Shown here in pieces: positions 1 through 64,000 of a stretch of DNA of 64,000 nucleotides. The stretch is from Capitulum mitella (lineage: Eukaryota > Arthropoda > Thecostraca > Pollicipedomorpha > Pollicipedidae). Below the pieces are notes generated by a model that saw nothing but the letters and a program-made list of their open reading frames with translations, made no database searches and was not told the DNA's origin. The number at the start of each line of letters is the position of its first letter. The first letter of the stretch is position 1. The stretch lies in the NCBI GenBank assembly GCA_030062745.1, contig CP099842.1, forward strand, positions 10,299,838-10,363,837, read 5' to 3'. The position numbers were made by a program, and so were the translations under genes.

Positions 1-51
1 TTGTGGTGAAAAATTCTGTTGGTGAAAATTGCGACCATTTTTTCACCACTG

Positions 52-450
52 TATAGGTGACTTATCTACGATGTTCCAGAAGGGTACGCTGCTGGCTTTA
101 CGTGACTAATCTACTGTGTTCCAAAGGGCACACTGATGGCTGTATCTTACTCCTCTGCGGTGGTCCAGAGACGCACACTGCTGGCTGTACGCGACACCTC
201 TGCGGTGTTCCAGAGGGGCACGCTGTGAACTGTAGGTAACTCCTCTGCGGTGTTCCAGAGGGACACGCTGCTGGCTGTGCGTGACTTATCTGCGGTGTGC
301 CAGAGGGGCACACTGTTCGCTGCAGGTGACTCCTATGCGCTGTTCCAGAGGGGCACACTGTTCGCTGCAGGTGACTCCTCTGCGCTGTTCCAGAGGGGCA
401 CGCTGCCGGCTGTACCTGACTCCTCTGCGCTGTTCCAGAGGGGCACGCTG
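52..450. repeat. 45-bp minisatellite ending at the PH exon
   Basis: About nine copies of a 45-bp unit stand head to tail, for example GTGACTCCTCTGCGCTGTTC followed by CAGAGGGGCACGCTG. The leftmost copies are the most diverged and the rightmost are nearly identical. The unit contains GTGAC, a pyrimidine stretch and TTCCAG, so each copy looks like a 3' splice site. The last copy runs into the first PH exon. Its length is a multiple of three and two frames stay open through it, which I treat as chance rather than coding. Confidence 0.9.
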
Positions 451-462
451 CGCGGACCCCAG

Positions 463-589
463 GCGCGCCGTTCGCCGGACGCGGTCGTCACCATGCGCGG
501 CTGGCTGGACAAGCAGGGCTCGGAGCGGCTCCGGCTCTGGAAGACGCGCTGGTTCGTGCTTGCCGAGTTCTGCCTCTACTACTACAAGG
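463..589 (+). CDS. PLEKHA5/6/7: PLEKHA exon: N-terminal half of PH domain
   Basis: It encodes the first strands of a pleckstrin homology domain: VVTMRGWLDKQGS, then LRLWKTRWFVLAEFCLYYYK. This matches the PLEKHA5/6/7 PH start closely (RGWL.KQ, W-K-x-R-WFVL). The basic residues around W-K-T-R-W are those that bind phosphoinositide headgroups in PH domains. The donor GTGGGT follows base 589 and leaves one base of a codon, which the next exon completes to Asp. The acceptor is taken as CCCCAG ending at 462. An alternative CAG ending at 438, inside the minisatellite, would add eight codons in frame. Met at 493 is internal, since homologues continue upstream. Confidence 0.85.
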
Positions 590-3500
590 GTGGGTGGCGC
601 AGCCGTCCGCCGCCCGCCGTCTGGCGAGCTCCAGTGCTTTCTCAAGACCGGCCCTCTGCTGGGTACAGCAAAAGGGCACATTGCGTGCCATACGGTCGAA
701 TACGAAAAAATACACATTTTGGGGGGCTTTTGGGTCTAAAAACAGTCTAGTGAGAAGAAGGTGAAGTTGTAATACCGGCCTTTCGGTAAAATTTTCTTCT
801 TTCGAATTTTTTAAATGTGAACTTCTAGAATTAATACTTTTGACTGGCGGGTACAGGCACGGGAACTGGTGGACACAGACTGAGGGCCGCTGGGCAAAAC
901 GTCCATGACTCAACATGTAAGAAACCCCGTGCCGTTCCGGCTCTGGGGCAAAATTCCCATCACTCAATATGTAAGAAACCCTGTGCCGTTCCGGCTCGGG
1001 GGCCGGAAAGGGGCCGCCGCTGGCCGTGCCGCCGCGCCACGGCAGGCCGGCCAAGGTTGCCCGCGCCGCGCCGGCCGCCCGGCTGGCAATTTGCGGTGCG
1101 GTTTCGTTTACGGCTGGCGAGTCCGTGACGTTCCGGGGTGCGGCTGGGTAATGGTCACGCTCTGGAGGGTCAGTTTCGTGACCAGGGTCGCTACTGACTC
1201 TGCGGGGTCAATACGAGATGAACAGAGGGTCGCGGGGAACCTGCACTGAAGCGGAGACTTCCTGAGGCGGCCACCGCTAATCACCGACTGCCGGGCAAAA
1301 ACGACATGCATTCTTCTGCTGCGTCCTTTGATAAGCGCGCTCGACCTCCAGGCCGCCGCCGGCTTGTTGATTTACTGGCAGCCGCATCCAGGAAGTTTTC
1401 GTTTTTGCTTTGTTGTCTTTTCCAATCACGTGTTTGACGTTGCATACCTAAAAAGATGCGAATTCCTTGCGCCGCTGTTGTGCATGTGAGACGGATTTTG
1501 TCAGTAATCGTTGTTTCGTTTTTCTGGCGTGTATAAGAGTTTCATTGTTTGTTATTTTCCATATATTCTGAGGCCTATTACGCTTAAAATTAAATTAAAA
1601 TGTAAATATCGAAAAACTGAATACTGTTAAAGAAATGTAAAACTAATTCATGAAGTGAAACAAACTAAAAAGTGAAAGTTAAATTAAACAGAATTTAGGC
1701 AATAAAATGATATTGGCCTGAGTTTATTACATGACATTAAGACATCGGATTTTGTAAGTTTCTCTTCCCGGCTACTCTAGCCTGACCAGCCATCTGGCTG
1801 TACATTTTCTATGTGTCTTTTTTGTGTGTCTGTGTATCCGTGCGTTTATTTGTGTTTGTTTGTTTGTGTGTCTGTGTGTCTGGCATTCGGCCCGTTATTG
1901 TCTGTTTGCCTCCTTCGCTCACCCGATGAGCAGCGCCGCCGGTAGTACCAAACGACGTCACGATTTCCGTCATCTGACGTCATCGTTGACCGGGGTCACT
2001 CAGTGACCCTGGACGCTGCCGCAGGCAGTACCTCATGACGCCGCAGTCAGAGTCACGTGACGTCATCGTTGACCGGGGCGGGGAGTGACGTCACCGCCGA
2101 GCCGGGCGCAGCGCCGGTCGAGCCGCCTTGCCGGAGCGCGGCTGACTCGGCGGCGGCCTATTGTGCCGTCCGCTGGCGGCGGGGGTCGGGTAATGACCCC
2201 GCCGGCGCGCCGCGACCGCCGCCGGCCGCCAGCTGACGCTGTTTGGTTCCGTGTTTTCCAGATGCCAAGGAGGATAAGCTGCTGGGCTCGATCACGCTGC
2301 CCTCGTACCGCGTGTGTCCAGTGTCGCAGGAGGACCGAGTCCACCGCAAGTACTCCTTCCGCATCGAGCACGCCAACATGCGCACCTACTACTTCGCCTG
2401 CGAAACGAAGGAAAAGATGACGGAGTGGATGAACGCCATCAGTTTGGCCAGCATCATGCAGAAGGACCCCGGGTGAGGAGCATTATGACCCCGTTCTGAG
2501 CAGATATGCCGGAGGCAACGAGGATCTGCCGCTCCGCGCGCATGGATGCAGATACCCGCGGCTTCATTATGGGAAGAGATAGCATGTCTGGCAAGGCAGG
2601 TTAATTCGACTAGCTGGCTTAGAAATAAGGCTGCGGTTCCCATCCTTGCTCTGGCTTAGCGCACATGGGACGGGTAGTATGACCTAATTTGAGCACGCAA
2701 CCGGGTAACACTACGGGTACAGACATCTCTCTTAACCGGAGGCGAACCTTGCCGCTCTGTCTTGGGTGATATCCAAGCACCGAGAAAAACGTCCACCTCA
2801 CTTGTAAAAGTCCATCAGGGTCAAGGGTAAGATGAACGTTCGTTACGATTCCAAGCAGAGCATGTGTTGAGTACGCCAAGAATTTGGGTGCATTCGATTC
2901 CGACTCTGATATGCTAAACGCCAACAGTCGGGCACGGTTCCTTGCACGAGGGCCTCAAAAGCAAGGCGTCACGAAGCTGATGGATAAAGTCCGACAATGG
3001 CGTGACTTGGCCTGCTGAAATGCCGCGATGGCAATCGCCTGTTGGCGAAAACATGGGCAAGGCCGTCTCAAGGCGCACTCGCGCTGCATGCAACTGGAAA
3101 GACCTGCCTACCGGTCCACCTTCACCGCCGCTGTCGAAGGCCCCGGCGTTGTCGGGCCGCTGGTCACGTTTGAATTGCATGTCGGCTGCGTGGCTTCCTG
3201 GTCGTGATGGCCGGCTACAGCCGTCGTGCAGCGTCCGTCCGACAAATTTCAGTCCGTCGTCGAGGAGAAGTCCTGAACGGCCTGCCACCACCTAGCTTCG
3301 TGGCTCGGCTTAGGGAAGACGACGTGAAGAAGAAGACGTCCTGACTTTGATCGAAATGTGGATTCAAAGAACGTCCAGAACGGGAACCCGGCGCTCGTGA
3401 CTCAGTCTCCTGTTGCGCCATCAATTCCGTGCAGGTTGCGTTGGATGCCACGTCATGCTGCTTCGATTATTTATCGGCATGTTTTCCGAGTTGTTTTCTG

Positions 3501-6500
3501 GACGGCGCCTGCCTGCGTTAGCTGCATCTGGCCTCTATCGGTGTCTCGTCCAGACAGCGCCGGCCGCTTCTTGCGGTCGGCCGCAAAACCGGCCGCGCCG
3601 GGTCCCGCTGGGAACGATGCCGACACGGCGCTGGGAACGCCGCCGCCGTCAGCGCCAATAGGTCGCGAGAGCGTCACCTCGGCGGCCGGGCGACGTGGCG
3701 GACCGGACGACCGTCTCTCCGACCCTGCCGCAGGGTCACAGTCGGAGTGTAAGGCAGGGCGAACACAGTCGTCGGGCGTCCCCTCCCTCCCTCCCGACTG
3801 CGTGCACTGCCGCAGTGAGGCGGCGCCGGCCGGATCCCCGGGCCGCCTCCCGTCCCCGCCGCCCGCAGGTGCGGTAATCCAGACGGTCGGCGGCCGGCCG
3901 CCCCGCCGCCCTCCGCCGCCGGCCGGCTGAGCCGCCGCCGGCCGGTTCCGGGGAGCCGCGGCCGGCGGCGGCGGCCGGCCGGACGGCGGCGGCCGCCAGT
4001 GGTGACCGGGCGGCCACGGCGGCGGCGGCGGCCGCAGGTCAGTCCGGCGGCGGTCGGCAGCGCGGCGGCCCTCAGGTGAGGTGGCGGTGCCATCCGCCCG
4101 GCTCCGAGCCCGCCGCCCCGGAGAAAGGAGGATAATTGGGCGGCCCGGGCCGCTTGCGAAATCCCCGTCCGCACCGGCTGCCGGAAGCGGCCCAGGGTCA
4201 TTGTGGCCACGCTTCGTGAGTTTCTCCGCGATCAAGAACGTCGGAATCATGTTCATGACGTGCTTGCCCCCGCTCCTGTGGGCAGTCGGGCCCGTGTGAG
4301 AGTGTCCGGCCGTCCGTCTCTCGCCGTTGGACGCCCTCTCTCGGCGGAGCCCCCGGCGGAGGCGCCAGAAGCTGCCGCGCTCCCACAGCGCCCGCCGTTC
4401 GAAGCCCTTCTCACGCAGCGTGAGCGCAACGGACGGCCGTGAGTCACTGCGGCTTCCTGGGTGAGTCACGTCGCACGAGAGTCCTGCGCTGCTTGAGTAA
4501 GACGGCGCGCGGCCGCCGGCCGGCCGGCCGGGTTCAGTCGCGGCAGTGTCGGCGCCTCTGCAGCAGTGTCGTGTGCAGACTGCAGAACGGCTCAGAGGCG
4601 GTGCCGAGGTGAGTGGACCGCGGACGGTCAGCTGCACGGACTGGGGGGGGGGGGGCGGATGCGGTGTCGAGGATGACCAAGACGCCGTGTCCGGCGCGGG
4701 CGGGCGTGACCTTGGCGGCTGGGGGTGCGGTGTGGAGAATGGGAGCGCCGCGGAAGGCATGCCACGTGTTGGGAGGATTGAGCACGGCAGGCCGCGCCCG
4801 AAGCTCGTTTTGGCGGTCTCCCACGAGCTGGGCTTAGTGGATCGGGGGTCAGGCGTATCAGATCAGGGAAACTAGGCGGCTGCTGTACAGGACCGCGAAC
4901 TCAGGTGTGGAGCCTGAGGGGATGGTGGACAGGTCCGTGACCTCAGGTGTGGAGACTGAGAAACTGGAGCACAGGTCCTTGACCTGAGGTGTGGAGACTG
5001 AGAGACTGGTACACAGGTCCGCGGCCTCAGGCGTGGAAACTGAGGGGCTGCTGTGCAGGTCCGTGACCTCAGGTGCGGAGAATGAGGGGCTGGTGCACAG
5101 GTCCGTGACCTCAGGTGCGGAGGCGGAGGGGCTGGTGCACAGGTCCGTGACCTCGGGTGCGGAGGCCGGGGGGGGGGCGGCATTGTGCACAGGCCCGTAA
5201 CCTTAGATGATGAATGATGAGGGGATAAGGCACGGGTTTCGGGTCCCAGTTGTTGGAGTCTTGGACCTCAATCGTAGATATGCGTTTCGGGGAAAGAAAT
5301 CCTTTAGATGTTAAGTAGTTCTGTCCCAGGCGATTAACCAAGTGAAGCTGGAAAATCCTTTTCGTGCCGTGCAATTACACGGCCCGGCCGCTTGGACTGG
5401 ATCCGCATGCAGATGACTTTTCTGGGACTCGAAGCCAGACTAAGCCAACAGGGTCTGAGCCCCGCCTGGGGCCCTGTTGTCTGGGTCCATCAGGCCATGG
5501 CGGCGGCCCTGGCCAGACTCTCAGCTGGTCCGGTTGTTGTGGTGCGGGCGAAGGTCGGAGTAATCCAGTAAGGCGAGAGCTTTGGTTACAAGCAGCGGCG
5601 AAAATCTTCAGTCACGGATACATTCAGCCGGTTGCTCAGCAAGCATGGAGAAGCTGCCGTGGGGAACTGCAAACTTTGGGCCTCCATGGCTAGCTATCAT
5701 ATTCAGGTGCCCTCAGTGGAGGTACGCCAGGTATACACGACAGTACCGTACAAAAGGTCGACTGCGCACACTGGTCCTCCTGCCTCGGCTGACTCTCCCT
5801 GGATGATGCTCTAATGATATCTACCCGGCGCTGTGACCAGTACACAGGCGGCCTAATGGGTCCCAGTATCTAATCGTTAGAGGATCCGGACACACCGTCT
5901 GTCACACTCCGCGTGAGTTTATTACAATCAAGCGTTTGCGGAGAGACTTAATGGTATTCCGTGACCGACACGCTGTGAACAAACCTGGTGGGTGAGCTAC
6001 CTCTTGCGAACCTTTTGGCAAGTGAGTACAGGTAGTGTTAGTTTCCTTTCTGGTGAGTCACCAGCAGCGCGTTTCACGGCTGACAGTATCATAGGTGATC
6101 TCGAAAACGTGCGTTGTTAGTTCTTCTCCTTATTGGGGGATGGATGATTCACTGATCTTCGGAACTTGGGACATTCTTCGAAATAGCGCTGTTTTTTTTC
6201 GGGAATGATAGCTCATTATCTCCAGACTTCCACTGCACTGGTTCCAGTGTCGGTTCCAGCTGTCATATTCAGATTCGGTTCTCCTTCCCTCGACAACCTC
6301 CATTCCGACCCTCCCCATTCCTGGCGACGAATGATTTCCACGAAGCTGGAAGGACACTGACCCTCCCTCTCCCCGGCAGGACGGACACTGACCCTCCCTC
6401 TGCCCGGCAGGACGCAGCGGCTGCAGCAGCGGACGGACCGGCCCAGCGTCGGCTCGCTGGACGGCAGCGAGGCCGGGTTCGGCCGGCGGCCCGACTTCAA

Positions 6501-9500
6501 CACCAGCCAGGAATCGGTGTGCCGCCGCGACCCTCGCCAGCCCCTCTACGCCAACGCGCCGCCCAAAGCCGCGCCGGCTGACCGGCAGCCGCGAGGCGAG
6601 CAGTTCGCCGGAGCCGACCGACCGGCTGGGCGAGATGGCCGCCGGCGCCCAGGTGCCGAGCCGGCGCGCTCTGGCCGAGCGGCGCACTCCCGACGCGTAC
6701 GCCGCCGCGCCGCCGCACGGCCGCGCCGACTACGAGGACGTGTACGGGGCCAGTGTGGGCAGCGGCTCCTCGCGGGGCCGTGGCCGGCCCGGCGAGCCGC
6801 GCGCGCACGCCCGCGAGTCGTACGCTTCCAGCGCCGGCCGCAGCACGCGCATGTCGGGCGAACTGTGCACGCCGCCGCCGGCGGGCGCCGCGCCGCGCGG
6901 CTACGGCTACCTGCAGACGCCGGAGAGCGTGCCGCACGGCAGCCTGGCACCGGCGGCGGCGCTGCCGCGGCCGCACTCGGCCGACTTCCTCGAGTGGGAG
7001 CGGCGCGGCGGGCCGCAGAGCGCGCGCTTCTTCTCGCCGCCGGCGGGCGCGCCGCGGCCCAAGTCGAGCCTGGCGCGCTACCAGCCGCCGGCGCACGACT
7101 ACTGGTCCGAGGAGGGCTACGCCAACAAGATGCGCCAGGCGGCGTACAGCGGCGGCGTGGTGCTGCCGCCGCCCGACGCGCCGCCGCCGGCGTCGCCGAT
7201 GACGCCCACGGCGCCGATGACGCCGGTCGGCGCCGCCACGCTGCCCGGCCACGGCGCGGCGCCGGCGCCGGCGCCACCGGCCACCCACTCGCTGGGCCGG
7301 GACCTGGAGCGAGTGCCGCGCGGCAGCGGCTTCATGCGCTCGGCCAGCGCCCGGTTCGCGCGGCAGAAGGCGCGAGAGCTGGACATGATGAACACCTCGC
7401 TGCCCGACGACCCGAACGACTGCCGCGACGGCACCCAGGAAGAAGATCCAGCAGGTATGTGCTTACCGACTTCGCCCGCCGCTGGTGAATCATGACGTAA
7501 ATGGCGGGAGATCTGGGAAGACGTTTGGTCGGGCTTTGATGGATATAGCGACAGATCCGTGTAGCAGTCAGCAGTCGCCATCACAGCTGATGGCTGATCG
7601 TCACGTTTTCTGTCAGCTTCAGGGTTACGTTTTTTTCGGAAGAAATCACAAATGATATCCATAAGTATGTTCACACAGTCAGGGTTGGTTTCCTCTCATG
7701 CCTCAGAGAAGCACCGTGACAATGACAAACGTCCTGCAGCCATGGATGTTTTTAGTGTGACGCATACGCCGGTAATTCCAGAGCAAGCCTACCCCGAAAT
7801 CCAAATTTAAAGTCAGTGAAAAATTAAGATTTTCCAGTCGACTAGTCACGGCTTACACGGCATTAGACAAATGTGAAAAAGTTGTCGGTAGTGGCCGGAA
7901 CTCACTGTGCACTGAATCACACCAAGACCGCCTGCTGAGAAGATTTCACAGACTGTGATGATTGATGACAATGATTCCACAAAAAATGCGGGCCTAAGGG
8001 AGGGGCCTGCCCCCCCCCCCGTTGGTTGCGCCGATGGTTATGCATGGATTCCCAAAAACACGGATGCGGCGCCCATGATGGCAAAGCCGAAGCGTACATC
8101 CTCCAGTGTCGGATGCGAGCAGCTAGGTATCAACTGCTTGGAACTGCTGTTAGGTATCAACTGCTTGGAACTGCTGTTAGGTATCCACTGCTTGGAACTG
8201 CTGTTAGGTATCAACTGCTTGGAACTGCTGTTAGGTATCCACTGCTTGGAACTGCTGTTAGGTATCAGCTGCTTGGAACTACTGTTAGGTATCAACTGCT
8301 TGGAACTGCTGTTAGGTATCAGCTGCTTGGAACAACTGCTTCCCCCATTTGGAAAAGACGTCATTGTCGATTTAGAAGGGTACATTGCAGGGGCGTCGAG
8401 TTCTGTAACTGATTGAGGGGGGGGGGCGAGCCGAGAGCCCGACAACCCACCCTCCCCCCAAATATGGGTTTCTCGATGGATTCCGCCCACTTTATTTCGG
8501 AGATTTATGAGTTATTTTTGTACTATTTATCAAATTAAAAATTGTCTTTATCCCCATGTTTTCAGGTACATATAGAGATAGAAGATCGGATGATAGGTAT
8601 ATCGCTTTAGACTTTATTCTGTACTATTTGCCTGTCTCTTATTTATTTCGGCCGTTCTTTTCGTTATTATTACTCATTTTCCCTTTAAAACCGGCAGAAA
8701 ACATGGGGTGGGCCCAAGCCAACTTTGAGTGGGCCACACCCCTGATACACTGGATGCCGAGACATCATACGCACGGGACGTCCTAGTCCCTCCCCGCCGC
8801 GGCCGACCCTCTGGAAAGTCCGACGCGCCCGCCGGTGCCGATTGTGCAGCACGCCTTCATTAGTATGCGTGCGGCGTTCCCGAGGCGGATCACGCCGCAA
8901 TGCGCCATGTACGGCACCGGGACGCCTCATTGCAGGAGTTTTTGTGGTGGCCGATTTTATGAAGCCGTAATTATGAACGTCGTGATGTTGGTCGCCACGT
9001 GACGAAACAGGTGGCGGCCAGGTCCAGTTCATCGAAAGCGTTTTGCTGTCACCGCACGTCAAGTTTCTGAGACCCCCACCGCCCACAGTCCACCAATTCG
9101 TGCACGCCTTGCAAGCATGAGCCACACCTTGTTTCTGCCGCGTATGTTGGCGGCTCCCTCGTGGCAAGAGATCCGGCTGTGCCAGGTACCATCTCGGTTC
9201 TTTGGCACGTCACCGGTGCCGGCGGCACGGATGTAACTTTATACCTCTCTGTGGGTGCACGTGCCCCCACAAGCCAGATTCGTACGCCCACAAACATGTT
9301 CTGCAACTCACAAAAAAAACATCCAAACGGCCTAATATGTGCAAAGAAAGGAGATGCGCATATATGTGTTGATATCCATAGCATGACGAAGAAAAACCGC
9401 GCACGTAAATGGACCCATAGACGCTCCCACAGGAGCGGTGAAACTCTGTGGAGATGAGGGAGGGGCAAACGCGATTTTTATCTCGTTTCTTTCCATCCAA

Positions 9501-12500
9501 CGCCATAGGGTTAATGTCAAATGTCTCCCAAGGTTGGGTGCCCCCAACTTTGGGCGACAACAAAGGGACAGCCGCCGGCAGCTGCCCCTTGCCCCCCTTG
9601 GTTTCAGCACCCCTGCGCACCCAAGTAGCCCGGACTCCCTTTGGTTTCGAGATTTTCGAACTTTTTGTCTAAAAATAAGAGATCCGAATTTTCGGAATTG
9701 GAAAACAAAGTGGCGGAAATCCGGAGATTTGGTTTTGAGGTTGGTGGGCGGGGGAGGGCACAGACGCAGCCAAGGGGAGGCCCCGGGGCACGGTCCCCTC
9801 CCCTTAGGCCCCATTTTTGTGAAAACCACTGCACATCGTCTTCCTGGCAGACGGTTTTCGTATGATTTCAGTTCACACTGAGCTCCGGGTCCCGCTTAAG
9901 ATCCTGGCTGCGCCCCTGGAGGAGGGGTTGCGATTGGCCACATCTCTCCCGTGCGAAAATCTGGCGCCTGAGTGCACCCACACGGGGTTTTGGAAAACAC
10001 CACCCCTGATTCCACCTTCCAAACAGCACTGTAAGTCGTTTCCTTCCATGCAGCCTCATTTCTCATGTTAATGACGAAGAACGAATCAGCGGCCACTGTC
10101 CCCGCATTTGCTGTTCCTGATTTTATGTTTTCACGCTTGCATTGGTTCGACTCGGACACCGACGAGCTCGGGCTCTTAACATCCCCATACCCAGATACGG
10201 AACTTTGCAAAATGGATTGGGGGTGGCCTCCCGTGCATTATCTTCAGGACGTTGGGCTGCGTCCACCTCACAGGGCCATAAATATTTGTGGATGCTGAAC
10301 CAATATTGACGCGCCGAAACACCCGCATACGGGAAGAAGACATAGCCCACGCTCACACCCACGCCCACATTTCTAACATCAATGAGGAGTGACGCCGCAC
10401 GTGACGATCTGTTCCTGAACCGATGACACTGATCAGGGACTGGTGAGGGCAGGTAGTGGTCAAGTCGTGGATAGGTAAACCATGGGTGTTGTAGACCATG
10501 TCAACGTGGTGGGGGGAGGGCCAAGGGGTTAAATGGTACTGAGCGAAGGTCTTACTCGATTGGAATAATTTTTACAAAAGCGGTGCTGCATGGAAAGGAA
10601 CTCTGTCGACGTCACCACAACATGGGAACAGCCGCTTACGCAGTAATTCTGTGCCTGTTCCGCTTCATGCCTTTAGTCAAGTCCAGGGGCGCAGCCAGGA
10701 CTTCCTGAGGGGGGAGGCGGAGTTCGATGTGAACTAATATACGAAAACCGCCTCCTTGGAAGACGATGTGTAGTGGTTTTCACCTAAATGCGGGCTTAAA
10801 GCGGGGGAAAGGGGTCGGGCCCACCTTTGGCTACGCCAAGTCCGACTTAAGGTTTTTCTCCGCAGCTGATGTGAGGAAATGATTCACGCGCCATGATTCC
10901 GTCTCCGGGGTTGTCCAGATTACACGAAACAGTCGCGTGACAGGAAAAACTGTCGTTTCTGCTTCCCCGATCACCAGAGCTGGGCCGTCAGTGTATCACT
11001 CGGAAATATTTCTAAAAATCACCACGAAGTTTTTGTTATTTCTTGTGCATGGTTTGTTTGCAAGGAACACGGGGATTGCAGGCGCCGTAAATTTCGTCGT
11101 TATCGTCTACCTAATGTTCTGCAATATGTTTTCGATAACGATTATTCTAAACCGGCGCAGACATCTTATGACCATCCATTTTATGTCCTTGACGACACCA
11201 ATTTGTCAGCTGGCTGTCTTTTTGTCCTGCTTTTGCGGTGGGCCGATTGCCATTGGTCCGTGATGCGCGGCTGGCCGGACCCGCCGCCGGCTCCAACGGC
11301 TGCGTTCTTCTCATGACCTTGGAGTCAGTCGCTGGAGAGAGCCGCACGCCTGGCCGGCCGTTTGCCGGGGTCTTCCGACGGAGCCGGCCCCGGGCCGTCC
11401 CGCACGCACGGAGTCACGGAACTGCCTGGTACTCCGGCCCCTGGGCGTCCCCGACACCGCACTGTCGACTGCCGCAAACACAGACACGCCAGATCCCAGA
11501 CCGTCCAGGCCTCAGACCGTCCATCAGACTTTGGACCTGAGGAAGCTCTGACCACCTCAGACAGGGAAAACTCATTAGGCACAGTTTCTTTGCATGCAAC
11601 ACCATGCTAATGTTACATGTTCAGTGTTATCTACAAAGGGCTAGTACGATAACTGCCCAAAGTTGGTAGGGCCGCCACCGTATCTGCCCGATGTGATGCT
11701 GCACCCGTGACCGAGTCGGCACGGAGGCGGCACCTTGGCACTCCGTCTGCCATTTGCCAAGCCTTGCATACGTTCAGCATCAGGCCGAGTCCACCGTGGC
11801 GCTGGACAGCTCGTCTGCCGTAAAATGGCTTTACAGATGCTCCTCGTGGTCTCTGCTGAGCACGGAAAGTTTGTCAGAACATTCCGTAGAACTCTGCCGT
11901 CGTCTCCTCGCTCTTATTTACGCTGGCCACGGGACGATGGTCCCCACCACCATCGTGGCCCGGATCCGCGGTTCCACAAAGGGCAGCCGGTTTTCGGCCG
12001 GCATTCCTGGACCTGCAGCCCATCCTGACACCGGACGTCCCGGAGCACCGGCGAGGGGCGGAACCTGTCGCCTGGGGACCGGCCGGCCATGACGTCACGG
12101 CTCAGATGTGCGAGCTGACCGGTTATTGAATTAGCGCGGCCGGCCGGCTGGTGGCGTCGCGCCGTTACTCGCCGGGGGACGATCGACGCCGGCGGCCGGC
12201 GGGGAGCCACTCATCTGAGTGCTGGGCAGGTGCCACGGAGCGGTCCCGCGGAGTCTGTGTCATCTCGCTCTCTCTCGCTCTCTCTCTCTCTGTGCTGTGG
12301 TCTTCGGTCCTCTCTTCCGGTGGCGTTTGGGGTTTTTGGACCGGCCTTGGTGGTTTCAGACTAGTATCGATTCTTTACTTAGCCCATATCGGTGCACCGC
12401 TGCAGAGTAAATCAGTCATGCCGTGCTTGTTGGCGATTCTATCCGTTGCTCTTGCGCATGATTTCGACTCGTCATCGTTGCAAAATCGGACGCCAGGTGT

Positions 12501-15500
12501 ACGTTTCCTGGATGTGCCGCTCTCGTTGTGGTTATCATGTTGACGCTGTAATAGGTCGTCCAGACAATGACGTCGAAATGGAGCCAAATGCTGCGCGGGC
12601 GCAGCGCGAGTTTTTTGCGTCACTGGCCTAATCAATTTGTATGCATTACGCAATCCTTCGTCCTCACAGGTCGCAAAAGCTCCGGGAAATTTTGGAACAA
12701 CGATGTCAGGGCGGTCCTTATCATCTGCTTTCGGATCACGGTCCTGGTGTTTTGTCAACAGCAGCGCTGCATTTGTGGCATGGCCTCAGTTTATTTTAAT
12801 TTTACAGCGAGAAGAGTCCATGAAGCGGCTGCTGGAGTGGAAGCAGAGGATGCTGCAGTCACCCCTTACCCGCAAGTCACCGAAAATGGCAGAGGCTGCC
12901 GCTCGTTTTCCACCAGACCAGTACAAGAGGTACGCCGTGTAGTCTAGTCCTGGCTGATGCATAGATAGCACTGCTTGTAGATGTTGTCAACCTGTAGTGG
13001 AGAGGTGGCCAGTTAAGTATGTACGAAAGGAGGAAGGCCGAATAATACGCAGTTTAATGTGCTGTGTTTTTGCAACGGTGCAAGGCGGCTCAACGTGTCA
13101 TTTTTAATCCTGATATGCGGAACTGATTTGGTTTACTTTACCCAGTGCTTATCAGTGATGTGTCAGTTTGTTTTTTTTTCTTCAAATCCCAGCAGACGTG
13201 ACATTTGCATGACCTCGCTAGACGAGAGGGGACGGTTAGGACGCTTTACCCTCAACTTTGGCGCAGCTTAACATTGCGCGAATGAGCTTTGCACGGAAAG
13301 AAGTGCCTTAAACCCCGGATGCCATTGTCAGATTTAGACTCGTGACGTGGTCCCTAGGCAGTGTATACGCATGCGACTAACTTCCTGGCCTGTGCCGCCA
13401 TTAGAGCGTACTTGTTGCCGTGGTCATACCGTAACATGCGGCCGGTTAAACTGACTAACGGTGTATGGCCGGGGCAAATTAAGGCAGTCGTCTGTTGAAT
13501 ATGTGACTCGTGTCCCCTGAGCCGTGGTTCGCTATTCGCCACGGTCTGTTCGAAACGCGACTGTTGTGATTCATTGACGTTTATTTCAAGGACTGAGATG
13601 ATGGATGTGGTCCTCGACTGGAACCAATAAGGACACCGCAGACCCTGAGCCTGTTCTTTTCATTGCCAGCCCAAGGTGTCGCTGCGTTTTCACCCGCAGC
13701 GAGTGGCGTCAGCATGTGAGAAATGTGCCCGGCCGTGGCGCGTCTTCGGACGCCGTGGCCGCCCCGGCTCGACCGCGGGCGGCAAAACCGGTGGGCTGTT
13801 GTCGAGAGCGTCCTGATCACCCGAGCCGGTCTCCCCTCAGGAGGGTGCGGCAGGAGCAGGAGCGGAGCGAGATCTCCAGGATGCCGCGGCCGCAGACCGT
13901 CCACGGCCTGCCCGCTCCGGAGAGCAGAGGTAGGAGACCGCCGGCGGCCGGCCCGGCTCGGCTCTCGCCCGGGGTCGGCGCAGACGCCGGTCAGGTCGGG
14001 GTCAGGGAGTCAGGCGGGTACGGTCAGTCACTGTCAGAACGGTCAAAACGGTCAGGCGCCGATCAGGTCAGGGTCAGGGAGTCAGGCGGGTACGGTCAGG
14101 CATTGTCAGAACGGTCAAAACGGTCGACACTCTGGTCAGGCCGGGGTCAGGAGGTCAAACGAGTTTGGCCAAAAACTGCCAGAATGGTCAAAATGGTCAG
14201 AACACTGTCCGCCGGACAAGTCCAGGACAGACCGTGGCTTCTGCCACTAGACGGTGACACCAAACTGCTCATCCGGCTACCACGGACGTTGTTGTTGCCA
14301 GTCGGATTGGAGCCTGCCAAAGTCCATCATGTGGACTTCGTTATAGAACGAACGGACAAGTTCGTCGAAGTCAACCCCCCCATTTTCCGCAAAAGATAGC
14401 ATCAGGTTTTGCATCTGTGTTCCACAACATTATTCTCGTCAAATGGCTGTCCTACAAAACACCGCGCTCAGCGGCCCGTGCGTTTGGTAACCGCCCACGT
14501 GGTAACCCTGAGGCCTGAGGGCCAACGGCCGGTGGGGAACGCGGCTGCAGGTCTGACCGGTAGTGGGCCCTGCAGTCGATCCCGGCCTGGAATGTGCCGC
14601 CGAGACCCCGTTCTCGCTGCGATACCATCTCACCGGGCTTACGGCCGGCTTTGCAGACCCGTTGGCCATAGTGGTCTCGCCGATCGGGGTGTTGTCGACA
14701 TTTTTGCCGATGACGTCGCCGCGAACGCCGCGAACCGCCTGGTGCGACTGCTGTTGCCATGGGTGCTAGATGGCTGCGATGCGGTGCCCGGCGCGGTAGC
14801 CGGCCCCCGGCTCAGTGCTGTCGCAGCGGTCCCCGTGCGGAGGTGCGGTGGTGACCCCGTGTCGACTGTGTTTGACGCCGACCGCCGGCGACTCTGTGGC
14901 GACCTTCCTCGGCGGTGATTCGGGAGCACTAACCTCTGCAGCCAGGCAGAACTGCATCGTCGCGCGGGACTAACAGCAACCTTGAGCCCGGCGAGGCCGC
15001 CCGTGGGATCTGATCTCGGTCGGCGTCCGTGCGGCGCAGTGCGGTGGTGAAGGACTAACCGGGACTCCGGTGGCTTCTGTGCAGGCGTCGGGCGGGACTG
15101 AGACGGCAGTGCCAATCTGGCAGCGCTGCCACATCGCCGTGAGAGATCGCGTCCTGCGTAGTCCTGCGGTGATTGGTGCTGGTGCGCTGGGCAGTGGCAG
15201 AACTAACCGGGCTGTGGCGGCATTCCGAGCACTTTGTCGAGACAATGACGCTGTTTTTCCACCGTCGACCGGAGACGCTGTTGACGGAGACAGACTGTGT
15301 CTCCTTCGGCGAGAAAGCGAAACATTCCATTAATTTAAGCAGCCTCTGTGCTGTGCCGCAACAGCTGATTCTCTCTGGTGGGGATCCGCCCTCTATTGGA
15401 CACCCGCGCGCTGCCCTGGAGCAACACAGCTCCCTACTGGAATGTCAGATTTTACCGTAGCGACAAACGGCGATTCGATAACGACAGTTTGACAAAACGA

Positions 15501-18500
15501 CAATAAGAAACGGTAACGACGAAACGATATTCGATACCGATAGCGACAAAAGCCTGTGCATTCTGAGCCGGCTGTCTAAGAGGCTCTGGACATGCCTCTG
15601 AAGTCGTCATTTACAAAAATTAGAATCGTCCCCACGATAATCGGCCAGCCGAAACGGTTTCGTGTTTCGGCCCCGATTTGGGTTCTGGCGACCCATTGCA
15701 CGGTTGTAAATATCGCTCGGTAGTGTGCTTTGCAGCGTAATCAGTCCTGTGCGGGGAAAGAACGGTCATGACGTTCCTTCCGCATTTATTTCTAATGCCT
15801 TGTGATCTGCTTAACACGTAGCTTTCTTTAGAAGACTTTTCTCTGCATGATATTATTTGCGCCGCCCGGCAACGCTGCTTTGGAGGTGCGCTGGACGACG
15901 CCCAAGCGTCCCAGGAGGCGGGGCGGTAAGCAGCAATCCTATTCCTTTCTCTCTCTTTAACTCACCATGTAACTAGTACGGCGCTCGCTTTCTACAATCG
16001 CCTCTGCCCGCTTCCACTAACACCGCGCCCGGAAGACGAGAGAAGCGACCGCGGCCCTCTCCTGCTCGACTAACCTGGTGGACGGTGCGGACGGAAGACT
16101 GAAGTTTCCCCTCTACTCGACAGATGGCAGGGACTCGGAATTCCTGCCGCCGCCGGCGCAAGACTATGTGAACCTGTCGTACCGGCTGGGCGACGCCGAC
16201 CCGTGGGCGGCGGCCGGGAGCCGGGAAGAGCCGTGCCCTCAGGCGCCGCGAGCCGGCCCCGGCCCCGGCCTGTCCTCGCCGCATCACGGCGCGTGGCTCG
16301 AGAGGCCGGAGCCGCATAAGCCCGACAACCGCGCGACGGCCAGTGGCCAGGAGGCCGGCCACGGCCACCCAGGCCGGCTCAAGACCGAGATGGACTTCCG
16401 CAACTTCGACAAGTCGGCCGGCACGCTGCCCGGCGACGGCTTTCGACAGGCGCACGACCAGTACCACTCGCAGAAGGACAAGTACCACCACGAGCTGCAC
16501 AACTACGACCACTTCTACCCGACCAAGGAGAAGGTGGCGCCGCCGCGGCGCGGGCTGACCGGCGAGCCGACGCCGCCGTCGCCCGTCGGCCTCCCGCCAC
16601 TGCTCAGCGCCCGCGAGCTGGAGGAGGCGCCGCTGGCGGGTGAGCTGCGCGCGCCGGAGTGCGCCACGCTCGGCAAACACTCGGACAGCGGCTACGACAC
16701 GCTGCAGGCGGACGTCACCGGCGACGAGGCACCGGCGCGGGCGCAGGGCGGCCGGCGCGCCGCCGCCGCCGAGCCGAAGCCGGCTCTGCTGGTCGGCTGG
16801 CCGACGACGGACTGGCACGGAGACGACGCCGACAGGATCGACGAGTCCAGGCTGGTGAAGGAGTTCAGCTACGAGTACGTCAAGCCGGACTCGACGACCG
16901 AGCCGCCCGCCGTCAAAATCCCGCCCAAGGTGATGCCAAAGAGAACGGCGGCGCAGCCGAGCCAGGACAGCGCGAGCAGACAGAACGATTCGCCTCCCAA
17001 GAGTCTGGTCCAGGAGCGGATAAAGGCGTTCAAGAGTCGGCTGGACGTCTCGAGCGTCGGCGAGGAACAGCTGGAGAAGCCTCTGCGGCTGGTGAAGACT
17101 CAGGCCGAGGTGGCCGAAGCTCAGGTGTCCCAGCTGAAAATGCCGCCGGTCGACTTCAGGGAAACGGAGGCCATCACGGTGACGGCGTCCGAAGCGCAGG
17201 TGACAACCATCCGGAGTCTGAACGCCTCGCTGAGGTCGCGCGCCGGTTCGACCAGGGACTCGCGGTCGCCGGAGGAGGCCGGCCAGCCGGACCGCTCCCT
17301 GACGTACTCGGACGGCAGCCCGGCCAACAGCCTGGACCTCAGGGATATACGCAGCCCGCAGGACATCATCGACTCGCGCAAGTCGCGCTGCAACCTTAGG
17401 AAATTTGCGCTGGAGGAGGACGTTTCCGCCCCAGAAGCGGCCAGCGCCCACGACGAGGCGGCCAGTTCGTCCGTGGAGGACCTGCTGTCGAGGTTCGAGA
17501 GCGGGCGCCGGTCGCGGAGTGAGCGCGCGCCCGGCGCGGTCGAGCCGGCGCACGGCGCCAGACGCGACGGCAGCGACTCGGACGGCGCGGTCGAGGTGAC
17601 GTCACGCTCGGAGCCGGCGCTGAGCGCGGCCGGCGTGCTGGTGGACCTGCGCCGCTCGGCCGACCGCCTCGGCCCGACCGAGCCGCCGCCGGCCGCCGCT
17701 GGCGCCTCCGACTTTGCCGTGACGCGGTTCGGGCCGGACGAGAGCGTGGCGGCGGCGGCGACTCCGGTTCCGGCTCCGGCTCCGGCTCCGGCTCCGGCCC
17801 CGTCGCCCCGCAGGGCAGCCAAGCAGGAGCCGCGCGCGCCGCCCGCCGTGCCTCCCAAGCCGCAGCGGCCAAGCCCGGCCGCTGTCGCGGCGGCGACTCC
17901 AATCTACGCCAACCAGCCGCCGGGCGGCGCGTTCGCGCTCAACACGTCCAGTGAGGACCAGTACCTGCCGCTGAGCCCGCCGCGGAAGCTGGCCGAGCCG
18001 CCCGGCTCCGAGTCGGCCATGCACTCACGCCAGTCGTCAGCGAGCCTGCCGCCGCCGCCGAGCGCGCCGCCGCCGCCGCCGCCGCCGCCGCTGCCGGCGC
18101 GCGGACCACAGGCCGGCCGGTCGGAGGAGAGCGCCTACATGGAGATGAACGCCAACGTGCTGAACCTCAGCTTCGAGGCGTCGCAGAACATGTTCAAGAA
18201 GCTGTCGAACCACGGCGTGATGCGGGACGCGACCAAGTACTCGGAAATCCGCGAGGCCGGCCACCAGTACGAGTACATGTTCCCCAGCGGCGGGCCCGGG
18301 AGAACCCGTCTACATGGAGGTCCCGTCGGAGAACGGCAACGCTGCCGGCGCGGCCAGGGCGCCGCCGGCCGAAACCAAGATCGACAACAAGCGCAAGGCC
18401 GAGGCCAAGAAGCTGAAGGGCGAGAAGCGCAAGTCGGACAAGAAGTCGGGCTCGGCGGACAGCTCGGCCTCGGACGCCGACGACGAGGGCTCCAAGGAGA

Positions 18501-21500
18501 TGGACCGGCCGCGCAGCCGGCGGCTGAGCCTGTCCGACACGTTCCGCCCGGCCTCCTACTACCTGCAGATGCACGACCGGCGCGAGCAGGCCGACTCGTC
18601 CGACAGCGACCTGGTCTCGCCGCCGCCGATCCCCATGTCGCCGCCGCCGATGGACGAGCTGCAGCCGGGCGCCGGCGCCAAGTTCAACTACGAGCCGGCC
18701 GAGCCGGAGGCGCCGCCCTACCTGCTCAACGCGCTGCTGGCGGCGCACTCGGCGCAGATGACGTCGGTCGGCGGCCAGCAGGTGGTGACGGAGGCGGCCG
18801 ACCGGCGCGCGTCCCTCTCCAGCCAGGGCTCGTCGCAGGACAGCCTGGCGCGGCTGGCGGCCGACATCGTCTCCCGCCGCTCGCAGGACTCGGGCTCCCT
18901 CGACAGCGTGCCGATCAAGCAGGAGCGGACGCCATCTGTCGATAGCAACCGCATTGACAAGTACAAGCGGCGCCCGGTGGTGGACGAGATGGCGCTGATG
19001 GCGGTGTCCGAGGACCCGCTGGTGCTGCGCTCAGAGGACCGGTACCCGGGCGCCGTGCAGCTGGCGACGCCGCCTCGCTCACTGCTCTCCGAGGATAAGT
19101 ACCCGATCCAGGACAGCAACGGCTACATGACCATGATGTCGCCGCTGGCGGCGCACAAGTGCGCGCCGCCGGCGCCGCCCAAGCCGTGCCAGGCGCACCA
19201 GACGTACGAAAACTTGCCCACGCCGCGCTCCAGGAAGCCGTCCGAGGTCTCGATCCACACGCTCATGTCGGTGGCGTCCAGCGACAGCCAGCTCCCGACG
19301 CCGAAGCGGGAGAGCTTCAGCTCGCTGACCAGCATCGAGCTGACGCCGGTCAAAAGCCCCGAGTTCCAGTCGGACTTCGCGCGCACCTTCCGCGACGAAG
19401 CGGCCCTGGAGCGGCCTCCGGAGCGGCCGCCGCCGCCGCCCCCGCCGCCGCCGCCCGACAGCCGACCGCCGCCGCCGCCGCCTCCGCTGGAGGCGACGAG
19501 CGGGCCGCCGGCGCCGCGCGAGACGGGCGCGCGGCCGCGCATGCCGCGCACGCAGCTGTCGCCGCGCGAGCCGGTCGGCGCCGCGGCCGCGCTCGTCGAC
19601 CACCGGCGCGGCAGCTCCAACATCTCGGTCAACTCGGCCACTTCGACGGGCAGCGACGGGCGCGCGCCGTACTACTACTCGGACCTAGCGGCGGCGGCGG
19701 CGCTGCAGGAGCGGCCGGCGCGGCCGCGGCCGCAGCTCAACAACCAGCGCGAGCTGGACGCCAGCAAGCGGGCCGACATCGGCCGTAAAGTGAACCAGAT
19801 CGGCACGCCCGAGGACCGGCTGGCGCGCGTCGGCCGCATCGCGGCGCAGCTGCGCAGCTCGGTCGAGTACCTGGAGGCGCAGAAGTGGTCCGACCTGGAC
19901 GAGCGCAACGTGTACGACTCGGACACGCTGAAGAAGGCGAGGCGGCGCTCGCACACGCCCGACGCGGCCGACCAGTCGGTGCGCAACATCTTCCCGGACG
20001 GGCTGCGCGTCAAGAACGACGAGGCGACCGGCCCGGTGTTGTCGCACCACCGGCGCACGCGCTCGCTGGAGGGCCTGCTCGAGGAGACGCCGCGCTCGCG
20101 GGGCGCGCCGCCGCGGAGCGGCGACTCGCCGGCGGACGGCGCCGGCGCCGCCGACCGGGCGGCGCAGCGCCGCTCTCGCACACCCGACTTCCTGTCGTCG
20201 GGCGCGAGCGAGTTCGAGCGCGACACGCGGCCGCGCGCGCACACGCCCGACGTGCTGCAGTCGCGGCCGCGGGACGAGCCCCGGCCGTACCGACTCGAGG
20301 ACCGGCCGCCGATGCCGCTGCCGCGCTCCGAGCTGGCGCGCTCGGCCGGCGAGCCGCCGCCGTACCGGGCGCCGCCGCCGGCCGGGACAGCGTCGGGCCG
20401 GAGCCCGGGGCCAGGCCCGGCTGCGGACGGCGGCGGCGGCTGGGACGGGGACCTGGCGGGCCGCGCCAGCCTCCGTCAGGCGCAGTCGATGGAGAGCCTG
20501 GGCCCGGCCGAGCGGCGGACGGCGCTGCCTCCGGCGGAGGCGGCCGACCCTCGCCGCGTGGCGCGCGGCGCCCTCTACGTCAACGAGCCGATGCGACAGC
20601 GCTACCAGGAGCGCTCCGGCTGCCGGTCCAGCGATGACGTGCGCTACGACCGACTGCTGGAGCGCTCCGAGACGCTGGAGCGCGCCAAGCACGGCCGCAC
20701 GTACCTGGAACAGTACGACTGGGACGAGCGGCACGAACAGTTCCGACCGAGCCCGCAGCTGCCGGAGCGGCCCGGCGTCCAGCCCGACAGCCAGCGGCCT
20801 TTTTTAGGCGATGGCCTCCCTCCGTCTTTCGAGATTGACCGCGAGGAGCTCCGCCAGTGGGACCTGCTGTCCTCGGCGCCTCTGGTTGACGAACGACGAC
20901 GAGGGAGGCCGAAATCCGCCCCCGACCTCTCCCGGACGGCGGACGGCTGGGAGCCGCCGGACTTCAGTTTCGACTCCTCCCCGGCCTCCACCGCTGCCTT
21001 CTCCTGCTCTGACCCCTGGCCGGCCCCCGGCGCCGACCCTCCGCCCGCGGAGCCCCCCACCGCTGCCGCGCCCGAGTCCTTCCGTTCGGACCCCGACCCC
21101 GGCTCGGTATCGGCCTCTTCACCCGCCCTGCCTGCTGCTGCTGCCGCCGCCGCCGCCGCCGCCACCACGGCCGCCGCTGCCGCGGACGCGGAAGACTCCA
21201 CCGCGCCACCAGAGACGGCACCGCCAGACAGCGCTGCAGGTCAGTCAGTCAGTGAGTGCAGGGCTCTGGCGGCTCTCCGGGCTGTCAGTTCGCCGCAGGA
21301 GCCGCGGCCGCGGCCCGTGACGCGCCATTGAGCGGCGCCGCCGGGCCGTGTGGCCGGCCGGCGGCCGCCGCCGGCGCCGGCGATTGTCGTCCGCGGCCTG
21401 ACGACATGAATATTCAGCTGCGCCGCTCCGGCGGCGGCGGGATCGATGCTCCCGATGTGACAGTGCTCTTATTATGGGCCGCTTCTCTCCTTCGGCGCCG

Positions 21501-24500
21501 CATCAATTGAAATTCCGGAAGAACGCGGCTGATTGCGTCTAATGGCCGCGCTTAATGTGTTTGCTGTCCTCCCCGGTGAGGCGACGTGGAAGTGATGGGA
21601 TTCGTGTCGCGTTCAGACCCGCCTTTGCTGAATTCAGGTCACTCCACTAATGCCGCATCATAACAGGCAGTCCCATAAGGAGATGAGGAGAGGTCGAGCG
21701 CTGTTCATCATCCATCCCTCGGACTGGGAGCAGGACCGGCCCGTACCCCAGCTGCCGTCGGCAGAGACCCTCTGTCGGTCCCGGGCCGATGGGACCTTAT
21801 AGCGGTACCCGACCGAGCAGAAACAGCCTCGGCCGATGGGACGATGTCTGACGCTCTCTGGAACGGGACATTGTAGCGGGTCCCGGCCGTTTGGACCCGG
21901 CCAGTGGGAGCCGATGGTTGAGTCCGGCCAGCGAAACTCTGGGACCAGGCCGGCGGGGCCCGGCAGTGGGACTCGGCGGCGGGACCCGGCGGCGGGACCC
22001 TGCCGGCGGGGCCCGGCCAGTGGGACCCGGTGGCGGGACCCGGCTGGGACCCGGTAGTAGGAGCTGGTGGTAGGACCCGGCCAGCGGGACCCGGTGGCGG
22101 GACCCGGCTGGGACCCGGCAGTAGGAGCCGTTGGTGGGATCCGGTGGCGGGACCCAGCTGGGGACCTGGTAATAGGAGCCGGTAGTGGGACCCGGTGGCG
22201 GGACCCGGTGTCGGGACCGGACCGCCGTGGTCCAGAGGCGGCGTGCGGCCGGCGGCCGCTCAATGAGAGGGCAGGCGAAGCGGGACCGTGGCCTGATCTG
22301 ATCAGAACCGCTTTCCGGAACACTAATGGCGCGGTCCGGCGCCGCTGTCCGCCCCCCCCCCCCCGCCGGTCCGCGTCCCGCCGCGTCGTGCGCCCAGCAA
22401 ACGGCACGAGTGGCCTGAATTGTCCACAGCGCGCGCCCCGAGCCGGATGTGTCGTTTCTTTACCGCGCCGTATATCGGAATGACCGGATAGTGGCGGTCG
22501 TGTAAGTCGTGCTGTTTATTGGCTCTGTCATGTTTTCTTTCTGCGATGACTTCCTTTGATCGGATAGTTTGGTTTCCCGCGCGTGCAACTGTAGAAGCCA
22601 TTATGTCGCAACCGTTAACCTCCGCTGCTATGGACTCTGGTAAAACAATGCCGCCAATCCGTATGCATCCACGCATTGTTTGTTCAGGGACAAACATGTG
22701 TCAATATTCCCCTGACTAATTTTGTTGGTGAGGAATAAAAGACATCGTGTATGCGCACGTTAGCACCACCAATCAGTTTAACTATCTCGGCTTTCGATCG
22801 CCTCGTCGGTTTTATTAATATTTTTTGTAGCCTTGAATTTTCCTCCCCTGCTCTCGCCTCCTGCTGCGCTTCATCGCACCCAAGCAGACCGATAAGCATC
22901 GGATTCAGTGCATTATTACCGGGAGCTGAGCGCACTGGTCACGAAGCAGAGCTGTTGGTGTGCGTCAGGCGGCACCAGCCCGGGCTCGGTCCGGGCCTCG
23001 TCTGTCGCCGGGGCCGGCCGGCCGCTGTCGTGCGTTCCGTTCCCGGTCCCCGCCGGGCGGTCGGGACCGGCCAGTGGAGCCGGCGGGGAGGACTGTGCTG
23101 CTGGTGCCGGCCGGGTCCGGTCCGGACTGAGCGGTGACCAAGACAATGGCTCTGTTCGCCGGCCATCCATGGCGCAGGTGTTCTCTGGCTTGCGGATGGA
23201 CGACCGAATCTGCTCCTTGTCGTTGTCCATGGCATGGGTGTAATCTCTGCGGGGGCTGTGGGGGACATGTCCTTCGCCGTTTTCCAGAAGTGGTTTGTGC
23301 CCTTAATTTTTAAGGTATCAGATGGGTGTTTCCTTTTGGCGACACAATTTCTTGAACTTTGAAACCTGACAAAAGAAATTTTGACAGTAGTTTGTCACGC
23401 AACGTCCGAAAAAAATGACTCCCCCTCTCCCTACCTATTCTTGGCGAACTGTAGTCAGCTTACTGCTCCAATTTCTGAACCGTGGCTTCACACATGGTCC
23501 ATACCGATGTGGTAGGAGAACTCGGAAGTACCGCAGTACGGTGGTGCTCAGGAGTTCTGTAGTACGGTGGCAGGAGTACCAGGATTTCGCACTGGATGCA
23601 GACTGTCCGGACCCCGTCCGCTGGTGTGGCGACAGTACTCAGGAGTTCCGTAGAAACGTCTGGGAGTACCAGGATTTCGTACAGGATGCGTCCCAGGTCC
23701 GTTCGCTCCGTGATAAAAGTACCGCGGACTCCGACGGCTCGCCTGTCGGCAATGCGCGAAAGGTGCTCGCGCCGGAGTCCACCGGCGTGACGGTGGACTC
23801 GGCTACTCGGGCTGAGCGGCGCCCGCCGGCCCCTTCCGTTGCGGTCTGACTCCCAGGTCTCTGGTCCACTGCTGCCCGGTCGGCGGCAGCCCAGTTCTGG
23901 AGGACGGAATCCCCCGTTGGCGCCAGCCGTATCGGCTCCTCGGGGCGTCAGGCGGTACTGTTGGCGGCATGCCCAGTTGCCGTTTCAGGACAAACAGGAC
24001 CCAACTGAGACTAGCGTGAACGCGACCGGCTGCTATATAGCTAATCACGCCGAATTTACTGAGTTTACCGCATGTCGTCTGCGCTTCCAAGAATGGCGAT
24101 AATCGGAAGCAGAAAAGTGAAAATTCTGGCTGAAACACTGGTATTCAGGCTCCGATGTCCAGTTATTTCTCCCTCATTCGTCTTCTTTTTTTTTTGTTAT
24201 TTCAAAAAATTCAACTTTTTGGTTTCCTATGAACCATTCAGACTGCGTAGACGGATTTTTTTCATTTGTGTTTCGTCACTGCTTTTTCACGACCTTTCAC
24301 CGCCTGCGTGATGGGACGCGGACGCGCCGAAAAACTCGCCACTCTCGGTGGAGCGGGGTGAGTGGTCATCGCGCGTGGCGGCGCGGCCAGACCTCTCGAG
24401 ATGGGCCGCTGTTTTTCTGACGTCTCCCGCGAGGGCGGCAGCCGGCGCGAGGCGGCGGCGCACGCGCGGAACTCTTCTCTCCGGGCATTTCACGCCGTCC

Positions 24501-27500
24501 AACCGGGTCAGCTGGCGCAGCCGGCGTCCGCCACACAATGACCAGGCCGCGACAGACTCGAATTCCGCGGCGTTCCCGGCGCGCGGCGAGCCGGCCTACA
24601 TCGCCGGTGCCTTTCCGCGGCGTCTGGACATCGCTGCCCGGCCATGGGCGTCGCGGCGGCGCCTTCGTCCGCGCGATAGCCGGATGAAATATGACGGTCC
24701 CGTCTGCCGGTGCCGCGCCGCATCTGTGACGAGCGCCGCATCTGTAACGAGCCCGGCGGCGGCCGGCGCGCCGCGCGGCGTGAATGGCGCGCCGTTAACG
24801 AGCGGCCGGCGCCGCGCCGTCCAAGTGTGTCATCTGCATTGTGAAACCCGCGCGGGAACGTCGGGAAAAACATGGGTCGCGCGGTTTTTGCCGCAGTTCG
24901 GCGTCTCCGCGACTGGCGCTGACAGCCTGGCCCTTGGCCGGCAGCGGCGGTCCGAACCCACCGCCCGCCTTCACCGAGACGTGACAGAGGTCCGAGTTCA
25001 CTAGCCGGCTCCACCGAGACCCGACAGTCCGAGGTCTGTCGTCTGAGTCGATCACCAACCTCCACTGAGATCCGACAGAGGTCCGAGAGTACATCACCCG
25101 GCTCCACTGAGATCCGGCACAGGCTCGAGCTTATCGCCAACCTCCACTGAGGCCAGACAGTGGTTTTGGTCCATTCAGCGCTGCCATGGCTGTCCCATGT
25201 AGATCCTAGGCAGTGATCTTAGATCAGACAACGCTTCCGGACATGGGTGTGGACCTGACTGGGACAAATTTTGGTATGAAAGCATAAATTCATCGGACCC
25301 TTTTAAATGTGACACTGGTCACATATTTACAGAACTTGATGTTAAAAAAAAAACAAGAAAACAGCTGAATAGGTGAAAATATTGGTATGGAACTCCATAC
25401 CAATAATCTCGTTTTTGTATGGAAAGCTGTATGCCAAAAGTGTACAAAGTTACGCCCCTGCTTTCGGATATCCCTTGCAGCAGTTTGACTCCACGGAAGT
25501 CTATAATCGTGGTTTGTCCACCCGACAGCTCTACACAGAAAGGACAGCATTTGACTCCAGCTCGCACTTCTGCTGGAAGCTGTCCGGCGACACGATAAAC
25601 TTAAAAGCTGACTTTGTACCCGGAATCGACGACGCTTCAACGCGAAATTGTTACACCGAAGAACCTCCGAACGTTTCCGCGGTCGCCCCCATGCGTGCGT
25701 GCGAACGTACCCATTTTCCCGAAGACGGTGGGCGTCGGTAATAAAATAAAGCGTCAATTTGGCGGGAGAACGGCCGGCGCTATTTCGGACGTCAAACGGA
25801 ACCGGACAGCGCGCTGATTGGAGCTCATTTAGTCTGCCAGACGAACGAATCGAATCACTTATGACTGATGATGGTCCGGAGATGTGGGCGAGGAAACGGA
25901 CAAGTGAGCAGCCTGTGAAACAAAGATGAATTGACGACTGTGGTTGTTGAAACGGGGTGTATATGTTACAATGAAAGCCCAGTTTCAAAAGCATGAATCT
26001 TAGCATTTATAAGCCTCGAAAACTAACATACATGAGACAAATATAGGAGTTACAAACAAGTCAACTGGTATTCAGTGGTGAAGACTAGAAGCTAGGGAGG
26101 CAATTTACTACAACTAGAAGGCATTTCCCAGAAAAAAACTAGTTTTCCGGTTGATTATTTGTGGATTCCTGTTCACCGCCGCCCTCGACATGATCCCGTC
26201 CCAATAGCGCCCATGTGTTGCCAGCCTTGTGCCTAGACTAACCAGGAGTGGGTGGTATCGTAAAGTGCCGGGTTCAGATGTGTGTGAGCCTTTTTACGGT
26301 GTTTTAAAGTTTTAATGATTATTTCTTCCGTTCCAAGTTTAAATGTTGCGGAATTGCGGAATTAGGTGGTTGGCGATAACATGATTAAACGTTTCATTCG
26401 ATTTTGGAAAACAAAGCTCATATTTAACAATAAATAATTTGAGTACACAATAAAAGTCAGTGACAGGTTCGTCTGAATTTGACTTTTGTTTGGACTATGT
26501 TTCTGCAAAGCACATCTCCCGTTATCAACGCACCTGTTTTGTTTTCTGTTGTTAACTACACTGGCCTGGAGATCAAGTGACTCCTCGCCCGGATCTTTTA
26601 AGAAGTTCGGAAAACAAGAACGAAACACAAAACGGACGTACGTATTGTAACCTGTTTCTGTAATGGCTACCAAAGTAAAACCCGAGCTTCGAATATCAGC
26701 AGCTTTTTCCGGCAAGCAGTTTCATGCATTGTAGATTTTGTGATTAAAACGATACTTTGAATTGTCTAGGAACGTCCTGATAAAGAAGCGTTGAAATTTC
26801 CAACTCTGCCTGGCGTAATGCAAGCAACCAATCAGCCGTATTTTTGTAAAGAGGAACTGTTTTTTCCCAACGCTGTCAGCTCTCCGCTGGCTGTTGTTTC
26901 CACCCGTCACATGAACCGTCCGGCGGCTGAACACCGCACCATAGCGAGGGTTTTCCAATAGCCGTGATAACGGCCAGACAGATTTATCAGCCATTAGAGG
27001 AGCGTCTCTCTGGTGTCGGAGACTTGTGGCGTGTAACAGTGTTTAAGGCGACGCCGGGATCACCTGTCAGTGGGAAGCCGTCTTGCTAGGACGATAGGAA
27101 AGTGGGACAGGCAAGTTACGGGACTCTCAGTGTGGCGTCGCTCTAAGTTTCGTCGCCCGTACTTAGCAACACTGGGACATTTACTGCGTTTGTATTGTAA
27201 TTTCCTTTCATCCGCGATGAGCATAAGGCCACTCTTGACAACGAAACAAATGTTTCACTCGCCGGTGTCTACTTATTTAAATGACTCCGGGATGTCTGAG
27301 GAGCGGGAAATGACCGTCTGGGAGCGTGCTCGTCCGTCTTGTCATCGCAGCGCGCCGCTCTGCGCCGAGCGGCCATCGCGGCGCCCTGGCGGCGCCACGT
27401 CCGCCGCGGCGCGCCGCCGCCGCGCTCTTTACCGTGCGGCTGCCGCCGGCGGGCCGGCGCGCGGCGCATACCTCCCGTAATGGACCGTCCGATTTCAATG

Positions 27501-30500
27501 TAAATCCGGCCGCGGACAACCGGAGTACTCAGCAGCGGCTGTTTATGGCGCCTGCCGGGGTCGCTCTCCGGCTGACCCGTAAACGTCCCGCCGCCAGATT
27601 GATGCCCGCGCCGCCGGAGTGGCTTGTGCTGCTGCGTGAGCACCGGTCAGGCGCCGCGACCGCCATCAAAAGACGCTAAACGCGGCCGGGGCGCGGGCCG
27701 GCGCGGCGCGGCGCCGCCGATCGTGTGGCCTGATTCGGCGCCCGGCGGCCGGATCCGGCGCGGTGGCCGCAGAGGCCGCTCCCCGTCAGCCGGCCCTGTT
27801 GTGAGTGGCGGAGCCGCCGTCCCCGGCGCCGATTAACCCGGGGCAGCCGCAATGAGGACGTAAACAGGCGGGCCGAACCGCGCCGGGGGATCGACGGGCT
27901 TTGGCCGCCGCGTGTGGCCGGCCGATACTGGACCTGGCTGGGGGACGGACTGGCGGCGCCCGCCGGGTCTGGCCGGCGGCACACAAAACAGGCATAGATA
28001 TCGGCACCGGGCGGACAGAGACGTGGCGAAGGTACCGTCACGGACAGAGGAAAAACACGAAGAGAGACGCGTGCACAGACGCAGACAGAGACACAACGCA
28101 CGCGGCGGCCTGACGAGAATCCGGCCTGCGTCGGTCGACTCACGGCGCCTGCCCGTCTGGCGGCCGGGGCGCCAACATTGGCTCGACGGCCGGCGGCGGC
28201 TCCGACCGTCCGACTGCAACTGTTCCAAGTTTTTCGAACTGTCCGAAGTTCTGGAACGGTCGGAAGTTTGTGAGCGGCGCGCCGCGGCTGACGGTCTCTT
28301 GGTTCCAGCTGACGGCGCTGTTGGAGTGATTTGCCTGCAGAATCCAGCGCAGTCACGGAGCCTTCTCTGCTACCTCTCTTTTCTTAGTTCGGTTCTCAGC
28401 CTGTGTGGGTAGCACTGCACGTCCTATCGCCTGAACGGTGTGCTGACGGCATCATTGAGCAAGTGGGCCTCTGCTGAGCGTCGCCCGTCCTTTGCGGTTA
28501 ATGGAGGGATTTGCCAGTGATCCGTCCATTTGTCCCTGGTGACGCCCGCGGACCTGTCCCGGCCACGGACGACGTCGCTGCGTCCGTGGAGAGCGCCCGA
28601 TGACCCTCGCCATCACTCGCGAGGTGTTGCAGGGCCGCTCTCTCGCGATACGTTCTCGCCGGGTCGCCTAGTCGTGATCCGTTCGCGGCCGGCTTTGCAC
28701 CGCCGACGGACGGAATCGCCTCTTGCCCGGCCCGCTGCCCCGCTCTGACTTCCGTCAGCAGCCGGCCGGGGTCCCGTCCGGGCCTGGACCCCCGCGCCTG
28801 GTTCGTCTCTCCGGCGCGTCGTTTCGACGCCAATCTGTCGAGGCCCGTCCGGCGGCGGCCGGTTGGGCCGCCGTGCGGCGTCGCCCCATTTGATCAATAT
28901 GGGAGAGGTGGCGGCCGTGGCCGGCCGCCCGGCGGTCGGCCGGCCGGCCGGCGGCGGCCAGTCGGCGGACGGCGGCCGAGCGCGCAGCACGCGGCCCGCG
29001 ACGCTCCGGCCGGCGCCGCTGTGGGCGGACGGGGACGGGGTCGCCGAGCCATGTGGCAGAAGCTGGACGAGTTTTTCAGCCAGCAGTGCTGCCTCTCGTG
29101 TGGGAAGCCGTCGTTTGGTGAGTGTTTCCACCGCGGCAGACGAGGGAGGGTGTCACAGTGACGCCACATGGGACTGTCCGAGGTACAGCGTGGGTCTGTG
29201 TTGTTTTGTCCGGTTAGGCATGGAGCATGCGATTTGCTTGCTAGAGTTGGTGTACTGACGTCAAGATAACAGTAAGTGAGCGGTGTTCACGTGAAAAGTT
29301 GCAATAGTCTTCCGCAAGAAATTAGTTTAATTCGCTTTGTGTCGCGTTCAGGTGGCTTAGTTACATACACTAATGGTTTCAGTATGCCGTGGCAGAATAC
29401 ACACGATGGAGGTATTTGCATAATTGGTGTGACTGATTCTGGCAGCTTAAAGAAACCTTCATGGTCAGCTTCTGGAGTAGACTCCGCTTAATCCGTTGAT
29501 AACACCCGCTTGTCTTTGGTTCGTGGTAAAAGGCTGCTCGGCGGCCCCTGAGTGAAACGACGGTGACCCCGTAGTTCTTGGCGTGGACCAGAAAGCACCT
29601 TGGCTGACCTCTTGAGACACACACGTGGGGCCAGTTTTTCCGAAACTGATTGGCCTGTCGCGCTCCCAAAAATACTGGCCAGCTCGCGTTGAGAAGCATG
29701 ATAACCCGACGGCCAGGCTGCACGTGACAGGCCGGGTCAATTAGCGGCGTGTTCGGGCCGTGTCGGAGTCGGGGCGTGGCCGGCCGGGGGAGGTCGTTTC
29801 GGTGTCGGTCGCAGGCGGCGCCGGCTGGACCGTGGACGGCCGATGGCGGGCCGTCCACGCTGCCGTCGCACTGCGCCACTGCGACGGCGGCGGCCAGGTT
29901 CGGTCAGGTCCGAGGCCGCCCCGGTGGCGAAACATCGAGTGAAAATACAAGCAGTTTTCGTCGGACGTTTTCGTGTTTCGGTTGCGGGATCTCGGCGGAT
30001 AGGTGGGAGCCCGTTAGGAAAGGTCGCACGCATCGTGGCTGGCGTGATATTCACTACGGCGGTCAGCGTTACAGTACCCTGCCTGCGGCACCCCAGACCT
30101 TCATTGAGTTGTGTTGAGCACCCGATCTTGCGAGGCCGGTCCTGCTCGTGCCGCGCCTCCCGACCGGACCGGCCCGGTGACACAGAGTGGGTCAGTGGCG
30201 CCGGTGTCCGCTGGCGGCCCGTTAGCTGACCGGTACACCACCGGCCACCCCTGGCCGCCGGTCACCCGGAACTGACCAGCCCGCGCCGCCGGACCGCCGG
30301 ACCGCCGGACCACTGGACCGCCAGACCACTGGCAGACCAGACCACCGGCAGACCGGAACACAGGACCGCCGGACCACCTGACCACCGGACCGCCGGACCA
30401 CTGGCAGACCGGACCACCGGCAGACCGGACCACAGGACCGCCGGATCACCTGACCATCGGATTACCGGACCACCAGCCGCAGCACCAGACCACCGGACCA

Positions 30501-33500
30501 CCAGCCTATCTGCCGGCCGCCCGCCGCCCCACAGCGCCCACGCCCACTATATTTCCATCTAGATTGTGCCCCACTCAGGAAAATATTGACACGCCGTCCG
30601 AGAGCGGCGCGCGCCGTTTAGCGGTCGGCGGTTACTAAACGCGCCGTTTATGCCCGTAATAGCTGAATTAATGCCCCTAGCGAGATGCTGGCGGGAGAGC
30701 GCGTGGGCAGCGTCCCACTAAGACGCGCCCCCGTGGGAGCGTGGGCAGGCGGCGGCGTGCGTCGGCCGGTCCGGTCCCGTTACCCTGCTGCCGGCTGACA
30801 GCGACGGCCAGCGCTGGCCGCGGCGCCCGCTCTGCACCCGGCCCCGAGAGCCGGGCCGAGCCGGGCCGGCGACCCGCCGCCGCGCCGTCCTCGGCGGAAG
30901 GTCGCGCCGCCGTCGGAAGCGGCCGGCAGCTCTCCGCCGCCGAGCGGGCGGCTTTTCGCGCAAATCCCGGATCAGCCCGGGGCCGTCCGGCCGCTGGAGT
31001 CGAGATCGTCCGGTCCGCTCCGTCCCGCGCCTGGAGCAGGCGCGCTCGCCGCGTACCCCGTGTCCAGACGGCGTCCGCGCCCGCCCGGACGGTGCTGTCT
31101 GGTCTGTACGTGTGCTCTCGGTGCTCTCTGTCCCGCGCGGCCCGTGTTCGGACGTCTCGGAGCGGCGTTCGCCGGCGGCCGGCGGCCGGACGCCTCTCGC
31201 CGTGCGGCGCGCCCGCGCCGAGCCGGCCGACCGGTTGTGCCGGCTGCAGACGGACCGACTATAACGTGCACGGAACGTTGACCGAAGCGGCCGGCCGGCG
31301 GCGGCGCGGCCGTCTGCGGGCCTCCCGCGGCGGCGGACGTGCTCTATTGAGCGTCCGCCGGCCGCGCAGCGTACGGGCGCCGACCGTCGCCGCGGACGGA
31401 CCCCTGCGGCCCGAGCCCGGGCCGGCCGCCGCTCTGCCCGGAGAAATCCCGCACTCTGTCGGGCGTCGGTGTGGACGGGGAGACCCGGCTCTGGGTCAGA
31501 CGTCGCGGTGGACGGACTGCCTCCCGGGCCTGGTCCATTGTTATCCTTGTCCACTGTGGTCCAGACGCCACGGTGGACAAGTGACCTGACTGGGTCAAGC
31601 GTCACTGCGGACGGATCGACCTGATTCCGAATCAGATACCACCGCTCGTCGCTGGTGCAAGAAGAGCAGGGACGAGCTGCGATGCAGAGGTCATGGATTT
31701 GCATCTCGTTGTTGCTGCCCGTGCATCTCTTCCTCCAGTTTCGTTCTGTGGAGAGCCGTTTCGGACTGGTGTGAAATAGCTGCCTTCATGTGAGCTAAAG
31801 GTCGTGCCCAGAATATCGCTCATGATTTGTTGAAAGGATCTCAAGATGGTCTGCCCCTCAGATTGGCGTCGCTGAGAGCACCATAAAGTTCACTTTTTGA
31901 AGAAGCCAGTAGACGTTTCGCCTTTACTCGTTCGTAAAAATTCTGGGCGGAGACTGTTTTGAAGGCGAGCTCTCGGCCCTGTTGAATTATTCCGGGCTGA
32001 AGCTGCAAGTTTTCGGGTTCGAGAACTAGTTCCTTTGAAAACAAACTAGGTACTTTCACCTCGTTAGGGGATGACCTTTTCCGGCTTCGTGAAATAAATT
32101 TCCGGACCGTGGATGCTCGTGTGTCAGAGAGGATATTGAAATTAGGCCCCTAAATTAAGTTTGTATCGCATAGCAGCCGTTGAATCTCATCACCGCCGGT
32201 CTTTTATTACCTGGAATAACCTGTATTAATCAGGTGGGACAGGTGGGTGGAATATGGGTCATCGGCGCACGAATAAACCTCGCCGAACCCCGGGGGCGGG
32301 CTAACAATATCCCTCCCTTTCCAGATGCGGCACCATCGGTGCGCATCGAGCTGGTGCCTCCGGCGTCTCAGCGCCTGCCTCACAATGGCGTCTCCCAGCT
32401 GTCGAACGGCTACGTCCACCACCCGGGCCCTGCGGCGGTGCACCGCGCCAAGCTGTCGCCGGCGCCGGAGCTGTACAGGAGCGGCGCGGCGCCGGCCGGG
32501 CCAGGCCCGCCGGCCGCCCTGACGCTGCCCCGGCAGCAGGGCGGCGCGGCGCCGGGCCGCCCACCGGCCGGCGCCGCCACCCTGCCGTCGCAGTACCGCA
32601 GCCGCGGCCAGGGCCACGACAGCGGGCGGCAGCCGCCTCCGCCTCCGCCGCCGCCGCCACCACCGCCGCCTCCGCCTCCGCCGCCGCCTCCGCCTCCGCC
32701 ACCGCCGCCGCACCATCTGCAGCAGCAGCAACATTTGGTGAGTGTTCCCCGATAACCGCTTCTCCGGTCAGCACCCTTCTAAGAAGAGGCAGCGGTGGTG
32801 AAAATCAAGCTGGCATGATGCCCGCTGCCTGTAGGCTTACCACGATACTCCCTGTCTTCCCGGGTAGGGGATTAGGGTAATGCGGCCCGTGGAAGGAGTT
32901 TTCCATTGCTAGGTGATGGCATCCTCAGTTGCAGTGGAACTATTCTTGTTCTTGTTTTTAGCCAGTTCGTCTTGAATGTACGTCTGGGAGAAGCCTTGAA
33001 ATGGCAAAGACAGGAGGGGCTGGCGTGCAACCTGTTACCTATTGCCGTTGTGACTGCTTTCAAAGTCACTTCGATACCTGTTTTCGACAGTGCTTTAAAT
33101 GATTCAGTAACTTCCCAGTGGCCCGAAGCACACATTTTGCCGCCCGAATATATCATAAACGTGGATCGGATTCCACCAGTACACCAGCCCTTGTTTTCCT
33201 GCGTCAGTACGAGACCGTTGTTGTTCCGATCCCTTCATGTCCCTGAGGGCGTCATTTCTGCCATGGTGCAGCAGGAGCGGTGGAATTTCTGTAGAGATGG
33301 GGGTGGGCAGATGCGATTGCTATCTCGTTTCTTCCCATGCAGCGTCATAGGGTTGATGTTAAAGGTTGCCCAAAGTGGGGGGGGGGGGCAGCTGTCCCTT
33401 CCCCCCGCTTCCAGCGCCCCCAGTGGTGCAGTTTTCACTAGCACGATGTACACCGGTCGCTGACCGGTGTACACCGGTTCTACCATCCACCGCCGCTGGA

Positions 33501-36500
33501 GCTCAACTAATCTCCCCCCCTGCACGACCCCCTTCACCCTTCCCGGCGGCCATGTAGCAGCGCGGAGCGCCATACAGCCCTCTGCAACACAATACGCCGG
33601 CCGGTTTTTCGCGTGCCGGCGGTAGACGGGGCGGAAATGACACCGGTGAACACGCCGGCACACAGGGCCCCGGACCGCCCGGTGCATAGCTCACACCCCT
33701 GCCCACCGACAGCATACGATCCGAACCAATCGCCAGAGATCGGAACCAACGATCTGAACCGGCAGAAATCAGCACGGAAGGTCTGAAGCTGACTGAGATT
33801 AGTACTGATGTTCTCAGCTGACTGAGACCTTCTGATGGTCTGAGCTGACTGAAATCCCGACTTATGGTCCGAGTCTATTGAGGCCAGCACGAATGGTTTC
33901 AGCTGACTGAGATCAGAAATGATGGTTAGGGCAGACCAAGATGAGCGCTGATGGTCTCAGACGATTGAGATCAGCAATAATGGTCTCAGCTGACTGAAAC
34001 TGGCAATGTTGGTCTGAGACTGGGATCAGGAGTGATGGTCTTAGCTGTCTGAGAGCAGCACTGATGGCTTCAGTCGATTGAGATCAGCCCTGATGGCCTC
34101 AGTTGATTGAGATCAGCACTCATGGTCTGAGCAGAACCACCATCACTGGAATCAAAGCTGGTGGTCTCATGCAACTGAAGCCAGCACTGATGGTCTCGGC
34201 TGACTGAGGTCAGCACTGACAGTCTCAGCTGATTGACGTCAGCATTCATGGTCTGTACTGGCTGTGTCAGCATTGACCGTTGCCGCGGAGACCAACGCCG
34301 CCGGACTGCCTGCCGACCGTCTCTCGGCCGCCGCCGCGGTCCGTCCAGTCACATTCACGACTCACGACTGCCGGCCGCCGTCTCACGGCGGGCCGCGGGC
34401 GGGCCGTTTTTGTGGTGCGTGAGGCGCCGCCTGCGTGAGGCGGCCGCCGCGTCTGCAGGCTGGCGGGGCGCTAACGGTACCGCGTGGTCACCGTGCCGCC
34501 ACCGGCCGGCCGCAAAAACTGCGCCCGCCCGGCCTCCTCCGGCCGCGGCGGCGGCGGACGCGCTCAACCGCATCGATCGACGCGCGTCGGCGACTGCAGG
34601 TCCTCTGTCTCCCAGCGCCGGACCTCGGCGGTCGCAGGTGCTCTTGTCTTCCGAAGTCTCCCGGGCCTGTGCCTCTGCGGGCGCCGACCCTCTGTCTCCC
34701 GGGCCTGGGTCTGAGTGATCGCAGACCCTCTGTCTCCCGGGCCTGGGTCTGAGTGATCGCAGGTTTTCTGTCTCCCGGGCCTGGGTCTCGGCGGGCGATG
34801 CTGGTCGTCCGGCCGCTCCGCAGGGAGGCGGTAGCAGCCGGTCGCCGGCGCGGCCACGCCGCTTTTGCCGCTACGCCATGAATTGCCGCCAGCGCCGTGA
34901 CGACGCCGCTGGGGCGACCGCAGATCGGACAGCGTCCTGCCCCCGGGCGGCTGTAAGGGACGCCTGCCGATCGGCCGCGCCGGCCATGTCTGGCCGTGTC
35001 TGGGCCGCGATTGTCGCGCGAAGAACCGCCGCCCGCCGGCCGCGGCGGGCCGGCCGCTCCGCCCGCTCCACCGAGTCCAGTCGGCGCCCGGCCGGCAGAG
35101 GTCACGGCCCGCCGGGGCGGGAGTGCCGCCGAACCGGCCGCGGCCGCCGCCGAGCCGGCCGGTCCAGTCCGGCGGCCGGCTGCAGCGGCCGGCGCGCGCC
35201 ACGCCGCGCCGCCGACCTCGGCGCGCCGTGTCGGCCGTAACGGGCCGGCCGGCGCAGCGCTGCAGAGCGGCCGCCGCTGCAGCGCCCACCGCCGGCTAAT
35301 TGTCCGAGCGGCGCGGACGAGCTCGCCGGCGCCAATCTCGTGGCCCGGCGCGGCCGGCGGCCGCACCACCGGTCGGCGGGATGCACTGAGACTGTCCCTT
35401 CTGAGAGCACTGTACTGTACTGTTCCGTACTGTAGTGTACTGTACTGCACTGTACTTTACTCTACTGTACTGTGCACTGCGGTACTGAAAATTACGTAGG
35501 CGAACGTCACAAACGCCGACGAACGGGCGGGGGGAGGGGAGCAGGGTGATCTCCGTTCGTGGGCCGTAATGTCTGGCGTATCCCATTCCCCACGTGGCAG
35601 GAAAGCGGCTGTCGATCCATCGCAGTATGGGTGGGTCACGTGGTCAGTTTATTGCAGAGTCAGGCGATCTCGGGGCGGGGTCATCACAGAGTCGGTCATC
35701 GCAGCGTCAGTCTTCACGGAGCGAAATCGTCCGAGTCCGGTGAACCGCAGAGGCGGACGTGAGTCGCAAGGTCGCCTTCTCACAGAGTGGGAGCCGAGTC
35801 ACAGATGTGTGGCCTTGCGCGGAAGTTCTCTCCGCTCATCCTTCACGCCCTCTGGTAAATCACGCCGGGCCGCCCGCGGCGTGTGTCCGCCACGCTGACG
35901 AATTGGCCCACGGACCGTGGTGGTACACAGCCCGGCGCTGACAGTCGAGCACTGAAGGCCGCTCCAGTCTGACAGCGTCACTGTTCAACTGAGGGCTGCT
36001 CCAGTCTGAGAGCGTCACCCCTTAGCTGAGGGCCGCTCCAGTCTGAGAGCGTCACCCCTCAGCTGAGGACCGCTCCAGTCTGACAGCGTCACCCCTCAGC
36101 TGAGGGCCGCTCCAGTCTGACAGCGTCACTGTTCAGCTGAGGGCTGCTCCAGTCTGACAGCGTCGCCCCTCAGCTGAGGGCCGCTCCAGTCTGACAGCGT
36201 CACTGTTCAGCTGAGGGCTGCTCCAGTCTGACAGCGTCACTCCTCAACTGAGGGCTGCTCCAGTCTGACAGCGTCACCCCTCAGCTGAGGGCTGCTCCAG
36301 TCTGACAGCGTCACTGTTCAACTGAGGGCTGCTCCAGTCTGACAGCGTCACTCCTCAACTGAGGGTTGCTCCAGTCTGACAGCGTCACTCCTCAGCTGAG
36401 GGTTGCTCCAGTCTGACAGCGTCACTCCTCAACTGAGGGTTGCTCCAGTCTGACAGCGTCACTCCTCAGCTGAGGGCTGCTCCAGTCTGACAGCGTCACT

Positions 36501-39500
36501 CGGCTGAGGAGCCTAGCGAGCGGCGCAGGTCCGGCCGAATGTTCGTGCCGGGCGACGGCCAGGTGCGGCGGCGCTGATGTCAGCGCCTCTTCCGGCGAAT
36601 CACGGGGCCGGGCCGGGCCGAGCCGAGCCGGCGGCGTGGCGGGCTCCGTCAGATGACGTCTCTCCCGTGATGCTCCTCGCGTTCCTGTCATGTTCGTCAC
36701 TCGATTTCTCGGAGACATGCCTAGCCTGTCTGCCGACTGTCCGCGAAGCACCGTCCCCACCCCGTCCGGTGCCGCTCAGAAGTCCTGAGACGCCTGAGGT
36801 CCGGAGCACCTCCGGATGGGAGTGTTCCGGTGCGCTGGCCCCGCCGGCAGTGTTTCTGAGCCCTCCTCCCTGGTCGGACCTATCCGGGGTTTCCGGGTCC
36901 GGTTTGTAAGCCGCCCCGTCCAGCACAAGCGTGAGACGTGCAGCCATCTGATGCGGCAGCCTTTGTTGGAAGTTGCCTGGGGATTAAATATGGAGGTTCA
37001 GCACGCAGCTGTTGCCGTTTGTCAAAATGCCATGTGCAAAGGAACATTACTGCACTTAATTCCCGCCACGTGATGGGATATACACCCGCGGGTTTCGTCA
37101 CGTGCTGGCATAGCTACATTTTGGTAAATTAATCTTGATTGCGCTTACGTTTTACTAACAACTTCTAATAATGCATTAACAGTTATTAGACGCCTGTGAT
37201 TACAAGGACGACTGCGTGAATTCTAGTAACAAATAGCCTTTGATGTCAGCTTTTGAGCATCATTGGCCCAACGGAAGACGTATGCGCTGAAGCTTCGCCG
37301 TTTCCTGATCGACGAGTTTAATTTTGTTGTCTTTAATGGTAGCACGGTGAGTGCGTGATTTTATTCCAGAAACCAGTGCCTCTGTCATTGGCCGTCTGTT
37401 CACGTTTCTTAGCAGTGGATGGACCACCGCCGCAGTCTGAGTCTCACTGAGCTCGCCATTTGTCGTTGGTGTTCGTTTTGTTTGCCATCGTCTGGTTTTG
37501 CTTTTCTATCTCGTGGTGGTGCTTCGTCTTCATGCTCTTTCTGACGTTTTCCATTATTTACCCGTAGGACTCTCCTCTATCTGTCTGTTGTTTTTTACTC
37601 TTAAGACTCTCCTCTCTCTGTCTGTTGTTTTTTACTCTTAAGACTCTCCTCTCTCTGTCTGTTATTTGCATTCCTTTTACTGCTTTCCCTCCATTTTGTC
37701 GCAACCATCTGCCGCTGAGATGTTAACGCGCATGCGGTGTGAACACCCCCGATGAGATATCGCACCATCCCAAAAGTGCTTGTCTCTTTCCATTCCACTC
37801 CAGGAAGTCTCTCTGGTGAGATCAAATTTGTATCGATGTGTTCGGCTTCGCTTATGATTATATAAGATAAATGATGAACAAGTTGTGGCTCTATGGAAAG
37901 AATTACACTGAAATTAAAGCGATCACTTGTAGCCGTAGAGCGTGTTCCTTATTTTAGACTGAAACCATTTGCTATCCTGTCGGCAGTCATTTGGCGGGTT
38001 GGAATGGTTTGGGATGACGAATTTGGACGTCTGTTGGACTCGGAATGAGAGCCGCTGCGATCGCTCGGCCGGAGGACAGTTGTCCGGGGCTCGGGGCCCG
38101 AGGAGATTTTCGGGACCGGGGCCCGGAGGAGATTCTCCAGCCGAGAGGAGGACCGCGCCCGTGTGGCGGAGACGGCAGCCCGGGGCGCCGGCACTGAGCC
38201 GGGACCCAGCGGCCGGCCGGCCCAGCTCCCACGGCAAATTACGCGCCATTGAGTGCGAATTGCCCCGGGACATGTGCCGCGGGCTGGTTGGTACCCGTTC
38301 CCACAGTGGCCGGTCCGCCTTTACTGTCGGGATGTTAGGTTGCGGGATCGTGCTGACTTTCCTGAGATAGCACGAGCTTTACGTCAAACATGTTTATGTC
38401 ACTCACGTGAGTGCTGACTTCGAATAATTGTTTTTTGTTCAGACATAGTTATTCGTAGAATATTGGTACCTCTTTGAATACTTTATAAACCAAATGTCGC
38501 GAAATTCGGCCTTTATTCGTAAGTCTTGGTCGCTGGTCAAGGCCGAAATTTTTATTTTCAGAACCTTTTTTACTGAGTCCGAATACTGCACGAAACCATG
38601 TACTTGGTCAACGCGGTTTTTGGAACAGCATTCGAATGTAGCGTTAGAGTTGGACGTGAGGCCATTTTATGTTTTTATCAAAGAATGATCCGTAGAATAT
38701 ATCTTGATGGTATGTACCTACCTATATGTGGCGTACCTATATGTGGCGTAAAAAGTTTTTCTTTAATCAGGCTTCAGTGACTGTTAACATATACCTGAAT
38801 ACTGAACTCTCATAATCTTGTCTGGTCATCTTGATTCTTTACTTATTTCGAACATCACTGAAACTTGGCCAACGATCTCTTTGAATAATTCCAATTAAAA
38901 CACGGCCGGTCTTTCTGGTGTCGACGTGAAACTGGCCAACCCCATCCAGGCCCTGGCGTCTATTGATCCGCCGAGGCAGACAAGGGCTGCTGTATGTTAT
39001 CAAAAGGAGCATGATTTATCTCCGCGATATCTTTCTGTCCCATTTATGTAGTTCATGTCAAAGGAGAATCCAGCCTTTTGCTCCACCACGACCCTTCGCT
39101 GTTTCAGAAATTGCGACAAATGATGACTGGATAATCCCCATTTCAGCGTCAGAGTAAAATTTCGGCTTGTGCTCCAGTGCTGGGCGACGCAGCCATCAAA
39201 CGATGGATCAAAGAACTTTTAACTATCGGGTTTGAAATAACAGAGACGGCGTGAGTTGCTCTGTATTGTTTTCGTTGCTGAAGGTATGCCACTACAACTG
39301 GCGTTCACATGCCGCCCGCTGCCAGGGATGTCAGTCCGGCATTCCTATGATAAGCAGCGCCGTAGATGAAGTATTTCTTGCCTTGCACCCATCTGCAACG
39401 ATTCATCAGCGATGCGTCGACCCGCTGGCCGCCGGACATCCATCACGCTCATCGTGCGCCTTTGTTATTGTAATTGTTTCGAGCGCCGCGTCCAGAAGAA

Positions 39501-42500
39501 TCCGGTCGTTATCCCGGCCCGATCCATCGGTACGTCTTCCACAGCTGCGTGATAACGCTCTGCGTGCGTCCATCCCAGCAGCTCGGGGGAGCGATGCGGG
39601 GCCGAGCCGTTCGACCGCCGCCGTAAGAATACTGGCCGCCTGATCAGGCAATCAATTCCGAGAGCCGGTCCGTTGCCAGACGTAACAGTTCTGCGAGCTG
39701 GCTCGGCCGCCGTCCGTTCGACCGGTTCTGGACGCGGAACTGTCGGCGGGCTTTCTCGGAGCTGCGGCCGCCTGCCCTCGTGCCGACAGAGTTCGGTCTC
39801 GGGCGACGTCGCGCCGCTGCGGCGGCGAGGGATAGCCGCTGGACCGGCCGCCGCGCCGCCGCGGCGAGGGATAGCCGCTGGACCGGCCGCCGCGCCGCCG
39901 CGGCGAGGGATAGCCGCCGGACCGGCCGCCGCGCCGCCGCGGCGAGGGATAGCCGCTGGACCGGCCGCCGCGCCGCCGCGGCGAGGGATAGCCGCTGGAC
40001 CGGCCGCCGCGCCGCCGCGGCGAGGGATAGCCGCCGGACCGGCCGCCGCGCCGCCGCCGCCCGGCTCAGGGCAGGTATTTCCGGCGTCGCGGCGCCCGCC
40101 GCCGCCGGCGCATTCCCCGCCAGGCCGGCCGAGCACGAGACGGAGCTACCGAGGCGGGCAGAGGGTCGCGGACGGAGGGACGGGACAGAGCGCGGGAGAC
40201 GGAGGCACAGGGCGCAGAGGGCCGGAGACCGAGCCATCAGGGCGAGGCAGAGAGCCGTAGATGAATCTGAAGGACATATTGCAGGCCAAGGGCTTTGGTG
40301 TCCACGACAGAAAGCGGATTATGATTGGAACATGAGTAAGGACGTAGAGAGCAGTAGAACAAAGGGCAAAGAGGAAGACGGCCGAGGGCGAATAGTAATC
40401 GTCAATAAAGACATGCCAGGAGCTCGATGGAAGGAAGGGAGGCAGGAAGTAGCGTGGGAGGCGAGGAAGGTCCGGGTCGGACACAACGGAAGGCTGGGTC
40501 ATTAGTCGGGAGAATCAGGAGACAAAGAGGTCGATGAGCGGCCCGGAGGTGGGAACGGCCGGACAGAGGGCCGGGGGAGACAGCGCGACAAACGGGCGGC
40601 GACGGAGCGTGCCGCGCCGCGGCAGCTGGACTTGAAAATACGACGCCCGCCCAGAAACAAATGGCCGGACAGAGGCTGGGCCCGGCCGAGAGCCGAGGAG
40701 GCCGTCTCGGACAGAACGGAGCGCTGAGCGGCGAGCGGCGGGACGGCGCGCCACGTTTGTCGCTGTCAGGCTCAGGCGGCCGGCCGGCGGGCGCGGCGAG
40801 CCGGCCCCGAGCCGGGCCGGACGGCGGACAGCGGCGCCGTCGGAGGCCGCAGCGCGCCGACCGCCCCCTCCCGCCGCCGTGATGCATCTGATCCGAATCT
40901 CGGCGCCGGTGCCGGTAATTAACGCCGTGTTAAAGTCGCCGTGACCCGGTTCCCGGCGGAGATTCTCAGATGCAGCGGCCGGCGCGCGTCTTTGCCGCGG
41001 TATTTGGGTCGCCGCGGACCGGAAGCGTTCCCACGCGCCGCCGCCGCCGCCACCGCCTCCGGCCGACGACAGATCACTCGGCGCGACCGAGAGTGGCGCA
41101 CGTGTCCGCGACGTGCTCAGACGCTCTCGTCAAAAGACGAGAGCCGTCCGAGTGGACTCCGAGAAAAACCAGGCTGTTTTCTGATCATTGTAAAGTGTGC
41201 GGGAGGATACGTGCTTCTTTCTGCACTTCGCAGTTGCTTTTGGAAAACAGATTCGGAACTGTATGTCTCACCAACCTTTTTTTCGGACACCATCAGAGCA
41301 TACGGCGAGTCCAGGCGAAACACACTGAAACAGTCAAGCTGTCGTTGTGGACCTGGCTTGCTGTAATAATAACAGTTCGTTAGACAGGCGGCGGGTGTCT
41401 GGCTAACGGTGAGGCTGCAGAGGGATTAGCCGAGAGCGGGATCTGTAGGAGTGCCTCACTGCGCCGGGAACTCGAGAGAGCTGGCAGCTCTCTCGGCTGG
41501 GGGTGTCGCTGTCAGCAGCATTTACGAGACACAGCTGCGGCCTCCAGGCGCGGCTCGGCCGGCCGCGGCCGTTCCAGTGAACAGAATTACTGTCCCGCAG
41601 AGACGCCGAAGAAACCAGCTCAGACGGGGCTCCTGGAGATGAAACAGACACCCACCAGAGCGAGAGGCGGGGGCGGCAGACACACACCCGTGCCTGAGAC
41701 ACGGGCGGCAGACGTAGATCCCTACCTGAGACACGAGCGGTAGACATTTATATGTGCATCATACACAAGCGAGTGGGCTGGCGGAGACCCGGCTGCCCTT
41801 TCAGGCGGTCGCCCTGGCCTTCACGGCACGACACACCGGACAGGTCACCTGGCCCCGCAGGATGATGAGAACCTTCAGACGACCTTCCTTCAGACCTTCA
41901 GAACCTTCAGACCGTTTCATGTCACTGCGTGTTCCCGTGGTGTACAGGCTTTTCCTTCACGCTCTGCACTGAGGACTGGAATTGACCCGGTCGCTCTGGA
42001 GTCATGTTTGGTTCCCTTGATGTGTATAAGATCATTGGTTTGTGAGGCCTGCACCTTGGCCACCATTTCCTACATCTATGCACTACGGCGTAGTTTCCGG
42101 CGGCCAGCGGCGCCCCCCCCCCCCACACACACGTCACGCTCAGCGCTCTAATGACCAGTGATGACGAGGCGCAAAGCCACATGTCCATGACGTCTGCCGG
42201 CGCCGGCGGCGAACATGGCTTGCCATCTGATTGCTAGATGTAACAGCTGTTGGTCGTTTCCGTCGGCCTCTTTCAGCGACAGGGATCGTGATGACCTCGG
42301 TGCCGGTGTCCACCATCCGTGAACAGTCGACGTTCACGGCTGAGTCGGGACTGCTCCACCTGCCGACCGCCGTTGTGCTTCTCCTGTCGTCTGTGGCTAG
42401 TTTCACAGTGGTCCCTTGGCGTAGTTAACGCTGTCGTTGGCGACTTCCGTAGAAAAATTGGACACCGGGGCGCTATGAAGGTCGTTCCACTAAGGTTCAC

Positions 42501-45500
42501 GGATGGTAAAATATGCTCTGTTTGTTTTACTCACCTCAGGCCTTGACTGCGTTTCATGTCGCTGCGTTTTCCCGTAGTGTACAGGTTTATTGTCTAGGCG
42601 TCGTAATTTTATCCATAAACAATCTTACGTGCCCACTTTATATGTTTTTGCCGTCTGGAGAACACGGCTGCGCGGAACATGCCAAGCTCCCGAGTTTGTT
42701 TTTGTGCGTGCTCCCTGCATTCCACCTCGTATCGTGTTTTCGTCATGCGCGCTTTGCCGCTGCCGAGCGTATCGCGTAGCTGTTCTGGAATTGGGTCAGC
42801 GCCTGCGGGCATCGTGAATGTCGGCTGCCGTGGGTTCACTCTCGGCGGGCCTCAATCACGATAGACGGACGGTGCCTGTGCGTGACTTCATCATGCACAT
42901 TGCACAGTGTCGTGACCAAGGACGGGCTTTGAACCCATAAAAGTTATTAATACGGCGGACATTGATGTGTTGACTTCCGTACCGAAGGTCACGTGAGAAA
43001 CTGTACCGGCCTGCAATAATTCAGTATTTTGGTCATGTGAGGCACGTGGCTGGTGACCAAGGCACGTCCACGGTGCTGAGGAGCGGCGTGGATGGTATAT
43101 GCCGTGTCTCGATCCTCGATGACTTCTAACCCGCGGCGGGGCCCTGACCGTAGAGGGAAGCATCCTATGGACGATCACGGTGCGATTGTTAGTCTTGATT
43201 CCCACGGAAAAATGCCTTGCAAATTTACACGTGTCCTTGAAATCAATTGGTCCTCATCTCACGATTTTAATATATTTTAATGCGTATTTGGTAAAAGAAA
43301 TTGGATTTCCTCGAATTCTTATGTCAGAGCATCCTTTTGCTGGTTTTATCTCGATACAGTCTGCCTACTTTTCTCTGCTTTCGACAAACTGGCTTTTACT
43401 GGATCGGCCGCAGTGTTGGGGCCTCTTTCCGTGTCACGTGCTCGGGTATTGGTCGTTTGGACCCTCGCCTGGTCCCGGGCCCGGCTGCAGCACTTTGGTT
43501 TGTCCCCGGGGCGCACGTGCCGGCAGAGCTCGATTGGTTTTCGCCGCCGACGGTCGTCCAGCGGGCCAGCGCTCCGCGCCGCTCGACGCTGCCGATGAAA
43601 TGGCCGGCCGGCGGCGGCGGGCCAGAGGTCGCGACTGACTGCCGCCCGGGGCGCCGCAGCGGGTCAGAGGTCAGCGGCCGGCCGGACCGGCCGGCCAGAG
43701 GCCACCCGTTCCGAGCACGACGTCGCGCAGAGAAAGTTCCGTGTGGTCACACGACAGACAAATTCTGTAGGAAATAATTTGACGCGCGAATCGTGAGGCA
43801 CTTTCTCAGATGAACCGTTTGGCCTGTTCAGCACCCGTATCAGCGTTTCGAGGGCCGTCAGGTATCGTTCATAATGTGATTTGGCCGTTCGAACGTGTCC
43901 GTGCGACGCATTGAATAGTGGAGGCAGGCGGGCTATGCCATCACGTCTTTGGAGGGCGGCAGAGATGTTATTTCATTAGGTGACGCGCGAAGCCCTTGCT
44001 CTTGTTTTTCACCGAGACGTCTGCGAGCGACTTATGTGCGGAGCCTTTCCAGTTTGCTCGCAGCGGCCGAAAATAGGAAGGCGTTGCGAAAATAGAGAAA
44101 GCTAAAGCCAAACCTGGGGAAATCTTCTGTCTGAAAAGATGCCGGAGGTAAGAACGACGAGGAAAGTAGAGGGATTGGATGGCTAAAACGGCAAGTGAGG
44201 AAGGAAAACAGGCTGACGACCAGGGTTGAAAAAGAACGGAAAAGGGGGAACAAAGATCAGAAGGACGATCAAAGTGGATATTCGTAGAGAATAAAAAGAT
44301 AGGGTGGAAGAAGCAGAGGATGAGAAAGGCGGAGAAGAAAAGATAGTAGGGACGCAAAAAAGGAAAATTTCAGAGGCGTAACGGATTGAGAAAAAACAAA
44401 ACATGGGTATTTTCTCGACAAAGCCTAGATTACTAGGAAGCCCCTAAATCGTGGTGTAACGATGTTAAGAGCCAAACCTGCTCAGACCTGGGCAGCGGAA
44501 GAAGCCGGGACGGCATCCGAAACCCGATCGGCCGAAGCCTCACGCTGAGCGGTGGCTGGCGGTCGTACGTCTTCCCCGATCAACAGTCGCCTCTTGCCCG
44601 GCGCCGGGATAATCGATACGTGGACAGCGATGTTGACTCGGCCCGCCGTGGCCCCGCTCCGGCCGCCGGCGGACGCCGTCTGCCCGAGTGTGAAGTGGTG
44701 CGCGATGGGTGCCGGCCGCGCCGGGAGGGTACCGTTGGCTCGAACCATCAGTGTCGGCCTGTCATCAGCGGTAAATTAGATCCGCCAGATGAAAGATGAA
44801 TTCACAGATCCTCTCGCAGATACAGACGCGTTTTCTCTCGCCGCGGAGGAAACACGGAGGAAACGCATTACCTTTCCGGTGGTGGCTTTACGATCACGGG
44901 AACGGGACTCGGGCCATTGCTTTGTCTCGGTCCAACGTGGCATTCGTTCTGCCCTGAAATTGCATCTGTCTGGAACCGTGGACAGCGCTCATCTCATGTG
45001 TTTCAGCTGTCCGTTGTTAAAAGACGCTGGTACTCGTTCCCGTGGCGTTCAGAAAGTATTTACCGAGATGATTTTGACCATATTATCTATGGTTCCTCGC
45101 GAAAAGCTCTGTCATATTCCCATGCTTCCGTTGTTCCCAAAAGCCACGGAACAGTGCTTCTCCCAGTGGCGTCTTGCGTACATACTGGGCACCCTTGATG
45201 GCTAGGAAAACATTTATGGATTATGCAGCCACTTTGTAGGCGCCGGTGGCGGCGGCGGCCGAGGCGGCTCCACTTTGTCCCCGATAAAGGCCATCTCAGT
45301 AAAGCTGTCTGAATCGGCTTGCGGCCGGTGCGGAGTTTCCAGAGCTCGCTGGTCCGTGGGAATACAGATCGGACAGCTGAGGGGTGCCGCCGGGGCCGGT
45401 GTCAGCTGCGCTCTGTCTCAGGCGCGTCCGGCCGGTGTCTGCCCGGCGCCTCCCGGAGGGCCGGCTCCTTACGCCGTCAGTCGCCATGGATACATTCATT

Positions 45501-48500
45501 ACGCGCTCGCCCTCCAGTCTGTCGCCATGATGAGGCATCGACCGCGCGCCGCCGAGCCGTGGGAGCTGCGATCGCTGGTCCGGTGACTCGATCACGTCCG
45601 CAGCGGCCTCATTAGGCGAGCGGCCGGGAACCGGCGACCACATGATCCGTCTCATAACCCCGGCACTGACCGATCGCACCGCCGGTCGGAGCCCCGTAAC
45701 CAGGAGGTGGCGCCTCACCGCGCCGGCCCGGGCGGCGCTGGGGCCGGCGTCTCACCGCGGACCGGCCGCTGGTCGCGCGTGCTGGCCTCCCGGCGGCCTC
45801 CGGCTAATCCGTCATCGTCGACAATGGCCGAGCCGTGGTGACCGCCTGCCGTGCTGCGGCGGCCGACGGCTGACGTCGGCTGACGTCGCGCGTGCCTCGG
45901 CTGGCCCGGGCCGAGCTGACCAGGGTCTGCCGGCCTGGGTCCGTCCGGACATAGGGTCTGCCGGCCTGGGTCCGTTCTTACCTTGGCACTGGCCCTCCTG
46001 GCATGAAGTCTGTTAGCCTAAGTTCGTCTGGACCGGCTGTGCTGACTGGAATTCGGGTATAAAGTGCACACATTGGAAGACATGCCTCATGCTGTTCGGA
46101 AAAAAATCCTCTGCCCAGTCGCTCCGCTTATGTAAGATGACGTGTGGATGTTGACCGTTGTGTCTTACTATCGTTGCAGTGAAGCCGTTGTGTTACGTTA
46201 GTAGAAACGAGCGTGGTTTATGTTGCGTCCTTGTTTTGCGCGTGAGCCGTGGCGCTTGGTTTCCGTCGGCGGCGCTCGTTCGGTGTCACCTTGAGTCTGG
46301 CCCGAGGGTCGGCGAGGTCGGCGGCCGGCCGGCGGCGCTGATCGCCGCCTTGGTATTGATTACTGGGCTGGATATTTGCCGTGTTGCCCTGCAACCGCCG
46401 GCTCGGCCGTGGGACCCATGGGAGCGGCAGCCGGGCTCGTGTGGGGCCCGGATACCTCAGCCCTACTGGCGTTAATGGAGCATTATCCGTCATATGAAGA
46501 CACCTGCTGTTTTGATGTGTCCCCTAGGTCGCCGGTCACCCTTCACGTAGTTAACGGAACGGTTGGCCGTATTTGTGTAAACCCCAGAAAAGCTCGGTCG
46601 CATGTGCGTCATCCCAGACTTGCAGCGAGCTGCACTGAGACCTCCTAATGCCGGTTGTTTGGTCCTGAATGTCGTGTTGTTTATTGTCGCTGACTGCAAT
46701 GGCTTGTGCGAGTTTGTCGCGGAAATGATATCGAGGGAAGTGCAAATTTTAACAAATGGACATCCAGCGTCCTCGCGTAACGGCCATTGCTGCTGCCATT
46801 TTCTGTGTCCGCTAACTGGCTGCATCGCCCGACGGCTCCCTGAACGACCCACTAAATCGCCTGCGGCGGCCCGGGCCGGGCGAGCTGACCCCTGACCTTT
46901 GGCTGGTGTTGTCAGGCGCCGCAGCGGACAGCAGCCGAGGCCGGCTTCATCTCTGACCTGAAGGCCGGCGACCTCCTCGGCCGCAGTAACGAGGAGCTGG
47001 TGCTGCTGCTGATCCAGCTGCGGCGGCAGAGCGCGGCCATCGCCGCCGCCCAGGACCGCACTCGACAGCAGCTGGCGGCCGCGGTCAGTCACGTGCGCGG
47101 CCCGGCCGGCGCGGCCCAGCCGGCGCGGCGCGGATCGGATCGGGTCGGGTCGGGTCGAGTCGGGCCGGCTCGGGTCGGGTGGGAGCGGGTCGGGAGCGCT
47201 TGTAGGTGGATTGGTGTCGATTGAGACTAAGAAGTAAACAGTACACTTAATGACGACGTGGGTAATTGGCATGCAAAAGCGCGTCCTTCTTTCGCTCACA
47301 CTTGAATGCCACGGACGCACGTGGTGACAGACACACGTGCTTATTGGCAGACCTACGCTAGTCAACTCGCGTGAGAACCGTTGCATATTAAAACACCGTC
47401 GTCCACGTAAAGCACGTCCAAAGCTGATCACTTATGGATTATGTAGGTACTAATTTCCACCATCCGTTATTTTCGTGGAGCACTACTACTAGCAAACCTG
47501 GCAGTGCCGGCCTCCACTGAGTCGTGACGAGGTCGCCTTTGTGGGCCCAAAGAATGGGCGAAACGTATGGACCGTCATCCAATGTCTGTACGTCCGGCAT
47601 TACAATGCGTCCGACGACACGCAATTTAGCGGTAATGACCACGCCTCGTGTGGCCGTGGGAACACTCGATTGAAACTGAGTCGAGGAAATTGATCCCGCT
47701 CATGCGAACGAAAACGTTTAGCGCCTTCCTCCGATGGCCGCGCAATTTAAGACGGACAATGGCTCATTATCCAATCTTTGCGCCTAATTCTGCGGTGGAT
47801 GGAGGGAAGTGTCAGTGACTCCAGGGACGGACAGCCCAGCAAACACAAACCGGTCCAGGGCGGTGGCGACCTGTGGGCCCGTACTACACCGGCTCCCTAA
47901 CCCTCCTTCGCTGTCCGATATGTATGTACAGGGATGCTAACATGTTCCCCACCCGTGTTTCCTGCCGTTATTGTCCCAACCCGGAACGGCCGTTTCTGAT
48001 GGAGCCGTGGACCGAAACGAACCATTCTGGTGACGGTTGTTGCTCTCCCCGTCACCGATGGGGCTCGTGCCTCTGCTCTGTACCGGTTTGGGCTTTCCGC
48101 TGGGTTTTTTAATGCGGTGATTGGCTTCGCTTGCTGAGATTAGAAAATCGGGGTTGACTTTGATTTCCGGGCGCTGGGGCCAATGCGGGCTTGGTTTGGA
48201 AAAGCCGTTGTTTCTGGCGTCTCCACATCAGTAAAAATGTTCTCCGGGACAACGAATCCTCCGAAATGATTAGAACGTTTGCGCAAAAAATGTTTCTGCG
48301 GCGCCCATTTTGTTTTGTTTTGTTCCGACATCAAGAAACGAATTTCAAGTCCTGGTGTAGTCCGGCGACCTCCCCTGATCGTATAAGCGGCCTCAGATCG
48401 TTCTCTGAGTGCTGAGACCTGTTCAAACACTTTCATCCCTGCCTAGACCGCGCGAGCCAGGCCGCGTCACGAAGCCAGCACCGGAGGCAGACCGATAGAA

Positions 48501-51500
48501 GGATCGCAGTTTTACAGGCCGCCACGGTCTTGTGTGGCGCCTCTGACAGTCGCCAGCGGTGCAGCTGACTAGCTTTCCAGCGGCAGGTGCATTACTGAAG
48601 GTCTCGCGTCTCGTCATAGGGAATGAGCCTGCATTGCGCGTTCCAGCGCATGCGTACGATGGGCGAAAAGGAGCGATTTTTTTTCTGCTCCAGTGCCTCG
48701 TCGGGCATTCGGGTTAATCGTGAAAGAGGGAAACGTCTGTGCAACTGCAACGTGATTTGGGTTATGGTCGTTGGCACTGGTCCGGACTCGTGACGGTAGC
48801 GCGGAGCGGGTGACGCCGGACGCGGTTCGTCACGCCGGCCCGGCGTCGGAATGCGACGGACGCCGCCGGCCCGGCCGCCGTACGAGGCACGCGGTATCGA
48901 TCGGCAGTACGGTTGGCACCGTTTGTCGTGTGCACACAACTTGATGTCCTCACACAATGGAGCGGCGTGTGTGCTTGTTGGCGTTCCAGTGCGGCGGCAC
49001 TGTAGCCTGCCCAGGCGCCCCTTCATTGTAGAGTGGTGATAGATTATTTCGACGTCGGGGGAAGCGGACGAAGAGTGATGGTAAGCAGGGTGGGTTACAT
49101 GACGCCTGTACATGTAACGCTCGAACGTTTGAGGAGCGCACCCGATTGGCACGCGGCTGGATGAGTTACTGTGAACGCGGCGGTAGTTTGATGGCAGTGC
49201 CGTGGGACGGCATCGTCCCGATTCACGGGCCTCTACCGGCGCAGGCTGTTTAATAACGACGTACTGAAGCAGGCACGTAACGTTCTGAAATGAATTGGGG
49301 ATGCCAGCCCGCGCATTATCTTAGGGACTCTGAGATCATTGTGGGTGCCCGCCCCGAATGGTCGCATGTTAAGTTCACGTGTCTTTGTGGGTGCGCAGCC
49401 AATACTGGGGCGCCGAAGCACCCACAACGGTTCAGAAAATCGCACTTTTGCTGTCTCGGCACGACAACGTCCCTGACGAACAACGGACCGAGTAGACGTA
49501 ATGAGTACGCATGGTGAACGCCACAGATCGCCTTCGCTACTTTGGCCCACTGCGCAGGCCCGGATCTGCGACACCGACGCCGTTGACGTACCGCCGCGGT
49601 ACCGGTGACGTCACAGTCCTGCCATTGTCGGTTCCGGCCGACAGGCCGGGGGACCGCGCCGGCCGGGGCCATTGTGACTGCCGCCGGCCGTGATTGCGGC
49701 AACAGCGCGGTGACCTCGACCGTCGGCCGGCGGCAGCGGCAGCGCCCGCCCGAGGAATGCAGTGTCCGGCCGGGCCTGTCACGGCACGGCACGGTGCGGC
49801 CCGGTGTTCTCTGCCGCTGGCCCCTCAGTGCGGAGCCGGCCCATGGCTCGACTGTCGGTCCTGGCGTCCGAGGCCACAGCCCCCGAACCGCCGGCCACAG
49901 ACAGACGGTGACGGCTCACTGTCGGCCCACAGACAGGCCCTGATCTGACGCACTGTCGGTCAACAGACGGGCCCTGACTTGCCCTCTGACGGGCGGCCCA
50001 CAGATGGCCCCTGATCTGACGCACTGTCGGTCCACAGACGGGCCCTGACTTGCCCTCTGACTGGCGGCCCACAGATGGTCCCTGACCCGACAGAGACTGT
50101 CGGCCCACAGACGGCCCCTGACCTGCCCCCTGACTGTCGGCCCACAGACGGCCCCTGACCTGACAAAGGCTGTCGGTCAACAGACGGGCCCTGACCTGCC
50201 CCCTGACTGTCGGCCCACAGACGGCCGCCCTGCAGCAGACGGAAGCGAGCCACAGGGACGCCGAGGGACGCCACCAGCAGGCGGAGCCACACCAGAGGGA
50301 CGCCGGACACCTGCACGTCGAGCGACTGCGCAGCCAGCTCAAGGAGCTCGACAAACAGGTGAGAACAGGCGCACAGCCGGCGGCCACGTTGTAAGCACGT
50401 ACCGGCTCGCACGGGCCGGCTTGGGGCTGACAAGTGGATCCTGAGACGGTCCGCCGATACGCTCATGGCCCGGATTACCAAAATGAGGCGCGTGTTGTTG
50501 ATAGTTTTTCGACGATCTGAAGTGTTTTTTGTTGTGCACGGTCTGCGATCTTAGCTCTCCAGTAAAATACAGGTGTATCATAACGTGCAGAAAGGAAAAC
50601 GCAGCCCTTAAGGGTATCCGTGAAGTTTTACTGGTTACTTACATGATGTTGGCTAGCGAACTTTTTGATGTATATACATAAGCAAGAAGTGTGTTTCACT
50701 GCCACCAGCGTATGGCTGCACGTTTCCTTTTCGCAATGGAAACGTCGTCTGCCAGGCAGCGAACGATCAGCGTTCGTTTTGTGAAAAGATTGCGAAGGAT
50801 TACGTCGCTCGTCGGATTTAATCTCCGGGCGGAAATTACTGGACAGTGGCCTCTTTTAGCTGAGTGTCGGACGTGGCACTTTCTGCAGAGTGGCTTTGAA
50901 GATTAGATGTTGGACGATTGTCTGTAAAAAGGCGCTGCTCCTGCGCATTAAAGGACGAATCTTGGGGAGAGGTATCGATTTCTCTGAGTTATGAAAACTC
51001 CGACAAAGTGGATGACGACATTAATAACCACTGTAAATCAGTATAGACTCTCAGCGTCACTTGGTTGCCACAAATGACTGGCTGATCGTTTAAAGCGATT
51101 GGATCTGTAGTTGCCAGTGGCCCATAAATCAAAGGAAATGAAATATCGTGGCTCATTGTCGGTCCCAGAACCCTAAGAAGTTGCTTTCTTTGGGAAGCCT
51201 AAAAAAGGCGTTCTGTTAGGATAAATCATTCTTCTTCCCCGAACCGAACTCATAAGGCATTCTGCTCGGATAAATCATGCTTCTTCCCCGAACCGAGCTC
51301 ATCCAATCCCATCAGGAAAGCGGTGCTGTTCGCCCGCTGCTGACCTCGGTCACGTCTGGCGGCCCGCTGACGTTCGCCTCTCTTTTCACCGGCAGCACGA
51401 GCTGACGCGGCCGCTCATCAGCCTGGTGGACAACATGCTGAAGCTGTCGTCGCTGTACGAAGCGCCGCCGGACGGGCCCAGCCTGCAGGAGCGGCGCCGC

Positions 51501-54500
51501 TTCTCGCAGCGCGTCGAGGAGCGGCGCATGCAGCGCGAGGAGCAGCGTCACTGGCAGGCGCTGGCCGGCGACCAGCTGCACATGCAGGTACGGCCGGCGC
51601 CCGGCCGGCAGGGCCCGCCTCGCCCGTGATCGCGTCGCGACGGCGGCGCCGGCCGGCGCGGCGCACCGTCTTAGCTGGCCGCGCTGTTTGCAGGCGCGCG
51701 TTGACCGGCTGTTCGCTCTGGACCAGCAGCTGAGCCAGCAGGCCGACCAGATCCAGCAGCTGCGCGCCGAGAAGGTCGGGACACGCCGCGCGCGCCGGGC
51801 TTGGCTCGCAGCGGCGGCGTGACGGGCGAGCCGCCGGACAGCCGGGCGGCTGGGCGGCTGGGTTGCTAGGTGGCTGGACGGCTGGGCGGCTGCACACGCT
51901 GACGTGGTCCGAGGCTTGCTGCGTTGTCCGCTCCGGGCGCACTAATTGCAGGTGGCGCTGAGAGACCCGCTGGTGGACTGAAGAGCCGTGGAGACGGCCG
52001 CGCACCGTGCACCTCACATAATGTCCTGTGGTGCAAGGGAAAACGCCGGAATTCAGGCTGTCGGCGAAGAGTGTCTGAATACGGCAAACGGCATTACTGC
52101 TTTATAATAAGGCCGCACTGCAATTCACCCCTGCTTCTACTAACGCTTCCATGATTGACCAGATAATTATTTCGTGATGAAAATCGTCGTGACCGTTGCG
52201 TAGTATATTCAGTGGAAAATACCTATGATACATTTGTGACAACCGCGTAAGTTTTTACTTGGATGTGAAGCAAACTGTGAATTCAAATTACGATGTAACG
52301 TTAGCATGCCTTCAGTATGAATTCCTGGACATGACTGCTATATCTACATCCGGAGAGTAGATGAATCTTGGTGCCTTATTATGGCAGGATCAAGTTGTTT
52401 GAAACTTGTTCACCAGATAAAAGTCTAAATACCCGTATAAAACAACGTCGTCCTTTTTTATAAACTTATCTTTTACGCGATACATTTTGTCTGACTTCGG
52501 GAGCGTCCCTGACTCCCTCCCATGACCTCTCGACCCGCCCTGTGATCTCTGACCTCGCCGACTAATCTTCTGATCTTTCTATTATATCTTGCGGCCTCGA
52601 GTTTGGCTATGTGACCTCGCTCTATGACCTGATTCCACTATCAGACCTGAACTCGTCATGCGACCTGACCCCACCGTGTGACCTCTTTTTGTCCGATCTC
52701 GTGACCCCATTGTCTGATCTTACTCCACCGTCTAACCTGACCTATCGGGTAACCCCTGGACGCTGCCGTCTGACTTGTCGTGACTCCACCATCTGACCTC
52801 TGACCCTGTCGTCTGACCTCCGGCCGCGCCGTCTGACCTCTGACCGTGCTGTCTGACCTATGGCCGCGCCGTCTGACCTCTGACCGCGCCGTCTGACCTC
52901 TGGCCGCGCCGTCCGACCTCTGACCGTGCTGCCTGACCTATGACCGCGCCGTCTGACCTCTGACCTCGCCGTCTGACCTCTGACCCGGTCGTCTGACCTC
53001 AGGAGCGGCTGGAGCGCAGGATCGAGTCGACTCGCCTGGAGGCGGGCCGGGCGCCACTCCGCGACTCTGAGCGCCTCCTGCTCCAGCAGAGGGCGCTCCA
53101 GGAGGAGCTGGGCCGCGTCCGAGCCGCCCTCAGCTCCAGCGCCAAGGTGAGCGAACTGTGACGTTGCATGTCGGGCCGGCCGAGCACGGTCACAGTCACA
53201 AAACTGTTGAGTTTCGCAAGACGTGCCATGCGAAACATGGTGTTCCATTTTGCCCTCAGACATGTCGTGTGCGATACTTTGTCATTGCTTTTGTCATGTC
53301 GTATTCATTTGTCATACCTACGAATCGTCCTATAATTCGTCAGTCATGTCCAGGTTCTTGACTTTGAACGCGCATCCCGAGGGTGGATTCAGTTTGACTA
53401 TATCCGCAGCTGTGGTTTGCATCGCTGACGTTCCGGGGAAGACAGAGATGTATGACTGCTGGGCCCGGTTATCAATATAATTCTCGCGGTCGGTAGCATT
53501 GCCCATTATGTGCGGTCAGGCGCCATCCCTGACCTTTCAGTGTGTTTCGGAATTGCTGAACTGTCTGTGTTACTTGGAGCCATTGAGCTCTGAGAGGGGC
53601 TGAACTCCCGGTGCGGCCTCTGCCCAGAGCCTGGAGGACACGGCAGCCGAAAACAGCCGGCTGGAGCGGGAGATGATGATCCTGCGGCAGCGGTTGCAGC
53701 TAGCCAGGCGCGACCCCAGCGGCGGAGAGACCAGCCGCAGCCAGGAGGTGAGCCTGGTCCCTCGCCGGGCCCGACCCGCAGCGGACGACACGTGTCAGGA
53801 CGGGTGACAACCTGGGCCGCTCCAGCATAGCGTGGCCGCCATACAACTCGTCTGGGCCTCGCCGTCCCGATTGGATTCCAGTCGTATTCCAGAGGCGATT
53901 TCGAGGCGCTCGAAAAGCATTGGGTACATCTGAAATGTGTGATTGACCAATTCGCGGCCTGAGAACAAGTGCCTGTGGCGGCCGTTTTCGATCAGCCAGT
54001 ACGCTTCCCGGAGGCGAGTGCCATACGCGTCCGCCCCGTGCCCGTGCAGGTCCGCTCGCTGGAGGAGGAGCTTCAGCGCGTGCAGGGCCTGATCGACAAG
54101 CTGAGCGTGAAGCGCCAGGAGCTGAGCCGCCAGGTGGCGGCGCTGACGCAGCCGGCCGACGCCGGCGGTCGCCGCCGCCACCAGCACTCGTGGATCGAGA
54201 CGGACCTCGACTCGATGGTGACGGTGGCCGGAGGTCGGGCCGCCGGGCCGGACAGGGACGTCCCCCTCTTCGTCAACACCTACTACGACCAGCAGGTGCG
54301 GAGAGCTGGCCGCTGCCCCCTCGGATGGCCCGTCCCGTTTTGTGCAGCTTTTGCCTGCTCTTGTGGCCACTGATGTTTTACTGCGCCTCGTGAACGAGAT
54401 CGTTTGGCGCCCAAAGCCGTTCGGGCTTGTTTCTTGCGGGCAGAAAAGTTATGTTACGGCCAGCTGGGCGATAGCGGGCGGAGAATGCTACCAGCAGTGG

Positions 54501-57500
54501 GCCCATTTGGCCGAATGGACTGCAAGATAAATGTACTGCCGCGGGCAGAGCAATGATGCCGTCCCAGATAGTGCTCGTCTCCGAGCGATGGACACTCGTT
54601 TGTTCAAAGTTCAGGATCGGTGGTCTGAGCCATGTCATCGTGACATCCGCCCGGCCTTCAGACGCAAAGACGGCGCGGAGGACGCGCTTGAAATGGCAGC
54701 GACCCGCTCGTTATGGGCCTGAGTTACATAACGGCGGTCGGCTGACCTTCCGGCGCGGTTTTTCAGCCGGCACCCGGCTCGGTGCGCGGCCGTGAGGCGC
54801 CGCCGCCGCCGCCGCCGGCGCCGGCCGCCAGCGGCCACCAGACTCTGCCGCCGCCGGAGCGGCCGGGCCGGGCCAGCCTGGAGCGGCGCCGACACGCGTC
54901 TGGCCCGGCGCGCGAGCCGTCGCCGCCGCCCGGCCTGGGCGACGACACCGGCCGCGAGGACAAGATCTCGCTGGACAGCGGCCTCAACAGCTCCTCGCCG
55001 ACCGACAACAGCCACCAGTCGCTGGTGCGTGAGGCACCCGCGGACGGCCGGCCGGGCGGCGGTGGCTGGCCGGAACCAGCCGCGTCCGGCGACATCCAGC
55101 GCTGGCCGTCCAGCCAGCTGGGCCCGCCGGCCGGCCCCAGGCAGGGCGGCGAGTATCAGACCAGCGCCGCGCCCGCCAGCGAGCACAGGGTCGCCCCTGT
55201 GATGCGGCCCGGCGGATACGCCGGCGCTCAGACGCAGACTGGAGAGCGGCCGAACACGCAGACGCCGCACGGCGAGTATCAGGGCGCCCCGACCCAGCTG
55301 AGGGAGCACCAGGGGGTGAACTCGCAGGCCGCCGACCATAATGGCAGTCTCGCTCGGAACGGCGACCCTCCGCTCAGACAGATCAGAAACAGTGACTACC
55401 ACGGCTGGCAGAAGCCGCCGGCCGAGCAGCAGAGGATCTGGTCTCGGAACAGCAGCTATCACGGCGACGGCGCGAGGAGCGGCGACTACCAGAACTGCCA
55501 CCCGCAGCCTGCCGACCGCTCCGGCGGCCAGCTCCGGCCCGGCGAGGCTCTGAGCGGCCCGCCGAGGGAGGCCGAACGTTCGGCCAGCCGGCCGCAGCTG
55601 GCGAGCGAGGGCCAGCCGCGGCGGCCGGCGGCGCCGGGCGGCCCGCCGCGGGCGCCGCCGACGCAGCAGCGCGGCCGCACGCCGATCCCGGCCGAACCGG
55701 CGGTGGAGAGGCGGCCCGGCCCGCCGGCCGGGTACCCGCCGGCCGGCTACGCGGCCCACCCTGGCTCCGCGGAAGACTGGCGGGGCCATCAGCCGCCAGC
55801 CGAGCATTACCAGAGGGGCCGCTCCCCCCGGCCCGGCCCGCCCCGGCACGGGATCTCCACTGGCGAGCGGCAGGAGAAATTTCGCCCCGGTGATCACCAG
55901 GGGTTTCGGCCGAGCGAACACCATCAGGTACATCGCCCCAGGGACCAGCAGCAGGAGTTCCGCCCCGGCGAGTTTCAGCAAGGACATGGTCCCAGCCCAC
56001 ACCAGGGGTTTCGCCCCAACGTGCAGCAGGGATTTCATCCTGGCGTACACCAGGGATTTCACAAGAACCAGCAACAACACGACTTTCTTTCAGCCGAACA
56101 GCGGAAAGGATTTTATTCCGTCGAACAACAGCATGGGTTTCGAGTGGGCGAACAGCAGCCGTTTCGACCCAACGGCCAGCATGACTTTCGTCAGCCACCC
56201 AGCGAACAGCAGCAGCGATTTCGCCCCCACGGAGACCACCAGGGGTTTCATCAACCCCCAGGCGAGCAGCAGCGGCGCCTTTACCCAAGAGACGGAGACC
56301 AGCCGCCTGTCTCCCGCGCGCCGTCCTACAGAGGACAGCAGCCCGACCACCTGGGCCCCCCGCAGCCCGACCGGCCGGGACTGGGTGCCCCGGCCGGCCA
56401 CGGCCAGCCGAGCTCCCGTCAGGGGGACCTGGCCGGCCTGCACCGGCCTGCCGGCGGGCCCGCCCGGCTGACGCGGACTCAGGACCGGCCGGGAGATGAG
56501 CGGCCGGACGTGAACGGCCGCCACGGCGGGCCGGCGGACCCGGGCCCAGAGGACGCCGTCCACGGGCACCAGCAGGACGCCGACGAGCCGCAGGAGCTCT
56601 CCGAGGCCGACGAAAGGATGCAGCGCTTCTACGGTGAGCGCCGGCGCGGGTTTTGGTTAGGACAGGACTGCGAGCGGGCTCGGCCAGTGGATGTGTGTGG
56701 GCAAACTCTTCCTTATTCACCACCTGGTAGGTCATCACCTGTGTCACTGATGAATGTTTAAATGATACAGCGCGTCTTGGTGTGGTTTATGACGTTGGCG
56801 TGCACAGCCTGTCATATATGGCTACATAATAGCCCATTTCTGCATGCTCTAGTGCTATTCGCCCACTGCCCAAGGTCAGCGACAACAGTTTTATCCTTTC
56901 CTCTCCAGGCATCATTCCGAAGGAGAAGAGTCTGGAAATCAAGACGGTGCGGATCGTGAAGCGCGAGTCCCAGCTGCGTCAGAAGGACAAGGGCCGGCGG
57001 CCGGCCGACGAGGCCGAGCTGGCCGCCGTCGGCGAGGGCGACGCCGCCGACTCCGACGCCGACTCGCCCGAGAACATCATCGAGAGCGACGCGGTGCTGT
57101 CGCAGTTCCGGCGCGCGCTGTCGCTGCCGCGCAGCTACGACCGCCGCACCAAGCCCCGGCCGGATGCCATCAGCCAGATCCCCAGCTTCCGGCACCACAT
57201 GCTGAAGCGGCTGGTGGACAAGGTGAGCGCCGCCTGCACGACGCCGGCTCGCGTTTGCGTGTTGTGCTTGTCAGGCTGACGAGAGCGTTGGCCGGGTCGG
57301 CGGCTTTTTTCGTCGCATTGTGTTTGTCGTGTGGCGATACCTGTAGTAGAACGGTCGCTTTGTCAGCACTTCAGCCATTACTAGCCGTAGCCAGAGCCGT
57401 TCGTCAGTGTCTGCACTGCTTTCGAGCGGTGTGATGCCGTACGAACGCCGTACGGTGTGATGCCGTATGCCGACCCCTCCGTCGCATGGCATAATGCCCT

Positions 57501-60500
57501 GGAGCTTTTGTTCGCCCCTGTGGCCAGAGCGTCGCGTAGCCGCCTCGGCCCGTAGCTAGCAGCTTGCCTGTGTGCGGCGCCCTCGTCCGCTGACGTCACA
57601 CCCCTCGGCACCAGTCTCCGTCGCACGACCGGCTAACGGCGCACGAGCAGCTGTTCGGCTCGAACCCGCGGCTCAGCGCGCCGGACGCCAAGAGCTCCGG
57701 CTCGGAGGCGGACGGCTCAAGCCCGGACCCGGCCGAGAGCGCGTCCAGCCCGGACGGCGACGCCGCCAGCCCGGACCCGCCCACCTCGCCCGTCTTCAAG
57801 TCGGACGCGGCGCGCCGCATCGTCGAGGAGCTGCAGGAGCCGGAGCCGTACCGGCGGGCGCGGCCGCGGCCCAAGCGGCGCCACTTCACCATCTCGAGCA
57901 GCCGGCCGGCCGCGCACGAGGCGGCCCTGCCCCGCAGGCTGGTAGGAGCCGCGGCACCGGCCGGCCGCCGGGACCGGCGGCCGCCGCCCGCTGCCGTGAC
58001 GGCGCACCGTGGACGGCGCGGGAGGAGCCGCTTCGTGTATCTCTCCGGGGGCATCGCGGAGCAGCATGCTCGTCGCGGCCGCTTTTGCCATGCATCTTTG
58101 TCTCGTAGTTAGGCGTGGACGTCAGGCTACGGTCTGCAAGGGACTTTTGGCAGCAAGCAGCAAGGCTTTCAGACGTTTTGGTATTTGTCACCCTGTTTGT
58201 CGCTGAGAAAAGACTTGCTTGTCAATTAAAGCTTTCCCATTTTTTGGCTTAAAACTCTACATCTCAGCGTGCATATTTTTATATTCGAATGGCAGACTCA
58301 GAATATTTTTGTGAATGCATATTTTTCTAAACAGATGGGATTTAAACGTCCATCAAGTTTTCCGTTTTAAAAGCAAGCCCCGGCAGTAGTGCAAAAGCAA
58401 TGTGTAGCTGGTGAAGCCATAACCTCGTAAAGTTGCGATATGCATTGTTTAGAAAATATCCAATTGAAGGTTCGTCGCGCTTGCTCTGCCGTCCGCCGCT
58501 GCGACCCGTCCTCTGACGTGGCTGGCCGCCCGCAGCTGAACCGGTCTGCCGACGACATGGACATGGACCGGGCGCTGGGCTCGGCCGGCAGCGCGCCGGA
58601 CATCGTCAAGTCCTCGCTAACGGCGACGGACCCGCGCTTCGACGCCACCACCATCGACACGCTGCTGGGCGCGCCGCAGAAGATTTGCATCCCGGAGCGC
58701 TACGTGCCGGAGCTGGTGAGCACGGCCGGGAGACAGTGCCGGCTCACGGACCGACTCACAGGGCCAGCGTGAGCAGGGAGTGGCTCACGACGCGTTTTCT
58801 CCATTATTTAACCCTATTCCCGGCAGGCGGGGCGGAATCCGCCCCCCTCGGGTTTTTTGCTTGCCAATTCCAGGCTTTTTAACGCAGCTTCACGAAACTT
58901 GGTCACTTTTCCTAGCTATTCCTTTTACGCGCCGTGACAAAATTTCGAAATTCTATTTTGCTCAGGGGCGGAGCCAGGCAACGTTTTTGGGAGGCACCTC
59001 AGGTCATTTTTGGCCATGTTGAGGGTAAAAGGAAAATGTCTGCCAAAAACAGAGTTTTTAAGATAGAACTTAAAACTTTATATGAATGTATAGCTAAATA
59101 GTTGGGCAATGTTCATATGTAATTTTGTTTATTTGAGGTCACTTTACAAGGTCAGGTCAAGGTCAAAAGTCAAAATTTGTTTTTTCGCAATAATTTCGGT
59201 GCCGTTTTTTTCAAATGCCAAACCCGGAATATATATGACGTAGAAAGGTGTCCTCTACTTGTATACCAACTTTCAGCTGGATATCAGGTCGGGTCACGGA
59301 GCTATGACCTAAAATGTCAGTGCGCGTACCCTATATCGCAAAAGCCAAAAAATTAATTTTTTGAAATAGAGTGAATTCAATGGATTAAAAACGTTTACAG
59401 ATAATATTGAATGCACACAACATCATTCCAGGTGACCCCAAGGCCACTGGAGGTCATTTAAGGTCAAAGGTCACAAGTTGATCTGAAGAACGTGTGACCA
59501 TGACAGTTCCCCCTTTTTTATGTCCCTGGCACCGCCTGTGCTAACATTATACAAACATTGTAATGCGATTTGTACTTCTTTCGCATAACATGACTAGCAG
59601 AAGCTAAAAAAGTGTTTTGGCCTCTTTTGTTCATTCCGTTATTAGAAAACTAATCCCCCTATTTTTGAAACCCTGTGAACGCCCATGAATTTTCTCAAAA
59701 TTTCAAATTTGCATACCCATGGTAAAAGCCCTATTCATAATCTCTCGATTCATGCCAGTTTCATCGAAATCGGTCCATAAACAACGGAGTTATAAGAAGT
59801 CCAAAAGTACCCCCCATTTTGACATTTTTGCCCCCCTGTATCCACAAATTTCAAAATTTTGAAAATTTCTTTTTATAAAAATGTAGTTCACGTCACGGCA
59901 AATCGATTGCCGTTTGTTGCAATGAAATCGGATAAGTAGTTCTCGAGATCTCAGGGGGGGCCGGATCCGCCCCCCCCCCTGCCGGGAATCGGCCATACCG
60001 TCTAGCCCTCCGGGAATAGGGTTAAAGAGCGTCGATAACATGACGTTTGCTGTGGCCCTGGCGGAAGCGGTGATGCGGCCATGTTCGTTTTTCAGGAGAT
60101 TGAGCCTCTGTCGGCTGAGGAGCGTCTCCAGAGGAGCAGGAAGGCTGCCTCCATCCGGAGGATGCTCACACAGAGCACGGGCTTTTTGGACACCATCGGT
60201 ACTGTTGGTAAGATTTTCGAAATGTTGGGAGCTGGTCGGGGATGCCAGCGTACCGCTTTCGCGAGGTCATCGCTCCAAAAAGGGGGGAAAAACGAAACAT
60301 GGTCATCTTTCTCCATTTGCCCTACGACAAGGAAAATATATTTTCTTCGGGTAACACAGCGATTTCTCGAATTTCGACGCAAGGGTTACTAGTTACCTGC
60401 AGAGCTGAAATGCAAAGCACGCACATGATTGCTACGACTGAAAAACAAACAAAAACAAACAAAACAAATTAAAGATTGTGGATGGCGCGATGTGTCGCTA

Positions 60501-61475
60501 CACGTCTTTTTGAACCTTTCCTCGCATTGTGCGGTACGTTATGAGTCGGCCTCTTCTACTTGCGCCTTGAGTATTGAATGTTCTCGGCTGTGGTTGTCTG
60601 GCCTCGTATGGCGCGTCCCCACTGAATCCCGCTTTCTCGACAGAACGCGGCTCTTCGCCGCGCGGACCGTTCGTCACCGAGAAACTGCAGCGCGCGCACA
60701 TCCTGCAGCTGAACGAAATCCTGGCCCGCCAGGTCACCGAGAAGAGCAAGCGCGTCGCCGGTGAGTGCCCCGCCCGCCCCGTCTCGCCGCCTGCCCCCGC
60801 GGGCTGCATGTCGGCGCGCGCGGCCGCCGCACGTCCCACGCGATCGTAGCCAGTCACGCCAGCCGCCGTCGGCCGTAGCTTTAGCCGTAGCGTCGGGTCG
60901 TGTGTCGCCTCACCGTCTGCCCCGGCCGGCCGCCGGCCGCGGCCGCACGCCGCCGCCAGCCCGGCTTCACGCCTGCTTTCTGTGTCTGTTGCAGTCTCGA
61001 CGGCCGTGCACTGAGACGGCGCGCGCCGCACGCCAGGTACGTGCCGCTCACGTCGCGGCCGTGGCGTCCGCAGGGTCTGCGACCGCGTCGGTGGCATGTT
61101 GTGCCCGACGGAAGCCCCAGTCATTGCCCCGTGGGTCGCATGCGACTGTGCGCTTTGTTATGGAATATTTTCGGCTCGCACGAGATGATGAACACTTGCC
61201 AAGCTCAACCCACGCATTGCACATTTCGCGAACGTGACTCTGGACTACTTTCCTCTCCACGCGAACCGATCATTGTCGCCATAGCAGAGACGTTGATCAA
61301 AGGGCGATTTGTCGGCATGCTTGGTTTTCCGCCGCGGCCCCGGATGGTGAACTCGTTCGCCCGTGTTGCAGTGGAGGCGCTGGCCACCATGGAGCGTCCG
61401 AGGCCGCGGAAGGCGGACGACTCGCCGCCTCCGCCGCTGCCCGTGACTCAGCAGCGCGAGAATCTGCTCACCTGA
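463..61475 (+). CDS. PLEKHA5/6/7: PLEKHA5/6/7-family gene, whole locus (5' end outside window)
   Basis: This is a spliced gene of 21 coding exons, listed one by one below. Vertebrate PLEKHA5/6/7 proteins are phosphoinositide-binding scaffolds at cell junctions and microtubules. The family assignment rests on the PH signature (RGWLDKQ, LRLWKTRWFVL), the block EWKQRMLQSPLTRK, the coiled-coil segment EELVLLLIQLRR, the block ERMQRFYGIIPKEKSLEIK, IPERY, and the basic C-terminal helices. All exon phases join and the total is divisible by three after three single-base frame jumps are allowed for. The product would be about 3,742 codons including the stop, roughly three times the vertebrate length, mainly because of the 16124-21239 exon. 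WW domains, if present, lie upstream of base 1. Which of the three vertebrate paralogues is closest cannot be decided here. The family call is firm; individual boundaries are inferred from consensus sites. Confidence 0.93.
590..2261 (+). other. Intron splitting the PH domain
   Basis: No coding signal was seen. An approximately 40-bp direct duplication lies at 903-943 and 958-998 (both contain TGCCGTTCCGGCTC). An AT-rich stretch covers about 1400-1760, and TG-rich simple sequence about 1805-1885. The CRE cluster at 1950-2095 and a GC-rich run at 2090-2235 lead into the acceptor TTTTCCAG, with CTGAC at 2233-2237 as a likely branch point. Confidence 0.7.
1950..2095. promoter_or_regulatory. Cluster of CRE-like TGACGTCA palindromes
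   Basis: Perfect TGACGTCA octamers occur at 1975-1982, 2058-2065 and 2086-2093, with a further ACGTCA near 1954. The first two sit in a direct duplication (TGACGTCATCGTTGACCGGG both times). TGACGTCA is the consensus for CREB/ATF-type bZIP factors. Placement about 170-290 bp before an exon is compatible with an intronic enhancer or a nearby promoter. The function is inferred. Confidence 0.45.
2262..2472 (+). CDS. PLEKHA5/6/7: PLEKHA exon: C-terminal half of PH domain
   Basis: It continues the PH domain from the first exon: DAKEDKLLGSITLPSYRV, then HRKYSFRIEHANMRTYYFA, ending with the C-terminal amphipathic helix in which the Trp of EWMNAI is the near-invariant PH tryptophan. Together the two exons give about 112 residues, a complete PH domain of normal size. 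The acceptor TTTTCCAG ends at 2261, and the donor GTGAGG starts at 2473. The exon ends two bases into a Gly codon. The LGSI.LPSY stretch is typical of the PLEKHA5/6/7 group rather than of PH domains in general. Confidence 0.95.
4534..4608 (+). promoter_or_regulatory. Possible internal start site and untranslated first exon
   Basis: TCAGTC, an arthropod-type initiator, lies at 4534-4539 inside the GC-rich island. A consensus donor GAG|GTGAGT follows at 4609. No ATG lies between them, so this would be a noncoding leader exon. There is no homology support, so it is a weak call. Confidence 0.2.
4880..5195. repeat. 42-bp minisatellite
   Basis: About seven copies of a 42-bp unit (core ACAGGTCCGTGACCTCAGGT) lie in intron 2. 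The copies nearest the right end are the most alike. The unit contains CAGGT, a donor-like string, and GTGACCTCAG, an acceptor-like string. The array is not next to an exon. Confidence 0.85.
6349..6410 (+). repeat. 31-bp tandem duplication of a 3' splice site
   Basis: Two 31-bp copies each hold CTGAC, a pyrimidine-rich run and CGGCAG. The first AG ends at 6379 and the second at 6410. Only use of the second keeps the following exon in the frame set by the PH exons. The first would shift frame and meet a TGA about 200 bp downstream. Confidence 0.8.
6411..7454 (+). CDS. PLEKHA5/6/7: PLEKHA exon: linker with YANAPPKPRR block; two frame jumps
   Basis: It encodes a Ser/Pro/Ala/Gly-rich linker after the PH domain. 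From the phase of the previous exon it reads TQRLQQRTDRPSVGSLDGSE onward to PLYANAPPK, then must move forward one base in the AAA run at 6565-6567 to read PRRLTG, SSSPEPTDRLGE and, further on, RPKSSLARYQPP and EEGYANKMRQAAY. A second one-base move near 7440 (GG after ACCCA) is needed to end in KKIQQ, which joins in phase to REESMKRLLEWK in the next exon. The donor GTATGT follows 7454. Both jumps are single extra bases in short runs, so assembly error is the simplest reading. The alternative, a true pseudogene, is unlikely given the intact remainder of the gene. Confidence 0.8.
7935..8035 (-). mobile_element. Partial copy of a small TIR element (family A)
   Basis: It shares a run around ATGCGGGCCTAAGGGAGGGG, and the flanking TTCCACAAAA and GTTGGTTGCG, with the reverse complement of the element at 9757-9922. 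A poly-C tract interrupts it. The element is too short to code and is probably a non-autonomous DNA transposon remnant. Confidence 0.45.
8124..8337. repeat. 27-bp minisatellite
   Basis: About eight head-to-tail copies of a 27-bp unit (TAGGTATCAACTGCTTGGAA plus CTGCTGT) differ by one or two bases each. The period is a multiple of three, so several frames remain open and give a nine-residue repeat. There are no spacers, so it is not a CRISPR array. It directly abuts the family A remnant. Confidence 0.9.
9430..9625 (+). repeat. Dispersed repeat family B, copy 1
   Basis: It shares ordered blocks with 33265-33430: AGGAGCGGTG, then CGATT, ATCTCGTTTCTTYCCATSC, GTCATAGGGTT, and a final pyrimidine-rich CCTTSCCCCCC followed by CAGC-CCC. 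Shorter, more diverged resemblance occurs at 10030-10075 and 11580-11625. It carries no coding capacity, and its class is unknown. Confidence 0.5.
9757..9922 (+). mobile_element. Short TIR element (family A), inverted relative to 10685
   Basis: It begins near ACGCAGCCAAGG and ends with CCTGGCTGCGCCCCTGG, so the ends form imperfect terminal inverted repeats. Its interior (GAAAACCACTGCACATCGTC, then GACGGTTTTCGTAT and TTCACA) is shared in opposite orientation with 10685-10845. At about 165 bp without coding it fits a MITE. The superfamily cannot be named. Confidence 0.55.
10219..10400 (+). repeat. Dispersed repeat family C, copy 1
   Basis: It shares spaced blocks with 49290-49470: a start near ATTGGGG, GCATTATCTT, and a right part with CAATA and GCGCCGAARCACCCRCA. 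Identity looks modest, so the copies would be old. No terminal repeats or coding were found. Confidence 0.35.
10685..10845 (-). mobile_element. Short TIR element (family A)
   Basis: It begins with CAGGGGCGCAGCCAGGA and ends with CTTTGGCTACGCC, an imperfect inverted repeat of about 14 bp. The interior AAAACCGCC, AAGACGATGTGTAGTGGTTT and TCACC matches the reverse complement of 9757-9922. Three copies in 3 kb suggest a local family of non-autonomous DNA elements. Confidence 0.55.
12808..12929 (+). CDS. PLEKHA5/6/7: PLEKHA exon: conserved EWKQRMLQSPLTRK block
   Basis: It encodes REESMKRLLEWKQRMLQSP followed by LTRKSPKMAEAAARF and PPDQYKR. LLEWKQRMLQSPLTRK is a hallmark block of the PLEKHA5/6/7 family found between the PH domain and the coiled coil, and it is the best single identifier in this part of the gene. 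The acceptor TTTTACAG ends at 12807 in phase 0, and the donor GTACGC starts at 12930 after two bases of an Arg codon. Unlike most acceptors in this gene, no CTGAC-type branch point is obvious; TTAAT upstream is the nearest candidate. Confidence 0.93.
12930..13840 (+). other. Intron 4
   Basis: This is 0.9 kb without recognisable features. A T-run lies at 13170-13181, and the acceptor CTCCCCTCAG ends at 13840. Confidence 0.7.
13841..13929 (+). CDS. PLEKHA5/6/7: PLEKHA small exon
   Basis: It completes an Arg codon and reads RVRQEQERSEISRMPRPQTV then HGLPAPESR, ending one base into a codon. The acceptor CTCCCCTCAG and donor GAG|GTAGGA are good, and both phases match the neighbours (2 in, 1 out). 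The sequence is charged then proline-rich, and I do not recognise a motif. Support comes from phase and splice sites rather than homology. Confidence 0.75.
13930..16123 (+). other. Intron 5
   Basis: It contains the 72-bp tandem repeat (13990-14180), then GC-rich unique sequence at 14480-15260 and AT-richer sequence to 15900. The likely branch point CTAAC at 16071-16075 and the pyrimidine tract TTTCCCCTCTACTCGACAG lead to the acceptor at 16123. Confidence 0.65.
13990..14180. repeat. 72-bp tandem repeat, about 2.5 copies
   Basis: GTCAGGGAGTCAGGCGGGTA recurs at 14001 and 14073, each followed by GGTCAG and TGTCAGAACGGTCAAAACGG. A third, diverged half-copy runs to about 14180. A GGTCA core of about ten bases recurs inside each unit. 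Confidence 0.75.
16124..21239 (+). CDS. PLEKHA5/6/7: PLEKHA giant exon: Pro/Ser-rich region with YxxM and YxN motifs
   Basis: This 5,116-bp exon encodes about 1,705 residues, mostly disordered Pro/Ser/Ala/Arg-rich sequence. It starts as DGRDSEFLPPPAQDYVNLSY. Tyrosine motifs are YVNL (16165), YMEM (18136), YSEI (18238), YMEV (18311), YLQM (18560), YMTM in NGYMTMMSP (19124), YENL (19205) and YVNE (20576). In other proteins YxxM recruits PI3-kinase p85 and YxN recruits GRB2 when phosphorylated. Proline runs lie at 18046-18105 and 19425-19490, and an alanine run near 21130-21180. The frame moves forward one base in the GGG at 18298-18300, after which GEPVYMEVPSENG continues sensibly. The start at 16124 is set by TCGACAG and phase 1. 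The donor GCAG|GTCAGT ends it at 21239. Vertebrate paralogues have no exon of this size here. Confidence 0.88.
21885..22225. repeat. GGGACCCGG short tandem repeat
   Basis: A degenerate array of a 10-bp unit (GGGACCCGGY) has longer higher-order units such as GGCGGGACCCGGCTGGGACC. It is strongly G-biased on the plus strand. Confidence 0.75.
24955..25150. repeat. Degenerate ~60-bp tandem repeat
   Basis: Three to four copies contain CTCCACTGAGATCCGACAGA or close variants (CACCGAGACSYGACAG, CCACTGAGATCCGGCAC). Confidence 0.55.
25380..25405. other. Perfect 12-bp inverted repeat (hairpin)
   Basis: TATTGGTATGGA at 25380-25391 is followed, after two bases, by its exact reverse complement at 25394-25405. 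Surrounding sequence is AT-rich. No tract of U follows on either strand that would mark a small RNA gene. Confidence 0.5.
28700..29050 (+). promoter_or_regulatory. Putative internal promoter and 5' leader
   Basis: CG-rich sequence immediately precedes a Met exon with a good donor. CCAGTCGG near 28956 resembles an initiator but not strictly. The call depends entirely on the exon at 29051. Confidence 0.3.
29051..29117 (+). CDS. PLEKHA5/6/7: Candidate alternative first coding exon (PH-less isoform)
   Basis: ATG at 29051 has G at -3 and opens MWQKLDEFFSQQCCLSCGKP then SF, followed by one base and a consensus donor GTGAGT at 29118. That phase matches the exon at 32325, where the joined codon is Asp and the frame continues AAPSVRIELVPP. 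The short peptide has a Cys-Cys-Leu-Ser-Cys cluster, which could be acylated or bind metal. A product starting here would lack the PH domain and the giant exon but keep the proline run, coiled coils and C-terminus. Phase, donor and start context support it, but I have no homologue to confirm it. Confidence 0.55.
30288..30515. repeat. GGACCACCG short tandem repeat
   Basis: A 9-to-10-bp unit (GGACCGCCG / GACCACCGG) is repeated about 24 times with higher-order blocks such as CACTGGCAGACCGGACCACC. It is strand-biased. Confidence 0.8.
32325..32737 (+). CDS. PLEKHA5/6/7: PLEKHA exon with 26-proline run
   Basis: After the shared Asp codon it reads AAPSVRIELVPPASQRLPHN, a Gly/Ala/Pro-rich middle, then 26 consecutive prolines (32633-32710), HH, L and four Gln. 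Such runs bind profilin and SH3, WW or EVH1 domains in cytoskeletal proteins; that role is inferred here. The proline codons mix CCG, CCT and CCA, which implies some age or selection rather than a fresh trinucleotide expansion. The acceptor TTTCCAG and donor TTG|GTGAGT are strong. It enters in phase 1 and leaves in phase 0. It can follow either the giant exon or the Met exon at 29051. Confidence 0.85.
33265..33430 (+). repeat. Dispersed repeat family B, copy 2
   Basis: It matches 9430-9625 in order and orientation, including ATCTCGTTTCTTCCCATGC and GTCATAGGGTTGATGTTAAA. A poly-G tract sits where copy 1 has a C-rich tract. Both ends are poorly defined. Confidence 0.5.
33775..34275. repeat. Degenerate minisatellite, unit about 36-40 bp
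   Basis: A unit like GATGGTCTCAGCTGACTGAG plus ATCAGCACT recurs about thirteen times with many substitutions and small indels. Each unit holds CTGAC and CAGCTG. Confidence 0.75.
34590..34795. repeat. 38-bp tandem repeat
   Basis: TCTGTCTCCCGGGCCTGGGT followed by CTGAGTGATCGCAG repeats from 34691 with period 38. More diverged copies extend left to about 34590. Confidence 0.8.
35403..35483. repeat. TACTG simple repeat
   Basis: Runs of CTGTACTGTACTGT and variants, interrupted by single changes, form about sixteen copies of a five-base unit. Confidence 0.8.
35945..36510. repeat. 37-bp minisatellite, about 15 copies
   Basis: A 37-bp unit (GCTGCTCCAGTCTGACAGCG then TCACTCCTCAGCTGAGG) is repeated with high identity. 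Variation is confined mainly to CTGTTC versus CCCCTC or CTCCTC, and to GCC versus GCT. This pattern alternates along the array, so blocks of units seem to have been copied together. The period is not a multiple of three, so no long frame stays open. Confidence 0.9.
37568..37670. repeat. 37-bp tandem repeat, 2.7 copies
   Basis: GACTCTCCTCTCTCTGTCTG followed by TTGTTTTTTACTCTTAA is repeated, the copies almost identical. Confidence 0.8.
39825..40065. repeat. 39-bp GC-rich minisatellite, six copies
   Basis: GAGGGATAGCCGCTGGACCG then GCCGCCGCGCCGCCGCGGC is repeated almost perfectly. Because 39 is a multiple of three, frames on both strands stay open and give 13-residue repeat peptides. I regard these as non-coding. 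Confidence 0.88.
46916..47083 (+). CDS. PLEKHA5/6/7: PLEKHA exon: first coiled-coil segment
   Basis: It reads APQRTAAEAGFISDLKAGDL, then LGRSNEELVLLLIQLRRQSA and AIAAAQDRTRQQLAAA. Leu/Ile spacing across EELVLLLIQLRR fits the start of the family coiled coil. The acceptor TGTTGTCAG is preceded by two CTGAC-like branch points, and the donor is GCG|GTCAGT. It enters and leaves in phase 0, with 56 codons. Confidence 0.9.
49290..49470 (+). repeat. Dispersed repeat family C, copy 2
   Basis: It shares the ordered blocks described for 10219-10400, including GCATTATCTT and GGCGCCGAAGCACCCACAA. Internal GTGGGTGC and GCACCCAC segments could pair as a hairpin. Confidence 0.35.
49900..50220 (+). repeat. 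~36-bp minisatellite made of 3' splice-site modules
   Basis: About nine units follow CTGACTGTCGGCCCACAGAC then GGCCCCTGACCTGCCC, with a two-unit (about 71-bp) higher order. Each unit has CTGAC, pyrimidines and CMCAG. The last CCCACAG at 50214-50220 is the acceptor I use for the next exon. Confidence 0.85.
50221..50358 (+). CDS. PLEKHA5/6/7: PLEKHA coiled-coil exon
   Basis: It reads TAALQQTEASHRDAEGRHQQ then AEPHQRDAGHLHVERLRSQL and KELDKQ, 46 codons, phase 0 at both ends. The heptad-like VERLRSQLKELDKQ continues the coiled coil. The donor CAG|GTGAGA is strong. A second acceptor, CTGCAG ending at 50235, would remove five codons in frame. The first bases of the exon resemble the repeat unit, so the exon edge may have been made by the array. 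Confidence 0.85.
50359..51395 (+). other. Intron 9
   Basis: It is AT-rich from about 50470 to 51300. Two 49-bp copies (GATAAATCATKCTTCTTCCC and flanks) lie at 51202-51303. The acceptor is CACCGGCAG after CTGAC at 51367. Confidence 0.7.
51202..51303. repeat. 49-bp tandem duplication
   Basis: The segments starting GGCGTTCTGTTAGGATAAAT and GGCATTCTGCTCGGATAAAT both continue through CTTCTTCCCCGAACCGARCT CAT. The pair lies about 90 bp before an exon. Confidence 0.75.
51396..51587 (+). CDS. PLEKHA5/6/7: PLEKHA coiled-coil exon (LVDNMLKLSSLY)
   Basis: It reads HELTRPLISLVDNMLKLSSL then YEAPPDGPSLQERRRFSQRV and an Arg/Glu/Gln-rich helix ending QLHMQ, 64 codons, phase 0 to 0. RPLISLVDNMLKLSSLY corresponds to a conserved segment of the family's coiled-coil region. 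The donor CAG|GTACGG is good. Confidence 0.9.
51694..51774 (+). CDS. PLEKHA5/6/7: PLEKHA small coiled-coil exon
   Basis: This has 27 codons: ARVDRLFALDQQLSQQADQI then QQLRAEK. The heptad spacing is clear. The acceptor TTTGCAG is good. The donor AAG|GTCGGG is weak, yet phases 0 and 0 fit. A weak donor on a small in-frame exon suggests it may be skipped in some transcripts. Confidence 0.75.
51775..53002 (+). other. Intron 10
   Basis: GGCTGGGCGGCTGGG repeats occupy 51828-51892, AT-rich sequence 52080-52480, and the 20-bp minisatellite 52490-53002. No other feature was seen. Confidence 0.7.
52490..53002 (+). repeat. 20-bp CTGACCTC minisatellite ending at an exon
   Basis: The clear core at 52775-53002 repeats a 20-bp unit (GCCGTCTGACCTCTGACCGC) about twelve times. 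Diverged CTGACCTC copies extend left to 52490. Each unit contains CTGAC and a pyrimidine stretch. In the final unit CTGACCTCTG has become CTGACCTCAG, which is the acceptor of the next exon. Confidence 0.85.
53003..53146 (+). CDS. PLEKHA5/6/7: PLEKHA coiled-coil exon (ERLERRIESTRLE)
   Basis: It reads ERLERRIESTRLEAGRAPLR then DSERLLLQQRALQEELGRVR and AALSSSAK, 48 codons, phase 0 to 0, with donor AAG|GTGAGC. Leucine heptads run throughout. Its acceptor is the last unit of the 20-bp array. Confidence 0.9.
53147..53627 (+). other. Intron 11
   Basis: This is 0.48 kb with no recognisable element. The acceptor is CTGCCCAG. Confidence 0.7.
53628..53747 (+). CDS. PLEKHA5/6/7: PLEKHA coiled-coil exon (LEREMMILRQRLQ)
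   Basis: This has 40 codons: SLEDTAAENSRLEREMMILR then QRLQLARRDPSGGETSRSQE. The first half is a strong coiled coil, the second a polar linker. The acceptor CTGCCCAG and donor GAG|GTGAGC fit phase 0. Confidence 0.9.
53748..54049 (+). other. Intron 12
   Basis: This is 302 bp of unique sequence without features. The acceptor is CCCGTGCAG. Confidence 0.7.
54050..54295 (+). CDS. PLEKHA5/6/7: PLEKHA exon: end of coiled coil and WIETDLDS block
   Basis: It reads VRSLEEELQRVQGLIDKLSV then KRQELSRQVAALTQ, a Gly/Arg/His linker, SWIETDLDSMVTV and VPLFVNTYYDQQ. W-x-E-T-D-L-D is a conserved short block of the family after the coiled coil. It has 82 codons, phase 0 to 0, with donor CAG|GTGCGG. The initial helix again has clear Leu heptads. 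Confidence 0.93.
54296..54766 (+). other. Intron 13
   Basis: This is 0.47 kb of unique sequence. CTGAC at 54742 and TTTTTCAG form the 3' splice site. Confidence 0.7.
54767..56633 (+). CDS. PLEKHA5/6/7: PLEKHA large exon with Gln/His/Phe-rich repeats
   Basis: This 1,867-bp exon opens PAPGSVRGREAPPPPPPAPA and includes the conserved-looking GREDKISLDSGLNSSSPTDN followed by SHQSL. A long Pro/Gly/Gln/Arg region follows. From about 55860 to 56300 short repeats built on H/Q-Q-GF-R/H-P recur a dozen or more times (HQGFRP, QQGFHP, HQGFHKN, QQHGFRV), giving a low-complexity, prion-like composition. It ends with LSEADERMQRFY and one base of Gly, which leads to the conserved GIIPKEK. The acceptor TTTTTCAG and donor ACG|GTGAGC are strong. 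The frame is open throughout. I know no counterpart of the repeat region in vertebrate members. Confidence 0.9.
56909..57222 (+). CDS. PLEKHA5/6/7: PLEKHA exon: GIIPKEKSLEIKTVRIVKR block
   Basis: It reads GIIPKEKSLEIKTVRIVKRE after the shared Gly codon, then an acidic stretch (EGDAADSDADSPENIIESD) and RRALSLPRSYDRR, ending MLKRLVDK. With ADERMQRFY from the previous exon this is the best-conserved C-terminal signature of PLEKHA5/6/7. The acceptor CTCTCCAG and donor AAG|GTGAGC fit. It runs from phase 1 to phase 0. Confidence 0.96.
57223..57614 (+). other. Intron 15
   Basis: This is 0.39 kb. It has a short direct repeat (GTGTGATGCCGTA twice near 57430-57470) and one TGACGTCA at 57591-57598, just before the acceptor CACCAG. 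Confidence 0.65.
57615..57941 (+). CDS. PLEKHA5/6/7: PLEKHA exon: Ser/Asp/Pro-rich then basic
   Basis: It reads SPSHDRLTAHEQLFGSNPRL, then SSGSEADGSSPDPAESASSP, then FKSDAARRIVEELQEPEP and a basic RPRPKRRHFTISSSRP, 109 codons, phase 0 to 0. No Met lies in the frame, so it shows up only through its splice sites. The acceptor CGGCACCAG is modest, and the donor CTG|GTAGGA acceptable. RPKRRHFTISSS has the look of a basophilic kinase target. Confidence 0.85.
57942..58535 (+). other. Intron 16
   Basis: This is 0.59 kb, AT-rich in 58200-58450, with no element seen. CTGAC at 58513 and CCCGCAG form the acceptor. Confidence 0.7.
58536..58715 (+). CDS. PLEKHA5/6/7: PLEKHA exon: PDIVKSS...IPERYVPE block
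   Basis: This has 60 codons: LNRSADDMDMDRALGSAGSA then PDIVKSSLTATDPRF, then TIDTLLGAPQKICIPERYVP and EL. The I-D-x-L-L-x-x-P-x-K-I-x-IPERY motif is a strong family marker. It has phase 0 to 0 and donor CTG|GTGAGC. Confidence 0.95.
58808..60025. mobile_element. Non-autonomous piggyBac-like element with TTAA target duplication
   Basis: TTAA at 58808-58811 is followed by CCCTATTCCCGGCAGG. At the other end CCTCCGGGAATAGGG is followed by TTAA at 60022-60025. The ends are thus near-perfect inverted repeats flanked by TTAA, the piggyBac hallmark, with a 1,210-bp body. Just inside each end lies a palindrome-like GC block (GGGCGGAATCCGCCC and GGCCGGATCCGCCCC). The AT-rich body has no long frame, so it is not autonomous. 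A CAGGGGCGGAGCCAGG string at 58964 resembles the end of the family A elements and may mark a nested insertion. It lies wholly in an intron, 70 bp from the next exon. Confidence 0.8.
60096..60207 (+). CDS. PLEKHA5/6/7: PLEKHA exon: basic helix IRRMLTQ
   Basis: It reads EIEPLSAEERLQRSRKAASI then RRMLTQSTGFLDTIGTV. The pattern L-x-x-E-E-R, basic residues, then I-R-R-M-L matches the penultimate conserved helix of the family. The acceptor TTTTTCAG is strong. GTAAGA at 60208 is the better donor, and GTACTG at 60199 would end nine bases earlier in the same phase. Confidence 0.9.
60208..60643 (+). other. Intron 18
   Basis: This is 0.44 kb, containing an AAACAAAC-type simple run at 60440-60470. The acceptor is CTCGACAG. 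Confidence 0.7.
60644..60760 (+). CDS. PLEKHA5/6/7: PLEKHA exon: C-terminal helix (LNEILARQVTEKSKRVA)
   Basis: After a shared Glu codon it reads RGSSPRGPFVTEKLQRAHIL then QLNEILARQVTEKSKRVA, and ends one base into a codon before GTGAGT. The LA-x-x-V-T-x-K-S-K/R-x-VA ending is shared by PLEKHA5/6/7 proteins near their C-terminus. Confidence 0.93.
60761..61371 (+). other. Intron 19 / region with alternative end
   Basis: GC-rich sequence extends to 61050. It contains the alternative last exon at 60995 and nothing else that I recognise. The acceptor GTGTTGCAG ends at 61371. Confidence 0.6.
60995..61014 (+). CDS. PLEKHA5/6/7: Alternative short last coding exon
   Basis: A very good acceptor (TTCTGTGTCTGTTGCAG) ends at 60994. 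In the phase left by the 60644 exon it gives V-STAVH and then TGA at 61012. The protein would end six residues after KRVA. Family members often end soon after this helix, so this could be a real short C-terminus. The alternative is the exon at 61372. Confidence 0.4.
61372..61475 (+). CDS. PLEKHA5/6/7: PLEKHA last coding exon
   Basis: The acceptor TGTTGCAG, phase 1, gives VEALATMERPRPRKADDSPP then PPLPVTQQRENLLT and a TGA at 61473. Including it makes the total coding length a multiple of three. The tail is basic then proline-rich. I prefer it to the exon at 60995 for the main product because it continues the helix (KRVAVEALATM). Confidence 0.75.
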
Positions 61476-63100
61476 GGCTGCCCGGCCTGGACGGCGTCGG
61501 CCGGCACCAGAGCCGGGCACCAGTCTCCTGCCGGCGGACGGACGGTCACCGCCTGGCGACCACGGACAGAAGCCGGGCGTGATTTATTGGCCAGCGGCTG
61601 GCGCTGACTGAAGACGTGCACAAGACGGCCGTCAGCTCGGCTGGCGGCGGAGCTTCCCTCACGGACGCAGCTTCCTTGGCGTGTCTGCAGCAGACCGGGC
61701 CGTCAGCGTACCTTGCACAGCGCTCAGCGCGGGAAACATTCAGCCTGTCCTGTGACCGGCGCACGACGTCCTCCCTCGGGAGACGTTCGGACGGCCGCTG
61801 CGTCACCCTGCATCCTAACCGCGTCCCCGCACGGGAACTCGTCCCGCCCACCCATTCCGCCGAGTGCTCACATTCCCGAGACGGCGCCGGGCCGCTGCCG
61901 GCCCCGCCGCTGTGATACGTGTGTGCGCGTCCGCCGGCGACCTCACCGCCGGACGCGGCCGGCGGGCCCGAGCCGGCCGCGCCGCCGCCGCCGCCGCCGC
62001 CACTCCGTCCCGTCTCCGGGAGTTTCTCGGGCGGGGCGGAGACGGCGCTGACGGCGGCCGCCGCGCGCCGCCGCAGTTGCCGGCTGGCGCCCAGAGAGAG
62101 AGCACGCGCGGCAGAGATTTAAATAGGGTTCATCCGATCGTCGTGTCAAATTATTTTGTGCTTGTACAAACTGGAAGGTATAGTTATCGTTAATTAGCGG
62201 CGATGGCAGTCGTTTCAGCACATTTCTCATTGTTTATGCCATGTAGCTATTACCAGTACTGTTCAATACAGATTGTTTGTCTGCTAGTATTGGGTCTTTG
62301 CTTGTGTCTGGGATACGCAGACTGCGAGTGATTTTGTTCACACCCAAGATTGGAAAGAATCACAGCACCGTAATCCCAATCATGGCTAGTGTACTTACGT
62401 AACGTTTCAAATTTATTTTATCCGAAGATACTTTCAGAGCGACGGAAAAGCGCAAGAAGCATCTGACAGAAGCCCACGGAGAAGTGGCGGAAAATGTGAA
62501 ATGTCTCGTACGGAAAATGCGAACCAGATGTCGATACACTGGTCCAGATATATGATCAGATATATGATCATCTGCGGGAATTGTTATGAGTAAATACGCT
62601 CAGTCACTGAAACCTTGTATGGTCAGGACAGTCGCTGTTTATTGTCGCTCAAAACAGCAATGGGTCCGGTCTATCTAGAAAGTCAGCTGCAGTATAACAA
62701 ATTTAGATGAAAACAACTCTCCGGCAGTCTCAGAAACACTAGCAGCATGGACGGCATCACGAGGACATCTGCCGTATTACGCGCTTTGTTCACGTGATAA
62801 GAGAAGCGTGACAGCACAAATAAATTCGTCACTCCTCGTCGAGCATGCTAACCGCAGGTGCAAGCCGTTCGTGTTAGGATGGCCATTGGCCATCCAGAGA
62901 AATTCCGAAGAATTTCACCAACGTGGCAACGTAGTTCGCAGTCGCAATGTCATGACCTGAGCAGCTCGCAAAATTCAGGGAGCAATGAAGACAAAAGATA
63001 AACAGTCCAAAGCCACCACCTGAGCTTTGGGCAAAAAAAATGCGTTTTTCCAAGTATTTCTGTCAAGCCGTGAAACACCATTCAAGATACAATACTACCA
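61476..63100 (+). other. 3'UTR and intergenic sequence
   Basis: It is GC-rich to about 62110, then AT-rich. The only AATAAA on the plus strand is at 62819-62824, so the 3'UTR would be about 1.35 kb if that signal is used. No other gene was seen. Confidence 0.5.
62819..62824 (+). terminator. PLEKHA5/6/7: Candidate polyadenylation signal AATAAA
   Basis: It is the only perfect AATAAA between the stop codon and the hAT element. No obvious downstream GU-rich run confirms it. Confidence 0.3.
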
Positions 63101-64000
63101 TAGGTGGGCACTGGTCCGTTACTCCGTTACTCCGTTACTAACGAAGTTACTTTTTTGAGTAACGGAGTAACGGACCCGTTACTTTTATTTTACTGAAACG
63201 GACTGAGTAACGGAAGTTACTTTTGTGGTCCGTTACTCCGTTACTTTTTGGTCCGTTATTCCGTTACTCCGTTACTCCGTTACTTTTTAAACTTACAGAC
63301 ACCGCCCGGCTTTATTTGCATCGGCACACCCATTGGCTACTTGAATAGCCAACACCCAATAGTGTGCGGCGATACAAGCCCGGCTGGGCGCTCACTCAGC
63401 TGACAATCGCGGAGTAGACTTGTTGACAATATTCGTCAGCTGATAAACGTTGACGGCAAGCTGGCGGCAATGGTTCAGTATAAAGGCCAGCTGACTTTGG
63501 TCTCTTTTGGGACAAAAGTATTGAATTATGCGTAACTTTGATATGACTTAAAATTATAAATTAACCAGTCGTCATTTTTCAGGCTAAAAGATATCAAAGT
63601 TATTGTCATTTATACTGGAACAGCCAGCTGACGGCAGTTTTCAATGTTGTCTCAAGTTAGTCACGGATTGCTTACCACCGCCACACGGTTCCCCTCCAAG
63701 ATCATTCAAGGCTGTTGAGCACATGATTACTGCCGCCATGGCCTTGGGTCTGTGATGTCCATGGGGTGATGGAGTGGTGATTGATTCTTCACTGGCCTGA
63801 AATTTTAACTACCTGACACTAAAATGTCCCATCAAGGCGTCTTTACACCGCCACTGGAGGTCGAAAACCTTGACTCCGAGTCCGACGGTGCCTCAGCTTC
63901 GGAGGCAGAGGACGAGCCCGGTCTGGGTCACCCATGGCCACATCTAGAAACGTACTTTGAGTTTAAGGAGGAGGGGAAAAACGTCATTTTTACGTACGTC
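63101..64000 (+). mobile_element. hAT-superfamily DNA transposon, left end (runs off window)
   Basis: It begins near TAGGTGGGCACTGGTCCGTT, followed by many copies of CCGTTACT and AGTAACGGA in both orientations (63113-63290), a subterminal pattern seen in many hAT elements. An untranslated stretch follows and then a transposase start at 63824. The first base of the inverted repeat and the 8-bp target duplication cannot be fixed without the right end. Confidence 0.75.
63824..64000 (+). CDS. hAT transposase, N-terminus (partial)
   Basis: ATG at 63824 opens 59 codons to the window edge without a stop: MSHQGVFTPPLEVENLDSES, an acidic stretch, then HPWPHLETYFEFKEEGKNVI and FTYV. The WP-x-L-x-x-YF-F pattern begins the BED-type zinc finger found at the N-terminus of hAT transposases, whose Cys pair would come next. 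The rest lies outside, so intactness is unknown. A domesticated gene is possible, but the nearby subterminal repeats favour a transposon. Confidence 0.75.
   Translation, partial: MSHQGVFTPPLEVENLDSESDGASASEAEDEPGLGHPWPHLETYFEFKEEGKNVIFTYV

Follow-up and report, generated by a model that had tools for sequence, protein, structure and literature searches.

Gene structure at the locus

The window, a stretch of 64,000 nucleotides from Capitulum mitella (contig CP099842.1, positions 10,299,838 to 10,363,837), carries on its forward strand a gene whose PH domain is split between two exons, the first part at 394..589 (MRGWLDKQGSERLRLWKTRWFVLAEFCLYYYK; Pfam PH match, splice script, and PDB match to PLEKHA5/7/6/4) and the remainder at 2252..2470 (DKLLGSITLPSYRVCPVSQEDRVHRKYSFRIEHANMRTYYFACETKEKMTEWMNAI; Pfam PH match, PDB match, and codon score). 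The splice script is crude: it skipped this exon with the rest of the PH domain, and put forward short exons that are doubtful. The best seven PDB sequences for the domain were those of PLEKHA5, 7, 6, and 4 (6e-37 to 1e-30), followed by interactor protein for cytohesin exchange factors 1 at 9e-14. Judging from the sequence, the gene is an invertebrate scaffold gene of the PLEKHA4/5/6/7 (kramer) type, a membership established for the PH domain. In the available text of Kourtidis et al. (PMC8983885), the likeness of non-chordate proteins to vertebrate PLEKHA4/5/6/7 is largely confined to the PH domain, with sporadic matches in the coiled-coil and C-terminal regions, and the middle of the protein is therefore, as far as that text goes, not deeply conserved.

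A proline/serine-rich exon at 6411..7454, recognized from codon-score segments in two frames, holds two YAN sites and, near 6600-6620, the second of two frame breaks in the gene; the other lies in a giant exon at 16124..21239. Downstream on the same strand, the codon score alone points to a probable exon rich in L, E, Q, and R at 46934..47131 (SNEELVLLLIQLRRQSAAIAAAQDRTRQQL), while an exon at 51393..51626 (QHELTRPLISLVDNMLKLSSLYEAPPD) emerges from the codon score and from comparison with a second gene copy on contig C5, to which it is partly common. A probable coiled-coil exon lies at 54002..54298 (RSLEEELQRVQGLIDKLSVKRQELSRQVAALT; codon score, with the coiled coil judged by eye), a C-terminal exon at 56917..57246 (codon score) is 51% identical to the C5 copy, and a probable C-terminal exon at 58503..58727 (codon score) ends in KICIPERYVPELVSTA, where IPERY may resemble the PLEKHA C-terminus. 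The 13 other listed coding segments of the gene hold 38 tyrosines, none in a YxxM and three in a YxN motif.

The KLHL12-type motif PGXPP, as defined in the available text of PMC7333892, was found as PGGPP in a proline-rich coding segment at 54773..55876 (forward strand, codon score) and as PGRPP, where X is not small, at 32336-32728, but nowhere in the giant exon; in proline-rich stretches such a motif may arise by chance. Tandem WW domains were not seen, the 34 WW matches in the genome at E<=1 including none on contig C4, although short split exons may escape such a search. The C5 copy (region 26.60-26.76 Mb) has C-terminal exons in common with the gene in the window, and no counterpart of the giant exon appeared there in the searches and sampled stretches. 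The PH query gave 51 pattern matches in the genome_contigs collection, and the second half of the giant exon gave three in viral_contigs, none of either being confirmed, as expected because these collections are prokaryotic and viral.

The giant exon and its frame break

The giant exon (16124..21239, forward strand) encodes about 1,704 residues with 38 tyrosines and was delimited by its coding signal in each frame and by its borders, a splice acceptor at 16124 and a donor CAG/GTCAGT after 21239. The encoded composition is mostly disordered, rich in P, A, S, and R and poor in order-promoting residues, and no Pfam match was found in either half. The initial annotation had named six phosphotyrosine docking motifs here, and a motif scan recovered all of them at the expected type, namely YVNL (16165..16176), YENL (19205..19216), and YVNE (20576..20587) of the YxN type, and YMEM (18136..18147), YLQM (18560..18571), and YMTM (19124..19135, in the context DSNGYMTMMSP) of the YxxM type. 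Two further motifs on this strand had been overlooked, YANQ (YxN, 17905..17916) and YEYM (YxxM, 18268..18279). A 66-residue stretch (18103-18300), folded alone without an alignment, gave predicted helices at residues 8-36 and 43-59 with a mean pLDDT of 74; such a helix, if true, would take in the YMEM site, and we give it no weight.

No single open frame spans the exon, a fact that the initial annotation did not mention. The coding signal follows frame 1 (ORF 16021-18945) to about 18300 and frame 2 (ORF 18221-21331) from about 18302, the G+C-rich codon position and the per-codon score both shifting by one base near 18300, and this places a +1 break at 18296..18304, between FPSGGPG and EPVYMEV. 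Codon scores within the giant exon are circular, since that exon served to train the codon model; the profile of G+C by codon position is free of that circularity. YVNL, YANQ, YMEM, and YEYM precede the break and YLQM, YMTM, YENL, and YVNE follow it; because the motifs are divided between two frames, a single protein could carry the whole cluster only through a +1 shift at 18300 or if the assembly has an error or a variant there.

If the break were real, or if an intron lay across it, no single protein would carry the full cluster, and the product would end in frame 1 (which runs to 18945) or have motifs spliced out. The assembled DNA does read that way, and the best path of the splice script, which is unable to cross the break, excises 17596-18568 together with YANQ, YMEM, and YEYM. 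However, strong coding bias reaches the break and resumes directly in the other frame (third-position G+C of 0.84-1.0 in the adjacent blocks), the break falls at short G runs (GGCGGGCCCGGGAG), and the gene has a second such break near 6600. For both breaks, single-base assembly errors or variants fit better than decay, and we regard a genuine break or an intron as very unlikely. An intron in particular is not favored despite the path of the splice script, since the codon score and the motifs reach the break from both sides.

Motif excess and its possible meaning

The giant exon holds more SH2-type tyrosine motifs than expected by chance, by a genuine though modest margin. YxxM occurs at four of the 38 tyrosines against 0.56 expected (p 0.0015 by shuffling), YxxM and YxN together number eight against 1.28, and the narrower Y[MLVIE]xM four against 0.12, each of the latter two being reached in 0/20,000 shuffles; the counts are small, and the exon string used for counting was short by one residue at the frame break. 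Block shuffles (100 and 50 residues) gave p values of 0.004 and 0.003 for YxxM, with the YxxM plus YxN sum reached in 0/5,000, and the strictest local shuffle, confined to tyrosine neighbourhoods, gave 0.014 for YxxM, 0.025 for YxN, and 0.0009 for both together. Reversed controls were not significantly raised (M..Y, 0 vs. 0.55 expected; N.Y, 2 vs. 0.72, p 0.16). When 228 residue-offset pairs around tyrosine were ranked, the top three were M at +1, M at +3, and N at +2, none of the 228 alone passing multiple-test correction (best p 0.0023). These are the positions that the SH2 domains of p85 and GRB2 read.

Relative to coding DNA elsewhere in the genome, YxxM is also enriched (4/38 vs. 1/90 in 52 segments, p 0.027). 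This background is a non-random set of segments above 30 bits, some of them maybe non-coding, from which the IRS, DOK, and FRS2 regions and the loci of the window itself were left out, and its sole YxxM comes from a locus retrieved with the GYMxM pattern. YxN is not enriched in the same comparison (4/38 vs. 6/90, p 0.48) and thus lies above shuffles but at the coding background of the genome.

We judge the chance to be just short of even that the product is a PLEKHA scaffold of junctions or polarity whose YxxM/YxN docking arm serves local signaling. Provided that the frame break is an error, the arm supplied by the giant exon would be flexible and would bear four YxxM and four YxN tyrosines. 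The PH domain and coiled coils would most likely tether the protein at the membrane or at a cell junction, as they do in PLEKHAs of vertebrates. The arm may be phosphorylated by receptor or junctional tyrosine kinases, by analogy with human PLEKHA5 and PLEKHA6, which the available text of PMC7936979 reports to be tyrosine-phosphorylated downstream of Met; PLEKHA6 phosphosites also increase without the phosphatase PTPRK, according to PMC6440744. Some of the YxxM tyrosines could then bring in the p85 SH2 domains of PI3-kinase, GRB2-type binding at YxN being less certain, and signaling would thereby gain a local side branch, not a substitute for IRS, which is probably also present in the genome. 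Among the literature matches listed, none concerned YxxM or p85 binding for PLEKHA4-7 or kramer, which is not proof of absence, and neither kramer nor PLEKHA is mentioned in the body of an article on the PI3K interactome of fly and human (PMC4738311, main text).

An ordinary kramer/PLEKHA scaffold, engaged in membrane clusters, junctions, planar polarity, and KLHL12-Dishevelled control, in which the motifs are an accident of a fast-evolving disordered exon, is a serious contender whose chance we place somewhat below even. The P/A/S/R-rich composition with few order-promoting residues and no Pfam match, the background level of YxN, the C5 copy that retains C-terminal exons while the giant exon was not found there, the KLHL12-type PGGPP in 54773-55876 (as defined in the available text of PMC7333892), and the mainly PH-limited non-chordate similarity (in that of PMC8983885) all agree with it. 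It does not readily account for the YxxM excess, which persists in global and local shuffles alike and in the comparison with other coding segments. Nor does it explain why the three top-ranked positions are those of the p85 and GRB2 readers. A rather improbable variant of the docking arm is a convergent, PTB-less analogue of IRS, in which a PLEKHA junction/polarity scaffold gained, within one giant disordered exon, a working p85/GRB2 docking arm in this lineage and in one copy of the duplicated pair only, so that PI3-kinase would be brought to cell junctions. The arm might instead serve other readers, with Yxx[I/L/V] sites and an ITAM-like YSEI-x6-YEYM pair recruiting SHP2- or Src-type SH2 domains, or acting in YxxPhi sorting, and PI3-kinase not being the main partner; Yxx[ILV] (YDTL, YSEI, YMEV, YLPL, and others) does occur at 9/38 tyrosines vs. 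4.6 expected (p 0.03), and YSEI (18238) and YEYM (18268) start ten residues apart, but this excess is below that of YxxM and the pair ends in M instead of I or L, so that we find this quite doubtful.

If the YxxM sites of the docking arm work, a PLEKHA junction/polarity scaffold would recruit PI3-kinase directly, linking cell contacts to growth signaling without IRS, and would offer a candidate reader to test for the phosphotyrosines of human PLEKHA5 and PLEKHA6. If they do not, the exon is an example of how readily long disordered exons gather plausible SH2 motifs.

Comparison with IRS, GAB, and PLEKHA proteins

The initial annotation had likened the layout of this gene to IRS and GAB docking proteins and not to known PLEKHA members. 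That part of the claim is not supported, as the window has no PTB match, the exon has no GAB-type P...R..KP, the PH domain is PLEKHA-like, and the IRS-like cluster of the genome is about five times denser per tyrosine; what stands is a PLEKHA-type PH protein whose p85-type (YxxM) tyrosines form a non-random set. The lack of a PTB match, the PLEKHA-type PH domain, and the missing GRB2-SH3 motif led us to reject filing the gene in either family.

PTB (PF02174) gave five matches in the genome and none in the window. Contig C10, with two of the five, was the first IRS candidate and was rejected as a talin-like gene; we take this pair to be talin, and the matches on C6 and at C4:11.78 Mb to be DOK and FRS2, from their sequence and layout. 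An IRS-like cluster lies on contig C2, where a weak PTB match at 15988732, whose E of 0.007 is above the Pfam cut-off, stands about 21 kb before eight YxxM at 16009965-16020301; this count leaves out two further Y..M in an open frame at C2:16016179 and 16016311. The genome thus probably has an IRS gene on C2, if, as we infer, the PTB match and the YxxM cluster form one gene. In the IRS-like ORF, 6/12 tyrosines are YxxM compared with 4/38 in the giant exon, which has about one-fifth of that density (p 0.0073). P...R..KP, the motif for the C-terminal SH3 domain of GRB2 in GAB, is absent from the exon and occurs twice in the three forward frames of the window (13764 and 63355), in neither case in the listed coding segments. 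Two adjacent p85-type iSH2 matches in the genome fall below the Pfam cut-off, as do matches in 2/14 prokaryote control genomes.

GYMxMSP is a motif of IRS proteins, and the annotated likeness of NGYMTMMSP to it holds in part, the two being similar but GYMTMMSP one residue longer. A GYMxM(x)SP-like DNA pattern was found at 17 places in the genome (six on the forward strand) vs. 12 for the reversed control, so that a single motif resembling the IRS one counts for little as evidence; the match in the window lies in the longest open frame of the 17 (807 residues in its locus; next 332 and 206). The likeness of the motif and the long open frame, with the joint presence of a PH domain and YxxM and YxN motifs, might suggest a true IRS/GAB family docking protein or an IRS replacement in C. 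mitella, but the lack of PTB in the window, the probable IRS on C2, the PLEKHA-like PH domain, the exon without P...R..KP, and the pattern's count of 17 vs. 12 make this extremely unlikely.

GAB proteins combine a PH domain with a proline-rich tail that bears tyrosine motifs. The C. mitella gene resembles GAB/Dos in this respect, and differs in that its exon has no P...R..KP GRB2-SH3 motif and its PH domain matches PLEKHA best. According to PMC4738311, the fly protein Dos does not itself contain multiple YxxM. With IRS/chico the gene has in common an N-terminal PH domain, a disordered tail, and YxxM motifs, whereas it has no PTB match, a PLEKHA-type PH domain, and sparser YxxM (4/38 vs. 6/12). 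It differs from the WW-bearing PLEKHA5/6/7 in having no WW match on contig C4, and from the PLEKHA family in its single 5.1-kb exon with four YxxM, a feature known here from the C. mitella gene alone; it is like vertebrate PLEKHA5, 6, and 7 and Drosophila kramer in its PH domain, by sequence, and, judged by eye, in its long proline-rich disordered middle and its coiled-coil-like and C-terminal exons.

Family identity and layout of the gene

The genome spans 477 Mb in 16 contigs, one of which (C4) holds the 64-kb window; thoracican barnacles are reported to have generally 2n = 32 (PMC11331182). The plus strand of the window contains a PH domain in two exons (394-589 and about 2252-2470, from PH searches and, for the first exon, the splice script) and, by codon score, a 1-kb proline/serine-rich exon (6411-7454), the giant exon (16124-21239) and several shorter coding stretches lying between 32 and 58.7 kb. 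We infer that this strand carries one long gene, with a single transcript for all of these segments. The joined PH domain matched PLEKHA5 best in the Protein Data Bank (6e-37), followed by PLEKHA7, PLEKHA6, and PLEKHA4 (1e-30), and the first family outside PLEKHA4-7 appeared at 9e-14. Judging from these best matches, the gene is assigned to the PLEKHA4/5/6/7 type. According to Kourtidis et al., this subfamily has one member in invertebrates, and the PH domain of Drosophila kramer lies near it (PMC8983885). The window's PH domain gave 11 matches in its own genome (E<=10), of which the sole two below E 0.006 were its own exons. None of the genome's 34 WW domain matches (E<=1) lies on C4.

The proline-rich segment 54773-55876 contains PGGPP, a candidate motif of the type for KLHL12 binding known in PLEKHA4 and Dishevelled. 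A probable exon (32336-32728) has a long polyproline run and then HHLQQQ at its end. Two ARAGORN tRNA calls (30895-30992 and 35134-35214) in G+C-rich DNA, without Rfam support, are probably false.

A second gene on another contig, C5, was matched by the C-terminal exon (C5:26756245-26756556, 51% over 102 residues, E 5e-21) and by exon 51393-51626 (C5:26748692-26748772, 74% over 27 residues, E 0.02); both matches were confirmed on the DNA itself and agree in order and strand. This pair could be explained by the whole-genome duplication reported in barnacles (PMC11331182). No match to the C5 copy was obtained with the PH domain (same-genome search, E<=10) or with the halves of the giant exon (both at E<=0.01, the first half also at E<=1). 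Among fourteen 400-base samples of C5:26700000-26745899, one per 3.5 kb and covering ~1/8 of the stretch, none had a coding signal resembling the giant exon's; the sample at 26731500 was G+C-rich with a weak signal. Because searches and samples gave neither match nor signal, the giant exon of the paralogue is absent, lies beyond 26.70 Mb, is shorter, or has diverged past recognition. The giant exon is perhaps lineage-restricted or fast-evolving.

Tyrosine motifs and a frame break in the giant exon

All six motifs named by the initial annotation (YMEM, YLQM, YMTM, YVNL, YENL, and YVNE) were found in the giant exon, together with two that it had overlooked, YEYM (18268) and YANQ (17905). The exon has 38 tyrosines among 1,703 counted residues. 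Compared with 20,000 shuffles of the whole exon, YxxM occurred four times (0.56 expected, p 0.0015) and YxN four times (0.72 expected, p 0.004), and the combined eight (1.28 expected) were reached in none of the shuffles. The control patterns did not rise significantly in this exon (M..Y, 0; N.Y, 2 vs 0.72 expected, p 0.16; Y...M, 2 vs 0.55 expected, p 0.11), nor did YxxP rise (3 vs 5.1 expected). M+1, M+3, and N+2 were the top three of 228 residue-by-offset pairs around tyrosine; singly, the best p was 0.0023, which fails correction for 228 tests. Shuffling confined to tyrosine neighbourhoods weakened the result (YxxM, p 0.014; YxN, p 0.025; both, p 0.0009). The rest of the gene (13 listed coding segments) has no YxxM and three YxN among 38 tyrosines, and 52 further segments of the genome that show coding signal (5,940 residues) have one YxxM and six YxN among 90 tyrosines. 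Since enrichment over these 52 segments was obtained for YxxM (p 0.027) and not for YxN (p 0.48), the proposed excess of docking motifs is modestly upheld in its YxxM part and weak in its YxN part.

The giant exon comprises more than one open frame: the ORF list and G+C by codon position place a one-base switch near 18300, between FPSGGPG and EPVYMEV, which divides the motifs four and four. Because coding bias is strong on either side and short G runs lie at the junction, frame switches are likely to be single-base assembly errors or variants, as is also suggested by a second one-base switch near 6600 (6541-6660) inside exon 6411-7454, again with coding bias on either side. Alternatively, an intron at 17596-18568 would remove YANQ, YMEM, and YEYM; the splice script chose this intron, being unable to cross a frame break. 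Immediately before the break, 18238-18279 encodes YSEI-x6-YEYM with ITAM-like spacing.

Proposed phosphotyrosine docking compared with IRS and GAB proteins

Loss of the phosphatase PTPRK was reported to raise PLEKHA6 phosphosites, with total PLEKHA6 not quantified, and a PTPRK substrate trap captured PLEKHA6 (PMC6440744). Besides PLEKHA5, 6, and 7, a proximity list of the junction protein Afadin includes GRB2, GAB1, and PTPN11 (PMC11810119). Because of these reports, tyrosine signalling through the PLEKHA4/5/6/7 family is already known and not new here; no p85-type docking sites in it appeared among the literature matches listed. The window gene is a PLEKHA4/5/6/7 scaffold, and the YxxM tyrosines of its giant exon form a modest and non-random set. 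The mechanism that we tentatively rank first, at somewhat below even chances, is that the scaffold would be phosphorylated at the membrane or junction and would then recruit p85 as a side function. That the motifs are due to chance or irrelevant is nearly as likely as p85 docking; the explanations overlap in part, so that these odds are not mutually exclusive.

None of the genome's five matches to the Pfam IRS/PTB model falls within the 64-kb window. Two, on C10, lie inside what we take to be a talin-like gene, and those on C6 and at C4:11.78 Mb presumably resemble DOK and FRS2. The weak match at C2:15988732 is followed 21 kb further by eight YxxM (C2:16009965-16020301), including YVNM, YMPM, YLTM, and YLQM, six of which lie within one 551-residue ORF with 12 tyrosines; C2:15988732-16021224 is probably the animal's own IRS gene. 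The GYMTMMSP of the giant exon had been likened to IRS motifs, but the genome has 17 places that fit a GYMxM(x)SP-like DNA pattern vs 12 that fit the reversed pattern, and this single-motif likeness is therefore weak evidence, although the place in the window lies in the longest open frame of the 17 (807 residues in its locus, vs 332 and 206 for the next two and <=104 for the remaining 14). The YxxM density per tyrosine is 4/38 in the giant exon vs 6/12 in the C2 ORF (p 0.0073). With no PTB match in the window, the gene was rejected as an IRS member; it was likewise rejected as a GAB member, since the P...R..KP motif of GAB proteins is absent from the giant exon. Judging from sequence, its possible likeness to IRS and GAB proteins would be one of docking function rather than of family membership.
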